Origin: Bolinopsis microptera
Lineage: Eukaryota; Ctenophora; Tentaculata; Lobata; Bolinopsidae
Assembly: GCF_026151205.1 (NCBI RefSeq)
Contig: NC_087076.1
Coordinates: forward strand, 23,492,828 to 23,556,827
Length of the DNA stretch: 64,000 bases
Reading direction: 5' to 3'
In this document: one piece after another, positions 1-64,000 of the stretch
Layout of the letters: the number at the start of each line of letters is the position of its first letter
How positions within the stretch are numbered: position 1 is the first letter of the stretch
Program-made: the position numbers and the translations under genes
Notes under the pieces: model-generated
What the model was told of the DNA's origin: nothing
The model's database searches: none
What the model saw: the letters and a program-made list of their open reading frames with translations, nothing else

Positions 1-454
1 ATCTGCTGTCTGCTCATATGTATAAGCAGCTCGTATTCCCGGAAGTACCATAAAAAGTGATGGAATGTGATCTTCTATTTTTCTCATCTGATACCCAGGA
101 CGGTGGCCAACCATAAATATAAATTACCATTTTAAATACAGGTATAATTTTAAGTAATTATAGCTGAACTTCGGGAATTTAAAAAAAGTAGCAGACACTA
201 ATTGCCTGTTTGCAATGATATAAACAGATAAAAAGTTTAAGTCATCAATATCAGAGTTGCCACTGAGTTTATTCTATGCAACTCCCCTCCAAACAGCTTA
301 ATTGAGAGTTTAATGAGAGTCAGAATCTGATTATCTTAACCTTATAAACGATCATTCACTAAGTAGCAACGTGAATGTTAGAATTACCATAGTTAAAGAT
401 ATGAAATACGAATGAAAAATCTAGCATCTTTATGTTGACCCACAGCATTGTGAT

Positions 455-830
455 TACAATTATTTAGACTAGTGGACCGCTGCCAGTGTCTCTCTTTTCC
501 AAACAAAAGGAAATGATATGAATTTGAATAACCGTCCGTAAATGCAAAATGATACCGAGAATGAAATCGGTCGCTCGCTTGGAAATTTTTAAAAATCGAT
601 TTGGTCAACATCTAGCCGCCCTGCAAAATTTCTTAAAAACCTCCACATAACTATTAGTATTTCTTATTCCTGTCATATTTGACATTGAATTAGAATGTTT
701 TGAACTTAAAATATGCCTGCTGAACGACTTCTGATGAGGATTAATGACAGAAAAAACAGTAAAGGTGGTATAATAGTATAGTGAGTATAATGGCGGCGGT
801 CGTGCTTGCCGGCACTGTGATACAATGAGG
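455..830. repeat. Dispersed repeat, family 1, copy 1
   Basis: This stretch resembles two other places in the window. Positions 470-640 and 768-830 match about 16985-17310 in the same orientation, and positions 656-770 match 24212-24320. The similarity is imperfect (point changes and small indels), so this is an old interspersed repeat. No open frame is conserved between copies, and I cannot assign it to a named family. The rest of 1-1000 shows nothing else I can support. Confidence 0.6.
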
Positions 831-1021
831 CCTATTCTATGGCCACTTCAATTTATCCTAGGTCCAATCCATTATCCTTGTTTTGGTCCATATCCTTTTT
901 CTAATTCTATCCTGAATTTTTGAAAACAACATCATTGCTTTAATAAAGATCTATCGTGAGACACAATGTTGAGGGAAGAATTGTAAAATATCTAAAAATG
1001 TTATTTATTTTATTCCCACAG

Positions 1022-2437
1022 AGACGTGTAAGGCAGAACTGGCGGAAGTTAAAAACCAATTAGAGATTGCTAAATGTCCGGAACAACCAACATGGAGTGT
1101 ACCAAGTACGTATAACTATATAATATACTCTGTTGTGTTTTGAATTTTGATATGCTAGATTGTGCTGTGTTATGTATACCTAATCGGTCATAATTATCAC
1201 GGACAAGTTTTTCACGGACCAAATTTTTCACGGACATAACTATTCAAGCTCATGACCACCCAAACATTTCTAGAAAATTGTGAAAACTGTTGGTGATTTT
1301 TTAATAAGTGTTTTACTACTTTTCTGAACTCTAGACTGTGAGTGTGACTGAGGAGTGATTATATTTGTCCTAGTATACTAATAAGCTAATATAGTAATCG
1401 GCTACACACATATCTACGCATATGTATGGACACACACACTAAAATAAATGGAAATAATTACCGGACTTGATTATTCACGGACCTTAATGCCACAGACATT
1501 ATTTTCACGGACATAATTATTCACGCTAATTGGTCTTCGGCGTGAAAGCTATGTCCGTGGACCGTGGAATTATGACCGATAAGGTACACTAAATAAAAGA
1601 CATAGTTTGTGCTGTATTCTGATACGCTATAGTTGGTGTTGTGTTCTGATACGGTATAGTTTGTGCTGCGTTATGAGGTTAAATGAACCTGATGCCGGAT
1701 AACAGTTTGTAACATATATCACAATATTTCAGAACAACTTCTTGGTAAGAAGATTACTAAAAAGACTCTCAAGAAATTGATGAAGAAGCCAGACACTCAA
1801 AACGTCGGATACGCTCTGAGTACGACTTATTTTTTCAGTATTTTACTTTTAAACTCTGCCATTAGGGAGTTGTGAAACTGACCTTTTAAAAACTGACCGG
1901 CAATCAGTCCAGTTGACGCTCAATAGGGATTCTTATACGTATTACTACTACAATGGAACCCCCTAGTACCTAAGTAGCCGGGGTGACCTTTATCTCACTG
2001 CCATTGCGATAACAAAGAATAGCTGATTCCCTCTATTATAAAATTAACGTACAACGTGGTCATTTTACGCTGATTCTTTTATCCTAAAAACCGCGTTATA
2101 GAGAGGGACTACTGTACAAATTTTGGAAAAAATGTTCCAAGTTAATTTAAAAAAACAAACAACCCACTATGTGTAAGCATTTGAAAAGTAACTGTGGTTT
2201 TAATAAGATTTTATAATTTCTGTCCCTCAAAAGATACAATTAAATCTTGTTAGAGAAACTATTCTAATGTTAAAGTAAAATTAAATATACTTCCAATTTG
2301 GTTTGTTTTTGTTTGTATTCCCCGTTTAACTGTAAATGTAATACATTATTCAATCCGCAGAGAAATATAGGGGTGCAAAGCTGACGAATCAACTCGCAAA
2401 ATACATTGAATGTTATACAGATATGACCGAAGCATGA
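1022..2437 (+). CDS. Last three exons of an unrecognised gene
   Basis: Three exons read in one consistent frame: 1022-1105, 1733-1819 and 2361-2437, ending in TGA at 2435-2437. Each starts after a pyrimidine-rich AG acceptor, and the first two end in GTACG-type donors; both introns are phase 1. The visible C-terminal ~82 residues are lysine-rich, start with a short Glu/Lys helix-like stretch (TCKAELAEVKNQLEIAK) and end ECYTDMTEA. The 5' part of the gene lies to the left of the window. I do not recognise the family. The first intron carries a MITE at 1179-1584. The frame and junction agreement across three exons makes a real gene more likely than chance, but there is no transcript evidence. 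Confidence 0.5.
1179..1584. mobile_element. MITE with CCTWATCGGTC termini and TA duplication
   Basis: The left end CCTAATCGGTCATAATT and the right end AATTATGACCGATAAGG are inverted repeats with one mismatch. Both are flanked by TA (1177-1178 and 1585-1586). The body is built from short CACGGACA-type motifs in both orientations and has no coding capacity. The element lies in an intron of the gene at 1022-2437. Its terminal bases match those of the composite element at 26514-30779, so both probably used a related transposase. A TA target suggests the Tc1/mariner/IS630 type, which is inference. Confidence 0.75.
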
Positions 2438-3850
2438 ACTTTAAACTTTTATGGAATTTAAGGATTTTAACGAAAAAGATCAGGATGACATTGTTTCACA
2501 AACTTAATTATACTAGAGCATGTACCCAAAATGAATTTATGCTTATGCCGTTATTTTGCACATGTTAATATTTTGGTTATTTAAAAAAAGTGGAATACAG
2601 TTTTATTATATTTTTAACAGGACCTATCAAAAAATGTTGTTGACAGGTTCAATGTTTATTTATGTTTAGTTTATATGTTATGTTATGCTAGTTTCATTAT
2701 TCATTATTGAGTCTTAAAGTTTCATATCTGTTGGTAAGGAAAGACTCAAAGTCACCATCATAATATAGTATAAGTATAAGATCTATACTATATTTTTATA
2801 CGATCTATATATATTATTTTACGAAATCCCCCCCCCCCCCCCCCCCCCCCGGCAACGAGGACATAGACAAAAAAACACTGAAAATCGAAAATAAAATACC
2901 CTCTGGTGATGCCAATTTCAGCTCGCAAATGGAGTTGAAACCTCGCCATTTTTAGCAGGGTTGTAAAAAAGGATAGGTATAGCCATAGGATTAGGATATA
3001 GCATTAGCATTCTTAGAATTTTAATTTAGACTTTAGATTTTTAATAATTATCGGGAGTGAGGTAAAATAAACGTTCATTATGTTTACTGCGCCGTTGCTA
3101 ATAGCTGAACAATAACCAACCAATAACTCCTGGAAGAAAATTGAATTCTAACCGAGGTATGGTTCTTCAAAATAGAGTCAAGAAATATAAATTTCGTTAC
3201 ATACGTCATTGTAAAATTTAGATACAATTTCTTTCACGTGAACAATCCTAATTATAGTCTGAAATGATCAATACAGGGATACAGGAAATATAAAAACCAA
3301 TGCCCATTTTATAATGTACGTAATATGTTAATCACAGACTATTTCATTCTATAATCATTGTTTCCAACTTTAACCTATTTACGATGTCGTATCATTTTGT
3401 GACGATGTTCACATCAACTGCCTTAGTGCCCTATACTTGAATCAACTGTATCCGTGTATCGTGCTTATATAGAGTTTTCCCGCCTAACCAAAATCAAATA
3501 TAAATTATTTCGGAAATTCACCCAGAATTTCAAATTCCATATAATGTGACAGAATTTACATCATTTCCCAATAACAAAGTGCATGATATTTGCTAACTTT
3601 TCAAAACAACATATTTTATGGCTATGATTGGCAGAAGAACCATCAAACAATAAGTTGAAAGGGTTTTGAGGACACCTCACAGTAGAAAAGAGGTATTGTA
3701 TTCTGAGTGTGACAAAGTTTACGAAATATTGCCTTAAAGCTGTTCGATCACTGCCGTGCCCTTAAGGCCTATGTTGTATCATAATTGTTAGATTGACCTA
3801 ATGTACTATATTTTAGACCAAAAAATGCTAATTGGGCAGCTATAATAAAC
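2438..3850. other. AT-rich non-coding stretch with poly(C) tract
   Basis: I see no gene here. The only striking element is a 23-base C run at 2828-2850. Similar long C or G runs recur elsewhere in the window. Confidence 0.5.
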
Positions 3851-3851
3851 A

Positions 3852-6467
3852 ATGTCACAAAAATGTGACATTTTTTACATTATATTCCATGGTTATATCT
3901 ACAAACATAAGCCTCACATCATTATTCTAAACGAGACATGGCTGAAAAATTCCATTCTCAGTAATGAGGTGCTCCCTGACAAATACAAAGTATTTAGGCT
4001 TGACCGATCCTTAAGATCGCATCCAGTGGATGCAACCCAGCCCAAGAAATTCAGAAAAAACGGTGGTGGTGTTCTGATTGCCCATAGAACAGACATTGAT
4101 ATCTCGAGTCTAAAGTTCTCTAAAGTTAGTGTTCAAGCTGAATTATTATCCATCATAATTAAGACTCAGTGTGGAAGAAACTTTTGTATATCAACATTTT
4201 ATAGAGTAGGAACGCTTGGCTTAGATAATTTTGAATCTTTCAAGAAACATTTTGTTACTTTAGCATCTGCCAGAAAATTGCAAAGGCACATTCTGGTAGG
4301 TGACTTTAATTTGGCTTCGATTTCCTGGCCAGATGGTCAGTCATCTTGCCAGCTACATTCTAGCTTTGTAAATTTTCTCACTGATGACCTCGGACATACA
4401 CAACTTATTAGCTCCCCTACTCACAAGTCAGGCAACACCTTAGATCTTGTGTTCACTAACATTCAAAACCTTATTAAGAATGTTAAAGTTTTAGATCAAA
4501 ACGAAATGTGTATGTCCGACCACTTTTGTATCACATTTGACATTGATATTAAGACCAAGTATATTAAGCAGCCTAAAAGAAAGATCTTTAATTATAGTAA
4601 AGGTAATTTTAGGGGCCTGAATTCTGAGTTATTTAGCATCGATTGGGATAGTATATTTGAGTGTAATGATCCTTATCTTGCCTGGAGTCGATTCAGAGGA
4701 GTTCTCGGTGCAGCCTGTGACCGATGGATCCCTAAAAAGACCATTAAGTCTCAGTTCCAGCCCCCATGGTACGACTCCGAATGTGATCGTCTCCTACGAA
4801 ATAAGGAGAAATGGAGAATAAGGCATAAGGGGAGCAACTCTGAGTCTCATAAACAAAAGTTTCGTGCATTTCGCACAAAATTTAAAAATTTGATGGACGA
4901 AAGAATGAGACTCAGTGTTGAGGATGACTCCGATGATGCTCTTATCTCCAAGAAATTCTGGACCTACGTTAAATCTAAATCAAAGTCAACCAGGATCCCT
5001 GAAACTGTCAAATATCATAATCGCTTTCGAAACAATCCATCTGATCAAGCTGCCCTTTTTAACGAATATTTTTATGAGCAGTTTTCTCAAGAGAGCGATT
5101 ATGGCATTGACATAGATTTTCGTGATGATTGTTTTTCAAGTCTTGTGTTTAGTAGAGAAGATGTTCTGTTGATTCTTAAAAAGTTAAATCCTAACAAGGC
5201 CCCTGGCCCTGATGGGATTCATGGGAGAGTCCTCAAAAACTGTGCCCAAAGCCTTGCATACCCACTTAGTGTTTTATTTAACCTGTCTTTCTCGAGCGGA
5301 TGCATACCCCCTGATTGGAAGCTGGCACTTGTAGTACCAGTGCACAAAAAGGGCGATAAGTCTTCGGTTGAGAACTACAGGCCTATCTCGTTAACATCTC
5401 TTGTAATGAAAGTTTTTGAAAGGTGCATAAAGACTGCATTATACGCTGCATGTTCTGATCTGTTGGATGACCGACAACACGGTTTTGTTAATGAACGTTC
5501 ATGCACAACCCAAATGATACCTTTCACGGACAATCTTGCACTTGCATTGAATAACAGGTCCAGGACTGATATAATATATTTTGATTTTGCGAAAGCCTTT
5601 GATAGCGTTTCGCATGACCTCATTTTAAGTAAATTAAAGAATATTTTTAATGTCGATGGACTAATGCTTAAATTTATTAAGTCCTATCTTGAGGGGCGAC
5701 AACAACAAGTAGTGATAGGAGGCCAAACGTCTTCTTCTCTACCAGTTCGGTCTGGTGTCCCTCAAGGTTCTATACTTGGCCCTTTATTGTTTCTAATATT
5801 TATAAATGACATGTTCTCCTGTGTCTCTGAAGGCACCAATATCGCCCTTTATGCAGATGACACTAAAATTTGGAGGGAGATTCTTGGTTACCCTGACCAT
5901 CACATAATCCAAAATGACATCAATAGATTATATGATTGGTCAGTGAGAAATCGAATGAAGTTCCACCCACAAAAGTGCAAAGCCCTCTCTGTGTCCCTGC
6001 AAAGAAACGTGCTGGATAACTTGCCATTCAATACCTTCTTTTATAAACTTTCTGGAAGTGATATTGACTTTGTGCCCTCTCAGTCAGATTTAGGAGTTGC
6101 AATAAACTCCAGGTTTAATTGGGGTGCACAATGTAAAGCGCTTGTTTCCAAAGCTACATCTAGACTTGGACTACTTAAGAGAACATGTCATTTCACTATT
6201 GATAAAAGGCAGAAAAGATCGTTCTATTTAGCGTTAATTAGGTCTATATTTGAACATTGTTCTGTCATATGGTCCCCACAATCTGCAACTCATCTTCAAC
6301 AGTTTGTTGCTATCCAAAAGAGGGCTATTAAATGGATCAATGGTGAACCTTACTCCAGTTATAATGACGATAAACTTGCTACAGATCAAAAGAAACTAAA
6401 TATTCTCCCTGTTAAACAGAAGTTTATTTATAACGATCTTATGACCTTCTATAAAAATAGTGAATAG
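3852..6467 (+). pseudogene. LINE-A ORF2: APE endonuclease and reverse transcriptase
   Basis: The open frame encodes 871 residues, but only from about residue 18 on is it element-derived; the first residues come from flanking DNA. The APE-type endonuclease covers roughly residues 18-235 (NETW with E28, GDFNLA, SDHF), and the reverse transcriptase roughly 430-700. The RT shows the finger motif NPNKAPGPDGI, the catalytic FDFAKAFD, GVPQGSILGP and the active-site YADD at residues 667-670. The endonuclease lacks its first strand and metal-binding Asn, so the protein cannot be a full nuclease. The frame ends at 6467 because of a frameshift near 6460, and the C-terminus continues in another frame to 6747. 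It is a dead copy. Confidence 0.85.
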
Positions 6468-7170
6468 CATAATTCCAGTTTCGCTCCCTACATATATAGT
6501 CCTATGCCGTCCAGAGGGCACCCGATACACTAGGCACAATGCTCAAATAATTGATATGTCGGATACTTCAACTTACATGAGTACCACTGTGCCCTGCTCG
6601 GATGCCTTCCGAAATAGCTTTTTTCATAGATCTATGCTGAAATGGAATAGTCTACCAGTATGTATCCGGCAGTCAGAGCGGATTTCTACTTTTAAGGCCA
6701 AACTGATCAAGTACCTCTGGGCTGCCGATACAGTCTGGCCAGATTAGCTCATCAGTCTTATGAGTCTCAGAAATTTGTTTTTGTTGGTTACAATTCTGTC
6801 CGTCCAATTTCCTATCTGCTTGTCCTTTTCTTTTTTCTTTATCAGTTCTGACGGAATTGTAATGAACAAAATCCTTATAATTATTTATGATATGTTTGAT
6901 TTCTTGTTAATGTTTGTCATTCAAATTTGTTAGACGGCCCCAACGTTAATGTGGCTCTTGCTATGTGTTGGTTCAGCCGAATTAATTATTATATAATCAA
7001 GTTTATTTTTCTCGTTAGTTGTCATCCGGCCAAACATTAAGCAACTTATATTGCAGTACCATTTATCATTTAGTAATCAAAATATGTCATTGTAATTTTG
7101 CATGGCTGAAATGTAACGCTTGATTTATATATATAATGATTAATTGAATTTTCAAATAAAAAAAAAATAG
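3900..7170 (+). mobile_element. LINE-A, 5'-truncated non-LTR retrotransposon
   Basis: Homology to the endonuclease of LINE-B begins abruptly near 3900, so ORF1 and the N-terminus of ORF2 are missing, as expected from incomplete reverse transcription. Coding sequence runs to 6747, followed by a ~400-bp 3' untranslated region ending in an A-rich tail near 7160-7170. It belongs to the same family as LINE-B, judged from shared endonuclease and RT sequence (NETW, RKNGGG-type block, YADDTKIWRE). The clade is CR1/Jockey-like by the RT motifs; a phylogeny would be needed to settle it. Confidence 0.85.
6460..6747 (+). pseudogene. LINE-A ORF2 C-terminus, out of frame
   Basis: The 95 codons here correspond to the C-terminal ~90 residues of LINE-B ORF2. 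Shared features are the IPVSLP/IPVTLP block, KWNSLPVCIR versus KWNHIPLAIR, and a final segment about keeping FKAKL or FKSKL. It overlaps the preceding frame by a few bases, so one small indel near 6460 separates the two parts. Confidence 0.75.
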
Positions 7171-7925
7171 TGCCTAAAAGCAATACATTTTATTTCTGAG
7201 CAGTGCGTATGGGAGTATGGGTCACGTGGCTAATGTTCAGAACTTATGAACACGCTAGATTAATAGATGCTAAAATCAAGCCACTATCGTCGAAAACGCT
7301 ATTTTAGAAATTTACCAATATCCTCAAACTTCAATGAACGTGTCCATAAATACAATGCAGGAGTAGGACCGCATAGGTTATTTTTTAAATGTTTACACAT
7401 TTTCAAGTCCAACACAAGGAAAAGTACTACACCGTAAAGTAAAAATTGAAAACGGAAGTTTTTAGAGGGTGAGGACTGCGAGCGTGCTATAAATGATAAA
7501 TCAGTCTACAGTCGAGTGTAGAGTGATTAATCATCATCCTGAAGACTGAGGAGTACAAAGTAAATAGGTGACAATAAGACATTGCATCAGGATAAAAATC
7601 GATACCTGTTGAAATAATTTAAATGCTCTACGAGAACGATTGATTCTCGATAAAATATCGATACAGTCTATAAGAGTATAAGGAATTGTATCTAGCTCCA
7701 TCCTTGATGAATTTCAACATGGCAAAAAAGGATTATTTTCATTTGGAAAGCAAATAATCATTTTTAACAATAACTGTAAAAGTTCAAAGTTAAAAGTACA
7801 CACTAAAAATTATGCATTTTCAAGTAAAATACCAGTCAGGTACTTGATCTATTTGACTTGAGCAGAAATCGGTTTTTAACTGCTGAATGTACCGTCGGAA
7901 GATGCAGACTTTAAGTTGATGTGCT
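7171..7925. other. Non-coding stretch downstream of GPCR 1
   Basis: No gene or clear repeat was found. The right part probably holds the 3' untranslated region of GPCR 1, which is read on the - strand. Confidence 0.35.
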
Positions 7926-9083
7926 TTAGCTTGCCAGATGAGACGATGAAAATATTTTGGGAAGACTTCTGACGTGCTTGCTTGATGATAAGTTGGGGCA
8001 AGATCCTGTCCTAGACCTGTTGTACTTTAATTGATTTGAACCCTTGTTTGTGAACGATCCCGTTATTGGCCCTTTACCTTTGGATAAACCAAACAAAAAG
8101 AAGATGTGTGATATTTTCTTACTCAAAAACGCTCTAAAGCTTCTCACGGTAAGGGAATACACAAAAAAGTTAGCCATAATGTTTAAGTAAGTAAGGAAAT
8201 GTACCGCCCTAAGGAATGTGATATTGAAATGAAAACGTTTGTTAACGTTCCAGACCAGGTCTACCAGACAGATAGGCAGGAAGGAGATAAAGAAGACCCC
8301 CACTGTTAGCAGCACTGTTACAGCACCCTCTCTCCGCAGTCTCCCCCCATGTCGAGATGCTGCTTTGTGCGCTACTACGAAGATGAGGACGGATGTGACC
8401 ACGAGGACAAGACAGGGAGTAATGAGAAGAACACTAGAGCAGATTAAAGTGTACCAGTTCAACCATATTGGAGCAAAGTGTTCGTTGTAGGAGAACGTGT
8501 AAGATTTGTAGTCGAAGTAGATATCGTCCCTGATGAACAACATGCTGCCCACGATGAGGGGCAGATAGAAACACAACATCAGACTCCACAGAGCCGCGCA
8601 TATCTTGTGACCAAGCACTGCTGACAACCCTGCAGTTCTCAGAGGATACTTTAAATATACCAGCTTTAGGATTGTCATGGCACAGTTCAACAGCACAGTC
8701 GCTGAAACACACATGTTCTTGGTGTGGATGCCAACATGTCCGAGGAACACTCCGACCACCCCACCGTCTGCAACCAGTGCCACGGTGGTGGGTAACACTT
8801 CGAACAGAGCGAGCAGAATGTCAATAACTGCAAGGTTCTGCATCACAGCTACTATTACCTTGTGCAGCTTTATAGCGTTATACTTTACAGTGCTCACTAG
8901 TATTATGCTGTCTCCAATCAGTGACAAAACTAAAACTGTCATCGCCCAAGTTATCAAAATAGTCCGCTCTACGTAATTGTCCGTTATTCCATGAAGAGTT
9001 TTACGATCAATATCCTCCCAGTTTGTGGAGGTGAAGGAAGAAGTTGACAGTGTGGCTGAACCTTCCCAATTATTTGTCTGCAT
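7926..9083 (-). CDS. Rhodopsin-class G-protein-coupled receptor 1
   Basis: This is an uninterrupted 385-residue frame with seven hydrophobic segments, at about residues 42-66, 75-98, 118-142, 160-183, 212-238, 255-278 and 290-311. The N-terminus is short and Ser/Thr-rich, and the C-terminal tail of ~75 residues is Ser/Lys-rich. TM1 has GDS in place of the usual GN, TM2 keeps its Asp (D88), and TM6 keeps a Pro (P270). The DRY motif at the end of TM3 is absent (the region reads LVYLKYPLR), and NPxxY in TM7 is ANFFVY. It is a paralogue of the receptor at 24985-25974: both have YNAIKLHK in the first cytoplasmic loop and KYPLR after TM3. The ligand is unknown. The start was chosen as the first Met before TM1 with a plausible extracellular tail. 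Confidence 0.85.
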   Translation of the reverse strand: MQTNNWEGSATLSTSSFTSTNWEDIDRKTLHGITDNYVERTILITWAMTVLVLSLIGDSIILVSTVKYNAIKLHKVIVAVMQNLAVIDILLALFEVLPTTVALVADGGVVGVFLGHVGIHTKNMCVSATVLLNCAMTILKLVYLKYPLRTAGLSAVLGHKICAALWSLMLCFYLPLIVGSMLFIRDDIYFDYKSYTFSYNEHFAPIWLNWYTLICSSVLLITPCLVLVVTSVLIFVVAHKAASRHGGRLRREGAVTVLLTVGVFFISFLPICLVDLVWNVNKRFHFNITFLRAVHFLTYLNIMANFFVYSLTVRSFRAFLSKKISHIFFLFGLSKGKGPITGSFTNKGSNQLKYNRSRTGSCPNLSSSKHVRSLPKIFSSSHLAS

Positions 9084-9094
9084 CTTGTTGCTAC

Positions 9095-9140
9095 TACTAG
9101 TAGTACTACTATAGTAGTAGTATTAGTATACTATTATTGC
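9095..9140. repeat. Trinucleotide (TAG/TAC)n microsatellite
   Basis: A short run of TAC/TAG repeats lies just upstream of the GPCR 1 start codon and can fold back on itself. It probably lies in the 5' untranslated region or promoter of that gene. Confidence 0.5.
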
Positions 9141-9638
9141 TGTGTGGTGGAATATATCGTTGATACCATCTGACCCGTGATTCCTAAAATAACAACTCGT
9201 TAGGATATTATTAGCATATTATTAGAATGTTATTAGGATAAAAATTAGCATATTTTTTATTGAAATCTTTCAAATCGATCAATTACATACAAATTTACAC
9301 AATGAATGAACAACATTAAATTTTCTCAAAAGTTAAGTATAAGACTCCGATAAAATCAGATTTTCTAAGACAAAATGTATGTAATCAAAGGACCTGAGGG
9401 TCACCAAAACACAGATGTTGAGAGCAAAATGCACCTCCTGCACAAGTATGGGCCCACGAAAATCTTGAATTTAAAATAGAATTTCAAATAGAAACACACA
9501 AACATATCAAAAGCAATAAAATCATATAATAAAGTGAAATCCATGATGTGATGATATGCACTAAAATGAGAAATGAGAAATACAGACAACAGGGATTTAA
9601 ACTCTTATGAACATATTTTTAGCGTTAGGTAAACTGCC

Positions 9639-10274
9639 TCACATCTCTGTCTCGAGGGAATAATCTAGATCATAATCAAAGTCCTCCGGCAGAATTTTAT
9701 CCCACATGTAGGAGGTCAATTTGCTTTTGAACTCAGAAATAGTCTCTATCTCACGTATAGCTAGAGGAATATGATTCCATTTGGAATGGGTCCTAAAGTA
9801 AAAGTTCTTAGCAAAAGCGTTAGAGCTTGCTCGTGGTAAGATCGAGCTTACAAAACATAAGGGGTCCATGTGGCTATTTCTTAACCTTGAGTGGCCTTGA
9901 AATGGTTGCAAATATGAGGGTAAAGTGACAGGAATATGTTGCTTCACAATTTTAAAGAAGAAAATAAGCTCAAGAAAGTCGAAGCGGTCTTCTATGGGCA
10001 TAATCTTAAGCTGTCTGCATTTTTGAATGTATGTGGATGGTGGATAACTCATATACTCCTCGCGAAGAATCCACTTAATAGCACGCTTTTGGAGGCCCTC
10101 CAGCTTGCTTATCTGGGATTTGGTGACCGGTCTCCATATAACTGAGCAATGCTCAAATTGACTTCTCATTAAAGTGAGATACAGTACTCTACGACGATTT
10201 ACATCTTGAACAAAATAGCAATTTCTCCTTGCCATGCCTAATTTTTGGTTGGCCTTTGAAAGGACTTTAGATCA
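9639..10274 (-). pseudogene. LINE-B ORF2, C-terminal part
   Basis: The 198-codon frame starting at 10235 and its continuation up to a TGA at 10272-10274 encode the thumb and C-terminal region of the RT ORF. It aligns with LINE-A residues from about 760 on (RSQFEHCSVIW versus RSIFEHCSVIW, QKRAIKWI in both). The TGA is in the same frame as the next upstream segment, so it is a nonsense change rather than a frameshift. Confidence 0.8.
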
Positions 10275-11155
10275 CTGGTCTTGCCAGTCGAGATTCTTGG
10301 TCACAAAAACACCCAGATCCTTTTCATGATCGACATAGTCAAGTGCGATTCTTCCCATGGAGTATACAAAGTTAAAGAGTGGTAGGACACTAAGGAGGGA
10401 AACTGTCTCGGATATCCTTCCTGCGACGGTGAGGACCTTAAATTTATCGGGATGAAATCTCATTTTATTAGAAAGTGACCAGTCATGGAGATAATCAATG
10501 TCCTTCTGCAGTCGCAGGATATCAGACTCCGAAACAATCTCACGCCAAATTTTAGTATCATCGGCATACAGTGACAGTTGTGTGCCTGGTGAAATCCCCA
10601 CTGATATATCATCAATGAACATAATGAACAACAAAGGTCCCAAAATTGACCCTTTTGGTACACCAGATTGGGCGTTTCTCATGGAAGAAAATTTACCACT
10701 TATCAAGACCTGTTGTTGCCTGTCTCTTAGATAATCAGTGAGAAATTTCAGTAGCCTCCCATCAATACCAAATTTGCTCTTTAGCTTAAATAATTTAAGA
10801 TCATGGTTAACTAAGTCAAAGGCTTTGGCAAAATCAAAATAGACTACATCTGTTCTCATATTTTCATTCAGTGAGAGAGCTAGGCTGTCACATAGACCTA
10901 CAAGATTAGTTGCACATGATCTTTCAGCTCGAAAACCGTGTTGTTTATCGTTGATCATGTAAGTTAGTAAGTGCAAGTAACTCATCTTTAATTATGCGTT
11001 CAAGAACTTTGGTGATTAAGCATGTAAGGGATATTGGCCTATAATTTGAAACCTCATGTTTATCACCTTTTTTATATATGGGTACAACGTGTCCCAGTTT
11101 CCACTCCCTAGGTAATGTCCCAATGTTGTAACATGAATGAAATAATGTTACTATA
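10272..11155 (-). pseudogene. LINE-B ORF2, RT palm and fingers
   Basis: Two frames carry the RT core. The frame from about 11155 to 10945 holds the WKLGHVVPIYKKGD and NYRPISLT blocks. The frame 10985-10272 holds HGFRAERSC, FDFAKAFD, GVPKGSILGP and YADDTKIWRE. The catalytic aspartates are intact, but a frame break near 10980 separates the two blocks. The usual GVPQGS is GVPKGS here. The first ~40 residues of the open frame that extends to 11271 come from the inserted DNA, not from the element. Confidence 0.8.
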
Positions 11156-11188
11156 TATAAAGCGAGACGATATATATATATATCGATT

Positions 11189-11225
11189 AATACTTTCAAC
11201 ACTACTATATAACAAGTAATTTGAG
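11189..11225 (+). repeat. Empty copy of the LINE-D target repeat
   Basis: The sequence AATACTTTCAACACTACTA continues into TATAACAAGTAATTTGAG. The same repeat is seen uninterrupted on the - strand at 16669-16700. It is also seen split by LINE-D: left half at 54545-54565, right half from 61058. Confidence 0.8.
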
Positions 11226-11784
11226 AATTGATGTAAATAAACGATGCAAAGACTTTCGAAGATCTAATCACAACCGCTTTCTTTTATTGTGTAGAAGTCC
11301 AGCCATGAAATATATATATATATATATATTATGATTGGCTACTGGGACACGTCATACACACGGTTGGATTGTTAATTCGGTTGAAGTACCTTTACATCCA
11401 TTATCACCATAATCTGAACATGATTTATTAAAAATTTGCAATATCGAAAACGAAAAATCTGAATAAACTGAAAATTTTAAAACTGAAAGCTGCACTCAAT
11501 TGATGGAAGGCAAAAATTTACTCATAACTAGCAAGGTAATAACTACAAATGAACAGCAGATTTATAAATATCTCCGGGATTTCGACGCGGGATCATATTA
11601 TCACTCAGCCCGGCCCGCTGTTAGATAAACATCTCAAGGTGATATCATCCCGCCCCGGAAATTTGTATAAACCCGGCCCGCTTTTTAGTCGTAACTGATG
11701 TTTATCATTCAATTCTCCGACTTACAATAATCAATGATACTGCTGATTAGAACTCGATAATAGTAGAACAGTTAGACGCGCGAT

Positions 11785-11868
11785 CACGTGGGCGCGTCAC
11801 GTGCGTACCACGTGCCACCAATAGCATACGCCGAGTCTATACCACGTGACACGAAAGCGCACCACGTG
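11785..11868. promoter_or_regulatory. Cluster of five palindromic E-boxes (CACGTG)
   Basis: CACGTG occurs at 11785, 11798, 11809, 11843 and 11863. This palindrome is the established binding site of bHLH/bHLH-Zip proteins such as Myc/Max, USF and CLOCK types. Five copies within 84 bp are far above chance in such AT-rich DNA. Regulatory activity is inference. Confidence 0.5.
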
Positions 11869-12079
11869 ATATGAAACATCGTAACCGTCCACTTCTTTTA
11901 CACGCAAATTCCTGGGAACGTTGCCAAAGCAGCTAATTCTTGGAATTTCTCCAACGCGTGGCGTGAGAAGTTGGCGACTAGCCAGCTACCCTTGTCCGTG
12001 CCCTAAAAATAGTATTGTTTTGCTTGCTCTCCTTCCAGCTCTTGTTCCTGCATGCTAACGTTCAAGCTATTGCTCCACT

Positions 12080-12181
12080 ATGACAGATCGGTTTGACATT
12101 CAGATTGATGAACTGCTTTCCAATCGTGTTCTAAAGTATAAATCCCTTGTCGAAATCGCCGGAGATAATTATAATCCATAA
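12080..12181 (+). CDS. Short ORF downstream of the E-box cluster
   Basis: A 33-codon frame starts MTDRFDIQIDELLSNR and ends DNYNP. It lies about 210 bp after the last CACGTG and after a pyrimidine-rich stretch. The composition looks coding (acidic, balanced), so it could be the first exon of a captured gene or a spurious short frame. I do not recognise it. Confidence 0.25.
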   Translation: MTDRFDIQIDELLSNRVLKYKSLVEIAGDNYNP

Positions 12182-12539
12182 ACACTTCACGCTCAGGGCT
12201 AAATAAATGTAATCCCTCAGCTGGCGCTTCGGGATTACATATTAACACAAAACTCGTGCGCTGCGCGCACTCGTATGTGTTTATCAGATCATCCCGCTAG
12301 CGCGGGATGATCTGTTATATAAACCCTTTGCGTGGCGGGTTTATGTTATTATAAATCTGCTGATAAAAATTAGATAAAAGACATGGTAACTGATAAGAGT
12401 TTGAAATTACACGTAAGCAGATAAATTGTCTAAAATTTCTGTCTCAAATCAAGTTTATAGTGCATCATGAATTTAGGCTTGTTCGATCAAAGTTATATTA
12501 GGAGATATTAGGAAAATAGTATATATATATATTTATCTG

Positions 12540-12811
12540 TGCCATTTTACTGACACCACGGCATCAACTTTAACACGACTTTCCGCAAAAAACCTTAAAA
12601 GATATACAACTGAAACTTTTTTGACTGGGTCAAATGCTTTAATGGCCTTCAAATCAGCATGAAAAAATAAAAAATTGGCCAAGAAATAGGAGTTTTAGAG
12701 CCCAAAATTTGGACCCCCAAGTGGTGTCAAAAACGCGAATTAAATAGGTAATAATTATTTAGTCTCTTGAGTCTTGACACCACTTTAGGGTTAGACGGGT
12801 TCCTACTAGTA
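12540..12811. repeat. Dispersed repeat, family 2, copy 1
   Basis: This matches the reverse complement of 48414-48640 over most of its length. Shared segments include TTTTTTGACTGG, GGCCTTCAAATCAGCATG, GTGGTGTCAAAAA and GGGTTCCT(A/G)CTAGT at the end. The homology stops exactly where LINE-B coding sequence begins, so this marks one border of the insertion. No coding sequence was seen. Confidence 0.65.
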
Positions 12812-13130
12812 GTGATAATGGGTATGCAAGCCCAACAGCACAGTTTTTCAAAAGTTTCCCATGAATACCATCAGGCCCATAAGCTTTGTTAGGGTTAATA
12901 TTGGAAAGGATTTTGCGAACCCTTTGGTGGTCAAATGCAATATCAAAGCGCCAATCGTTTGAATAATCAATATCTATGTCGTATAATGATGCTTCAGAGA
13001 ACTGCTCGAAGAAAAAGCCATTAAATAAGTTGGCCTGGTCCTCTGGGCAGTTGCGGAAAATGCCTTTGTAGCTTACAAACTCAGGAATTCTTTGACTAGC
13101 TGTTTTTGATTTTACATATGACCAGAATTT
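12811..13130 (-). pseudogene. LINE-B ORF2, linker to RT N-terminus, out of frame
   Basis: Read on the - strand in the frame shifted after a run of eight T (13124-13131), this encodes the continuation of ORF2 (KKFWSYVKSK, then FFFEQFSEASL, then NPNKAYGPDGIHGK). It aligns with LINE-A residues about 380-475. The homopolymer length change explains the break from the upstream frame. In the conserved APGPDG motif, Ala-Pro is replaced by Ala-Tyr. Confidence 0.75.
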
Positions 13131-14622
13131 TTTTTGTTACAATTAGAGCGCTATCATCTGATTCATTTAATGTTTCTCGCATTTTTTGAGCAACCACATT
13201 TTTGAAGTTTTTCCTGGCAAGGGAGAACGCTATTTGGGCTCTATCGCTTTTATGTCTATCTTTATGCAGTCTTATTTTCTTGCGCCATGCATCATAGCAC
13301 TCTGAGTCAAACCATGGATCTTGTCCATCTGTCTTAACTGAGCATTTCTTGATGAATTTGTCAGTGATATTGAAAAGTTTTTCCTTAAATTTTTTCCACC
13401 CAATTTCAGGTTCTGTGCCACTAAGCAATGCATTCCAGTCTGTGTGCCGGAGTTCATGGTTTAGCCTCTCCCAGTTCACGTTTTTATAGTTATAGCACAT
13501 ACGCTTAACCGGCTTCTTCCTATTTACCTTAATGTTGATCTTAAAGTTGATTGGAAAATGATCAGACTTACAGACGCTATCTCGCTCACCTACCATTAGG
13601 TCACTGATATTAGAGTCAGAGTTTGTGAGCAAAAGGTCCAGTGTTTTGCCTTTGCAATGGGTGGGTGTAAGTACACATTGCCGAAGGCCAAGGTCTACAA
13701 AAGATTCAACAAAAATCTGCTCAATAGGACAGGAGCCGGCCAAGGTAGACCAGGAGACTCCAGTCAGGTTGAAATCTCCTAGGATAAATACTTTGCTTAG
13801 CCCTCTTCTCCGAAGAAGAGTTTTCAGAGATCCAAGAATTTTTTCATGATTTGCAAAGCCCAGTGTACCAACACGATAACATGTACAGATAACAAATTTA
13901 ATGCCCGTTGATGTTGTAAACTCCACAGCAAGAATCTCAGCCCCCTCTTTAAGTCGGATTTCTTTCGAAGATAATTGAAGGTCTGCTCTCACAGCAATCA
14001 TGAACCCGCCACCATTTCTCCTAAACCGGGTCGGATTAGAGGGATCAGGTGGATGAGTTTTCTTAGATCTGTCAGAGCGAAATATCTTATATTTATCAGG
14101 GTGCAGGAATTCGCTATCAGCTATGGAGTTTTTAAACCAAGTTTCGTTAAGTATTGCAATATCTATATTTGCCTCATTAAAATAAGTTGAAAGCTCAAGA
14201 CATTTGGTGTTATCAAGCATTGGGTGGGCATTATTAAGCTCACCGAAGGGAATAAGGCCTTGAACATTCTGAAAGTAAACATTCAATACCTTACTATTCC
14301 CCAACCTAATATCTATAAGAGGGGGTCCTGGGTTTACGATTCCAGGATTTACAAAAACTATCAAAATACCATTCAACAAGAACAACCAAATTATGCATCC
14401 AGTTAGTGCAAAACCAGCTCTACCAGTAGATAAAAAGTTTAAATTCCTATAAATTGTAACATGGCAGAAATTGTAAAGGCCGTCGAAACTATAATCATTC
14501 CGGAAATAATACATATTTGCTAAGTGTAGAAGGAAATATACAGTAAAATATCGGCACAGGTTAGGCACTGGATATGTTGGTACAAAGGCTCGGCAATCAT
14601 ATGTGACTCTAGAAAAAGCCAA
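13096..14622 (-). pseudogene. LINE-B ORF2: N-terminus and APE endonuclease
   Basis: The 508-codon frame has a hydrophobic N-terminal region (about 70-91) followed by VNPGIVNPGP at 91-100, then an APE-type endonuclease from about 110 to 340. The endonuclease shows NVYFQNVQGL with the metal-ligand Asn, NETW, RRNGGG, GDFNLTGVSW and the terminal SDHFPINF. The hydrophobic stretch followed by NPGP resembles the 2A-like sequences known from several APE-type LINEs, but the preceding D-x-E is not present. The first Met at 14622 is arbitrary; translation could start later. The frame is lost at 13096 by the T8 slippage. Confidence 0.8.
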
Positions 14623-14839
14623 CCCACTAACCCCCGCACTAGTGATGATGATGAGTGAGAAATGGCATATGAATAAAACATAGAATATATATAAAAAGAA
14701 GCTAGGATCAATGCAGCTGTCTAAAATGTCAAAGATACTACCTGTACCACGTCTACGGTAATTTACAGGTAAGTATACTTGCCAGACTACATCTGCATAT
14801 AACTAGCTATACAAGGTCCATAATACAGCTCAGGTTAAA

Positions 14840-15841
14840 CTATTGATATACAAAGGGATTAAAATATCTACTGTGTATGGCACGAATATAAGACCTAGCC
14901 AACACCCCCATTCCTTTCTGAGGATTAGGGTGAATACCATTGCTCTCAAATAACGGGTCAAATCTCCTAACGGGTTCCTTATAAGTTCTCTTGAATTTAG
15001 TGAAGGGATAAAAGACATCCATAAAGAAGAACATCCTGAATACACACTCATTATATAAAATCCTATTAAAGTCTATTATCCTCTTGTTAGTTAATCTATC
15101 ATCATCAGACGTTAAGGGTAATGGCAATAAAGATTGAACATAAACCTTACAATAAGGAATTAATTGGCATATCTTACTAAAGAGTTGCTTCAGAGGCCCT
15201 CTAACTATGCCTACATCGTCTACCCGTCTAATATCGTTCGTACCAACACTAATTAAAAGTTTATCAACCTGAACATCGGGATGTGCAGCAGAATAGTCCT
15301 CAAGCTGCTTCTGGACCTTGTCCATCTTTGCTCCACCTTGTGCAACATTATCGACTTTGACTTTCCCTTTTCCCAGCTTGTCCGAGTCCAATCTCTGAGC
15401 AAAAGAGTCTCCAGCAACCAACGTGACTTTCTGCACAGGTTCTTTGACTTTAATGCCACAAGCAGGTGTACTAGTCTCACTGGCACTGTTGGTTTCAGAG
15501 CTGGCCTGGCTGCCAGTTTTCACGATTGCGCGAAAAGACAGGGAGTATCGCACTTGGTCTTGACCATCCTCCTTCGTACCAGTAGCCAGCTCTGCACGCA
15601 CCGCATGCTTCAGATTCTGCTGTGTCCCAGGCCTCATTACGACAAGGCTGTTGTTCTTCATCCTTATCGCTTTGGCACATTTAGGATTCTTCTTTGTACC
15701 CTCGTAAAACTCAAGTGTCCGTTCACACCCCAGGGAGAAAGAGCATATCGATTTCTCCTGGTCGATGAGTGTCTCGTCGTCACAGTGTAACGAGGTGCTG
15801 GACTGGTTGTTATTGTACTTGATCACCAGACAGGAGTCCAA
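14840..15841 (-). pseudogene. LINE-B ORF1, AlkB core and SGNH hydrolase
   Basis: The 333 codons carry the second half of an AlkB-like domain and a complete SGNH/GDSL hydrolase-like domain. AlkB hallmarks are H19 and D21 (HCD followed by DE), FSLG, H79 and R98-x5-R104 (RYSLSFR). SGNH hallmarks are GDS (144-146), GTND (200-203) and NGIH (301-304), with the catalytic Asp of DxxH replaced by Asn. The segment between (105-137) is Ser/Thr-rich and looks like a linker. SGNH esterase domains in ORF1 are known for CR1-type LINEs; an AlkB domain beside it is unusual. The N-terminal part lies in another frame (15810-16208), so this copy is broken. Confidence 0.8.
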
Positions 15842-16208
15842 AAGGTCCAGTTATCTCTGTGCTTGAGTTAACGAGACTCAGCAGCCTTTTGAAGTTAGGG
15901 AAACTACTGATATCCTGTGGTGAGTGTACTGGGTTTGTGTCCGGGTACGTATAGGCCTGATCCTGCGAGCATAACCAAGCGGTTTGAGCCTTGTTTCTCC
16001 CCCCAGTGTTCATCTTCAAGGACCCACACTCCACCCATACTGCATCAAGGAGGACATCATCACCACAGAAGTCCTCTAGGTGCAAAACAAAGTTGTCCAC
16101 CTTTCCCTCACGCTTAGGGAGCTCGTTCTGGACACAGTTGAGGATATTTTGCAGATCCTCAATTGAAGCAGCTTTAACATAGTCGAAAATCTCTTCAAGG
16201 TTTATCAT
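15810..16208 (-). pseudogene. LINE-B ORF1, N-terminal part
   Basis: The frame from the Met at 16208 (MINLEEIFDYVKAAS) encodes a predicted helical start, then the first strands of the AlkB domain. The motif AYTYP and the FKRLLSLV helix align in position with YRYGS and the IFTNISNAL region of LINE-D ORF1. It goes out of frame around 15815-15840 just before the conserved strand leading to HxD; a small indel near a CCTTTTGG stretch explains the break. The open frame extends upstream to 16286, but the MINLEE start is more natural because the upstream residues are unlike ORF1. Confidence 0.7.
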
Positions 16209-16668
16209 TATTATCAGAGATTGTCGAGTCTGGCAGCAAAGTTTGCCAGGGAACCATCCATAACACCCCAGAGTAGGCAACCACACACAACACTAAACAC
16301 TACCTGAAGGAGAAAGGGCAAGAGAAAATGGGTAATGGTACAAGTGGTTCTAGGTAAATTTTGCCAAGCGTAAGTAAATTTTGCCAGTGAAACTTTAGCT
16401 AGAATAATGATAAGAGGGGCAATAATCAATATCAGAGTTGTAAATGTGTGACTAACATCAATCATGTTATCATTGAAAGCAAAATTATGGATAAAATCAA
16501 AGTAAAAGATCAGCTTACAGCGTGTTTGAGGGCGTTGCTGCCCAGTGCAAGCACTGGGCGAGAGGAGCCTAACTCAAGGGTGAACTTCAGGAACCCCAGC
16601 GTACCCGCATACCAGGAGATCGGCTGTACTTCCTACCCCGTCATGCCATCGTACATGCCTAAATTTTT

Positions 16669-16700
16669 TTATTTGTTATATAGTAGTGTTGAAAGTATTA
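16669..16700 (-). repeat. Second empty copy of the LINE-D target repeat
   Basis: On the - strand this reads TAATACTTTCAACACTACTA followed by TATAACAAATAA, identical to the flanks of LINE-D over this length. It lies at or just outside the presumed 5' end of LINE-B, so LINE-B itself may have inserted next to the same kind of sequence. Confidence 0.75.
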
Positions 16701-16984
16701 AATTATATTAATTAGCATATAATTAGCATAAATATTAGCATACTATTCATTGGCAGAAATTAGCAGAAAAGCTAGGCATAAAAACGAATCGTTTTATGGT
16801 ACAGTGAATAATAGAAAATGTGAACAAAACCGATCATGATTATACCATGGATATATCCGTATGTCAGCCTATTTTAAGTGTTTCACTTGTATGATAAAAC
16901 ATAAAGATAATTTTCATTATTAAAAGCCAGCACCACGACCGAACAGATTGGTGAACAAAAGCCATGACCTCTTATTCATTGATT

Positions 16985-17310
16985 TTAATTTTTACCAAAC
17001 CCAGTGGACCGTCGCCATCAGAGTCTCCTTTTCCCAAACAAAAAGAAATGATATCAATTTTAATTACCGTTCTCAGATTCAAAATGATACTGAGAATGAG
17101 ATCGGTCGCTTGCTTTTTAAATTCATTTAATGTAACCCTTTTGACTTTTTTATCGATTTGGTCAAGTTTTAGAAGCCCTGCAAAATTTCTAAATGAAGAA
17201 AAAATAGTTTCAAGTGGGTGTAATAGTAAAAGGGTATTACTATTATATTAATACCCCTTAATATTATACTATTTTCGTATAATGGCCGACGGTCATTCTT
17301 GCCAGTTTGG
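16985..17310. repeat. Dispersed repeat, family 1, copy 2
   Basis: It matches 455-640 and 768-830 with many substitutions; shared blocks include GAAATGATAT, CAAAATGATAC, ATCGATTTGGTCAA and CCCTGCAAAATTTCT. Small frames here are not conserved with copy 1, so it is treated as non-coding. Confidence 0.55.
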
Positions 17311-17509
17311 ATCACAAACAGAAAATCGAAGGAAAATATTTATCGAACTAGAGTACGCTACCTGAACTTTAGTTCGTCACGTACCAAAGTTCGACAAGTG
17401 TGATTTCTGGCGAACTTTATTTGTCGAAGTATCTTAACGGTGTAATTTTACAAATGTGCTTTGGGCTCTTAAAATGGTGGAAATAGTTTCTGACTCTATA
17501 TTAAGGGGT

Positions 17510-17700
17510 CGTTCACATATAACGTAATCACTTTTTGGACTATTTTCACCCCCCCCCCCCCCCCCCCCCATCCGTAATCAGTTTTACACATAGCTATTGT
17601 GTCAAAATTACACTAGTGTAATCATTTGGAAACCCCCGCCCTCAAAACATCAATTATGCTTTTAAAATATATCCACATCCAATAAAAAATACAACCCATT
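17510..17700. mobile_element. MITE remnant with poly(C) tract
   Basis: The start GGGGTCGTTCACATATAACG resembles the common MITE terminus also seen at 61998 (GGGACCGTTCAAATATTACG). A 21-base C run sits at 17549-17569. The right border is not clear to me. No coding sequence is present. Confidence 0.4.
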
Positions 17701-19755
17701 TCCACCAATTATTATCAATTATTATCAAGTGACAATTGCCTTTTTGATGCAAAGCATGAAGGGGCGACCTTAATATATCTTACCTAAAGATCGTTAATAA
17801 CGAGTAAGGACATATGATGGATTTTAAAATAAAACCTTGTGTTTTATTATGGACCCCTTTTGGAGTTGGAGCACGTCGGAGTTGGCTAGGACCTGTTCTC
17901 GGTGGTTAAATGGAGAGAGTTATTCCCGTATGCAGTATGGTACCTTAACCCCTCACTATTAGTCGCTTGGCTGTGGCAGAGTCTAACAAGTGATTAGGTG
18001 AGCTGTCAGCTGGCGGGCCGCAGCACTCTTGTTGTCGGAATCATACAGTATCAACTATCTGTTTGGTCTACTGAGAAACCTATTTTTGGTAGATCCATCG
18101 GCATTCAACAACTATAATAGTATAATGACATAGTATCTTGCAGTCCTGCATTGTCAAAGTTTTTATAACCACGATTTTAGAATTCATGTTATATGAAGGT
18201 TTTGAGGATGTTAAGCATTTTCCAACTTTGGCACATTACATTCTAAGGTGACTGGCAGTCACCTGGTCTTAAATTTGAAGGAAACTGCACCATTAGAATG
18301 TAATGTGCCAAAGTATAACGGCAGAATGGGAAAATCATATATCCCATGCCGGGCTTGGAAACACAAAAACAATCACACAAAAATTAACAATATACAAAAA
18401 ATGCCATAGAAGCATGAATGAAAACATCACTGCTGACGTGTGAGCACATGCTCAAGACAAAAGTCAGATTACAATTATTAAAAGTGTACCGAGTCTTATA
18501 TCAGACAATATAGTAACCAAATAGTAACCATAGTAACCACATAGATATTTAGTAGTACGACTAATCATGTCACCCTCAATTAGTTGAAATATGAAAATGT
18601 GAAATATCATATTATGCATATCTTAAAAACGTGGTCCAACTCGTGCGAACTTTCCTTAAGTAGAGAGAGTCAGAGCCAGTATTAAGACTAATCACCCTCA
18701 ATTAAGTTAATGGATCTTAATTATACCTGCATTGTAAGAAAATAACCTACTAATAGGTACCAATAGGTACAAGACGCGCGCCGAGCTGACTCGTCGACGG
18801 TCTTGGAATATTTGGAACAAATATTCCACAAGTATCACCCGTTCAAATATGCACTGATATTATACGTATGATATATATCGTAGTATAGAAATTAAGACTA
18901 AAACCCCGTCAAAACTGTAAGGATTTTCTAAAATGTACAATGTTTTTGCTTTCAGTCTTGTTACTCAGCTATAATCAAATAATTATCTCTTTTAATATAA
19001 TATAATGTAATGTCGTGAAACGACAGCAACTTGATGTTAATTAGACATGAAGACAGACAAGAAGACACAGCATGTACATTTATCAATTAGCACAGCTATA
19101 ATTATATTCCAGGGACGATAAACAATGCGATGTTATGAAGAGCGAAACTACTGGGGTTAAATAAATCCCCTGTGTACTTTACGAGCTGTGTAGTAATAAT
19201 ATTGAACAATTACTTTAAAAACTTTATAACACTCCTGTTTATTCTCCGTATATAGTGGCTAGGCTGACAATGTCCCACCCTTGTGACAGTGACAGTAACT
19301 GAAAGGGCAAACTAAAAGTTTCTTTAACGCCACGGAGGGATGGGAAAACTCGCCATTTAATTTCAACAACCTGGCCTATAATTTATGACATCCAATATAT
19401 CCATATGTACATTTCTACCAGATGCAACACATAAGTGCGGGCTTCTTCCACTAAGATTCAAGATACAACAAATACCGGTAAACTGTATCAAATAGCAATG
19501 TAATGCCACTTTCTGGGACTAAACCACCCAAACTGCACGGGATACAGGCAGTCCCGCTCCCACTGAATAACATCAGCCATTCAGCCGGGTATTTCTCAAA
19601 ACTAAAGGTAAGATCACGACATAACAAGATGACAATATAACAAGATGATCTAAGTCAATATCCAGTATCCACAGCCGTGAAGAAATCTCGACTGCAAATA
19701 GTATGTGTCTAGCGGCTTGAATCTAGCTAAACTCTTTATCGTGTTGGTACATTGT
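17700..19755. other. Non-coding stretch
   Basis: Apart from the hairpin at 18225-18313 I see no open frame, exon pair or repeat that I can support in this AT-rich region. Confidence 0.4.
18225..18313. repeat. Short perfect-stem hairpin
   Basis: ACTTTGGCACATTACATTCT at the left pairs with AGAATGTAATGTGCCAAAGT at the right. An inner palindrome, GGTGACTGGCAGTCACC, lies in the loop region. The total length is ~89 bp. It could be a tiny MITE or a hairpin RNA precursor; no gene surrounds it. Confidence 0.6.
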
Positions 19756-19758
19756 CAT

Positions 19759-19941
19759 TATTCTTTTTGTGTTTCAGTAAAAGCTCACCTGTCTACATAT
19801 TTCTCTTTGTATTTCAGTAAAAGCTCAACTGTCTACATATTTCTCTTTGTATTTCAGTAAAAGCTCAACTGTCTACATATTTCTCTTTGTATTTCAGTAA
19901 AAGCTCACCTGTCTACATATTTCTCTTTTTATCTCAGTAAA
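19759..19941 (+). repeat. 40-bp minisatellite, left part
   Basis: About four and a half tandem units of 40 bp (TTTCAGTAAAAGCTCAACTG then TCTACATATTTCTCTTTGTA) with few differences. The last unit stops at CAGTAAA (19935-19941), where LINE-C begins. The repeat resumes at 22848. Confidence 0.85.
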
Positions 19942-20338
19942 CTGGAATTAAACTGGAATTAAACTTAAATAGTCAGGGGGAACACTAACGAACCCGTCGT
20001 GACAATCATCAATGAAATAAATAAAATAATTTTAAAGAAAATCATAAATAAGACCCAAAACACGTTAAAAAAAAAATAACTTCACTACAATCTGAACGAA
20101 AAAGAAATAAGATCAAATATAATAATTTAACCTGGTTAAAGTGGATAATGCACCGACAAGGTAATAAATTATGCAGGAATGGTTCATAAAATTCACAAAA
20201 TTACTCCAAAAGTCAAAAATACACTATCAGGAAAGATTACACACAAACTCAAAGACGGGCGTAAATTATGCAACTGTAACTCCAAATGAAAACAGTTCGA
20301 ACACTCGTTTAAGGGCCACTGGGGTAGTTAAAATGTCC

Positions 20339-20840
20339 TTAAGACAGTGACTCGGAATCGTTACCGGATGTGTTAGATCGAGTGGAAGACGATGTTGGTG
20401 TCTTTTTCGGATTTCTGATGCGATGACAGCTGCTGAGAAACTTGCCCAGTTCTTCTATGTGGGCTGAATTCATCATGTCTTTGTAGTTCCTGAGAAGTAA
20501 AAGCCCTTTAAGGTCATCTGAGAGAGAAGATCGTACTGAGTGGTACATGGGGCACCCAGTAAGGCAGTGTTCCTCGTCTTCAATAATCGTGCCTTCAAAG
20601 AAGGGAAGGTATTCGAAGCCGAGAACGTGATCCCTATCGCAGCAGAATCTGCATGCTCTTGGCCAGACTCCGGCCTCCTTCGTGTAACGCCCTCTTTCTA
20701 TCATCAGGTCGTGGCTGCTGGAGCGGATTTTAGCTGTATTCGTTCGGAATTGCCTGCTCTTCAGATCGAGGTACTGCTCTTCTCCGAATTCCTCCTTTTT
20801 TTTATCTAGACACTTATTTTACTTCGGAGTATTCCAACAG
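20339..20840 (-). pseudogene. LINE-C ORF2 C-terminal zinc-knuckle region
   Basis: The frame includes the stretch before the Met at 20704 and encodes an acidic/basic segment (EEQYLDLKSRQF) followed by IERGRY. Next is a Cys/His cluster, CRFC followed ~25 residues later by EEHCLTGCPMY, then a Ser/Thr-rich end. A C-terminal C-x2-C...H-x3-4-C motif is typical of LINE ORF2 proteins downstream of the RT. It continues the RT frame at 21370-22847 once the SINE is disregarded. Confidence 0.7.
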
Positions 20841-21148
20841 CCATATTGTTACACAAGTGCAACCAGCCAATTACAGGAAGCCGAAGGATTTGTTTTTAGC
20901 CAGTGACGGTTAAGGTAGTGTGTACCATACTTTCTTTGCCCGAGACTTTGCTGCAATGTGCAGCTCCTCATTTAACCCTCACACCCGATTTCTCGAGTAT
21001 TCGGCTGAGTAGACCGGGGGGCTGCATAGACCACTCACGATCCTTAGCTGAATGTCAACGACACTCACCCCACGACCAGGCAGGCAGTGGGATTTGAACC
21101 CGCAATCTCACGATTGCAAAGCTGGCTAACCAACTGCACTACCTGGCC
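20806..21148 (-). mobile_element. tRNA-derived SINE inserted in LINE-C
   Basis: On the - strand the first ~75 bases contain an A-box-like TAGTGCAGTTGGTTAGC and a B-box GGGTTCAAATCCC, the two halves of an RNA polymerase III promoter. The ends CAGGTAG and CTGCCTG can pair like an acceptor stem. The anticodon arm is closed by a 4-base loop (GCAATC GTGA GATTGC), so it is not a functional tRNA. A ~250-bp body follows, ending in an A-rich tail (ATAAAAAAAAGG). It interrupts the LINE-C coding sequence between residues FYNK and EEFGEE. Confidence 0.75.
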
Positions 21149-21149
21149 T

Positions 21150-22847
21150 GATTTTGTTGTAGAACTGCATCTTGGTTTGCGATCCCAGGTCCACCCTCCA
21201 GTCATTGATAAAGACATCCCTCATGGTGCCATGAGCTGCTTCTGTTTCATAATGAGCCACAGAGCTAAGTTTCTCGTACCAGGAGAGGTTAAGATTTTTC
21301 TGTTCCTGAAACGCTTGAGATACTAAAAAATTGACACTGTTCGTCTCAGAAGAAGCTCTGGAAAGTCTTCTAAAGTATCTGAGGCATTGTGGCAGAACTG
21401 AGAGGGCCCAGGGCATCCTTCCTGTATCCCCGTAACTTGTGCACACCCAGTACCCATTTGAGCATTTTGAGGTGTGTTGTCTCAAGAGTGTCTTTTGCTG
21501 CAACTTTTGATAGGTTGTGTCTTTGGCTGGGTTCACGCGCCATTTCTTTCATGAGGTGAGTCGAGGGTAGCCATATCTGACAGGCGTAAGTTGCTACCGG
21601 TTTCACCAGATAGTCAATTAGCTTTAGCATGGTTTTGGTGGTCAGAGCTCTGGTGTCTACCATGCGTTTTATCGAAAAGAATGCTCGAAGCGCCTTCTTC
21701 CTCAGTTCGTTCATGGCGCATTTAAAAGATCCATTGAGGCTGAGCTGGATACCTAAATAGCAGTAGGACCTTGTTGGAGAGATGTCGAGCTGTCCAAGCT
21801 TGAACCCGTACGAGCAGTTTAGCACCCGCGAGCTTGAGTTGAAGACCATTATTTTAGTCTTATCAATGTTGATAGATAGCTCCCATTTGTTTGCAAAATC
21901 ATTTAGGCAGTTAAGCTCTTTCTGAAGGCTTTGGTGGTCAAGAGCTAAAAGGATGAGATCGTCGGCCCAGAGCAGGTGGTTGACTGGGAAGCCATTAAGT
22001 TCAGGGACAGAGAGATCTTCTAGGGCTGCTAGATGGATGGAGAGGTCGTAGATGTATATCTTAAACAATTCAGGAGACATTGGATGCCCCTGCTCTGTTC
22101 CAATGGTGACATCAATGGTCTCCGATAGTTTTTGGATCAGTTTGATGCGGGTCACCGAGTTGCTGTACATGTTCTTAAGGCAAGCGAAGAAGTTCCCTCC
22201 GATACCAAGGTGATTGAGCTTATACATGAGTGCTTCTCTGCACACCGTATCGAACGCTTTCCGGTAGTCAACAAAACAAGCAAACACTCTCTTTTTGAGC
22301 TTTTTCGTGTATTTCTCAATGATTGTGGTAATTGTAAGGATGTGATCCGAGCACTGTGCACCAGCTCTGAAGCCAAGTTGGTGGGGGAAATCGGGGCAGA
22401 TAACTTTGCGGAAGTCGATAAGTCTTTCAAGGAGAACAGAAGCAAATAGCTTCCCTAGACAGCTTCCAACAGTTATCGCCCTGTAGTTGTCAGGGTTCTG
22501 TTTGTCGCCCTTCTTGTGGAGAGGGGTGGTTATCGAACAATTCCATGGGTAAGTCCCCTGTTCCAGGCAGCCGTTGAACAACTTGAGAAGAACTTTCCTT
22601 AGGCAAAGTTTGGAGTTCTTGAGCATCTCGTTCGATATTAGGTCCAGTGATACGCTCTTGTTGTTTTTGAGTTTGTTGATCACCTTTTCAAGCTCTTGTA
22701 GAGTGAACTCCATGTTAAGATTTTCCACTTCAGTTGGTAGGTCAGGGTGGCTGCTCCCATCATTGCTTGCGTTGTGGGCTTGAAGTTCACGGTGGGATGG
22801 ATCCTTGCACTTTTGGTTGTAGAGGTCGTTGAAGAATTTGTGAAAAG
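21150..22847 (-). pseudogene. LINE-C ORF2: reverse transcriptase
   Basis: The 452-codon frame beginning at 22728 is open further upstream to the truncation point near 22847 (HKFFNDLYNQ). RT blocks are HKKGDKQNPDNYRAI, LGFRAGAQCSDH, the catalytic FVDYRKAFD (D154), EQGHPMSPELF in place of the usual PQGS, and WADD at 254-257. A frame break near 21400 moves the C-terminal part into another frame (21126-21536), which ends at the SINE. No endonuclease is present, because the element is 5' truncated. It cannot be active. Confidence 0.85.
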
Positions 22848-22915
22848 CAGTAAAAGCTCAACTGTCTGTAGTGTACTCCCCCCCCCCCGTCTACATATTA
22901 ATTCTCTTTTATTTA
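22848..22915 (+). repeat. 40-bp minisatellite, right part
   Basis: CAGTAAAAGCTCAACTGTCT resumes here directly after LINE-C, is interrupted by GTAGTGTACT and an 11-base C run, and ends with GTCTACATATTAATTCTCTT. This confirms that LINE-C entered a pre-existing array. Confidence 0.7.
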
Positions 22916-23084
22916 TGGCTGGCAGTATATATGAACGATTCTGCCATATAAATCATAATCTTACTACATAAGAGTATCTGTGTGAGGTAGACGACTAATC
23001 ACTATGCAGGGTCCCCAGGTAAGATCAAACTTACCGCATAGGTCCAGGGCACTATACATTGCGACGAAATATAATGAATATTAA

Positions 23085-23358
23085 ATATTAATGAGTGCAC
23101 ACAAGGGTATATCGCTGTTATAAAATTTCACAATTCAGTTATGTGGGGCAATCTGACCAGGCTCTTTATTAATGGTCCACGTTCTTGTAAACGATCAAGG
23201 CTTCTAAGGTGTCGAAGAAAATGTAGCTATTAAAAGCATTGCATTTTATAATTTATATCTGAGGTTCTATTCTAATTCTATAAGTAGTAGCAAGACATCT
23301 GGCAGCTGAATTGTGAAATTATATCACAGCGATATACCCTTGTGTGTATTCATTAATA
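23085..23358. mobile_element. Foldback / MITE-like inverted repeat
   Basis: Left arm 23085-23140 and right arm 23303-23358 are reverse complements with a few mismatches (shared CACAAGGGTATATCGCTGT and TTTCACAATTCAG). The ~160-bp spacer is non-coding. AT-rich borders hide any target duplication. Confidence 0.65.
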
Positions 23359-23399
23359 TTCAAAACTTATTGTTTCATTGATTCTAATATACTTAGTAT

Positions 23400-24980
23400 C
23401 GCGAAATCGAACAATGGACATGGCAACCGGAGGGAAAGGCTATATAGTGAAGAAAGCCAACAGTAGATGTACTAGTAGATGTACCAGGTACCTGAGATTC
23501 CCAGGTAAGATTTACCATAAATAAGAGAACAAACGCCACGTGAGTATTAGAGCCAGAGTAAGTGTGTAAGTTCGTGAAGGGCCCAGCTCTCTTAGACCTT
23601 TACATTGCATTATAATTGTCCCTTATATTATTTCACTTGAAGATACATTACTTCAATGTGCATCACTTACCTGTTACATCCCAGGACCATGATAGAACCA
23701 CACACAAGACAAGGATTGAAGGGTTCACTACTACAGACATATCTCTAACTTCACGTTACAGAAACTCTACATAGCTACGTACAGTCGAGTGCAGAGTGAT
23801 TACTGATTAATCGAATCTTGCTAAACGTTGTATACCTCTCTCTGGTGCACTCCGGCCGGAGAAAGAGCCTTTTGTGACCGGCCTTTTGCAACCCCTTTTT
23901 AAAGTTTTTAAAGTCCAATTGGAAGGTCTTTACAAATTTTTAAAATGATCTCATTCTAGGAACCAAATATATGCCAAAATAATACGACGAAAACAGAAAA
24001 TCAACGAATTTCGTCAAATTACGGACTTTTACACTTACTGAAGCTCCAAAAGCTCAAATATGGCACCTATGCGAAACTCACTGATAATTCCAAAAAGGTG
24101 TAACAAATTTGGTATTGTGAAAAGGCTTATACTCTTTAAAAAACAATGGTACAAACATTTTGAAAATCCGAGCAAGTTTATTTTTATCGTGCACACTGCA
24201 CCTCGTACTATTCATTATTCCTGTCATCTTTGACATTGAATCAGAATGTTTTGAATTTAAAATATGCCTGCTGAACGACTTTCGATGAGTCTTAATCATT
24301 AATGCCTGGAAAAACAGTAAATACTCCAGTAGCAGCGGTGTAGTTGAGTGTGCACTTTGATGTAGTTTTGTTGCTGGAAAATGTTAGATACAGCCGGGAA
24401 GATCCAAAGTGATCCAAATGCTAGAAATTGGAAAGCAAGAGGTAGCATTCAGAGGATGCTACAAAAAACTAGAATTATTAGTTTGAGGTAACCAAAGATT
24501 GAAAGGTTGAAAGACGGAGCCGAAGACCGCCTAAAATAGCTGGAAGGATTTTGTTTGATGTTATTATTTTTGGATGCACGAAGCGAAGGTAAACCAATTT
24601 TAATAAATATCTCTAAACTCAAGCAATATAATAGACCCTATGTTGCTTCATAGCTTGTATATAAATATTTGAGTGACCTATTTAATTCCCAATTGAGTAG
24701 CAAGAAACTCAGTACATCGAAGTGCACAGTGCACACTCCATGCAATACACCCTGCTACTAGACTGTAAGGGGTATAATATTACTGGGCGGTGCTCAGCCT
24801 GTCATTCTGCCGAATCCATATTTATGAACTTAATAGCCTGGGGTCCCCAGAAATTTTTTGTCATGTACCTACGACATACTACTAAAAGTCCAAGTCCGCG
24901 GTTAAATAATTTTGCATTTCTCATTTGTGACCCGGCCTGTGTTTGTGTCAGTGCTTACTTTAAAGTACGACTTCCAGTCG
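23400..24980. other. Non-coding stretch upstream of GPCR 2
   Basis: It contains the third copy of dispersed repeat family 1 (24212-24320) and otherwise nothing I can support. The last few hundred bases should include the promoter and 5' untranslated region of GPCR 2; no motif stands out. Confidence 0.4.
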
Positions 24981-24984
24981 CGAA

Positions 24985-25974
24985 ATGAAGTACGAAAATT
25001 ACACAAGATTTGGAATTCATGACAAAGCTGAAAGGTATGTTCTCTCTGCATACACGTCCTTCATTTTCCTATCATCCCTGATAGGAGACACCCTCATCCT
25101 CATTGGCTCTATGAGGTACAACGCTATAAAGCTTCACAAGATAATGGTGGTATTCATCCAGTACATTGCTGTCGCTGATTTGGTCATCTCCATCGTTAGA
25201 CTCCTGCCTGGTGCAGTTTCACTTGTTGCCAATGTCTGGGTCTTCGGTGACTTCCTTTGCTCTGCAGGATTCTTCATTTCGGGCAGCTTTGGGGGAACAA
25301 TCGCTCTTCTCATCGGTGCCCTTACATTTGCCAAGTTCCTGATCGTGAAATATCCACTGAGAGCAGTTCATTTTTCAAAGAGAGCAGGTCATCTGACGAC
25401 CCTGGTCATGTTTTCATGCATGTCTTCTTTTGGAGTGCTCGTGGCTGCCGAAAAGGGTGCTTACTTCAGCTACGTGAGCTACAATTGCGACTATGCACTT
25501 CCAGCTGATAAGTCCAAGATTGATTATGTCTTTGGAGTAGTTATAGGAGGAGTCGGACTCATCACTACAGGGATCATCACAGTGAGCAGCGTTATGCTAC
25601 TATTCCTGGCAAAAAAGATTGCAGATAGAAGAGCTGGAGGTCTCCAATGGCAGGGGATCAGAACGGTCCTTCTCACTGTGGTGGTTTATGCCATAGCAAC
25701 TGTCCCGTTAATTGTTAACCTATTTGAACATCCAAAAAACCAGCCAGAGTCTACTCCGACTTCCTACATTGCATATACTAGGTTTGCAATGTTCATATTG
25801 TATCTGCAAGCCCCTGCTAACTTCTTCATCTACACAGCCAGTCTCACCAGCTTCCAGGAGTTCCTGAAGTCTAGGATCAGGGTGGTTTTTGCTTCCATCA
25901 GGAGACGTTTTGTTTCCAGCGGAGATCAGCGCACCGCTCAGCAGGCGAGAGAGCGAGATAGACTACTGCCTTAA
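24985..25974 (+). CDS. Rhodopsin-class G-protein-coupled receptor 2
   Basis: A single-exon frame of 329 residues has seven hydrophobic segments, at about 20-43, 52-76, 92-119, 137-155, 182-209, 225-247 and 262-285. N5 (NYT) is a possible glycosylation site. C92 at the top of TM3 and C168 in the second extracellular loop can form the usual disulfide. TM2 keeps D65. As in GPCR 1, TM1 has GDT, the first cytoplasmic loop has YNAIKLHK, the DRY motif is missing (AKFLIVKYPLR) and TM7 has APANFFIY rather than NPxxY. The C-tail is short and basic. An AATAAA follows near 26131. The two receptors are paralogues in a probably expanded, lineage-specific family; ligand unknown. Confidence 0.88.
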   Translation: MKYENYTRFGIHDKAERYVLSAYTSFIFLSSLIGDTLILIGSMRYNAIKLHKIMVVFIQYIAVADLVISIVRLLPGAVSLVANVWVFGDFLCSAGFFISGSFGGTIALLIGALTFAKFLIVKYPLRAVHFSKRAGHLTTLVMFSCMSSFGVLVAAEKGAYFSYVSYNCDYALPADKSKIDYVFGVVIGGVGLITTGIITVSSVMLLFLAKKIADRRAGGLQWQGIRTVLLTVVVYAIATVPLIVNLFEHPKNQPESTPTSYIAYTRFAMFILYLQAPANFFIYTASLTSFQEFLKSRIRVVFASIRRRFVSSGDQRTAQQARERDRLLP

Positions 25975-27495
25975 TACTGGAACGTTGCCTCCTACCCAGG
26001 TTATACCCTGCTTGCTGGTCTATGCTTCTTATCGAGGGAGAGAAGTGGGGCAATGCACACAATGTGCATGGCAATGGCATTTTAAAAACCTTTGCAATGC
26101 CTTTAGTTCTTGATACTGTCTGATGGTGATAAAATAAATAACTTTATGAATTGAAGAAAATAAGTATGTGGTATGATTGTGGTATGATTGTCATTTTAAG
26201 CCCTGGTACGTGTCGAAATTGTATTTTTGATAGGCTCAAATTATAGCGAACAATTTGTTTCCTTTAAGGACCATTGATTTATATGTATAATGATCGTTGT
26301 GATTATATTTCATTGGCATAATGAACGTTTCGTCGTAAAATGTAGATTTACGTATATAATTCTTAAATTTTTTAATCTCAGAGGTTGTTTTATTTCTATA
26401 GTGATGAAAATGGGGCAAAATACGCTGCTTTTAGCTGTAACACAATGTCTGATGGTTGGATATGCTCTAAATTTTTTGGAAAGTTTCCTTGTTAGTCTAT
26501 AACTATAAGTATACCTTATCGGACCTTATTTGGACGGACATTACTTGAACGCTGGAGGCCCTAGCGTTCATCTTAATGTCCGTTCAAATAAAGTCCGTTC
26601 AATTAATGTCCGTCCAAGTTAAAGTCCGTTGAAATTTTTTCAAAAATTTTTCCATTTCGAACTTTTTGTCCAGAATATGACAACTATGGGAACTTTATTG
26701 TGCCGTAAGTTAACGACGGAAAGGTTCTCTTTGGTCTGCCGGAGGCACATAAAACTCTACTAGTATATGATGTTATCAAGGGTCACTTGGCGGAAAAAGT
26801 CAACGAAATTATGGCACTCAAAAACATAGTTCATGAGCTATAGTCCCCGCCAACATGACAAACTTGTTCCAGCCTCTAGATATTACGGTAAATCGTGTTG
26901 CCAAGGACATTGTCCGACGTTATTATAGTTCATATTACTGAGGGGAGGTAATGAAACAGTGCTAGGAAAGCTCCACGTGATGTTAAGGTTAACCTAAAAT
27001 TGTCTAAGATAAAACCGATTCACGCCGAATGGCTTGTAAAAGTTAACACTGAAATGCAGGACCGGGGTAGTTTGATAAAAAAGGTTTCCATAAAGCTAGA
27101 AATCACAGAAGCATGGACTATTTCATGCACGAAACCCCATTTGATAAAGATGATATGTGACATTAGACACTGATCATGTACACATATTTTAACATTTTTT
27201 ACTGCTTAATGACTCCTTTTCTTACTTACTGTATAAAAAATGGATTTAAAAATCATTTGCTGAAATCAAAAAACCGTCAAAAAATTGAAAAAAGTTCGGA
27301 TTTTTGATGGTTTTGAATGCCTTCGAGCGTTTAGACCCCAAAGGTTTTGCTCTATTACGGGTAAACCTAGGATGCTGCAGATTCAACTCTGTACATTCAG
27401 ACCGTCTGTGCGTGGTGAAGAGCCACATCCTGCTCGAGGTGGGGCTGCATGCAACTTCAGTGATGGAGTTGTAACTGAACACAGCGGATCTAGGG

Positions 27496-28785
27496 GTGCA
27501 CCCCCGAAAAAAAGCCGGGCATCCTCAGAACAAGCCCGTGATGATGGTGATTTGGGTTAATGAAGATGTAACAGATTCCGGAACTATGGGAGCACCATCT
27601 GTCATCTTTCCGTTTTATTTACTGTATGTGGGAACATCTACTGATGAAGTAGCTATCAAGAGAGCCATTCCAGTGGCGCAGGTGGCTCACGTGTCACATA
27701 GCCAACAGAAAAGAAACATGATGAATAGTTCTTACAGCACTAGGGTATCAGCCCCTACTTTTGTTTCTGGACGTGAAGGTGGTAATGATTTCACCAACTT
27801 AAATCCGAATGGAAGGTTGGTGAATGATGAGCCTAATCAACCTGAAACACCCAACATAAACGAAAACAACAAAAAAAGTTTATTTTCATGTACCGACATT
27901 ACCTGGGTAGGCACTCTTAACACTAGAACGATAAGAACTGCTCAGAGGAAACTGGAGATGGTACATCTTTTCGAGAAGAGTGGAGCAGAGATTGTAGGTA
28001 TCCAAGAGCACAGGATAGTCCATGAAGAGCCTGTCAAAGTAGAGAGAGTTGGCAAGAGCAGCTATCTAATTACTTCATCAGCTACTAGGAATCGGGCCCA
28101 GGCAGCAGTGGGCGGAGTGGGATTCATCCTAACTAGCAAGGCATTTGACGCAACTACGGAGATAACACCAGTAACGGAGAGAATCCTTAAGATATCTCTA
28201 AATGGTAATCCTAAACCAACCTTCGTCTGTGTCTACGGACCTACGGAGGCAGATAGTGTAGAAGCAGCAGAGAAGTTTCATACCGATCTAAGGTGTTGTG
28301 CAGTCTCACAGATCCCTGCTCACAACTTCTTGGAGATGATTGGGGATTTTAACGCTCACCTATCAAAGAGGGACGAGAATGACTTTGGTTGGTATTTCCA
28401 TGAGAGAACCAACAGAAATGGGGAACTGCTTCGGGATACTGCCCTGGAATGTAATCTGGAGATTACAAACACCAGGTTCAGAAAGAAGCGGGGTAAGATG
28501 TGGACTCACCTATCGGATGGAACCCTGAATAAGTCTCAGTTAGACTTTATTCTAGTGAGGAAGAAGTGGAGGAACAGTGTCAAAAATACTGAAGTCTACA
28601 GCTTCTTTAGTACACTGGGTACTGATCATAGACTTGTTTTGTCTAAGATCAAGCTATCTCTTCGACGAGCAAAAAAGCAACCCAAGAAAACCTGGTATAA
28701 TTGGGGAGCACTTAAATCGGATGAAGACCTTCAGAAGAGATATGCGGTAGAAGTCAAGAATCGGTACTCTGCTTTATGCGGGTGA
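27496..28785 (+). pseudogene. RTE-clade LINE, endonuclease part
   Basis: The 429-codon frame encodes an unrecognised N-terminal ~130 residues and then an APE-type endonuclease of the RTE style, about residues 133-400 (WVGTLNTRTIR, IVGIQEHR, VYGPTE, MIGDFNAHLSKR, SQLDFILV, GTDHRLVLSKI). The metal-binding and catalytic residues Asn, Glu, Asp/Asn and the terminal Asp-His are visible. The frame ends at 28785 by a small frameshift near 28775; the downstream frame continues directly with GDQRVQSVRTAL. The true start of the protein is unclear. Confidence 0.8.
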
Positions 28786-28801
28786 TCAGCGAGTTCAAAG
28801 C

Positions 28802-30487
28802 GTGCGTACAGCCTTGCAGCAAGCAGAGACTGTCTATCACCGGGATCCTAGTGAAGACAGTCGACTGTCTGTTAAGCTACTAAAAACTGAACTGGATCAG
28901 GTGTACCAGGACATCTTTGAAGAAGATCTAGTTGCCAAGGTTAGAAGGGTCGAAATGGCTGCAGACAGATGCAAAAACAAAGAAAGTTGGAATGTCATTA
29001 ATGAGATAACTGGCAGGAAGGCCAAGGGGGCAACTCAAATAAGGGGCAACGGAGCCGAAGAAAGGAAGAAAAATTGGCTTGGGCATTTCACGAATCTATT
29101 AGGGAGTATACCGGATGTGGAAAACGAGCATCCTAGGATCATGAATCAATTTGAAGGACTCAGCATCAGTACAGAACCTTTTACTGTGGATGAGCTTAAA
29201 GCTGCTAAACACAGGATAAAAGAAGGTAAAGCACCAGGTGATGACGGCATACCACCTGAAGTCCTCAAAAGATGCGACCTGGATGAAATCGTGCTGTCAT
29301 TCTGCAACAAAGCCCTGACAGATGGTATTGCGCCAGATCAGTGGAGGATAAGTAACATCATCCCGGTCCCCAAAAAGGGAGACTTGACCAACCCTGGAAA
29401 CTGGAGGGGGATATCTTTGACTTCTCTCGTAGCTAAGACTCTTAATAGAATGGTGCTTAATAGGATCCAGCCGGCTATAGAGGGGGTACTTAGGGACACT
29501 CAGAATGGTTTTCGGGAAGGACGGTCCACTACTAGTCACATCTTGGCACTCAGAAGGATTCTAGAGGGGGCTAGACAGAGAAATTTACCGGTAGCTATGG
29601 TGTTTGTTGATTTTAAGAAGGCCTTTGATTCACTTCACCGGGGAATTTTTATGCAAATACTTAAGGCCTATGGAATACCGGACAGTATTGTAGATATCAT
29701 TAATCTTCTCTATGTCAACACGAAGGGCAAAGTTATAACACCAGATGGGGATACCGAGCTATTTGATATCCTGGCAGGAGTTCTTCAAGGGGATACATTA
29801 GCACCATACTTGTTCATTATAGCCCTTGACTATTGCATGAGACAAGCCTTAAGCAAGCATCCTGAAATAGGATTTACCATTAAGCCTTATCGGAGTAGGA
29901 GAGTCAAGGCGGAGAAGATAACAGACACTGGTTTTGCAGATGACATTGCTCTGATAGCAGATACTGTAAAGGAGGCAGAGATGCTGATGCTAGAGGTAGA
30001 AAGAGTTGCTGCTACAGTGGGACTTAAAATGAACGAAGGGAAAACCAAATTCATTACTCAGAACATCGAGAACCCTGATACCATCAAGTCCCTGGGTAAC
30101 AACACAATAGAGCACGTGGAAGACTTTACCTATCTTGGTTCTAGAATCAGAGACAGTGAGAGTGATATCAGGGTTAGGAAAGGAAGAGCATGGGGAGCAT
30201 GCCACACTCTCAAAAAACTTTGGAAATCTAACCTTAGAAAGTCTATCAAGACCAGAGTGTTCACAGCACTAGTCGAGTCGGTGCTTCTATACGGTTCTGA
30301 GACTTGGACTATGACGAAAAGGCTGGAGAAGATGGTTGATGGTTGCTATACACGAATGTTAAGAATGGCCCTTAACATCAATCAATATCGAGACCATGTC
30401 AGCAACCACAGTCTGTACGGTGATCTTCCTAAAGTCAGCTCCAAGATAACCCAACGAAGGCTCAGACTTGCAGGTCATGCTCACTGA
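28802..30487 (+). pseudogene. RTE-clade LINE, reverse transcriptase
   Basis: The 561-codon frame holds the RT: KAPGDDGIPPEVLK, VPKKGDLTNPGNWRGISL, NGFREGRST, the catalytic FVDFKKAFD, AGVLQGDTLAPYLF and GFADD (FADD at 378-381). After this come the RTE C-terminal blocks TYLGS, YGSETWTMTK and RRLRLAGHAH. A TGA at 30485-30487 interrupts it; the same frame stays open afterwards to a TAA at 30689-30691 and encodes the usual C-terminal RTE block (GRPYLTLLDNLK, DTGLKSVDEIARLM). The copy therefore has one frameshift and one nonsense change and is probably inactive but young. Confidence 0.85.
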
Positions 30488-30691
30488 CATCCGGAGCTGA
30501 CACTGAACAAACTGATCCTCTGGAAGCCGAGTCATGGGCATACTAACAGGGGGCGACCTTACCTAACACTACTAGATAACCTAAAAGCAGATACTGGGCT
30601 GAAATCAGTAGATGAGATAGCTAGACTGATGGAGGACAGAAAGCTGTGGAGAACTGTTGTCAATGGATCTCGGGAATACTACCCGCCTTAA
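30488..30691 (+). pseudogene. RTE ORF C-terminus after the nonsense codon
   Basis: In the same frame as the RT, 67 codons encode HPELTLNKLILW, NRGRPYLTLLDNL and a Trp/Tyr-containing end, finishing at TAA 30689-30691. This is the family's normal C-terminus, separated only by the TGA at 30485. A short (AAGTCAGT)-type tail follows at 30689-30707, as expected for RTE elements. Confidence 0.75.
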
Positions 30692-31609
30692 GTCAGTAAG
30701 TCAGTCGAGCGTTCATATTAATGTCCGTTCATAATTATGTCCGTTCATGTAATGTCCGTCCAAATAAGGTCCGATAAGGTAAGTAAGCTCACCAATTTTT
30801 GTTAAAATTGGATCAAGGGAAGGTTACTCAATACGCGACGAATTTGTTTCAAGAATTTTGTGCTGGCCGAAATTAGCGCAAAAAACCATCCTACAGTCCG
30901 CCAGTCGGTGCACACGCGCGGCCCACTGGCACTACATGTCGATGGTGCACTACCTATTAGTATTACTATTATACTTATAGTTAGGGATAATTAACTTTAA
31001 TACAGAAACATCTGGACAAAAATTTATGACAAGTATTTTTCTACAGGAATGTGTTGTCCATAGTTTCAGGAACCACCCCAACGACTTTTAAATCTGGATC
31101 TGATTGGGGAAAAAGTTAGAGCAAATTTTCTCCAGGCGCCTAAGGATCGCACTTGAAACTCCTACCGTCAAAAAGACACCCAGGAGCCCCATAGGGTGTG
31201 CAAAATGGCCGCAATAGTAATATTTGTGTCAGATCTTTATTTGTTTAAATAAATTTATTTTTATAATTATAGACTACGCTGTCGGAAATTTACCAAAATT
31301 TGAAAAATGTACTAAAATTTCGAAAAACTTGTTGTACAATTTAATAAAAACGTCGTCTAGTTATGAGTATTCAGATATTACAATTCATCTCACATTCGCG
31401 TTCGGAAATTCGAAAAAGGTTTGGGGCCCAGAATTTGCAACATTATTGGCACTGGCAGCTGTAAAACTAACATAGTAACATGTATAAGGTCACAAGGACA
31501 GCCAGCCGCAATAACTTTATTTGTTAAGACTTTCAAAGAGAGTAATGGTGATCCTCATAAAAAGAAACTGCCTTTTTAGGTATCGTCTTTACCAAGGTCA
31601 TTGTATATA

Positions 31610-33434
31610 CAGGGTGGGCCAAAAGTCAGTACCCATACGTTGGCCTTTATAGCTCAGTCACTGAGTGCCCAATTTAAATACTTCTTTCTGGTATGACTTA
31701 GTACCACCACTGGTTCGAGGAATTTGTCAACTCGAAAAATATGGAGGTTCATTTTCACATTTATTTGATAGTTTAGATAGTCGGATCAAGCTAAATGTTA
31801 TTGAATTGTGTTTGGCTATTCGAATTACGTTTGTCCTGAAAGAATTAGAACTGTAGCTTCTCAGATGACCGAGATATGAACCATAACGAGTTTATTCATT
31901 ACGTGTGATCGGGTGATTGGTTTACCTAATCACGTGATAAGGTCCCCCGTTAACTACCCCGTTAAACATTATGGGAATTGTTAAGGGTGCCCAATTAAGG
32001 TGTCGTGTCACGGTGTCACATAATCACCCAGTCAATTTTGTTAACGAGATACAGAAAATGCTTGATAACTTCGTCATTTCTAATCCGTTTTGCCTCATGT
32101 TTTCAGATCATATGCAACATTTGATGATCTACCGTCTCTGAAAAAATTAGGCGTTCAGCATGTTCAGAGAAAACAATATAGGTCTTTTAATATTGAATGG
32201 GCGTGGTCTAAAATATTCGAATTTTCAAATTTTGACGACGGAATCCTCGAACCAGTAAATACAGTATGCCATCTGCAAAGCAACAGCTCTCATGGCGATT
32301 CAGTAGTGTGGCATAACACGGTTAACGCACGGTTAAGGCACGGTTAAGGCACAGTTAAGGCACGGTTGAGGCACGGTTAAGGCACGGTTAAGGCACAAGG
32401 GTTACATAAGGCACGGTTCTTAAGGCACGGTTAACGCACGGTTAACGCACGGTTAACGCACGGTTAACGCACGGTTAAGGCACAAACTGCCCAAAAGCAA
32501 CCATTATGGTCGCTTAAGGCACGGTTAACGCACGGTTGGGGAAATATAACATATAAACATACAAGTGGTTAACTAAGGCACGGTTAAGGCACGGCTAGGG
32601 AACAAGGGTTACATAAGGCACGGTTGTTTATGTCGGGATATGATCCATGTCAGCTGATCAACGAGATAAAAAGTTTGCATGTATTGATAAGTGTGCGGGT
32701 GGTGTCAGCACGCAGCAAAGTTGGGTGATGTGATCTGATACATGACTGCATGCGAAGTAGGTTGTGTAGATCACCTCGCTCAAATAAACAGGTGTGAGCT
32801 CTAGGAGATGTTAACTTAATTTGAAGAGCCTTGTTACTTGAAGAGATCGTTAATCGAGATAAGGATTTCAAATATAGGACGGTCAAACGAAGCAGGGCTG
32901 TTGCTTTACCATTTACAATTAGAAAATTTATTCATAGCGCGAATCGCACTGTAAAATTTACAGATCGTCACATTCAGATCATGTGCCTTAGTTAACCACT
33001 TGTATGTTTATAGGCTATATTTCCCCAACCGTGCGTTAACCGTGCCTTAAGCGACCATAATGGTTGCTTTTGGGCAGTTTGTGCCTTAACCGTGCCTTAA
33101 GTGACCGTGTCTCAACCGTGCCTTATGTAACCCTTGTTCCCTAGCCGTGCCTTAACCGTGCCTTAGTTAACCACTTGTATGTTTATATGTTATATTTCCC
33201 CAACCGTGCGTTAACCGTGCCTTAAGCGACCATAATGGTTGCTTTTGGGCAGTTTGTGCCTTAACCGTGCCTTATGTAACCCTTGTGCCTTAACCGTGCC
33301 TTAACTGTGCCTTAACCGTGCCTTAACCGTGCGTTAACCGTGTTATGCCACACTACTGAATTGCCGCTCTCAAATATAAAACACAGCGGAGCTATTAAGG
33401 CCAACGTATGGGTACTGACTTTTGGCCCACCCTG
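31610..33434. mobile_element. Mariner-like non-autonomous transposon
   Basis: Terminal inverted repeats start CAGGGTGGGCCAAAAGTCAG and match for about 45 bp with one mismatch; TA lies directly outside both ends (31608-31609 and 33435-33436). CAGGGTGGNCC termini and a TA target are typical of the mariner/Tc1 superfamily. No transposase is present: the frames at 31665-31856 and 32090-32347 are short and carry no recognisable D,D motif. The central kilobase is a large palindrome of 11-bp repeats. Confidence 0.8.
32298..33362. repeat. Large palindrome of 11-bp (CACGGTTAASG) repeats
   Basis: Left arm from 32298 (ATTCAGTAGTGTGGCATAAC...) to about 32630 and right arm from about 32985 to 33362 are inverted copies. 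The outermost ~66 bp are essentially identical. Both arms consist largely of 11-mers CACGGTTAAGG and CACGGTTAACG, plus a unique block (AAACTGCCCAAAAGCAACCA...GGTCGCTTAAGG). The right arm contains that block twice (from 32989 and from 33163), so the arms are unequal. The ~350-bp centre is not palindromic. Ends starting with CAG could mark a second, nested transposon. Confidence 0.8.
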
Positions 33435-33439
33435 TATAT

Positions 33440-34041
33440 ATATATACTGATGAGCGTGTCACAGCCTGAGAAACTGTGAATAAACAGTACTATACCTTTT
33501 ATATTGGCATCAAGGGCATTTATCATTTTACTGATTGAGCTGTTTCTCGAATCTCGATGTCATTACATTTCATTGTGTTTCTCACTAAAACGATGTTTAA
33601 CGAGGCAAAGTGCAAATTTGATGAATAATAGGAAGTTAGGTGAAAAACCAAAAGGTTGCATAGCAACGGTGTTGTAATGCGCACGTGCAAACATTGTTGG
33701 AACGGCATTTTGATCGGTTTTGTGGTAATTACATTGTGTCTAAAGCGTTTTACATTTAAATCGGCTGTATCTTCGGCTAAGATAAACACTTTTTGATGCG
33801 ATTAAAACTTTCTTTCAAAGAACACTACTACTAGTCAGTACTACGTCATCCCTGTAACCACGGGCTTTCTAGTTATCTAGTATTCCTATAATTATCATGA
33901 CAGTTGGGCCAGTTGCACTAGACATGGGACAGTTCAGCTACTCAACGTGGTATTTAATACAGCAACCTTTCTCTTAACTTGGAGGAACAATTACATCTCC
34001 TTCCTTAGGCTCTCTCTTCAAGAGGGAAGGATAATAGCTCT
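33440..34041. other. Non-coding stretch
   Basis: No exon, frame or repeat that I can support lies between the mariner-like element and the poly(G) element. Confidence 0.4.
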
Positions 34042-34047
34042 AAGTTA

Positions 34048-34760
34048 GGGGGGGGGGGGGGGGGGGGCCAACCATATTAAAGTATATTAAAATGTAGGAT
34101 TTTTCCCGATTTTGACCCGGGGATATACTTTAATATACTTTAATATACTTTAATATACTTTAATATATCCTTATCTCCTTGGAGGCCTACATCAAAAATT
34201 GTTGCCCAAAATAAGCTTGAAATGCAATCCTTAATCGATTCCAAAAAGTTCTTGAAAAAATATTGAAAACTGATGGAGTTATTTCAATTTTAATGAAGTC
34301 ATTTTGGCTAGTATTCCGAACCGAGATATTGTGTGCAATTTTCCCAATTTTGTTCATGGAGGTCTTTTTACTTAGTATCCACTATATTCAACAAACAATG
34401 AGTTATATCTTTCACATAGAGTCAGTCTCATTAAAAAATATTGAAATTTTATCGAATTTGGGCAAAAGCGAATTTGGGCAAAAGCGTATGCCCAAATATG
34501 GGCATATTTTTTAAAGCTCATAGCTCAGCCAATTTTTGACCAATCTGGATGGAAATTCATGTACTAGTCCTAAAACAGGCTTATCTTGCGAATCTGAGTG
34601 AAAAATATGGTTCCTCATGTAAATCTTAACGAAGAATATAAAACTTCTAATTGTAGGTATATTAAAGTATATTAAAATGTAGGATTTTTTCCGATTTTGA
34701 CCCGGGGATATACTTTAATATACTTTAATATGGTTGCCCCCCCCCCCCCCCCCCCCCCCC
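34048..34760. mobile_element. MITE-like element with poly(G)/poly(C) ends
   Basis: A G20 run (34048-34067) begins the element and a C24 run (34737-34760) ends it. Inside the runs, CCAACCATATTAAAGTATAT at the left is inverted at the right. AAGTTA lies outside both ends (34042-34047 and 34761-34766), a 6-bp target duplication. A ~75-bp segment (ATTAAAATGTAGGATTTTT, CCGATTTTGACCCGGGGATA) occurs in direct orientation near each end, and each copy is a partial palindrome of TATTAAAG/CTTTAATA. The interior frame at 34263-34514 is not recognisable. Confidence 0.75.
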
Positions 34761-34766
34761 AAGTTA

Positions 34767-35910
34767 TTACATTAGCTTCCTTTAGGTGGGTAGCAATAAC
34801 GTGACCAGCCCCCTGTCACGTTTTGAGAGTTTACTAATCAACCTGGTTGCATGCAACATCGCCCCTTAAACTACCTCAACATTGACACCACTAAAACATA
34901 TCTTCACTCCACTATCCCCTGATGATGAAAACACGTTGTCTGAATCAAACAACCTGTTGTTTCACTTATATTAATCGAGTTTCCAGAACCTCCTCCAGTT
35001 TACTAAGAACTGTGTAAGTCAGTAATGGTTAATTTTCCGGTTTTAAATCCTAATTTTACAATCTTATTTATAAAAGGGTAAAAAACACTGCTTAACAAGC
35101 TTAATAACCATTTTCAATTATTTCTGTCACTCCTTGACGTACATTAATCAAGGAATTAAGATATGGTTTAACTCCATAGGTAAATATTGTGCTATACTAC
35201 AGCTTCAGTGACCAAGTTTATTGGTAAGATCCCAAGTCCTGATTAGATCTGTCGCTAAATGTCTGTCTAGTGTCTGCTGTTAAAATACATTATAACGTAA
35301 AACTTATTAGTCACAATTTTAATGTTGTAGTCAGCCTGATATAATAAATTGTGATAATTCCGAGTAACTTCGTTGTCATTTTATACCACTGTTCTAAAAT
35401 GTACAAAAAAGGAATTAACCAAAACTCAGAGCCCATCAAACTGCTCACCAGTGTCCACGGATCCGGACCGGCGGACCATGTGATTACACTACAGGTTATA
35501 TGTATAATTCCGCGAGCAGTTGACTGTTGAGTAATTCTTAAAAAGGAAGTTGATTAAACTTAAGCTTCCACCCCCCTGATGGGAACTCTTGAGCGTGCTT
35601 GAATTAAGATAATCAAAATTGCTTCTGCAGATGTAATGTGAGAGTTTATTTAATTAAAAGCAAAACTTGAGTTGAGTAAAGATGACGTCATGTACAATGT
35701 ACATTCTACATTGTATTTGTAAAGTGTGCACCCTCATTGTGTCAATTTCGCTGAATTTAATTATTATTGATTACCTTTACAATATTGTGTGGATGATGAG
35801 AAAGTGATCTGTTCAATCAGTGTTAAAAGACCTCGCATGATTACCATAAACATCAAACAATGAAATGATAATAAAATCCAAACAAAGTCTTCATACATTA
35901 TGTATCCTGG
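34767..35910. other. Non-coding stretch before the minisatellite
   Basis: No gene was recognised. Around 34930 the sequence CTGATGATGAAAACACG has a faint hammerhead-like look but lacks a proper stem (see rejected items). Confidence 0.4.
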
Positions 35911-38900
35911 TTATTTCAGCAACAATAATGTAAATTACTTATTGTTACCTTGATTAATATTCATGGTTATTTCAGCAACAATAATGTAAATTACTTGTTG
36001 TTACCTTGATTAATATTCATGGTTATTTCAGCAACAATAATGTAAATTACTTGTTGTTACCTTGATTAATATTCATGGTTATTTCAGCAACAATAATGTA
36101 AATTACTTGTTGTTACCTTGATTAATATTCATGGTTATTTCAGCAACAATAATGTAAATTACTTGTTGTTACCTTGATTAATATTCATGGTTATTTCAGC
36201 CACAATAATGTAAATTACTTGTTGTTACCTTGATTAATATTCATGGTTATTTCAGCAACAATAATGTAAATTACTTGTTGTTACCTTGATTAATATTCAT
36301 GGTTATTTCAGCCACAATAATGTAAATTACTTATTGTTACCTTGATTAATATTCATGGTTATTTCAGCCACAATAATGTAAATTACTTGTTGTTACCTTG
36401 ATTAATATTCATGGTTATTTCAGCAACAATAATGTAAATTACTTGTTGTTACCTTGATTAATATTCATGGTTATTTCAGCAACAAAAATGTAAATTACTT
36501 GTTGTTACCTTGATTAATATTCATGGTTATTTCAGCAACAATAATGTAAATTACTTGTTGTTACCTTGATTAATATTCATGGTTATTTCAGCTACAATAA
36601 TGTAAATTACTTGTTGTTACCTTGATTAATATTCATGGTTATTTCAGCCACAATAATGTAAATTACTTGTTGTTACCTTGATTAATATTCATGGTTATTT
36701 CAGCAACAATAATGTAAATTACTTGTTGTTACCTTGATTAATATTCATGGTTATTTCAGCCACAATAATGTAAATTACTTGTTGTTACCTTGATTAATAT
36801 TCATGGTTATTTCAGCAACAATAATGTAAATTACTTGTTGTTACCTTGATTAATATTCATGGTTATTTCAGCAACAAAAATGTAAATTACTTGTTGTTAC
36901 CTTGATTAATATTCATGGTTATTTCAGCAACAATAATGTAAATTACTTGTTGTTACCTTGATTAATATTCATGGTTATTTCAGCTACAATAATGTAAATT
37001 ACTTATTGTTATCTTGATTAATATTCATGGTTATTTCAGCAACAATAATGTAAATTACTTGTTGTTACCTTGATTAATATTCATGGTTATTTCAGTCACA
37101 ATAATGTAAATTACTTGTTGTTACCTTGATTAATATTCATGGTTATTTCAGCAACAATAATGTAGATTACTTGTTGTTACCTTGATTAATATTCATGGTT
37201 ATTTCAGCCACAATAATGTAAATTACTTGTTGTTACCTTGATTAATATTCATGGTTATTTCAGCAACAATAATGTAGATTACTTGTTGTTACCTTGATTA
37301 ATATTCATGGTTATTTCAGCCACAATAATGTAAACTACTTGTTGTTACCTTGATTAATATTCATGGTTATTTCAGCAACAATAATGTAAATTACTTGTTG
37401 TTACCTTGATTAATATTCATGGTTATTTCAGCAACAATAATGTAAATTACTTGTTGTTACCTTGATTAATATTCATGGTTATTTCAGCCACAATAATGTA
37501 AATTACTTGTTGTTACCTTGATTAATATTCATGGTTATTTCAGCAACAATAATGTAAATTACTTGTTGTTACCTTGATTAATATTCATGGTTATTTCAGC
37601 AACAATAATGTAAATTACTTGTTGTTACCTTGATTAATATTCATGGTTATTTCAGCAACAATAATGTAAATTACTTGTTGTTACCTTGATTAATATTCAT
37701 GGTTATTTCAGCAACAATAATGTAAATTACTTGTTGTTACCTTGATTAATATTCATGGTTATTTCAGCCACAATAATGTAAATTACTTGTTGTTACCTTG
37801 ATTAATATTCATGGTTATTTCAGCAACAATAATGTAAATTACTTGTTGTTACCTTGATTAATATTCATGGTTATTTCAGCCACAATAATGTAAATTACTT
37901 ATTGTTACCTTGATTAATATTCATGGTTATTTCAGCCACAATAATGTAAATTACTTGTTGTTACCTTGATTAATATTCATGGTTATTTCAGCAACAATAA
38001 TGTAAATTACTTGTTGTTACCTTGATTAATATTCATGGTTATTTCAGCAACAAAAATGTAAATTACTTGTTGTTACCTTGATTAATATTCATGGTTATTT
38101 CAGCAACAATAATGTAAATTACTTGTTGTTACCTTGATTAATATTCATGGTTATTTCAGCTACAATAATGTAAATTACTTGTTGTTACCTTGATTAATAT
38201 TCATGGTTATTTCAGCCACAATAATGTAAATTACTTGTTGTTACCTTGATTAATATTCATGGTTATTTCAGCAACAATAATGTAAATTACTTGTTGTTAC
38301 CTTGATTAATATTCATGGTTATTTCAGCCACAATAATGTAAATTACTTGTTGTTACCTTGATTAATATTCATGGTTATTTCAGCAACAATAATGTAAATT
38401 ACTTGTTGTTACCTTGATTAATATTCATGGTTATTTCAGCAACAAAAATGTAAATTACTTGTTGTTACCTTGATTAATATTCATGGTTATTTCAGCAACA
38501 ATAATGTAAATTACTTGTTGTTACCTTGATTAATATTCATGGTTATTTCAGCTACAATAATGTAAATTACTTATTGTTATCTTGATTAATATTCATGGTT
38601 ATTTCAGCAACAATAATGTAAATTACTTGTTGTTACCTTGATTAATATTCATGGTTATTTCAGTCACAATAATGTAAATTACTTGTTGTTACCTTGATTA
38701 ATATTCATGGTTATTTCAGCAACAATAATGTAGATTACTTGTTGTTACCTTGATTAATATTCATGGTTATTTCAGCCACAATAATGTAAATTACTTGTTG
38801 TTACCTTGATTAATATTCATGGTTATTTCAGCAACAATAATGTAAATTACTTGTTGTTACCTTGATTAATATTCATGGTTATTTCAGCAACAATAATGTA

Positions 38901-40769
38901 GATTACTTGTTGTTACCTTGATTAATATTCATGGTTATTTCAGCCACAATAATGTAAACTACTTGTTGTTACCTTGATTAATATTCATGGTTATTTCAGC
39001 AACAATAATGTAAATTACTTGTTGTTACCTTGATTAATATTCATGGTTATTTCAGCAACAATAATGTAAATTACTTGTTGTTACCTTGATTAATATTCAT
39101 GGTTATTTCAGCCACAATAATGTAAATTACTTGTTGTTACCTTGATTAATATTCATGGTTATTTCAGCAACAATAATGTAAATTACTTGTTGTTACCTTG
39201 ATTAATATTCATGGTTATTTCAGCAACAATAATGTAAATTACTTGTTGTTACCTTGATTAATATTCATGGTTATTTCAGCAACAATAATGTAAATTACTT
39301 GTTGTTACCTTGATTAATATTCATGGTTATTTCAGCAACAATAATGTAGATTACTTGTTGTTACCTTGATTAATATTCATGGTTATTTCAGCCACAATAA
39401 TGTAAATTACTTGTTGTTACCTTGATTAATATTCATGGTTATTTCAGCAACAATAATGTAGATTACTTGTTGTTACCTTGATTAATATTCATGGTTATTT
39501 TAGCCACAATAATGTAAATTACTTGTTGTTACCTTGATTAATATTCATGGTTATTTCAGCAACAATAATGTAAATTACTTGTTGTTACCTTGATTAATAT
39601 TCATGGTTATTTCAGCAACAATAATGTAAATTACTTGTTGTTACCTTGATTAATATTCATGGTTATTTCAGCCACAATAATGTAAATTACTTTTTGTTAC
39701 CTTGATTAATATTCATGGTTATTTCAGCCACAATAATGTAAATTACTTGTTGTTACCTTGATTAATATTCATGGTTATTTCAGCCACAATAATGTAAATT
39801 ACTTGTTGTTACCTTGCTTAATATTCATGGTTATTTCAGCAACAATAATGTAAATTACTTGTTGTTACCTTGATTAATATTCATGGTTATTTCAGCAACA
39901 ATAATGTAAATTACTTGTTGTTACCTTGATTAATATTCATGGTTATTTCAGCAACAATAATGTAAATTACTTGTTGTTACCTTGATTAATATTCATGGTT
40001 ATTTCAGCAACAATAATGTAAATTACTTGTTGTTACCTTGATTAATATTCATGGTTATTTCAGCAACAATTATGTAAATTACTTGTTGTTACCTTGATTA
40101 ATATTCATGGTTATTTCAGCAACAATAATGTAAATTACTTGTTGTTACCTTGATTAATATTCATGGTTATTTCAGCAACAATAATGTAAATTACTTGTTG
40201 TTACCTTGATTAATATTCATGGTTATTTCAGCAACAATAATGTAAATTACTTGTTGTTACCTTGATTAATATTCATGGTTATTTCAGCAACAATAATGTA
40301 AATTACTTGTTGTTACCTTGATTAATATTCATGGTTATTTCAGCAACAATAATGTAAATTACTTGTTGTTACCTTGATTAATATTCATGGTTATTTCAGC
40401 CACAATAATGTAAATTACTTGTTGTTACCTTGCTTAATATTCATGGTTATTTCAGCCACAATAATGTAAATTACTTGTTGTTACCTTGCTTAATATTCAT
40501 GGTTATTTCAGCCACAATAATGTAAATTACTTGTTGTTACCTTGATTAATATTCATGGTTATTTCAGCCACAATAATGTAAATTACTTATTGTTACCTTG
40601 ATTAATATTCATGGTTATTTCAGCAACAATAATGTAAATTACTTGTTGTTACCTTGATTAATATTCATGGTTATTTCAGCAACAATAATGTAAATTACTT
40701 GTTGTTACCTTGATTAATATTCATGGTTATTTCAGCACAATAATGTAAATTACTTGTTGTTACCTTGCC
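35911..40769 (+). repeat. 56-bp minisatellite array, ~87 copies
   Basis: Tandem units of 56 bp (TTACTTGTTGTTACCTTGAT, TAATATTCATGGTTATTTCA, GCAACAATAATGTAAA) run for 4.86 kb with very few differences. The main variation is one base after GTTATTTCAG (CAAC, CCAC, CTAC or TCAC), plus rare changes such as AACAAAAATG and TGTAGATT. Diagnostic variants recur exactly 1568 bp apart (36481 and 38049; 36873 and 38441; 36983 and 38551; 37095 and 38663), i.e. 28 units, showing a higher-order duplication. Each unit contains a pyrimidine-rich TTATTTCAG that resembles a 3' splice site. No open frame spans the array. Confidence 0.97.
36300..38900 (+). repeat. Higher-order duplication of 28 minisatellite units
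   Basis: A block of 28 units (1568 bp) is repeated once, with the same order of single-base variants in both copies. After the TCAC unit the second copy has one extra monomer, so downstream matches shift to 1624 bp (37319 versus 38943). This implies block-wise unequal exchange rather than unit-by-unit growth. Confidence 0.85.
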
Positions 40770-41209
40770 CGGTTCCCTCCAAAATCTGGGTTGATCATAA
40801 TTGGGGCGGATGATGTAGTCACGAGATCTCCCTTATTTTGATAGTGAATCACAATATAAACGATAAGATAAAGTTGTTAACAATTTATTTAAGTTATCAA
40901 TATTTGCATTCTATTCACATAATATACATATTTACATAATCTGATAGAAACGATCTGTCATAATAAAAATGTCAACTCAATATAAAAGTTATTGGGTGCT
41001 TCATGGTCTTTTGTATCAATCCAACGAAAACTTCTCTTCTGATCTCTATACTTCTTTATAGCTTACACTCATATTATTTTACACAAACCACTAGAAATTC
41101 TGTGATCAGGGGTGTGATCCCCCCCGGCCCGCCCCCTGCTTCCTACACCCCTGACTGTGATCTCTAAGGTTTTAAAACCATAATGGTCTATTCTTGCTCA
41201 GACAGTTGA
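40770..41209. other. Non-coding stretch after the minisatellite
   Basis: No exon was recognised. The right part is probably the 3' untranslated region of the - strand gene ending at 41210. Confidence 0.35.
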
Positions 41210-43457
41210 TTATTTTGGCTGTAGAAAAGTTGTGAATTCATCCAAAGCACCGGCAAGTTTAGATAATTTAGCGTCATTTTCCTTCTTCATTTGCTGTGAC
41301 TGATGAATTATAAGTCTCATCTCCTGCTCCAATGTCGCTACTTCTTCTTTGTAACTCTTCTCTCTTAGAACTGAGCTCTGCGCGTTCTTCTCTGCGTCTT
41401 CCTCCTGAAATAATATGTACAGTATACAGTTACTGTTACAGTTACATAAATCATGAATTAGAAAATTAATCACAAACATGCGTATACAATTATATTGATA
41501 TCCAATAACCATATTATGGTGAGTAGTGAGCTACCTGTCGCTTCAGTTCCAGCTCATGTTTATCCTCCAACACTTTGATCTCCTCCTCTAACCTTGTTAT
41601 CTTCTCCTTCTCCTCCTCAATACTCCTCCTCCACCTCCCCTCCTGCTCGGTGTGGCGCTCCTTCATCTCCTCTGTTGCTCTGACAGGTAATATTATGTCA
41701 TGTTAAACATTACGTCAATATTTCTGACACATAATGGCACAATCTTACTGAATAGTTAACGATTATCGTGCCCCCTGCGGCCGGCCCCCCTTATGATAAT
41801 GTGCCCCCTACCCCCCCCCCTCTCATTATTATGTGCCCCCCTGCCCTCATGATTATGTGTGCGGTATTATTTTAGGCTGTAACCTTTTTAGTCCAATGGA
41901 ATAAACCTAGCATGCCTTGGTTGCAGCATCGCTTCACTTATAAGTGCATATAGAGATATAGGGCCCGATGTAATTGCTATGAACAGTTTACTGGTCAACT
42001 GGTGTTTCGGTGTCCCTAATTTTGTTTACACTCGGTCACTTGTCAAGGCATGAAAGGTCATTCGGCGAATTTTCTTTGAAATAAAATGATGTATTGTAAA
42101 CATTTTGAAAGTTTATTGATTAAAAAAGATTATCTTCACGGTATGATAACTTACTTCTCCACAGTTTCAAAGACAGTTATCTTGTCTTCCCATTGCTGTT
42201 TTAAGTCTTTGTACTTTCTTTTAACTCGATCACTCTAAAATAAAGTACAATTAAGTGAGAATGTTTTTACATAATGTTTTCCATGTTTTTGCCTCACAGG
42301 GGATATTGTGGTATTTTCTAAATATAACTAATAACTGTAATACATTGATGTAAAGTTTATTTGAATTTTGAAATTAAAAAAATGTCATTGGTTTGAGTTA
42401 GAGGGCGTTAAGTAAAAACTAACCCTCCCCTGTAAACCGGAATTTCTAAAAAACCCTTCCCCCCCTTCTCCCCCCTGAAAAACATGCAGAGCCCCGCCTC
42501 GAACTAATGTCAAATTATTATTATTCTAGAGTGTAAAAAAGGAAAGTTTTGATAACGTATCAACGACCATCCCCCCCCCCCCCCCCCCCCCCCCCCACCC
42601 CCCCCACCCCCACCCCCCCCCCCCCCCGTAAATCAACCGTAAGCAATTGTAAACCCCCCTCCCCCCTCGGCTGAATACTTAATATTGTGAACCGACCCCT
42701 AGGAGTGGAAAGCAGACAAATAATCCCATCGAAGAAGAAAAACATTCCCAAATTCTCCTTAGATAATCCAAGATGTCCCAGTAATATTTTTCAATTAAAT
42801 CCCCAAGTGTAATAAGCCCAATGTTTTTCTTACCCTCCTACCATTCTGTCTGGGCTAGGTTGTATACCATCGTCAAATCTCAGACCTAACTCACATGGAC
42901 GCTCCATCGATAATAGAACCAGACGAAGGAATAACTATTTTAAAGCTGAGCAGAGAATCTTTTGAAGAAGTTAAATATTTTAAAGATCAAAAGATAAAAA
43001 GTTTTATTTTTTCAAGGTCATACTAGACAAAGCGGTCTGTAGTTTCAACAACAAAAAAAAAACATCCATAATCGTAACTCGGATATCTTACTTTATAAGG
43101 AAACAATACTTTTGTCCAACGGCTCTCGACAAAGCTGTTGCAGGGATTGGAATCCATCATGCCAGTTACTGGTACTTTTGGGCTCTTTGGTAGCAACTTC
43201 ACAGTCAGGTCATTTAATCTGACGAAAATTACCATAAGAATATTAATAAGGTGTATACATCTCATCAGTCATGCTGCTCTAAGATTTCACTGCGATCAAC
43301 AAACAGGCCGAGCAAAAAATGTTAAAATGATGTTTAAAAAGTTGTGAAGTTGTACACAGTGTACGAACCTTTGAATTGACCATACGTCCGGAATTTCCTC
43401 CTGGACACCAAATCGCGGCGAGTCTTGCCAACAAATCCCCACCTTAGTAAGAGACAT
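41210..43457 (-). CDS. Five-exon coiled-coil protein gene
   Basis: Five exons join in frame on the - strand: 43457-43369 (start MSLTKVGICWQDSP), 43218-43092, 42234-42155, 41679-41535 and 41404-41210 (stop TAA). All junctions use GT donors and AG acceptors and the phases fit, giving 636 nt and a product of 211 residues. The first ~72 residues are globular-looking (DVWSIQ, VKLLPKSPKVPVTG, ESRWTKVLFPYK). The rest, from about residue 73, is a nearly continuous charged coiled coil ending DEFTTFLQPK. The length and layout suggest a small structural, cytoskeletal or ciliary protein, but I do not recognise the family. Additional exons between 43092 and 42234 cannot be excluded. Confidence 0.65.
42571..42626. 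repeat. Poly(C) tract in an intron
   Basis: A 26-base C run at 42571-42596, followed by C-rich sequence with isolated A bases, lies in the second intron of the coiled-coil gene. Confidence 0.9.
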
Positions 43458-45271
43458 GATGTCCATGATACATTAGTTTGAAATTTAATATTAGCAGTGT
43501 CCCCTACAAGTAACTATTTATAAAAATAGGAACTGTACTTACAGTTCTCTTTATATAATCATTTAAATAAATTGGCAGACCACTATTGTATGAAGTAACT
43601 CCGAACAGTGAAAACATCCCATATCATCTAAACATATATACATTTCGTACACAACAATACAGATCAAAAGCGAACCGAAAAGCTCACATCATAATAACTT
43701 TATAAAACTAATGCGTAAAACCTTCACTAAATGGATGGTAGTATATTATATTCATCGGAAATTATCAAGAATTTTAACAAACAATGTATATTGTAAAACA
43801 AGGTAAACGCTCCAGCAATGAGCCTAGTCAGTTAACCTTATAAAATTTTAATCAAACCAGGCCAAGGAATGTATAAAACCCAAAGAAAAAATAAAATCAT
43901 ACATTTTAAAGGTCAGTCCTTTCAAGCTAAAGATACTTGAATGACCAAATCAATCTGGAAGCCCGTTTGGGTGCCTTCATATAAACCAACCAAGGGGGTA
44001 AGCAGAGTCTCTCATAGTCCTTTAGTAATGCCTGTGCCTGAAAAAAAACCAATTACAATCGATAATTTTTGCCGCTAGCGTGGAGGGCGTGAGCAACATG
44101 CGAGCGAGACAACAAACTTCAATAAACAGAGCCCAAAAACACAAAAGGCCTTCTCTCTATAGATTAGTATGTCAATAAGTAAACAGAAAGTAAACAAAGA
44201 GAGTAAATCGTAACTTACTCGGAATACTCCCATGAACGTGAGTTTGAGGAGGTGCCGTCCCCCTGCTCTCCATGGTCTAGCAGCTAAAGTTGCTCCTATC
44301 TCGATTCAAAACCGCGACTCTCCATGCCAGACCCGCGAGAAATGTCCTGGAATCCGACTGTCAAATACAAAAGAGTTATTTTAAATGCTCACTTTCAAAA
44401 AATGTTGAAAGGAAATCAATTAAAAAACTTTTATATGCAGGATCAACTTAAAACTGATAAACTTAAATTGAGAGTTAACAGTGTTCAATCAAATGAAAAT
44501 TTTTGTTTTAAAACCCTGCACTGTTGTCATCATCACAAATGACGAAAGCATAGGCACCCCACTGGTATGACACGTAAGAGATCTTTGGAGTGAGTTACTG
44601 AACTTTATTACGTAAACCAATATTAGGACAATCCCTCGCAATCATTCTAAAAAACGGTGATCCCAAGAGGCGTTCTGGTTGTACAAATTGGAGTTCACAG
44701 TTCCATGGATATCGTATCAATGAGAGATCGATGTGATGTGATTCTCATTCGGGCTTATCACATGATATTTCCATTTCTTTGCAACGGATACAATAAACCA
44801 ATCTACCCATCGACAGATTATGAAACGTTACGTGAAAGTAGTGCTTAAAAAGCACATTGTGCGAGCCTTTGGACACAATTTTGTCATTGCGCCCAACATC
44901 TTTGTTCTTTAAAAACCGTCCATTTTTACAGCCACGAATTTATTTTTTTTCTATTCAATGGAATCAGAGTTTTCTTGTACTAAAAAATATCTTTTAAGAG
45001 TTTAAACAATGAATTCAACAAGCTTTATCTGGGATTCTGATCTTGGAAGCAGCGTTTATTTATCAACTACACAAGTCGTCCAGAGTCCAAAAAGTTTGGG
45101 CACAACGATGCGTTGCACGAAATCAGATTGTGAACAACACAGAGAATTGAGTCGATTGAATCATACCTCGTTACAAATTTTAGATACATTCAAATGAACG
45201 ATAAGGTAGTCTGCACCCATTAGGTTCACAAACAATGTGTTACAGTACATAGTACCGGTGTAGAAGTGCAG
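43458..45271. other. Stretch between two - strand genes
   Basis: Several short + strand frames exist (44324-44542, 44657-44848, 45009-45197), but none has recognisable domains, partners or splice context. I treat them as chance frames. The region just above 43458 should contain the promoter of the coiled-coil gene. Confidence 0.35.
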
Positions 45272-48200
45272 TTAGCGCGGAGCCCAGCGGCGCTGGAGCG
45301 CACCTGGACTGTTACCATCCATTCCCATGCTCTCCAAGACCATGGTCCTATTTACCGCCTCCTGATAAATTTAAGTTAAGTTAACATGTGTTAAACTGCT
45401 CGGTCAAACATACTACTTGAAGTTTGGCCTGTAGCTGTTTTTCTTACATGTCGTTCCATTGAATAGTACCGCTTTAGTTCCGTACCTATTGAATGGTGTT
45501 AATAAACAATTCCGGACATATTCATTGCCCAGTTACTATAATGAAAAACAACAAAGAATTATATACAAATTACAAGAATGGACAAGACAAGTAAAACCTG
45601 AACAGAGAGAAAACAGCAAGCTGTTCATGTAGTCATCAGTTAAACTTCTTCCTCTCACCCGAGTAGCTGGTCGTTCCAGACTTTCAATGATCTGAAAAGT
45701 GAAGTGATTTATTCACTGCATACCACCAGACAACATTATAATTGTTACATCTCTCTATGATAAATATTTAAGGCCCGTCTGAATTAAATCAACGAAAGCA
45801 AGGGCTAGTAATATAGTAATATGGGTAATAACTACAGGCCTATTTGATTAACAGTTTGTGGTTTCCCACAAAAAATTCCTGTACGATGAAAAATAACCTG
45901 CTGAATTTTCTTCCAGTAAGTAGAGAGCTATCACATTGTCGTTCGTGTTCAGATTTAAAAAGCATCGATCCTTCTCTACCTGAACCTTCATATACATTCT
46001 CTGAGACCTAAAAATAAATTATGTCTTGAGAAAGTTAATTATCACAACGTTTTTCGACTCCCCGAATTATATTCAGCTTTGCTGAACACATAATTTCTTG
46101 GCAACCAAAAAAAAATCCCCCCCCCCCTTGTCTCCAAATCTCAATTATCAAAGAATGACATGTAATGAGAGAAGCAGGTCCACTTACCTCTCACTATGGC
46201 TAGAGTAATCTGTTTCCACTTTGGTCTTCATCCTTTCGAGTACACGGTCTTTCTCATAAAGTATGGTCTCGGAGATCCCTTGCTGCTGCAGCTGCCTGTT
46301 CTATTTTCGAGCCGCTGTTCGTTAGCATTCTGAAGATGGATTATGGGGTAATAAAGTAGTGGGTTGGCAGTTGAACCTAATCTATCGAATCTAATCACAT
46401 TAACGTGCAAATCTAATAGAGACGCATTACAAACAATAGTTTTTGTTAGTGTTAGTAAAGGTCATGAAATTCTGGCAAATATAACAGAAAATATTTGACC
46501 CTTGTCCCCGTCGCTGAAGGATCTACGCGTTATTCTTCTGTTTTCAGTTCACCCTCTTGCAGGGGTGGGGGGGTGGGGGGGGACATCCTCCTTCGGTACT
46601 CCATTTATTTGCCTTAATTGTGTTCACCTGAAAAAATTAAACCTTGCATTTTCGAATTCCAAACTAGACACATCGCCAATAAATATAAGCCGTGTCCATG
46701 ATATTAATCACAATACTTGTAAGCCAAGGGACTTCCAAAATGCAGGTATTCAACAAGTAAGACCAACCTTAAGACTTGCTCTCGCGGGAGTCTCGAGAGC
46801 AGCTTCATAAGATTGTTGCTTTAGTATCAGACATGTTCTATCTCATTCACTCTCTTCTCTACTTCCTTCCACTTCCTGAACCATCTGAGAAATATGATTG
46901 CATTACGTTTCCCTCACCATGTCACTGGATAGTGGATACGCACTGAGTCGCGTCGTGGTCAAACCAAAAGCACTAAAAGCAATGAAACCATTATAAAAAC
47001 ACATAAAAATGTATTAATCCCTATTAGGAAGTTTACTTAAACGAAAATGTGAGATAAAGTAGCAAGTAACCTGAATCGTGAGGAAAGGTATCTACACGTT
47101 TCTTCTGGCCGACTGCCATGTACCGAGGCAGCAAAACAGTTGCCTTGTCGTGCTGAGTTTAACCACGTGGCAAGTTGTTAGATACAGCGAGGTTGCTACT
47201 GGTAACACTACCCTACACGATTGTTGAGACGCTGTCCTCAAGCTCGCAGACATCTTCATATTCAGCCATCACATTATTGAGATGGGGTAATGGAGAGGAA
47301 GATTGATTCCAGCGAGTAGTTTCCACCAGCTCTTGGGAGGAATCTTTAAGGTCACGTTATATTCCTTCGCTGTTTTCTTTAAATAAAATTGATTACAATA
47401 AGGCATCACTGCAAAACTGAAAGTCATGAATAATGGGTAGAAATAAGTAATAACAAAACACCTTAACAACTAATCAAACAATAATCCAGAGCTTTAATTG
47501 AGTAATGAACTTGCAATGAAACAAACAATGAGTCGTATAAAACGATAAATAATGGCAACTGACTCTAATAATGAATCCATAAATCCAATAAACAATACTT
47601 AACTTAATGTACATTGAACCGATCCCACAAAACAATGAAATTTAAGTTATATAAGTAATAAGTTTTAATGAAAGCTCCATAAATTCCTGTTTCACCCAGC
47701 AAATGAAAATTATTGACACTTGCCTAGAGATTTGAATTCGAATAAAGTACGTCCGTAATATTATTTAAAGCAATTTAAAAACTCTTCTGTATAGAGCATC
47801 TTTTCATTTCCGATTTAGCCGATTCATTGTACGGAATTGCCATATATGTAAGGCCGAATTATAAATGTTAGACTAAACTATAACAACACCAATGATTAAC
47901 AAATTAGGTTTAAAATAATTTACAGCCCTTACATTTATATCTAGAAAAGTTTTATACAATACTATTTACCCTTTAAAAAATCTAAAGACTTAAATGAATA
48001 AAACGAGAATCTGCAAATAAAATAAATTACCATGCGCTAAATCTGAATTAATTTGATTCAATATGAAATCTGAGTAAAGTAGATGATATCTCCAATTCTG
48101 AAGTATTTAGATAAGCTCTTATCTAGAACAGTCTATAAGTGGGAAGATCTAGTTCAATTCAACCATCCGATAAGTGAAAAGTCTTCTTTCCGGGTAGCGG

Positions 48201-49589
48201 AGTGAGTTTCGGTGCTATCCAACCGCCTGTCTTACCGAACTGTAGGGTCAGGATCAGAAATATTCACGAATTATATTTACATTTCAGGGCGTTAGATAAG
48301 AATTTATTCAATTTAACTCTCACGTGAAGTAACCTTATAAGTAAAGCTCGGAGACATGTAACTGTTTCAAATAATCATCAATAGTGACCAGAACCGACTA
48401 CAGATTCAAATAACTAGCAGGAACCCGTTAAATACCCAACAGTGGGTGTCAGACTCAAGATTCTAAATAATTATTACCTATTAATTCGCGTTTTTTGACA
48501 CCACTTTTGGGCACTAAAAATCTTATTCCTTGGATAATTTTTTATTTTTTTCATGCTGATTTGAAGGCCATAAGGCATTTGGAACCAGTCAAAAAAGTTT
48601 GTATATCTTTTACAGTTAGACGGGGTCTGGCTATATAAATTAAGACGCATGAAACTATCGGACCACGATGTATGGGGACTTGCCACCCATGGCAACATTA
48701 AACATATATCGACTCTGTTACATATATCCCCTCTCGCTTTATAGAATAAGATATTATGTACATTCTGCATTTAATTTATTTTTATGTTTTTGAGAGAGGC
48801 TGGCCTGGATTGCGCCACGAGAGGATAGCATGAGGTTGCTCTGCCTACCTCTGGGGTATGGCAACCTTGGGGGAGTTGCCGGAGAAAATCAAAGTGAATT
48901 AGTGGAGGATGGTAGCAAGTGTATATGGAGGGGATGAGTCATGAAGGGACCTTAAGTGGCCAGCGGGGTGTGGAAAAGAAAGATGACAAGACAAAATTGT
49001 GAGACAAGCCTCCTCATCGTTCGCCCGACATAGGACAAAGCACGGTTACTTGATTTTCGAATGAGTGGAGGTGTTTGTTTGAATGCATGTCGTATTCAAA
49101 CGAGATGACATATTGTGGCCAAGCCGATACATTTTTACATTATGAGATTAAGAGGATTGAGTTTCACATCAGACCTATCCTGCCCCATGAAACGGAACTT
49201 AAATCACCACATATCTAGACTATGGTTTGTTATTCTTTATTTAAAAATTAACTGATACTGATAGTTCAAAATCTTAATTTGAATCAAAGCGCGCGATAAT
49301 GTACCTTTAGATTCCGCAAATTGAGAGGCATATTAAAATGATATAATGGGATTAAGGGCTGACAAATATTGAGCAGTGAGATAACGTGCCAGTGAGAAAA
49401 ACAAAATTAAACTTATTTTAAACGCAATATTTAAGAAACAGTTAACTTAATTAACTTACTAAATAACCTACCTGTCGGAACTGTTTCATCAGCTTCATCC
49501 CACTTCTCATACCAGTAAAACTGAAGTCGTGAGGCAAAGAACTTCTCTTGTTCCGCCAGTCTACCCGCATTTGTACACCTGAGGGGCAT
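45272..49589 (-). CDS. Candidate multi-exon gene, unrecognised (partly damaged?)
   Basis: Exon-like segments on the - strand with AG acceptors and GT donors are: 49589-49472 (start MPLRCTNAGRLAEQEKF), 46884-46768, 46300-46188 (NRQLQQQGISETILYEKDR), 46007-45935, 45691-45659 (IIESLERPATR) and a terminal exon 45361-45272 (ending QRRWAPR and TAA). The last four join with consistent phases. The product looks helical and charged, possibly a coiled-coil protein. Segment 46884-46768 needs a one-base frame change (WFRKWKEVEKRVNEIEH, then SYEAALETPARASLK), and exon-like DNA at 47390-47221 and 47154-47071 cannot be joined cleanly. It could be a real gene with missing or erroneous bases, or a decaying one. 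Function unknown. Confidence 0.4.
47160..49471. other. Intronic or intergenic stretch with dispersed repeat family 2
   Basis: Positions 48414-48640 match the reverse complement of 12540-12811 (see that entry). Apart from possible exon DNA at 47221-47390, I see nothing else that I can support. Confidence 0.45.
48414..48640. repeat. Dispersed repeat, family 2, copy 2
   Basis: This is the reverse-complement copy of 12540-12811. Shared segments include CATGCTGATTTGAAGGCC, CCAGTCAAAAAAG and ACGCGAATTAA on the appropriate strands. It is AT-rich, non-coding and without clear terminal repeats. Confidence 0.65.
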
Positions 49590-50038
49590 GTTTTTCTACA
49601 CACAAGAACAATTTAAACTTTTTCAACTTTATTCATCCAAATAATGAAAATTTAAATAATATCCAGGTTTTCGGCTCAGTGTATTCACATTTTTGTAATA
49701 TTCTCCACGTAAAACTGATGTTTCCAGAATATGGCATTAATAAATAACCTTGTCCTAATGAATTAGATGTTGTAACTTGTAGACCTTTACTACATTTTAT
49801 GCTTGAGTAAAAGATACGAAAGTCGTGACGAGTCAGATCTGGTTACTCCAATCAACAAATTGACTACAAACCACAACACACCAAAATCCGATACAACAAA
49901 GCTCCAAATCTTATTATGTGGCAGCTCTTCCCCGAATTTAAATCTGAATATTGAATAGCATCTATCTCTAAACGCAACGCAATTTGGCGAGCGCGCTCAA
50001 CACACACACACATTAGTGGGTGTGAAACATGAGAGCGG

Positions 50039-51060
50039 ATGGGGGGGGGGGGGCTATCTATACCCAATATTAATGGAGAGAGTTGGGGCGGAAGGGTGAG
50101 GATTCACGTTTATTTCGGGAATCTCTATATAAAAGTGGGGATTATGGGTGTTAAAATAGGGGGGGGGGGGTGGGGGGGGTGAAGGGGGGGGGACACTAAA
50201 ACTGTGAGCTGGAGGGGGGGGGGGGGTGGGGGAGGGAGGGTGGGGGGGGGGGGGGGGTATGTAATGGGAGGGAGCGTGGGGCGTTTAATAATTCTAATCT
50301 CTCTAGACACACATGGATTTATGAGTAGATAGTAAAATTACACACACATCTTCAAGCGAGTACACACAGAAACATAGCGTGGGCGAGGAGGTGATCTATG
50401 AGGGTAGATTATGTTGATATAATACACTGTGAGAGAAATTGTGTAGTTCTATATATCTATTTGAACACACAGGGGGGGGACACACAATTATAGGGTGGAG
50501 TGGATGTGTCTCAATTATAGGTGGGGGTGGGAGGAGAGGGGAGTATAAATGAGAGTGTATGGTATGAGTGAGAGGTGGGTGGGGGGATGAGTGTGGTAAT
50601 AATATGAGACATTTAAGGCGAATAGTTTTACACACACACATAGTGATGGTTGTGAGTAGGGGTGTGGTAGGGGTTTAATGAGGGGAGTGATGATTATGAT
50701 TTGTTAAAGGAGAGAGGTATCTCTATATGTTAAGGTTTTACAGAGAATAGAGTAGGGGAGGTGGTTGTTAGGTTGGTATTTTTGTGTGGGGGTGAGGGGT
50801 ATATAGGTATAGTGGGTTGGAGTGGGGTATGTTGGTGGTGTGTAGGGAGTGTGGGGAGTTTTTATGTTGATCAGGAGTATTGGGTGGGTGGTGGGGAGAT
50901 GGTGAGGTGTCTTGTGTGTTGTGGTTGGTTGGAGAGAGTTGTATGTGAGTTTGTTTTGGTAGAGTTGGATTGGAGGTTGGTTATTTTGGGAAAAGATTTA
51001 ATAATATGATTGGAAAGTAATGTTGGGGTAGGGTAATGGTTGAGGGGTGTTTTGGTAAAC
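50039..51060. repeat. C-depleted, G/T-rich low-complexity tract
   Basis: The + strand here is dominated by G and T with G runs up to 14 and almost no C, in sharp contrast to both sides. It starts with G-rich tracts (50041-50053, 50159-50256) and continues as irregular GT-rich DNA to about 51060, where normal composition returns. The long proline-rich frames on the - strand are a by-product of this composition. Possible explanations are a strand-asymmetric satellite, a G-quadruplex-prone region or an assembly error. Confidence 0.7.
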
Positions 51061-51306
51061 AAGACTTGTCATACGATCTTAAAAGATTCTCAAAATAATA
51101 CAGGTATGCCGTGGCCGTATGACTAATGGTGTTCAGTGTTGGTGAAAAAAACCCAAAATATTTTTGCCTCATTTTTTCCGTCTCATTGATACTTATTCAA
51201 AGGTAAACCAATTAAAAATTACATACATTACATTTTTGATTTTTGATAAGGCTGAATCACACAAAACTTTTAATACTTGAAAATTAAATGTTACTTTCAA
51301 TTTCAG

Positions 51307-53420
51307 AATCCACCACCCTTGGATTTCGACCTAGAAGATGACGACAAACTCTTCCTTAAGTTTGGAGACAGATTGGCAAAGTGAACGTTTTACCGTTGTT
51401 GTTACTTTTAGACACTAGCGAAAAGATCTCAAGATGCAAGACTTTTCCAAGCTAAACTCTTAAAAAAGGAGCCGTTCAAAAGCACAACGTTCTGGAAAGA
51501 TCTTTGGCTCTGGGTACAGACCTGGAAAACCTGAGATAATGTTCTTTGTTTCGGACATGAGAATTATTCCTCTGCTAAAAGATCTGATGAAAAAGGTTAA
51601 GATGTATTGGGAACACGAGGAACTTTTGGGCAGAGTCCTGAAATTGATAAATGAACTATATTTCATGACACACTCTGAGGTACTTGTGGACAATATTGAC
51701 ATCAGCGTTTCTTTCAACTGTATCTGTTTTACTCAGTCTCCTGTTCAAAAAATGTCCATCGTCAATGGATCTTCGTATGAAAAGTCTTTCTCTTCCTTCC
51801 TGTGGTTGGAAGTGATATCTGATATGGCTGGTTGTTATAAGTGCAAGCAAGATTTGCAGCCCATTGTCAAAAATTTGTGCGCCAAACCTTTCCCATAACC
51901 AGTAAATGTGGTGGGTCAATTGAGCACAAATTATAGGCTTGCTGAAGAGATGATCAGTGATCGATTCTTTGATTCGTTATTGATGGCTGTAGGGGACATT
52001 GCTCGCTAGTTCAAACCGCAAGAATGACCTTAGCCTTGCTATTGAATCGGACATTATGGCTAAATTATTACAGCTTGTCGGGAATCGTTCGAAGGAAAGT
52101 GATTTTCAAGAAAATCAAACGAGTACGATTATCTCGTTGCAGTAATTGAAAGATACATTTTAATACTACACAGACATCCATCCAGTCTGTCATCTGATAA
52201 TAGAGTTGCAGTAATGCCACTTATTGCTTCACTCATCAGCACCGAATGTCTTTACATGTGCGACAAGGTATTCTTTATTGACATGATAGTGGATCATTGC
52301 ATTTGTGTTGTTGTGGATATCGCAGATGCAGAAGAATGGTTCTGAACGGTTTGTGGATGCGCTCTTGGACCCAGACCACAACGTTTTGAAAGCAATGATC
52401 GAGTATGCAATGAGTCAGAACTTTCCACAGAAACTGGAATTTGTAGCTATGAGGATACACATAATTGTTGCCCTCTGCAGTGGTAAATTGCCCAAGTTGA
52501 CCCAACACCTCAAACCTCTACTTTCTATATGCTTGAATCACGTGGTGAAACCAAATGAGATAAATCGACTGCGGCAAAAAAGCGGGTACGTACGGTAACC
52601 AGGTAAGAGAAGAAAACTAGAGAGATTTGATAAATGCTATAATCTCAGCACTGCAACGATGGAAATTTACAAATGTATTGTCTTGGGCGGGTACAATCAA
52701 TGAACTGAAAAACTGGAGACGGAATTCAAAATACTGGAAACTTTTTTCAAAGCTATCTCCATGAGCAAAAGGTCTGAAATCTTAGTTATTTCATTTGAGA
52801 TTATCTCAGAAATTTTGGAAGGCTCATCACTTTGACTTCATATCATCACAACAGCTGGTGGAGCATATGCCTCTGATTTGGAGGAAAATGAAAGTATCAC
52901 AAACTGAACTTGTAGATCCTGTCGCTAAAATCACGTACAGACTGGCACTATTCCTCCCCAGCCTCCACTACCCTCTTAACTTCACTGAGTGGGAACATAC
53001 CCTGGTTCAACACGCAAAATCAATCTTGCAGATGAAACCCATTTCTCCAGGATTTTTCCGACTCGCATGGGAAATGATAAGGTCAGGTAATCGTGAACAG
53101 CTTTTCGACGAACTTCTTACATTGGCTTCTGATCGAACAGTTGGTTATGCTGCACCGGGGAAATCTGATCTCGCAAAAATATTCAGGCTTATTTCGGAGC
53201 TTCTTATTGGGTATTTGGAGAATGATCCACCCTTTAATTAATACAAGATACTTAACCACATTTGACACACTGCATGGTGGAGATTGCTAGATCTAGCACA
53301 CTTGATGAGGAATTGTATGTCCTGGGAAGATATGGTCCTCTCCGGCCATGTGGCTCCTTGAGAAACAGAATGACGAGAAGATTGTGGCCAACGTTAAAGA
53401 GTTTATCAACATTTTACACT
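51307..53420 (+). pseudogene. Decayed protein-coding region, unrecognised
   Basis: A series of coding-like segments on one strand in changing frames includes NPPPLDFDLEDDDKLFLKFG (51307 on), 51539-51898 (PLLKDLMKKVKMYW), 52323-52598 (RFVDALLDPDHNVLKAMIEY, KLPKLTQHLKPLLSICLNH) and 52795-53241 (FISSQQLVEHMPLIWRKMK, SPGFFRLAWEMIRSG, IFRLISELLIGYLEN). The spacing is continuous without clear introns, and there are several stops and frame changes. The helical, Leu-rich character would fit a HEAT-repeat-like protein. A processed or degenerate pseudogene is the most economical reading. I cannot name the parent. Confidence 0.5.
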
Positions 53421-54544
53421 GATAAGGGTTAAGAACAGTAACATTAGTTTCTTGTTGCATTTAACTTGGTTGTTTTTATAACCCCCGCGATTGAGCGTTA
53501 CCCAATAAATTATCCAATTAGTATTATTTACTAATATTTAATGTTATGACATAATATTCGGCGTGAATGCTGGATGATGTATTATATAGTTTTTATAATT
53601 GTTTACAAAACCCGTTTTTAACTTTGATGTTTTGTTAAGGGAGCATTGGTTGTGTTTTTACAAATAGATTTATAAATTTTATCATTGAATTTTCAAATTA
53701 ATATTATATTCGTAATTGTCGGTGTAAATGCTATAGTTTATTTATTAGAGCTAAAAGAAAAACTATAATAGCTTGAGGATCTTTATTATTGTTTGCAAAA
53801 CCTCATTGTACCATTTAATTTGTATTATTTAGCAATGTTGACTCATATCATATATATGCGAAATTTCTATTGAAATTCGTTATTCAATTTGCAAATGTAT
53901 TGAACCTACAAAATTACTTATAACATCATTTACATTGTATATGCTTCTTTTAAATTAACGATAATGAGGTTCGTTTTAATGTCGTCAGGTGATTAATATT
54001 ACCTGAGTCACTAATGTACAGTTTAATCTGACCAACTGTGTATTAACTTAAGTTTGTGTAAACAATGCTAATATCTCTTATTTCATTTGAAGTACCCGTC
54101 ATACTTCGTGAGCTATCAATTTAAAAATAATTGTCTTATACAAAACGACATTACCAAATTCTAAACACAAGGAAATACTTTTGTGTTTGATTTAATAAGC
54201 TTCACCATTCTCCAACAGCCTTGCTATATATCGTCATCTTCTGGTGTTCGTATTAGCGCTCGATTTTAAAACTATATTTGGCAGGGCAGCTGGTTAGCTT
54301 GCTAACTACGCAACCCTTTCCAGGAAAATCATAACTAGGAAAGTGTATACTGTAAAACACAGGTATTAGTTGAGCACTAACAAGAAAAATTGATCGCTGG
54401 AATTTTAAATGGTTTTGTTATGTAACCAACAGGGAACTTGGTAATGTCGAGTAGATTTAATACGTCCAGAAGTTTTTAAAAAAAATACCAATCTAGACTT
54501 AATTGAATTAGTAGTGAGGACATAGTGAGGACAACTTAAGTTTT
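53421..54544. other. Non-coding AT-rich stretch
   Basis: I see no frame, exon or repeat that I can support between the decayed coding region and LINE-D. Confidence 0.4.
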
Positions 54545-54565
54545 AATACTTTCAACACTACTATA
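54545..54565 (+). repeat. Left half of the LINE-D target repeat
   Basis: AATACTTTCAACACTACTAT ends where LINE-D starts. The continuation expected from the copies at 11189 and 16669 (TATAACAA...) appears instead at 61058, beyond the other end of LINE-D. Confidence 0.8.
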
Positions 54566-54616
54566 CTCCTAATATGGACTTCATCTCTTCGGACCCCGGG
54601 CTGCCAGGTAGTGGTG

Positions 54617-54905
54617 CAGTGGCGTAACGAAAGGCCCTGCTGACCCCGCTGTGCAGGGGGGCGCCGTCTTAGGGGGGCGCCAAATCGTTGTTTGAATGTG
54701 GGACAATTTCGAAAACTTAACTAAAGTACTAGCAAAACTGCGCGTTTTGCTCTATATACACACTTTTTTAGAGATTTTACCGGCGTATTCTTTAAAATCA
54801 CCTAATTTGTTCAATTTTAGGGAGGGGCACCAAAAAGGGAGGGGGCGCCAACAGGGGGGCGCTTTTTTCGGCAGGGGGGCGCCAACAGGCAACGTTACGC
54901 CACTG
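54617..54905. mobile_element. hAT-type MITE with 8-bp duplication
   Basis: CAGTGGCGTAACG (54617-54629) and CGTTACGCCACTG (54893-54905) are perfect terminal inverted repeats. TAGTGGTG lies directly outside both ends (54609-54616 and 54906-54913). An 8-bp duplication and CAGTG-type ends are characteristic of the hAT superfamily. The inside has several GGGGGGCGCC repeats and no transposase. It sits in the 5' region of LINE-D, upstream of ORF1, so it arrived after LINE-D did. Confidence 0.92.
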
Positions 54906-54966
54906 TAGTGGTGCCCATACCACTACCTCTACAGAACACTGCCTGGCACCCCCTACCACACCCGGT

Positions 54967-56586
54967 ATGTGCGTTATAAGTACTCAAACAGACATAACAT
55001 TTGGACAGTGGCTTCCTACCCTGTCACCTAAACTATGCCTCGATCTGTTCGAGCACGTTAAGGATGAGCACATGGCGCACGAAATCTCCTACAACAATTC
55101 ACTGGGAATTGATTTAGGGATTAAATCCAACACTAAGGTTTCAAAACGTAAAGTTCTATTGAAACAAAAACTGGAGAACGATTGTAAAAATGCTAACTTT
55201 ATCAATTCGTTTACGGTAGATGTTGCCAAAATAGATTCATTAATGAACCATTTTTCCGGTTTGCTGGAGAAGGCAGAAACAACACTAGAGGACTACAAGA
55301 CAGAAGTTCGGAGAACAACCGCAGACTGCATCGGAAACAGCGCACTCCCTTCTGCTCCAGCCCCACAACAGTTAGTGATTAGCCCACCCTCCGCAGCTCT
55401 ACCTACTCCGGTATGTAATCTAAGTGTGAACTTTAATGACATTAATTGGATGGACATCTGCAAGAGCATGAACTTCCGCAGAATCGCATCCCGATCCGTA
55501 CAGTACTTTGGAGCAACAGATTACCGCTATGGGTCGACCGTGCATCATTCCAGAAACTATCCTCAGAACTCCGTCATTGACCACATTTTTACAAACATTT
55601 CGAATGCATTAGATGACCCTACGTTTAATAAGGAGCAGGTAACTTGTCTAATCACCAAATATGAAAACGGCAAGTGCCACATACCCTTCCACAGTGATGA
55701 TGAAAATGAGGTCACTGGTGACATCATTACACTCAGTCTTGGGGCCTCTAGAGACCTAGTATTTCGTAGCAAAGTCGGTCCGGTCAAACAACAGATCCAC
55801 AAACTTGACCATGGATGTGTGTATGTGATGACACGTGAATCACAGAATTTCTGGGAGCATGGTATATTGCCACAACCAGAAACTCAGGACTGCAGAATAT
55901 CGCTTACGTTCAGACGCCTCTCTCAGAATACCCCCCCTCGCAAAAAAATCCCGAGGATCCACGAACCGATTCATAAGCCTACGGTTACTGAGCAGTCTCA
56001 ACCTAAGGAGCGTCTATTATTCTTGACGGACTCGCTTCTCAGAGATGTCCCTTTTGACCTTCCTAACGTACACTGCATCAAACGCGAAATGTACCAGTTA
56101 TCCAAAATTTTAGATCACGAACAATATATTTCTGGCTCTAAAATTGTCATAATTTCTTCTGGTATAAACGATTTATCTCGCTATGACCACCACCACCACT
56201 CCCTTTCATGTGATTTTAAGAGAAATATTGATTATCTAATTGAGAAATATCCTAACACGACTTTTATATTTAATTCTTTAGTTCTCACACGTTTCTCGTG
56301 GCTTAATGAGGAAGTTAAGCATTTTAACAGCTTTATTTTTGAACTAAGCAATAGAGTGTCCAAGCTATGGTTCTTTGACTCGCACCATATTTGTACTGTT
56401 TTATACCAGAGAAGAGAGGTCATTGTAGATCCTGGTGGAAACGGAATCCACCTAACAGTCATGTCCAAGAGAGAGATAGCTCGCTCTCTTGTTACCTGTG
56501 TCAAAGAATTTATGGGGCGCAGCTACTTAATTCGAAAACACTGGCCGCTAAGACGGGAGTATGTTTCTTCATTGGGCAGACCTTAG
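54967..56586 (+). CDS. LINE-D ORF1: AlkB dioxygenase-SGNH hydrolase fusion
   Basis: The 539 residues have an N-terminal ~145-residue region with possible helices (about 80-118), then an AlkB-like domain (about 155-320) and an SGNH/GDSL hydrolase-like domain (about 345-515). AlkB hallmarks are H242 and D244 (FHSDDE), SLGASRDLVFR, H298 (FWEHG) and R310-x5-R316 (RISLTFR): the Fe(II) triad and the 2-oxoglutarate-binding arginine. AlkB proteins remove methyl groups such as m1A and m3C from DNA or RNA, and viral members act on RNA. SGNH hallmarks are TDS (354-356; Gly of GDS replaced), GIND (399-402) and NGIH (492-495; DxxH Asp replaced by Asn, though D488 is near). The start at 54967 is the first Met. 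ORF1 proteins normally bind the element RNA; dealkylation of that RNA is inference. Confidence 0.85.
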   Translation: MCVISTQTDITFGQWLPTLSPKLCLDLFEHVKDEHMAHEISYNNSLGIDLGIKSNTKVSKRKVLLKQKLENDCKNANFINSFTVDVAKIDSLMNHFSGLLEKAETTLEDYKTEVRRTTADCIGNSALPSAPAPQQLVISPPSAALPTPVCNLSVNFNDINWMDICKSMNFRRIASRSVQYFGATDYRYGSTVHHSRNYPQNSVIDHIFTNISNALDDPTFNKEQVTCLITKYENGKCHIPFHSDDENEVTGDIITLSLGASRDLVFRSKVGPVKQQIHKLDHGCVYVMTRESQNFWEHGILPQPETQDCRISLTFRRLSQNTPPRKKIPRIHEPIHKPTVTEQSQPKERLLFLTDSLLRDVPFDLPNVHCIKREMYQLSKILDHEQYISGSKIVIISSGINDLSRYDHHHHSLSCDFKRNIDYLIEKYPNTTFIFNSLVLTRFSWLNEEVKHFNSFIFELSNRVSKLWFFDSHHICTVLYQRREVIVDPGGNGIHLTVMSKREIARSLVTCVKEFMGRSYLIRKHWPLRREYVSSLGRP

Positions 56587-57068
56587 AACAGCAATACAAT
56601 CGGCAAACATACTATAACGAAAATTTGGACAAAATTATTAATCTACTAAGAATCGTACAGTATACGAACCATGTCTTATCTGCACCAGCTTACGGCTAAT
56701 CGAAATCTTATCTTTACTAAGTTGAACCACGTAATCAGACCACTAAGTACATACACTTACAAGTTACAAATACAGAATACAAGTCACATTCACATTTCAC
56801 ATACTTCAATTAACTTTTTAAACTTATTCCCACAGAACAACACTTCACTGAATTGATTTCTCTAGTTAGAAGCTGAAGTTAGGGACTCGGACAGAGTGTT
56901 CACAAAACCTCGCACGTTTTCTCACTCTTCCCTGGCCCCATTTTCTTGGCTCACTCATCTGGAGTAGATACTTTCAGTGACTGTTTTCCGTGTACTTTAT
57001 TATATTATATGTATATAGTAGCAAACCTATATCTACATTTAAACAAGAGTATCATTTACAGCTAAAAA

Positions 57069-60000
57069 ATGGTAGTTATCCGAAGTAGTAAAAATAGCTG
57101 TAAGGCCTGTGCAAAGCGCCTAGTCTCACACAAGGTAAGCATCACTTGTAGTATTTGTTATACGACATATCACCCAAAATGTGCTCACCTAACACCTAGC
57201 GACATAACTGAACTTACTGGAGAATGGTCTTGCTACAGCTGCATTTCAGAAATTCTTCCAGTGGGTGCCGTCATGCCTCTATCACCATCACGGCCTATAC
57301 AAATCCAAGTCTCCAATAAACGAGAAAAATGTCACACTTGCACAAAAATTGGGAATATAAGACAAATGACCAAATGTTGCTACTGTGACAACCTATCCCA
57401 CACAAGATGTTCTGCTGGCTCAACAGGCTGCAAAGATTGCTTGGGAAAAATTTTCCCAGCATACGATGTCTCCATTAGACAGCTTCACATGATAAATTTC
57501 AGTAACACTATTAGGTTTAACCCCTTTAATCGCGACCACCTATCAAATCAAATAGGTGATCATGATGATACTGATGCTGATTTGAATCCATGGGAAACAA
57601 CGTCTAGTCTTCTAAATAACTGCAAATATTATACCGCGAACGCGATCAAAAATACGAAGGAGTATGAATTGAAAGTTTTCTCGCTAAACGTTAGGTCACT
57701 TAATGGGAAAATTGAAGAATTTCGGGAGAATATAGATCAATACACAAAATACGACGTTCTCTGCTTCAATGAAACAAATTGTAACACGGAATGTTTGCCT
57801 TTTCAGGGAGAGGAGCTCGAACTAGACGGTTTCTATCCACCGTATGTTCAGACTCCCGCTAGAGCGTCAAATCGTGGTGGAGGATTAGTCATATATGTTA
57901 ACAAAAAACTATGTGAATTATCTGACATAAACGTTAAGAGCGCTCTATGTTGCCACGATAATCCTAAGATAGGAGAATTCTTGGTTGCAGAACTTACCTT
58001 GAAAGGGCACAAAAACGCGTTAATCTGTAATATATATCGCTCTCCAAGTGGGGACTTGAATGGTTTCCTTGAACAATTGAAAATTTTCCTCCGTAACTTA
58101 GCAAGACATCGAAACAAAAATATCATACTGGCCGGTGATACTAACATAGACCTACTAGATTACGGGAGAATAGACTCTGTTACTAAGTATGTGGACACTT
58201 TAGCAGAGCACGGATTCGCTCCTGTGATATCAAGACCAACTAGAGTCACAGATCACAGTGCGACTATCATTGACCATATTTTCGTCAATAATTGCCACGC
58301 TGTTACAAAATCGGGAGTAATTTCTGAATCAATCTCTGACCACTTGGCAACTTTTGTCACAATTATGGTTGATCAGAATAGGCTCAGTTGTAAACTTCAA
58401 GAAGATACAACAGAAACATCTTCTCGAGTAATAAACGATGACAGCATCAAAAAGTTCGAGAACGACATTTCTGCCGTAGACTGGAACTTGGTTAATAACT
58501 ATGATTCTGCAGATGAAAAATTTGAGGCTTTCGAGAAAAAATATAGTGAACTATACGACCGAAATTTCCCAATGAAGGCAAAAAAGAGTAAACCAGGCCG
58601 CCGTAAAAACACAAAGCCGTGGATCCAAGAATGGTTACGGTGCGCATGTGATCGCAAAAATAAATTTTATGAAGATTTTGTCACAAACCCGACCACTGAA
58701 AATGATATTAGGTACAAGAAAATGAAGAAATTTGTGAATAAACACGTGGATAAGGCCAAAAACAAATATTACAACGCATACTTTACAAAATATTCTAGCG
58801 ACAGCAGAAAACAATGGCAAATGGTTAATAACTTGTTAAACAGAAAGAAAAAAGGCAAAATCAAGATAAACAAAATTAACTATAATGGGAGCGAGATAAC
58901 AGATTCTCAGCAAATTGCGAATAGCTTCAATGACTATTTCTGCAATATAGCTGAGACTCTTAAGAGAGAAAATGGTCTCGTATGCTCCGAGGGCCGGACT
59001 ATCGTAACAGAAACTCAAGATAGCAAATGCCAGCGGAGCATGAATCTCGAAGACTCGTCCGCATCAGAAATAATTGAAATAGTTAAGGGTCTGAAGATTA
59101 AGTCGACTTCTGATATGAGTATACTTCCCCTGAAAAAAGTGAGCAATATACTTGCGCCAGTGCTTAGCTGCCTAGTCTCTGCTTCTCTACATCAGGGGAA
59201 GTTTCCACATAAATTGAAAATCGCGAAAGTAATTCCACTTCACAAAGGTGGGTCACGTGCTGAAGTTTCAAACTATCGACCAATCTCACTACTTTCGTGT
59301 TTCTCAAAAATCTTTGAAAAAATTATGCAAGCGCGACTATTAGATCACTTAAAGACAGAGAAAATCCTATTTGACTCTCAATACGGATTTCGAGCTGGAC
59401 ATAGCTGTGAACATGCTTTACTAGAAGCCCAAAACCATATCCACAGGGCACTAGAAAAAAAGCAGGTCACAGCACTGCTTCTATTGGACTACAGCAAGGC
59501 CTTCGACATGGTTGACAGCAGTATTCTTCTGAGAAAACTTGAGCACTATGGAGTTCGGGGATTGGCTTTATCTTGGTTTCACTCATATCTTACCGATAGA
59601 GAGCAATACGTGAGCGTCAACAACTGCAAGTCCTCTCACCTCAAACTTAACTACGGAGTACCACAGGGCTCCATTCTCGGACCAATTCTGTTCATAATTT
59701 ACATCAACGACCTTCCTCAGATTAGTAATTTAGCTAAACATATTTATTTCGCTGACGACGCAAACCTAATAATAAGTACAGATACATTTGAACAACTTAA
59801 TGCAATGGTGAATGAGATTCTGACTTTGATAATTGATTGGGCTACTAATAACGGGCTTAAATTAAATGCTAGCAAAACTAAATATATGATCTTTACAAAT
59901 AAGAAAACTGAGGATATAGAAATTTACATGGGAGGTGAACGATTAAAGCAAAGTGATCACGAAAGGTTTCTTGGCGTGATCATTGATACCAAGCTAAATT

Positions 60001-60680
60001 GGGCCCACCACATTAGACATTTAGCCACTAAAGTATCTAGAAATGCGGGCATACTCTACAAACTCAAAGGCTCTGTACCTAACAAAGCACTCAAGTTGAT
60101 ATACAACAGCTTTGTTCAGTCTCACTTGTACTACTGCTGCACAGTTTGGGGAACAAGATCGCTAAACTCCGTTAAAAGAGTCTTCTCGGCCCAGAAAAAG
60201 GGCATTCGCGCTGCAGATAACCAATACCACCGCTATTTTTATGACAAAGATCTGAACAGTACACCTTCACACACAAAGGAAATTTTTAATAAACTAGAAG
60301 TATTAGCTTTACCGAACGTGATAGCTAAATGTATATTATGCTTAATGCACAAAGTTTATTCTAACACTGCACCACCAAATATTAAAAGAATGTTCACTGT
60401 TTCAAACTTAAACGCACCTAGAAGAGAACCTGAGTTCTTTGCAGTACCATTTAACCGTTTATGTAATTCAGACAAGAGCATTTCTTACATTGGGCCTAAG
60501 TTATATAACAAAACAGTCAACATTATTAACAAGGACATAAAATATGTCACGACTTGCCTACAAGACAAATTCCTAAATTCATTCAAGTCTACAGTCAGCA
60601 AGCATGTGCTTACTGCACAAGCACTTAACCCGGATGACAAGGACTGGAACAACTCAAATTTCGTACTTTTAGAAATTTAA
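57069..60680 (+). CDS. LINE-D ORF2: PHD fingers, APE endonuclease, RT
   Basis: The 1203 residues are uninterrupted. A PHD-type finger is at 11-58 (C11, C14, C27, C30, H35, C38, C55, C58), and a second Cys/His finger is at 88-124. The APE-type endonuclease spans about 202-430: N208, E235 (FNET), Y323 (IYRSP), D357 and N359 (GDTNID), D402 and the terminal D424-H425. The reverse transcriptase spans about 715-975: NYRPISLLS, YGFRAGHSC, the catalytic D807 (LLDYSKAFD), GVPQGSILGP and FADD at 894-897. A ~200-residue C-terminal domain follows. All catalytic residues I can check are present. Together with ORF1 this could give a complete retrotransposition machinery acting by target-primed reverse transcription. 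Confidence 0.92.
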   Translation: MVVIRSSKNSCKACAKRLVSHKVSITCSICYTTYHPKCAHLTPSDITELTGEWSCYSCISEILPVGAVMPLSPSRPIQIQVSNKREKCHTCTKIGNIRQMTKCCYCDNLSHTRCSAGSTGCKDCLGKIFPAYDVSIRQLHMINFSNTIRFNPFNRDHLSNQIGDHDDTDADLNPWETTSSLLNNCKYYTANAIKNTKEYELKVFSLNVRSLNGKIEEFRENIDQYTKYDVLCFNETNCNTECLPFQGEELELDGFYPPYVQTPARASNRGGGLVIYVNKKLCELSDINVKSALCCHDNPKIGEFLVAELTLKGHKNALICNIYRSPSGDLNGFLEQLKIFLRNLARHRNKNIILAGDTNIDLLDYGRIDSVTKYVDTLAEHGFAPVISRPTRVTDHSATIIDHIFVNNCHAVTKSGVISESISDHLATFVTIMVDQNRLSCKLQEDTTETSSRVINDDSIKKFENDISAVDWNLVNNYDSADEKFEAFEKKYSELYDRNFPMKAKKSKPGRRKNTKPWIQEWLRCACDRKNKFYEDFVTNPTTENDIRYKKMKKFVNKHVDKAKNKYYNAYFTKYSSDSRKQWQMVNNLLNRKKKGKIKINKINYNGSEITDSQQIANSFNDYFCNIAETLKRENGLVCSEGRTIVTETQDSKCQRSMNLEDSSASEIIEIVKGLKIKSTSDMSILPLKKVSNILAPVLSCLVSASLHQGKFPHKLKIAKVIPLHKGGSRAEVSNYRPISLLSCFSKIFEKIMQARLLDHLKTEKILFDSQYGFRAGHSCEHALLEAQNHIHRALEKKQVTALLLLDYSKAFDMVDSSILLRKLEHYGVRGLALSWFHSYLTDREQYVSVNNCKSSHLKLNYGVPQGSILGPILFIIYINDLPQISNLAKHIYFADDANLIISTDTFEQLNAMVNEILTLIIDWATNNGLKLNASKTKYMIFTNKKTEDIEIYMGGERLKQSDHERFLGVIIDTKLNWAHHIRHLATKVSRNAGILYKLKGSVPNKALKLIYNSFVQSHLYYCCTVWGTRSLNSVKRVFSAQKKGIRAADNQYHRYFYDKDLNSTPSHTKEIFNKLEVLALPNVIAKCILCLMHKVYSNTAPPNIKRMFTVSNLNAPRREPEFFAVPFNRLCNSDKSISYIGPKLYNKTVNIINKDIKYVTTCLQDKFLNSFKSTVSKHVLTAQALNPDDKDWNNSNFVLLEI

Positions 60681-61057
60681 ATAATTTGGTACAACATACG
60701 TTGATAATAACGAGCAACAAAACTTTAACCTCATAACGAAATATGACTATCTTCGAGCATTTTCTACAATGCTATCGCTACCGCGCAATTTCACTGTCAT
60801 TTACAAAACAAAAATATCACCGCGCATTCTTCAGACCCTGTGTCGCTGTTCTAAATTTATGTCAAGAGATAAGAGTTATTTAGAAATTCTTAATAGTAGT
60901 ACTATTCAAATTTGCTAATAGCGTAATCATATTTTATACATTATTCATATTTTATACATTGTGTGCATATATTTATATTTGATTGTAATTAAAGATTTTA
61001 AGGCGTTAGTGCCGAGTAATGCCTCTGGGTAGTGCTCCTCAATCAATCAATCAATCA

Positions 61058-61110
61058 TATAACAAATAATTTGAGCCTGAAGATGGCGTTGACGCCGAAA
61101 ATTTGCCCTT
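61058..61110 (+). ncRNA. Right half of target repeat with hammerhead-like core
   Basis: TATAACAAATAATTTGAG is followed by CTGAAGA (61077-61083), a GGCG/CGCC stem (61085-61096) with a TTGA loop, and GAAA (61097-61100). This order (CUGANGA, stem II, GAAA) is the conserved core of hammerhead ribozymes, found in Penelope-like and other retroelements. One extra U lies between CUGAAGA and the stem, and I could not establish stems I and III, so self-cleavage is doubtful. The copies at 11189 and 16669 do not extend into this motif. Confidence 0.3.
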
Positions 61111-61997
61111 ACTCCTAACTTCCTTGTTTCACTTGTCCTTGTCTCTTCAAACCGGATAATATCCAGATATCAGTATTTCAATCATGAGACTAATAAACAG
61201 CGAACTACTCCGTTATTTGATATTTCTTAACCTCGACCGGGTTACAAATTTGTTTGGAAATGAAAATGTTCTAAATTTGTATTGATCAGTAAGAGTGTGA
61301 TGTTAGAACTGGAAAATATTTTCCAGGCGATGACCAATATTATCCGTCATCGCCATGAGAGGAGCACTTTTTTCTTGGGCAATTTGTCGCAAGCTATTTG
61401 GTGATCGGCTTATTAGATAATTTTGTAAAATTGTATGCAATTTAACAAGGGTACGGTATTGGTAATAAATGGGTGTTATTGAGCCCAAACTCTAAAATTG
61501 TGCCTTCTTTCATATCTTCAACTAGGAGTCGAAAATACAAATGTCACCATCAATTCATCGCGTCAAGAAAGTTAAAATGCCACATTTGGTCACATCTTTA
61601 AAAGTTTTGGCGAAATTTGTAAGGCGCGAACAAAAAACGACGGTACGCACGAAGCTGTAAAATATACAATTATAGAATTTAGGATCCAGCATGTGCCATG
61701 TGTGTACGAAACTGAGCTAATGGCCTTACAAATTAGAATCTTTCACTAATAGTCTGGAAACCCCTTCAAAAAATTCTTTAGTTGGTGAGCTAAATATCCT
61801 GCTCATTTAGTTTTGAGCCTATATGATCTAACAGGAAATATGATCGATTTCTACAGATTTTTAGTTGTCAGAGCTTAATCAAGAGATTGATATCCGCACT
61901 TAACGAAAAATAAAACAAATCGATAACATAAAAATGTTAAATTTAAAAAATTACAGAGCTGAATTGTATCTAAAGCCAATAGTACATAAATCCCATG

Positions 61998-62200
61998 AAG
62001 GGACCGTTCAAATATTACGCCATTATTTCAGGTATGGGGGGGGGGGGGGGGGTCTACATTAGCGAAATGCTGGCTCTTATGTGATTTTTACATTATATAG
62101 CAATGTGCAATCTTGCTAATATGGGGAAGTAAAGAGAATTTGAAATCTTGCTGACGTAATATGTGAAAACTGTTCGACCCATATTCATTTGGACCTTTAT
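61998..62200. mobile_element. MITE-like remnant with poly(G) tract
   Basis: GGGACCGTTCAAATATTACG at the left and GACGTAATATGTG...TTCGACCC at the right form an imperfect inverted repeat. A G17 run lies at 62036-62052. The left end resembles the start of the element at 17510. It is non-coding. Confidence 0.45.
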
Positions 62201-63270
62201 TTCTGGTTCAGATTACGGAGGGAGATTTCCTGAACGCTAAAATATTTTACAAACATAGGTCTATGAAAATCAAAGATGTTGGTGTGATAAATCAATATCG
62301 ATAAATTTGATTATCATTCTTGTCTAAAATCTATAAATTACAATCTAAGAATCGTTTTATAACAAATCTCCTGAAATTGGCTCGATTTGTGAAATGAACT
62401 ACAGATAAACAGAATTGATCATACGCCAAAACACAAAGGAAATTAAAAAACGGAATATGCTTGAAAAAAAACTTTGTTTTATTTTTATAATATAATATGA
62501 CCCTACACTTGTTTAATTGTTTTAACTTTAAAGAGACGAACATGTCACCTACATAGCAACAATTTTCAAAACTAGTAATTAACTGGGAATCAGTTTACAA
62601 TGATTATGAGAATATGCACTTGTTGCCATACCATTTCCCAATGACAACTTTCAACAAGCTTCGTGAAAACGTTTCCAATCAATAACCTCAAAAATTCGTT
62701 TCTTGTTATATTGGTTCCATCTTGTGTAAGATTTTAGCACAACATATTGCAGAAGTGGTCTTGACATCACAGTTTTTTACCTTTGGTCAGCTTAAAAAGT
62801 CACAAAACGTAATTGAAAAATCTCTGATAATAGTCATGCTAAATTAAAATAATTTACACACAAATCGAACCTACGTTTGTAATAAACTGTCCAGTATCTA
62901 AAATCGAGAATGAATCATACAGGATTTTCGCAATCCTTTAATCAAAGTTAATTTTGTAATATATTTTAACATGGAACGATCAAAGTGTTTCAGTTAAATC
63001 ATTATAAAGTAAGAAAGTTAATTTTGCATGAACGGAACTAATTTTGATGTAAAACTTGCTAATGCACCAAAATTTTCTTTGCATTGCTATACTAAAAATC
63101 ACGGAATCTAAATTCTAAAATCGTACTAAGGATTCGTAAGGATACTAAGGATCGTACTAAGGATCAAGATATCGACCAAACAGATTAATTCTGTGGAGTA
63201 GGCCTGGAAGTGGCAGAATAACTTACAACCATATTTAAACAGGTATTAATAAACGTACGGACTACATTTT
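62200..63270. other. Non-coding AT-rich stretch
   Basis: I see no gene or repeat that I can support here. Confidence 0.4.
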
Positions 63271-63271
63271 A

Positions 63272-63349
63272 CTGACACCAACATAAAGCCAACTTCACTG
63301 AACTTCAGTCGTTATTATCATTGGTTGAAGTTGGCTGCATGTTGGTGAC
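63272..63349. repeat. Short hairpin (foldback)
   Basis: GACACCAACATAAAGCCAAC pairs with GTTGGCTGCATGTTGGTGAC across a ~30-base loop with two or three mismatches. It may be a minimal MITE or a hairpin RNA. Confidence 0.5.
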
Positions 63350-63706
63350 TGTGGTTTCCTGGATATTAAAAATGTAAAGAAATTTTTACCCAGGCTAATG
63401 TTGATCAAACTTTGTTCATATTTTCATTGAAAGGACCAGAACATATAACCAACTTTAGTTTTCAGAGCTAAGCTTTAATATAAACAGTGATAATAAGAGC
63501 CACATCAGATGCCAATCAGCCCATTGTACCCTCTAGCTATGTTTTCAGATAGGATCTTTCTGTCGGTTTTTGGTGGATAGCAGAAATAAAATCAACAAAA
63601 TCTGGTTCCTATCGTGCAGTAATAGTTATTTTAGCAAACTTTCAGTTCGTTGAGAAGGGAGAAGGTATTTTTAGCGATGGTCTTGCTACAGTCGAGGGTT
63701 TTACGT

Positions 63707-63832
63707 CTATGACCAGATTGGTCGTGATTTGCCGGCGACATTCCAGTCTTGAACCATGGTTCCAATCTGATACTTCGCCTGACTCGTCTTGTTGAACAGA
63801 GGCAGAACTTCGCTGGCATTCTCCGATAAATT
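63707..63832 (-). CDS. Possible terminal exon of an unseen gene
   Basis: On the - strand, after the acceptor TTCTATTCCTTAG, a 126-nt open segment begins NLSENASEVLPLFNKTSQ, continues YQIGTMVQDWNV and ends at TAG 63709-63707. The upstream exons would lie beyond the right end of the window. Two other frames overlap here; this one is preferred because it starts exactly at an acceptor and has balanced composition. The protein is not recognised. Confidence 0.35.
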   Translation of the reverse strand, partial: NLSENASEVLPLFNKTSQAKYQIGTMVQDWNVAGKSRPIWS

Positions 63833-64000
63833 CTAAGGAATAGAAATGTGTCACAGTATGGTTGATGAGTCTGACGTGTATTTTCTTGGTTTCTAGACCA
63901 TCCTGTAACTTTATTTATGTATATTGTATAATTGTACAAATACTACCATATTTAATTTATCTCAATTATATACCCTGATGTATCATTGAACTGCATAAAA

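Follow-up and report, generated by a model that had tools for sequence, protein, structure and literature searches.

Can a LINE carry, within its ORF1, an AlkB-type dioxygenase fused to an SGNH hydrolase, and if so, what might the element do with them? The question is raised by an open reading frame in a 64,000-nucleotide stretch of the genome of the ctenophore Bolinopsis microptera (hereafter the window), which an earlier note had read as such a fusion. We refer to the LINE that holds this frame as element 1 and to a second AlkB-SGNH LINE, at 9639-16286 on the minus strand, as element 2. The features of both are collected in Table 1.

Table 1. Features of the two AlkB-SGNH LINEs, in window coordinates.
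Feature	Positions	Strand	Evidence or remark
Element 1
ORF1 5' piece with probable original start codon, MDFISSDPGLPGSG	54574..54616	+	Separate translation; resembles P0002 N-terminus
289-bp insertion splitting ORF1	54617..54905		Inverted repeats CAGTGGCGTAACG, 8-bp target duplication TAGTGGTG
ORF1 remainder, AlkB-SGNH, 539 aa	54967..56586	+	Open reading frame
Long N-terminal helix, candidate coiled coil, residues 77-117	55195..55317	+	AlphaFold2 secondary structure
AlkB-type 2OG-Fe(II) dioxygenase domain, about residues 143-320	55393..55926	+	H242, D244, H298, R310, R316
SGNH-fold domain, about residues 346-516	56002..56514	+	S356, GxN glycine G399, N401, H495
ORF2, 1203 aa, uninterrupted	57069..60680	+	PHD-like zinc finger, APE-type endonuclease, reverse transcriptase
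PHD-finger-like zinc finger, ORF2 residues 11-58	57099..57242	+	PF00628, E 0.00039, 20.8 bits, below cut-off of 24
APE-type endonuclease domain, ORF2 residues 205-425	57681..58343	+	PF03372, E 1.7e-14
Reverse transcriptase domain, ORF2 residues 733-972	59265..59984	+	PF00078, E 2.9e-38
ATCA-type tandem repeats, probable 3' end	61040..61057	+	Read from sequence
Element 2
ORF1 N-terminal piece, other frame (frameshift inside AlkB)	15810..16286	-	Resembles P0096 and P0099 N-termini
AlkB-SGNH ORF1, C-terminal piece, 333 aa	14840..15841	-	PF13532, 3.2e-14; PF13472, 5.9e-12; both above cut-off
ORF2 endonuclease part	13096..14622	-	PF14529, 4.6e-11
ORF2 reverse transcriptase part, two frames (10272-10985, 9639-10235)	9639..10985	-	PF00078, 5.5e-19, on 10272-10985

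The first of the two ORF1 domains of element 1 is recognized by Pfam as 2OG-FeII_Oxy_2 (PF13532) at residues 182-316, with an E-value of 1.6e-20 and 74.6 bits against a cut-off of 31.2. Searched against the PDB as a single sequence, ORF1 matched ALKBH2 (2.5e-9), ALKBH3 (3.2e-7), and E. coli AlkB (4e-6), while a profile of its protein family (A1, described below) matched ALKBH3 (1.4e-26), ALKBH2 (7.5e-24), ALKBH8 (1.2e-7), and AlkB (1.2e-6). In bits, the profile scored 97 and 88 for ALKBH3 and ALKBH2, compared with 34 for ALKBH8, 31 for AlkB, and at most 34 for other AlkB proteins. The Pfam match and these sequence and profile matches to ALKBH2 and ALKBH3 rule out a chance resemblance of motifs. 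The predicted fold of the domain is that of AlkB, its closest counterparts being DNA-bound structures of ALKBH2 and ALKBH3, with 22-25% identity across the structural alignments. H242, D244, E246, H298, R310, and R316 align to ALKBH2 positions 171, 173, 175, 236, 248, and 254, and the residue set that defines AlkB proteins (HxD, the distal His, and RxxxxxR, as given in PMC544882) is present in full, as the earlier note had named it. That note had staked its reading on a match to the 2OG-Fe(II) oxygenase fold and on H242, D244, and H298 coming together; the match to this fold is strong, and all three residues align to the metal ligands of ALKBH2, a correspondence of aligned positions rather than of distances.

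ORF1 (P0001) has 94 protein relatives at E ≤ 1e-3, of which 90 carry PF13532. The family-1 alignment, A1, comprises P0001 and 73 of these relatives, the 21 short or distant ones having been dropped; a second family of AlkB-SGNH proteins is represented by an alignment of 81 (A2). Searches for DNA relatives found none, whether among viral contigs (with P0001, A1, and A2) or genome contigs (with A1 and A2), and conservation was judged on protein sequences only. At E ≤ 0.01, PF13532 is found in 74/74 members of family 1 and PF13472 in 38/74. The five AlkB residues (H242, D244, H298, R310, and R316) are intact in all 74 proteins of A1 and in 78 of the 81 of A2, the exceptions being P0153, P0193, and P0197. 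A wider family-1 alignment, counted over 84 of its 95 rows (P0001-P0084, 11 others being excluded), gives the same picture: H242 and D244 are kept in 83/84, with one gap each, and H298, R310, and R316 in 84/84. The last ten relatives (P0086-P0095) cover just 19-56% of the query, could be AlkB proteins of another kind, and were left out of residue counts. The glutamate following HxD (E246; ALKBH2 position 175) is present in 80/84 family-1 rows with letters, and family 2 has Glu at the corresponding position in 103/103. At the Asn of the NxY motif, part of the 2OG site of ALKBH2, the 81 family-1 rows with letters have Thr in 69 cases and Asn in 7, and family 2 has mostly Leu, Ile, Thr, or Ser. 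The metal ligands are all retained, but with this Asn replaced, binding of the 2OG cofactor could differ, and because it is mostly not kept, we class the domain as ALKBH2/3-like rather than as ALKBH2 or ALKBH3 proper. Judged from these residues, the AlkB active site looks competent.

The same figures bear on the reading that the AlkB domain is solely a nucleic-acid-binding module, a stand-in for an RRM, whose oxidative chemistry is irrelevant to transposition. Pfam detects neither RRM nor CCHC in element 1 ORF1 and the NxY motif is substituted, both as this reading would have it, but all five catalytic residues are retained in 152 of the 155 aligned proteins of the two families, even though the mean frequency of the most common residue within the domain is only 0.54 in family 1 and 0.60 in family 2. 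In family 1 that frequency is 0.53 for the SGNH domain, 0.40 for the N-terminal region, and 0.43 for the linker, so by alignment the catalytic residues stand out while the N-terminal and linker columns drift. We consider a pure binding role distinctly improbable.

The second domain is predicted to have the SGNH fold, and its Pfam SGNH hydrolase match in element 1 (E = 0.0036) lies below the cut-off. The block I serine S356, G399 and N401 of GxN in block III, and the block V histidine H495 are present in all 73 family-1 rows with letters (one gap among 74), and the corresponding Ser, GxN, and His in 80/81 proteins of family 2. We regard the identity of both the AlkB and the SGNH domain as almost certain. 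The catalytic apparatus is less complete. In the zebrafish ZfL2-1 esterase, the catalytic Asp and His are reported as D279 and H282 and the block II glycine of the oxyanion hole as G165 (PMC3905857). At the position of this Asp, three residues before the His, family 1 has Asn in 77 of the 82 rows with letters and His in the other 5, and family 2 mostly Asn, Gly, or Ser. No block II glycine was found in family 1, where columns 357 to 398, between the Ser and GxN, have Gly in at most 11 of 74 rows; in family 2, two neighbouring block II columns have Gly in 79/81 and 81/81. Of the SGNH hydrolase proposed in the earlier note, the fold, Ser, GxN, and His are thus borne out, but with neither the Asp nor the block II glycine, hydrolysis in family 1 is doubtful, and we file the domain as SGNH-fold rather than as a proven hydrolase. 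Hydrolysis is likelier in family 2, which has the block II glycine though not the Asp.

The relation of this domain to known LINE esterases emerges from family 2. The A2 profile matches the ZfL2-1 ORF1p esterase (4c1b) at E = 6e-7, a link between the SGNH part of the fusion and the esterase-type ORF1 already known. With the A1 profile alone, 4c1b is not among the PDB matches at E ≤ 0.01, nor is it among the 50 structural matches listed in either comparison, an absence that does not count against a relation. AlkB and SGNH rows fill both of these lists. In addition, 31 of the 81 family-2 members match Pfam OSK, the SGNH-derived domain of Oskar, at E ≤ 0.01.

The place of this frame in a LINE, as the earlier note had it, is upheld: the AlkB-SGNH frame precedes an uninterrupted APE-RT ORF2, the arrangement of the esterase-type (type IV) LINE ORF1, in which an SGNH domain lies in the ORF before an APE-RT ORF2. 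The best relative of ORF2 is 93% identical over its full length. At the probable 3' end, read from the sequence, no poly(A) was seen. A host ALKBH gene lying beside a LINE is ruled out, as the AlkB domain is in-frame with the SGNH domain and has many relatives in this form. The window also holds other LINE ORF2 remains, at 3852-6467 (+), 21370-22728 (-), and 27496-30487 (+), the first belonging to the lineage of element 2 and the other two more distant, together with two single-frame rhodopsin-type GPCR genes (7tm_1) at 7926-9083 (-) and 24985-25974 (+), in keeping with an animal host.

The single open frame described in the earlier note requires a partial correction. The frame in Table 1 is indeed open, but ORF1 itself is split, which that note overlooked, by a 289-bp insertion nested within it that has inverted repeats and shows a direct duplication of 8 bp (TAGTGGTG); from this duplication we take the insertion to be a hAT-like MITE. 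Upstream of it, a short frame, MDFISSDPGLPGSG, begins with the ATG at 54574 and resembles the N-terminus of P0002 (MDILSSDSGLPGSG), an ORF1 relative of 86% identity. Given the split and this resemblance, the original start was probably elsewhere than 54967, and the copy would make at best a shortened ORF1p. Both AlkB-SGNH LINE copies in the window are damaged, element 1 by the insertion and element 2 by a frameshift. Separately, three identical copies of ATACTTTCAACACTACTATA occur in the window, at 54546 (+), 16698 (-), and 11190 (+); one lies upstream of each AlkB ORF1, and the third is close to the border of the DNA by which element 2 ORF2 is split. This sequence resembles a terminus of some other mobile element, and the 5' UTR of element 1 may therefore be missing.

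The association between AlkB and LINE proteins recurs in another ctenophore. Among the best 120 of 143 ORF2 relatives, the only bearer of AlkB (PF13532) is P0294, hypothetical protein ACHWQZ_G001240 of Mnemiopsis leidyi, encoded on a 13-Mb contig. Its AlkB domain (145-277) is followed by endonuclease matches at 522-742 (PF03372) and 635-745 (PF14529). Pfam finds no SGNH domain in it at E ≤ 0.1; its alignment to element 1 ORF1 (56% over 449 columns) includes the TDS, GIND, and GNGIH of the SGNH stretch. It is also 66% identical to element 1 ORF2 over 518 positions. By these alignments, the P0294 gene model is ORF1 plus part of ORF2 of one LINE of element 1's kind, and some invertebrate 'AlkB' gene annotations may likewise be LINE ORF1s, P0294 being one case.

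Element 2, which the earlier note did not pick up, is a degraded LINE with a divergent RT. Its RT part is separated from its endonuclease part by extra DNA at about 11166-12807, and the RT is 50% identical to that of the LINE at 3852-6467 and 31% identical to element 1 ORF2. The C-terminal piece of its ORF1 shares 26% identity with element 1 ORF1 (E = 8e-7). At the level of the families, hhalign aligned A1 with A2 at a probability of 99.8 (E = 2.8e-30) over 356 columns running from AlkB through SGNH. Outside the window, P0206 combines an AlkB-SGNH stretch of family 2 with an endonuclease of the element 2 lineage, 38% identical to both 3852-6467 and 13096-14622 and without a match to element 1 ORF2 at E ≤ 0.01. 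Each ORF1 family thus appears to pair with its own ORF2 lineage, with two cases per family (one in the window and one in a further genome or contig). An ORF1 match and an ORF2 match, P0022 and P0243, lie on contigs of the same length (7438), a coincidence that chance can produce and that we did not count as linkage. A homologous fusion in a second LINE with a divergent RT indicates that the fusion was probably assembled once, long ago, and then kept; the AlkB domain itself likely originated by capture of a host ALKBH2/3 gene.

Since retrotransposons can acquire host sequence, the AlkB-SGNH frame might be taken for a chance capture of a host gene fragment; it might also be taken for a chimera of assembly. 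The domain order is identical in 73 aligned ORF1 relatives and 81 aligned family-2 proteins, the same association stands on the 13-Mb M. leidyi contig, and two RT lineages are involved. These observations refute an accident of capture or assembly, whose remaining probability we consider negligible.

What, then, would such an ORF1p do? AlkB, ALKBH2, and ALKBH3 reverse m1A and m3C, both of which block reverse transcriptases. As a whole, the account that explains the data best, and to which we give an even chance of being right, is that of an ALKBH2/3-like AlkB-SGNH ORF1p that aids an APE-type LINE. The protein consists of an N-terminal helical, possibly coiled-coil region, an ALKBH2/3-like dioxygenase, and an SGNH-fold domain, and it would coat the element's RNA, ORF1 proteins being presumed to package LINE RNA (PMC3905857). 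Its AlkB domain would remove methyl groups on the Watson-Crick face (m1A, m3C), placed by the host or arising from damage, that stop RTs, so that the template, and perhaps also the target DNA or the new cDNA, would stay readable for ORF2p. The SGNH domain would most likely serve membrane or lipid interaction, as proposed for the zebrafish ZfL2-1 ORF1p esterase, which is reported to hydrolyse esters and to bind negatively charged lipids (PMC3905857).

The choice of substrate admits two further readings. We favour m1A/m3C-type substrates over m6A because of the Glu retained after HxD, as in ALKBH2, and the affinity of the domain, in sequence and structure, for ALKBH2/3, although this preference is drawn from protein comparisons. 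Alternatively, the domain could erase m6A from the element's RNA and so evade the host readers by which m6A-marked transcripts are silenced or destroyed. We hold this to be unlikely, yet it stays a serious rival since the AlkB of an orchid Gypsy element is reported to act on m6A in vitro (PMC9289625). Against it stand the ALKBH2/3 features just named. In addition, L1 retrotransposition is reported to be helped by METTL3, which writes m6A, and suppressed by ALKBH5, which erases it (PMC7873242), so that m6A removal may or may not benefit an element. The other reading is repair of alkylated DNA by the domain in the course of target-primed reverse transcription, either on the target while it is single-stranded and exposed or on newly made cDNA. 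It fits the DNA-bound ALKBH2 and ALKBH3 structures being the closest folds of the domain; however, RNA is the presumed cargo of ORF1 proteins (PMC3905857), and a lesion whose repair helped would need to be frequent. We judge this reading quite unlikely.

The nearest known system is the esterase-type (type IV) ORF1 of CR1/L2/RTEX LINEs such as ZfL2-1 (PMC3905857, PMC4120745), which shares the position of ORF1, the N-terminal helical region, and the C-terminal SGNH domain. Here, AlkB precedes SGNH, and family 1 has neither the catalytic Asp nor the block II glycine; we accordingly file the fusion as a variant of the esterase-type LINE ORF1. Within the Jockey superfamily, the esterase ORF1 is described as found only in vertebrate groups (PMC4120745). 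The domains named in work on ORF1 types are RRM, CCHC, PHD, coiled coil, and esterase (PMC4120745, PMC3905857), and the main texts of these two papers make no mention of AlkB, 2OG, oxygenases, or demethylases. An AlkB-type protein is likewise encoded by a retrotransposon in orchids, where a Ty3/Gypsy LTR element of Phalaenopsis carries it as an additional ORF reported to be a recent acquisition (PMC9289625), whereas the domain described here lies in a LINE ORF1, is fused to SGNH, and is found with two RT lineages. The AlkB of plant RNA viruses belongs to a mobile RNA genome, has the same HxD, H, and RxxxxxR residues, and is structurally matched by the ORF1 domain, but sits inside replicase polyproteins, with no reverse transcription and, in the text of PMC544882, no mention of SGNH. 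Animal ALKBH2 and ALKBH3, the nearest PDB entries in fold and sequence, have the metal-ligand and arginine residues in common with the LINE domain; they are host repair enzymes, and their NxY Asn is mostly not retained in the LINE families. Bdelloid rotifer retroelements likewise have an SGNH enzyme, as a GDSL/SGNH ORF3, but are LTR elements, and the main text of PMC5408684 is without mention of AlkB, 2OG, oxygenases, or demethylases. A tubeworm paper (PMC9921365) concerns host ALKBH2 and not an element. No LINE with AlkB is described among the literature matches listed, and Repbase or Dfam may hold a consensus of such an architecture. The AlkB-SGNH LINE ORF1 looks like a real design that we did not find described in the literature searched.

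Should the AlkB domain prove active, this would be a non-LTR retrotransposon equipped to erase nucleic-acid methylation by itself, an animal parallel to the orchid Gypsy and plant-virus cases, and whether RNA base methylation or alkylation limits LINE replication would become directly testable. Tentatively, and as something possible but short of probable, these elements may form a class of animal LINEs whose ORF1p unites an RNA demethylase with an SGNH domain that interacts with lipids; the demethylase would rid the packaged RNA of methyl marks that block RT or cause silencing. Such a design would be ancient, spanning at least two RT lineages, and would imply that hosts including ctenophores used RNA methylation against LINEs.
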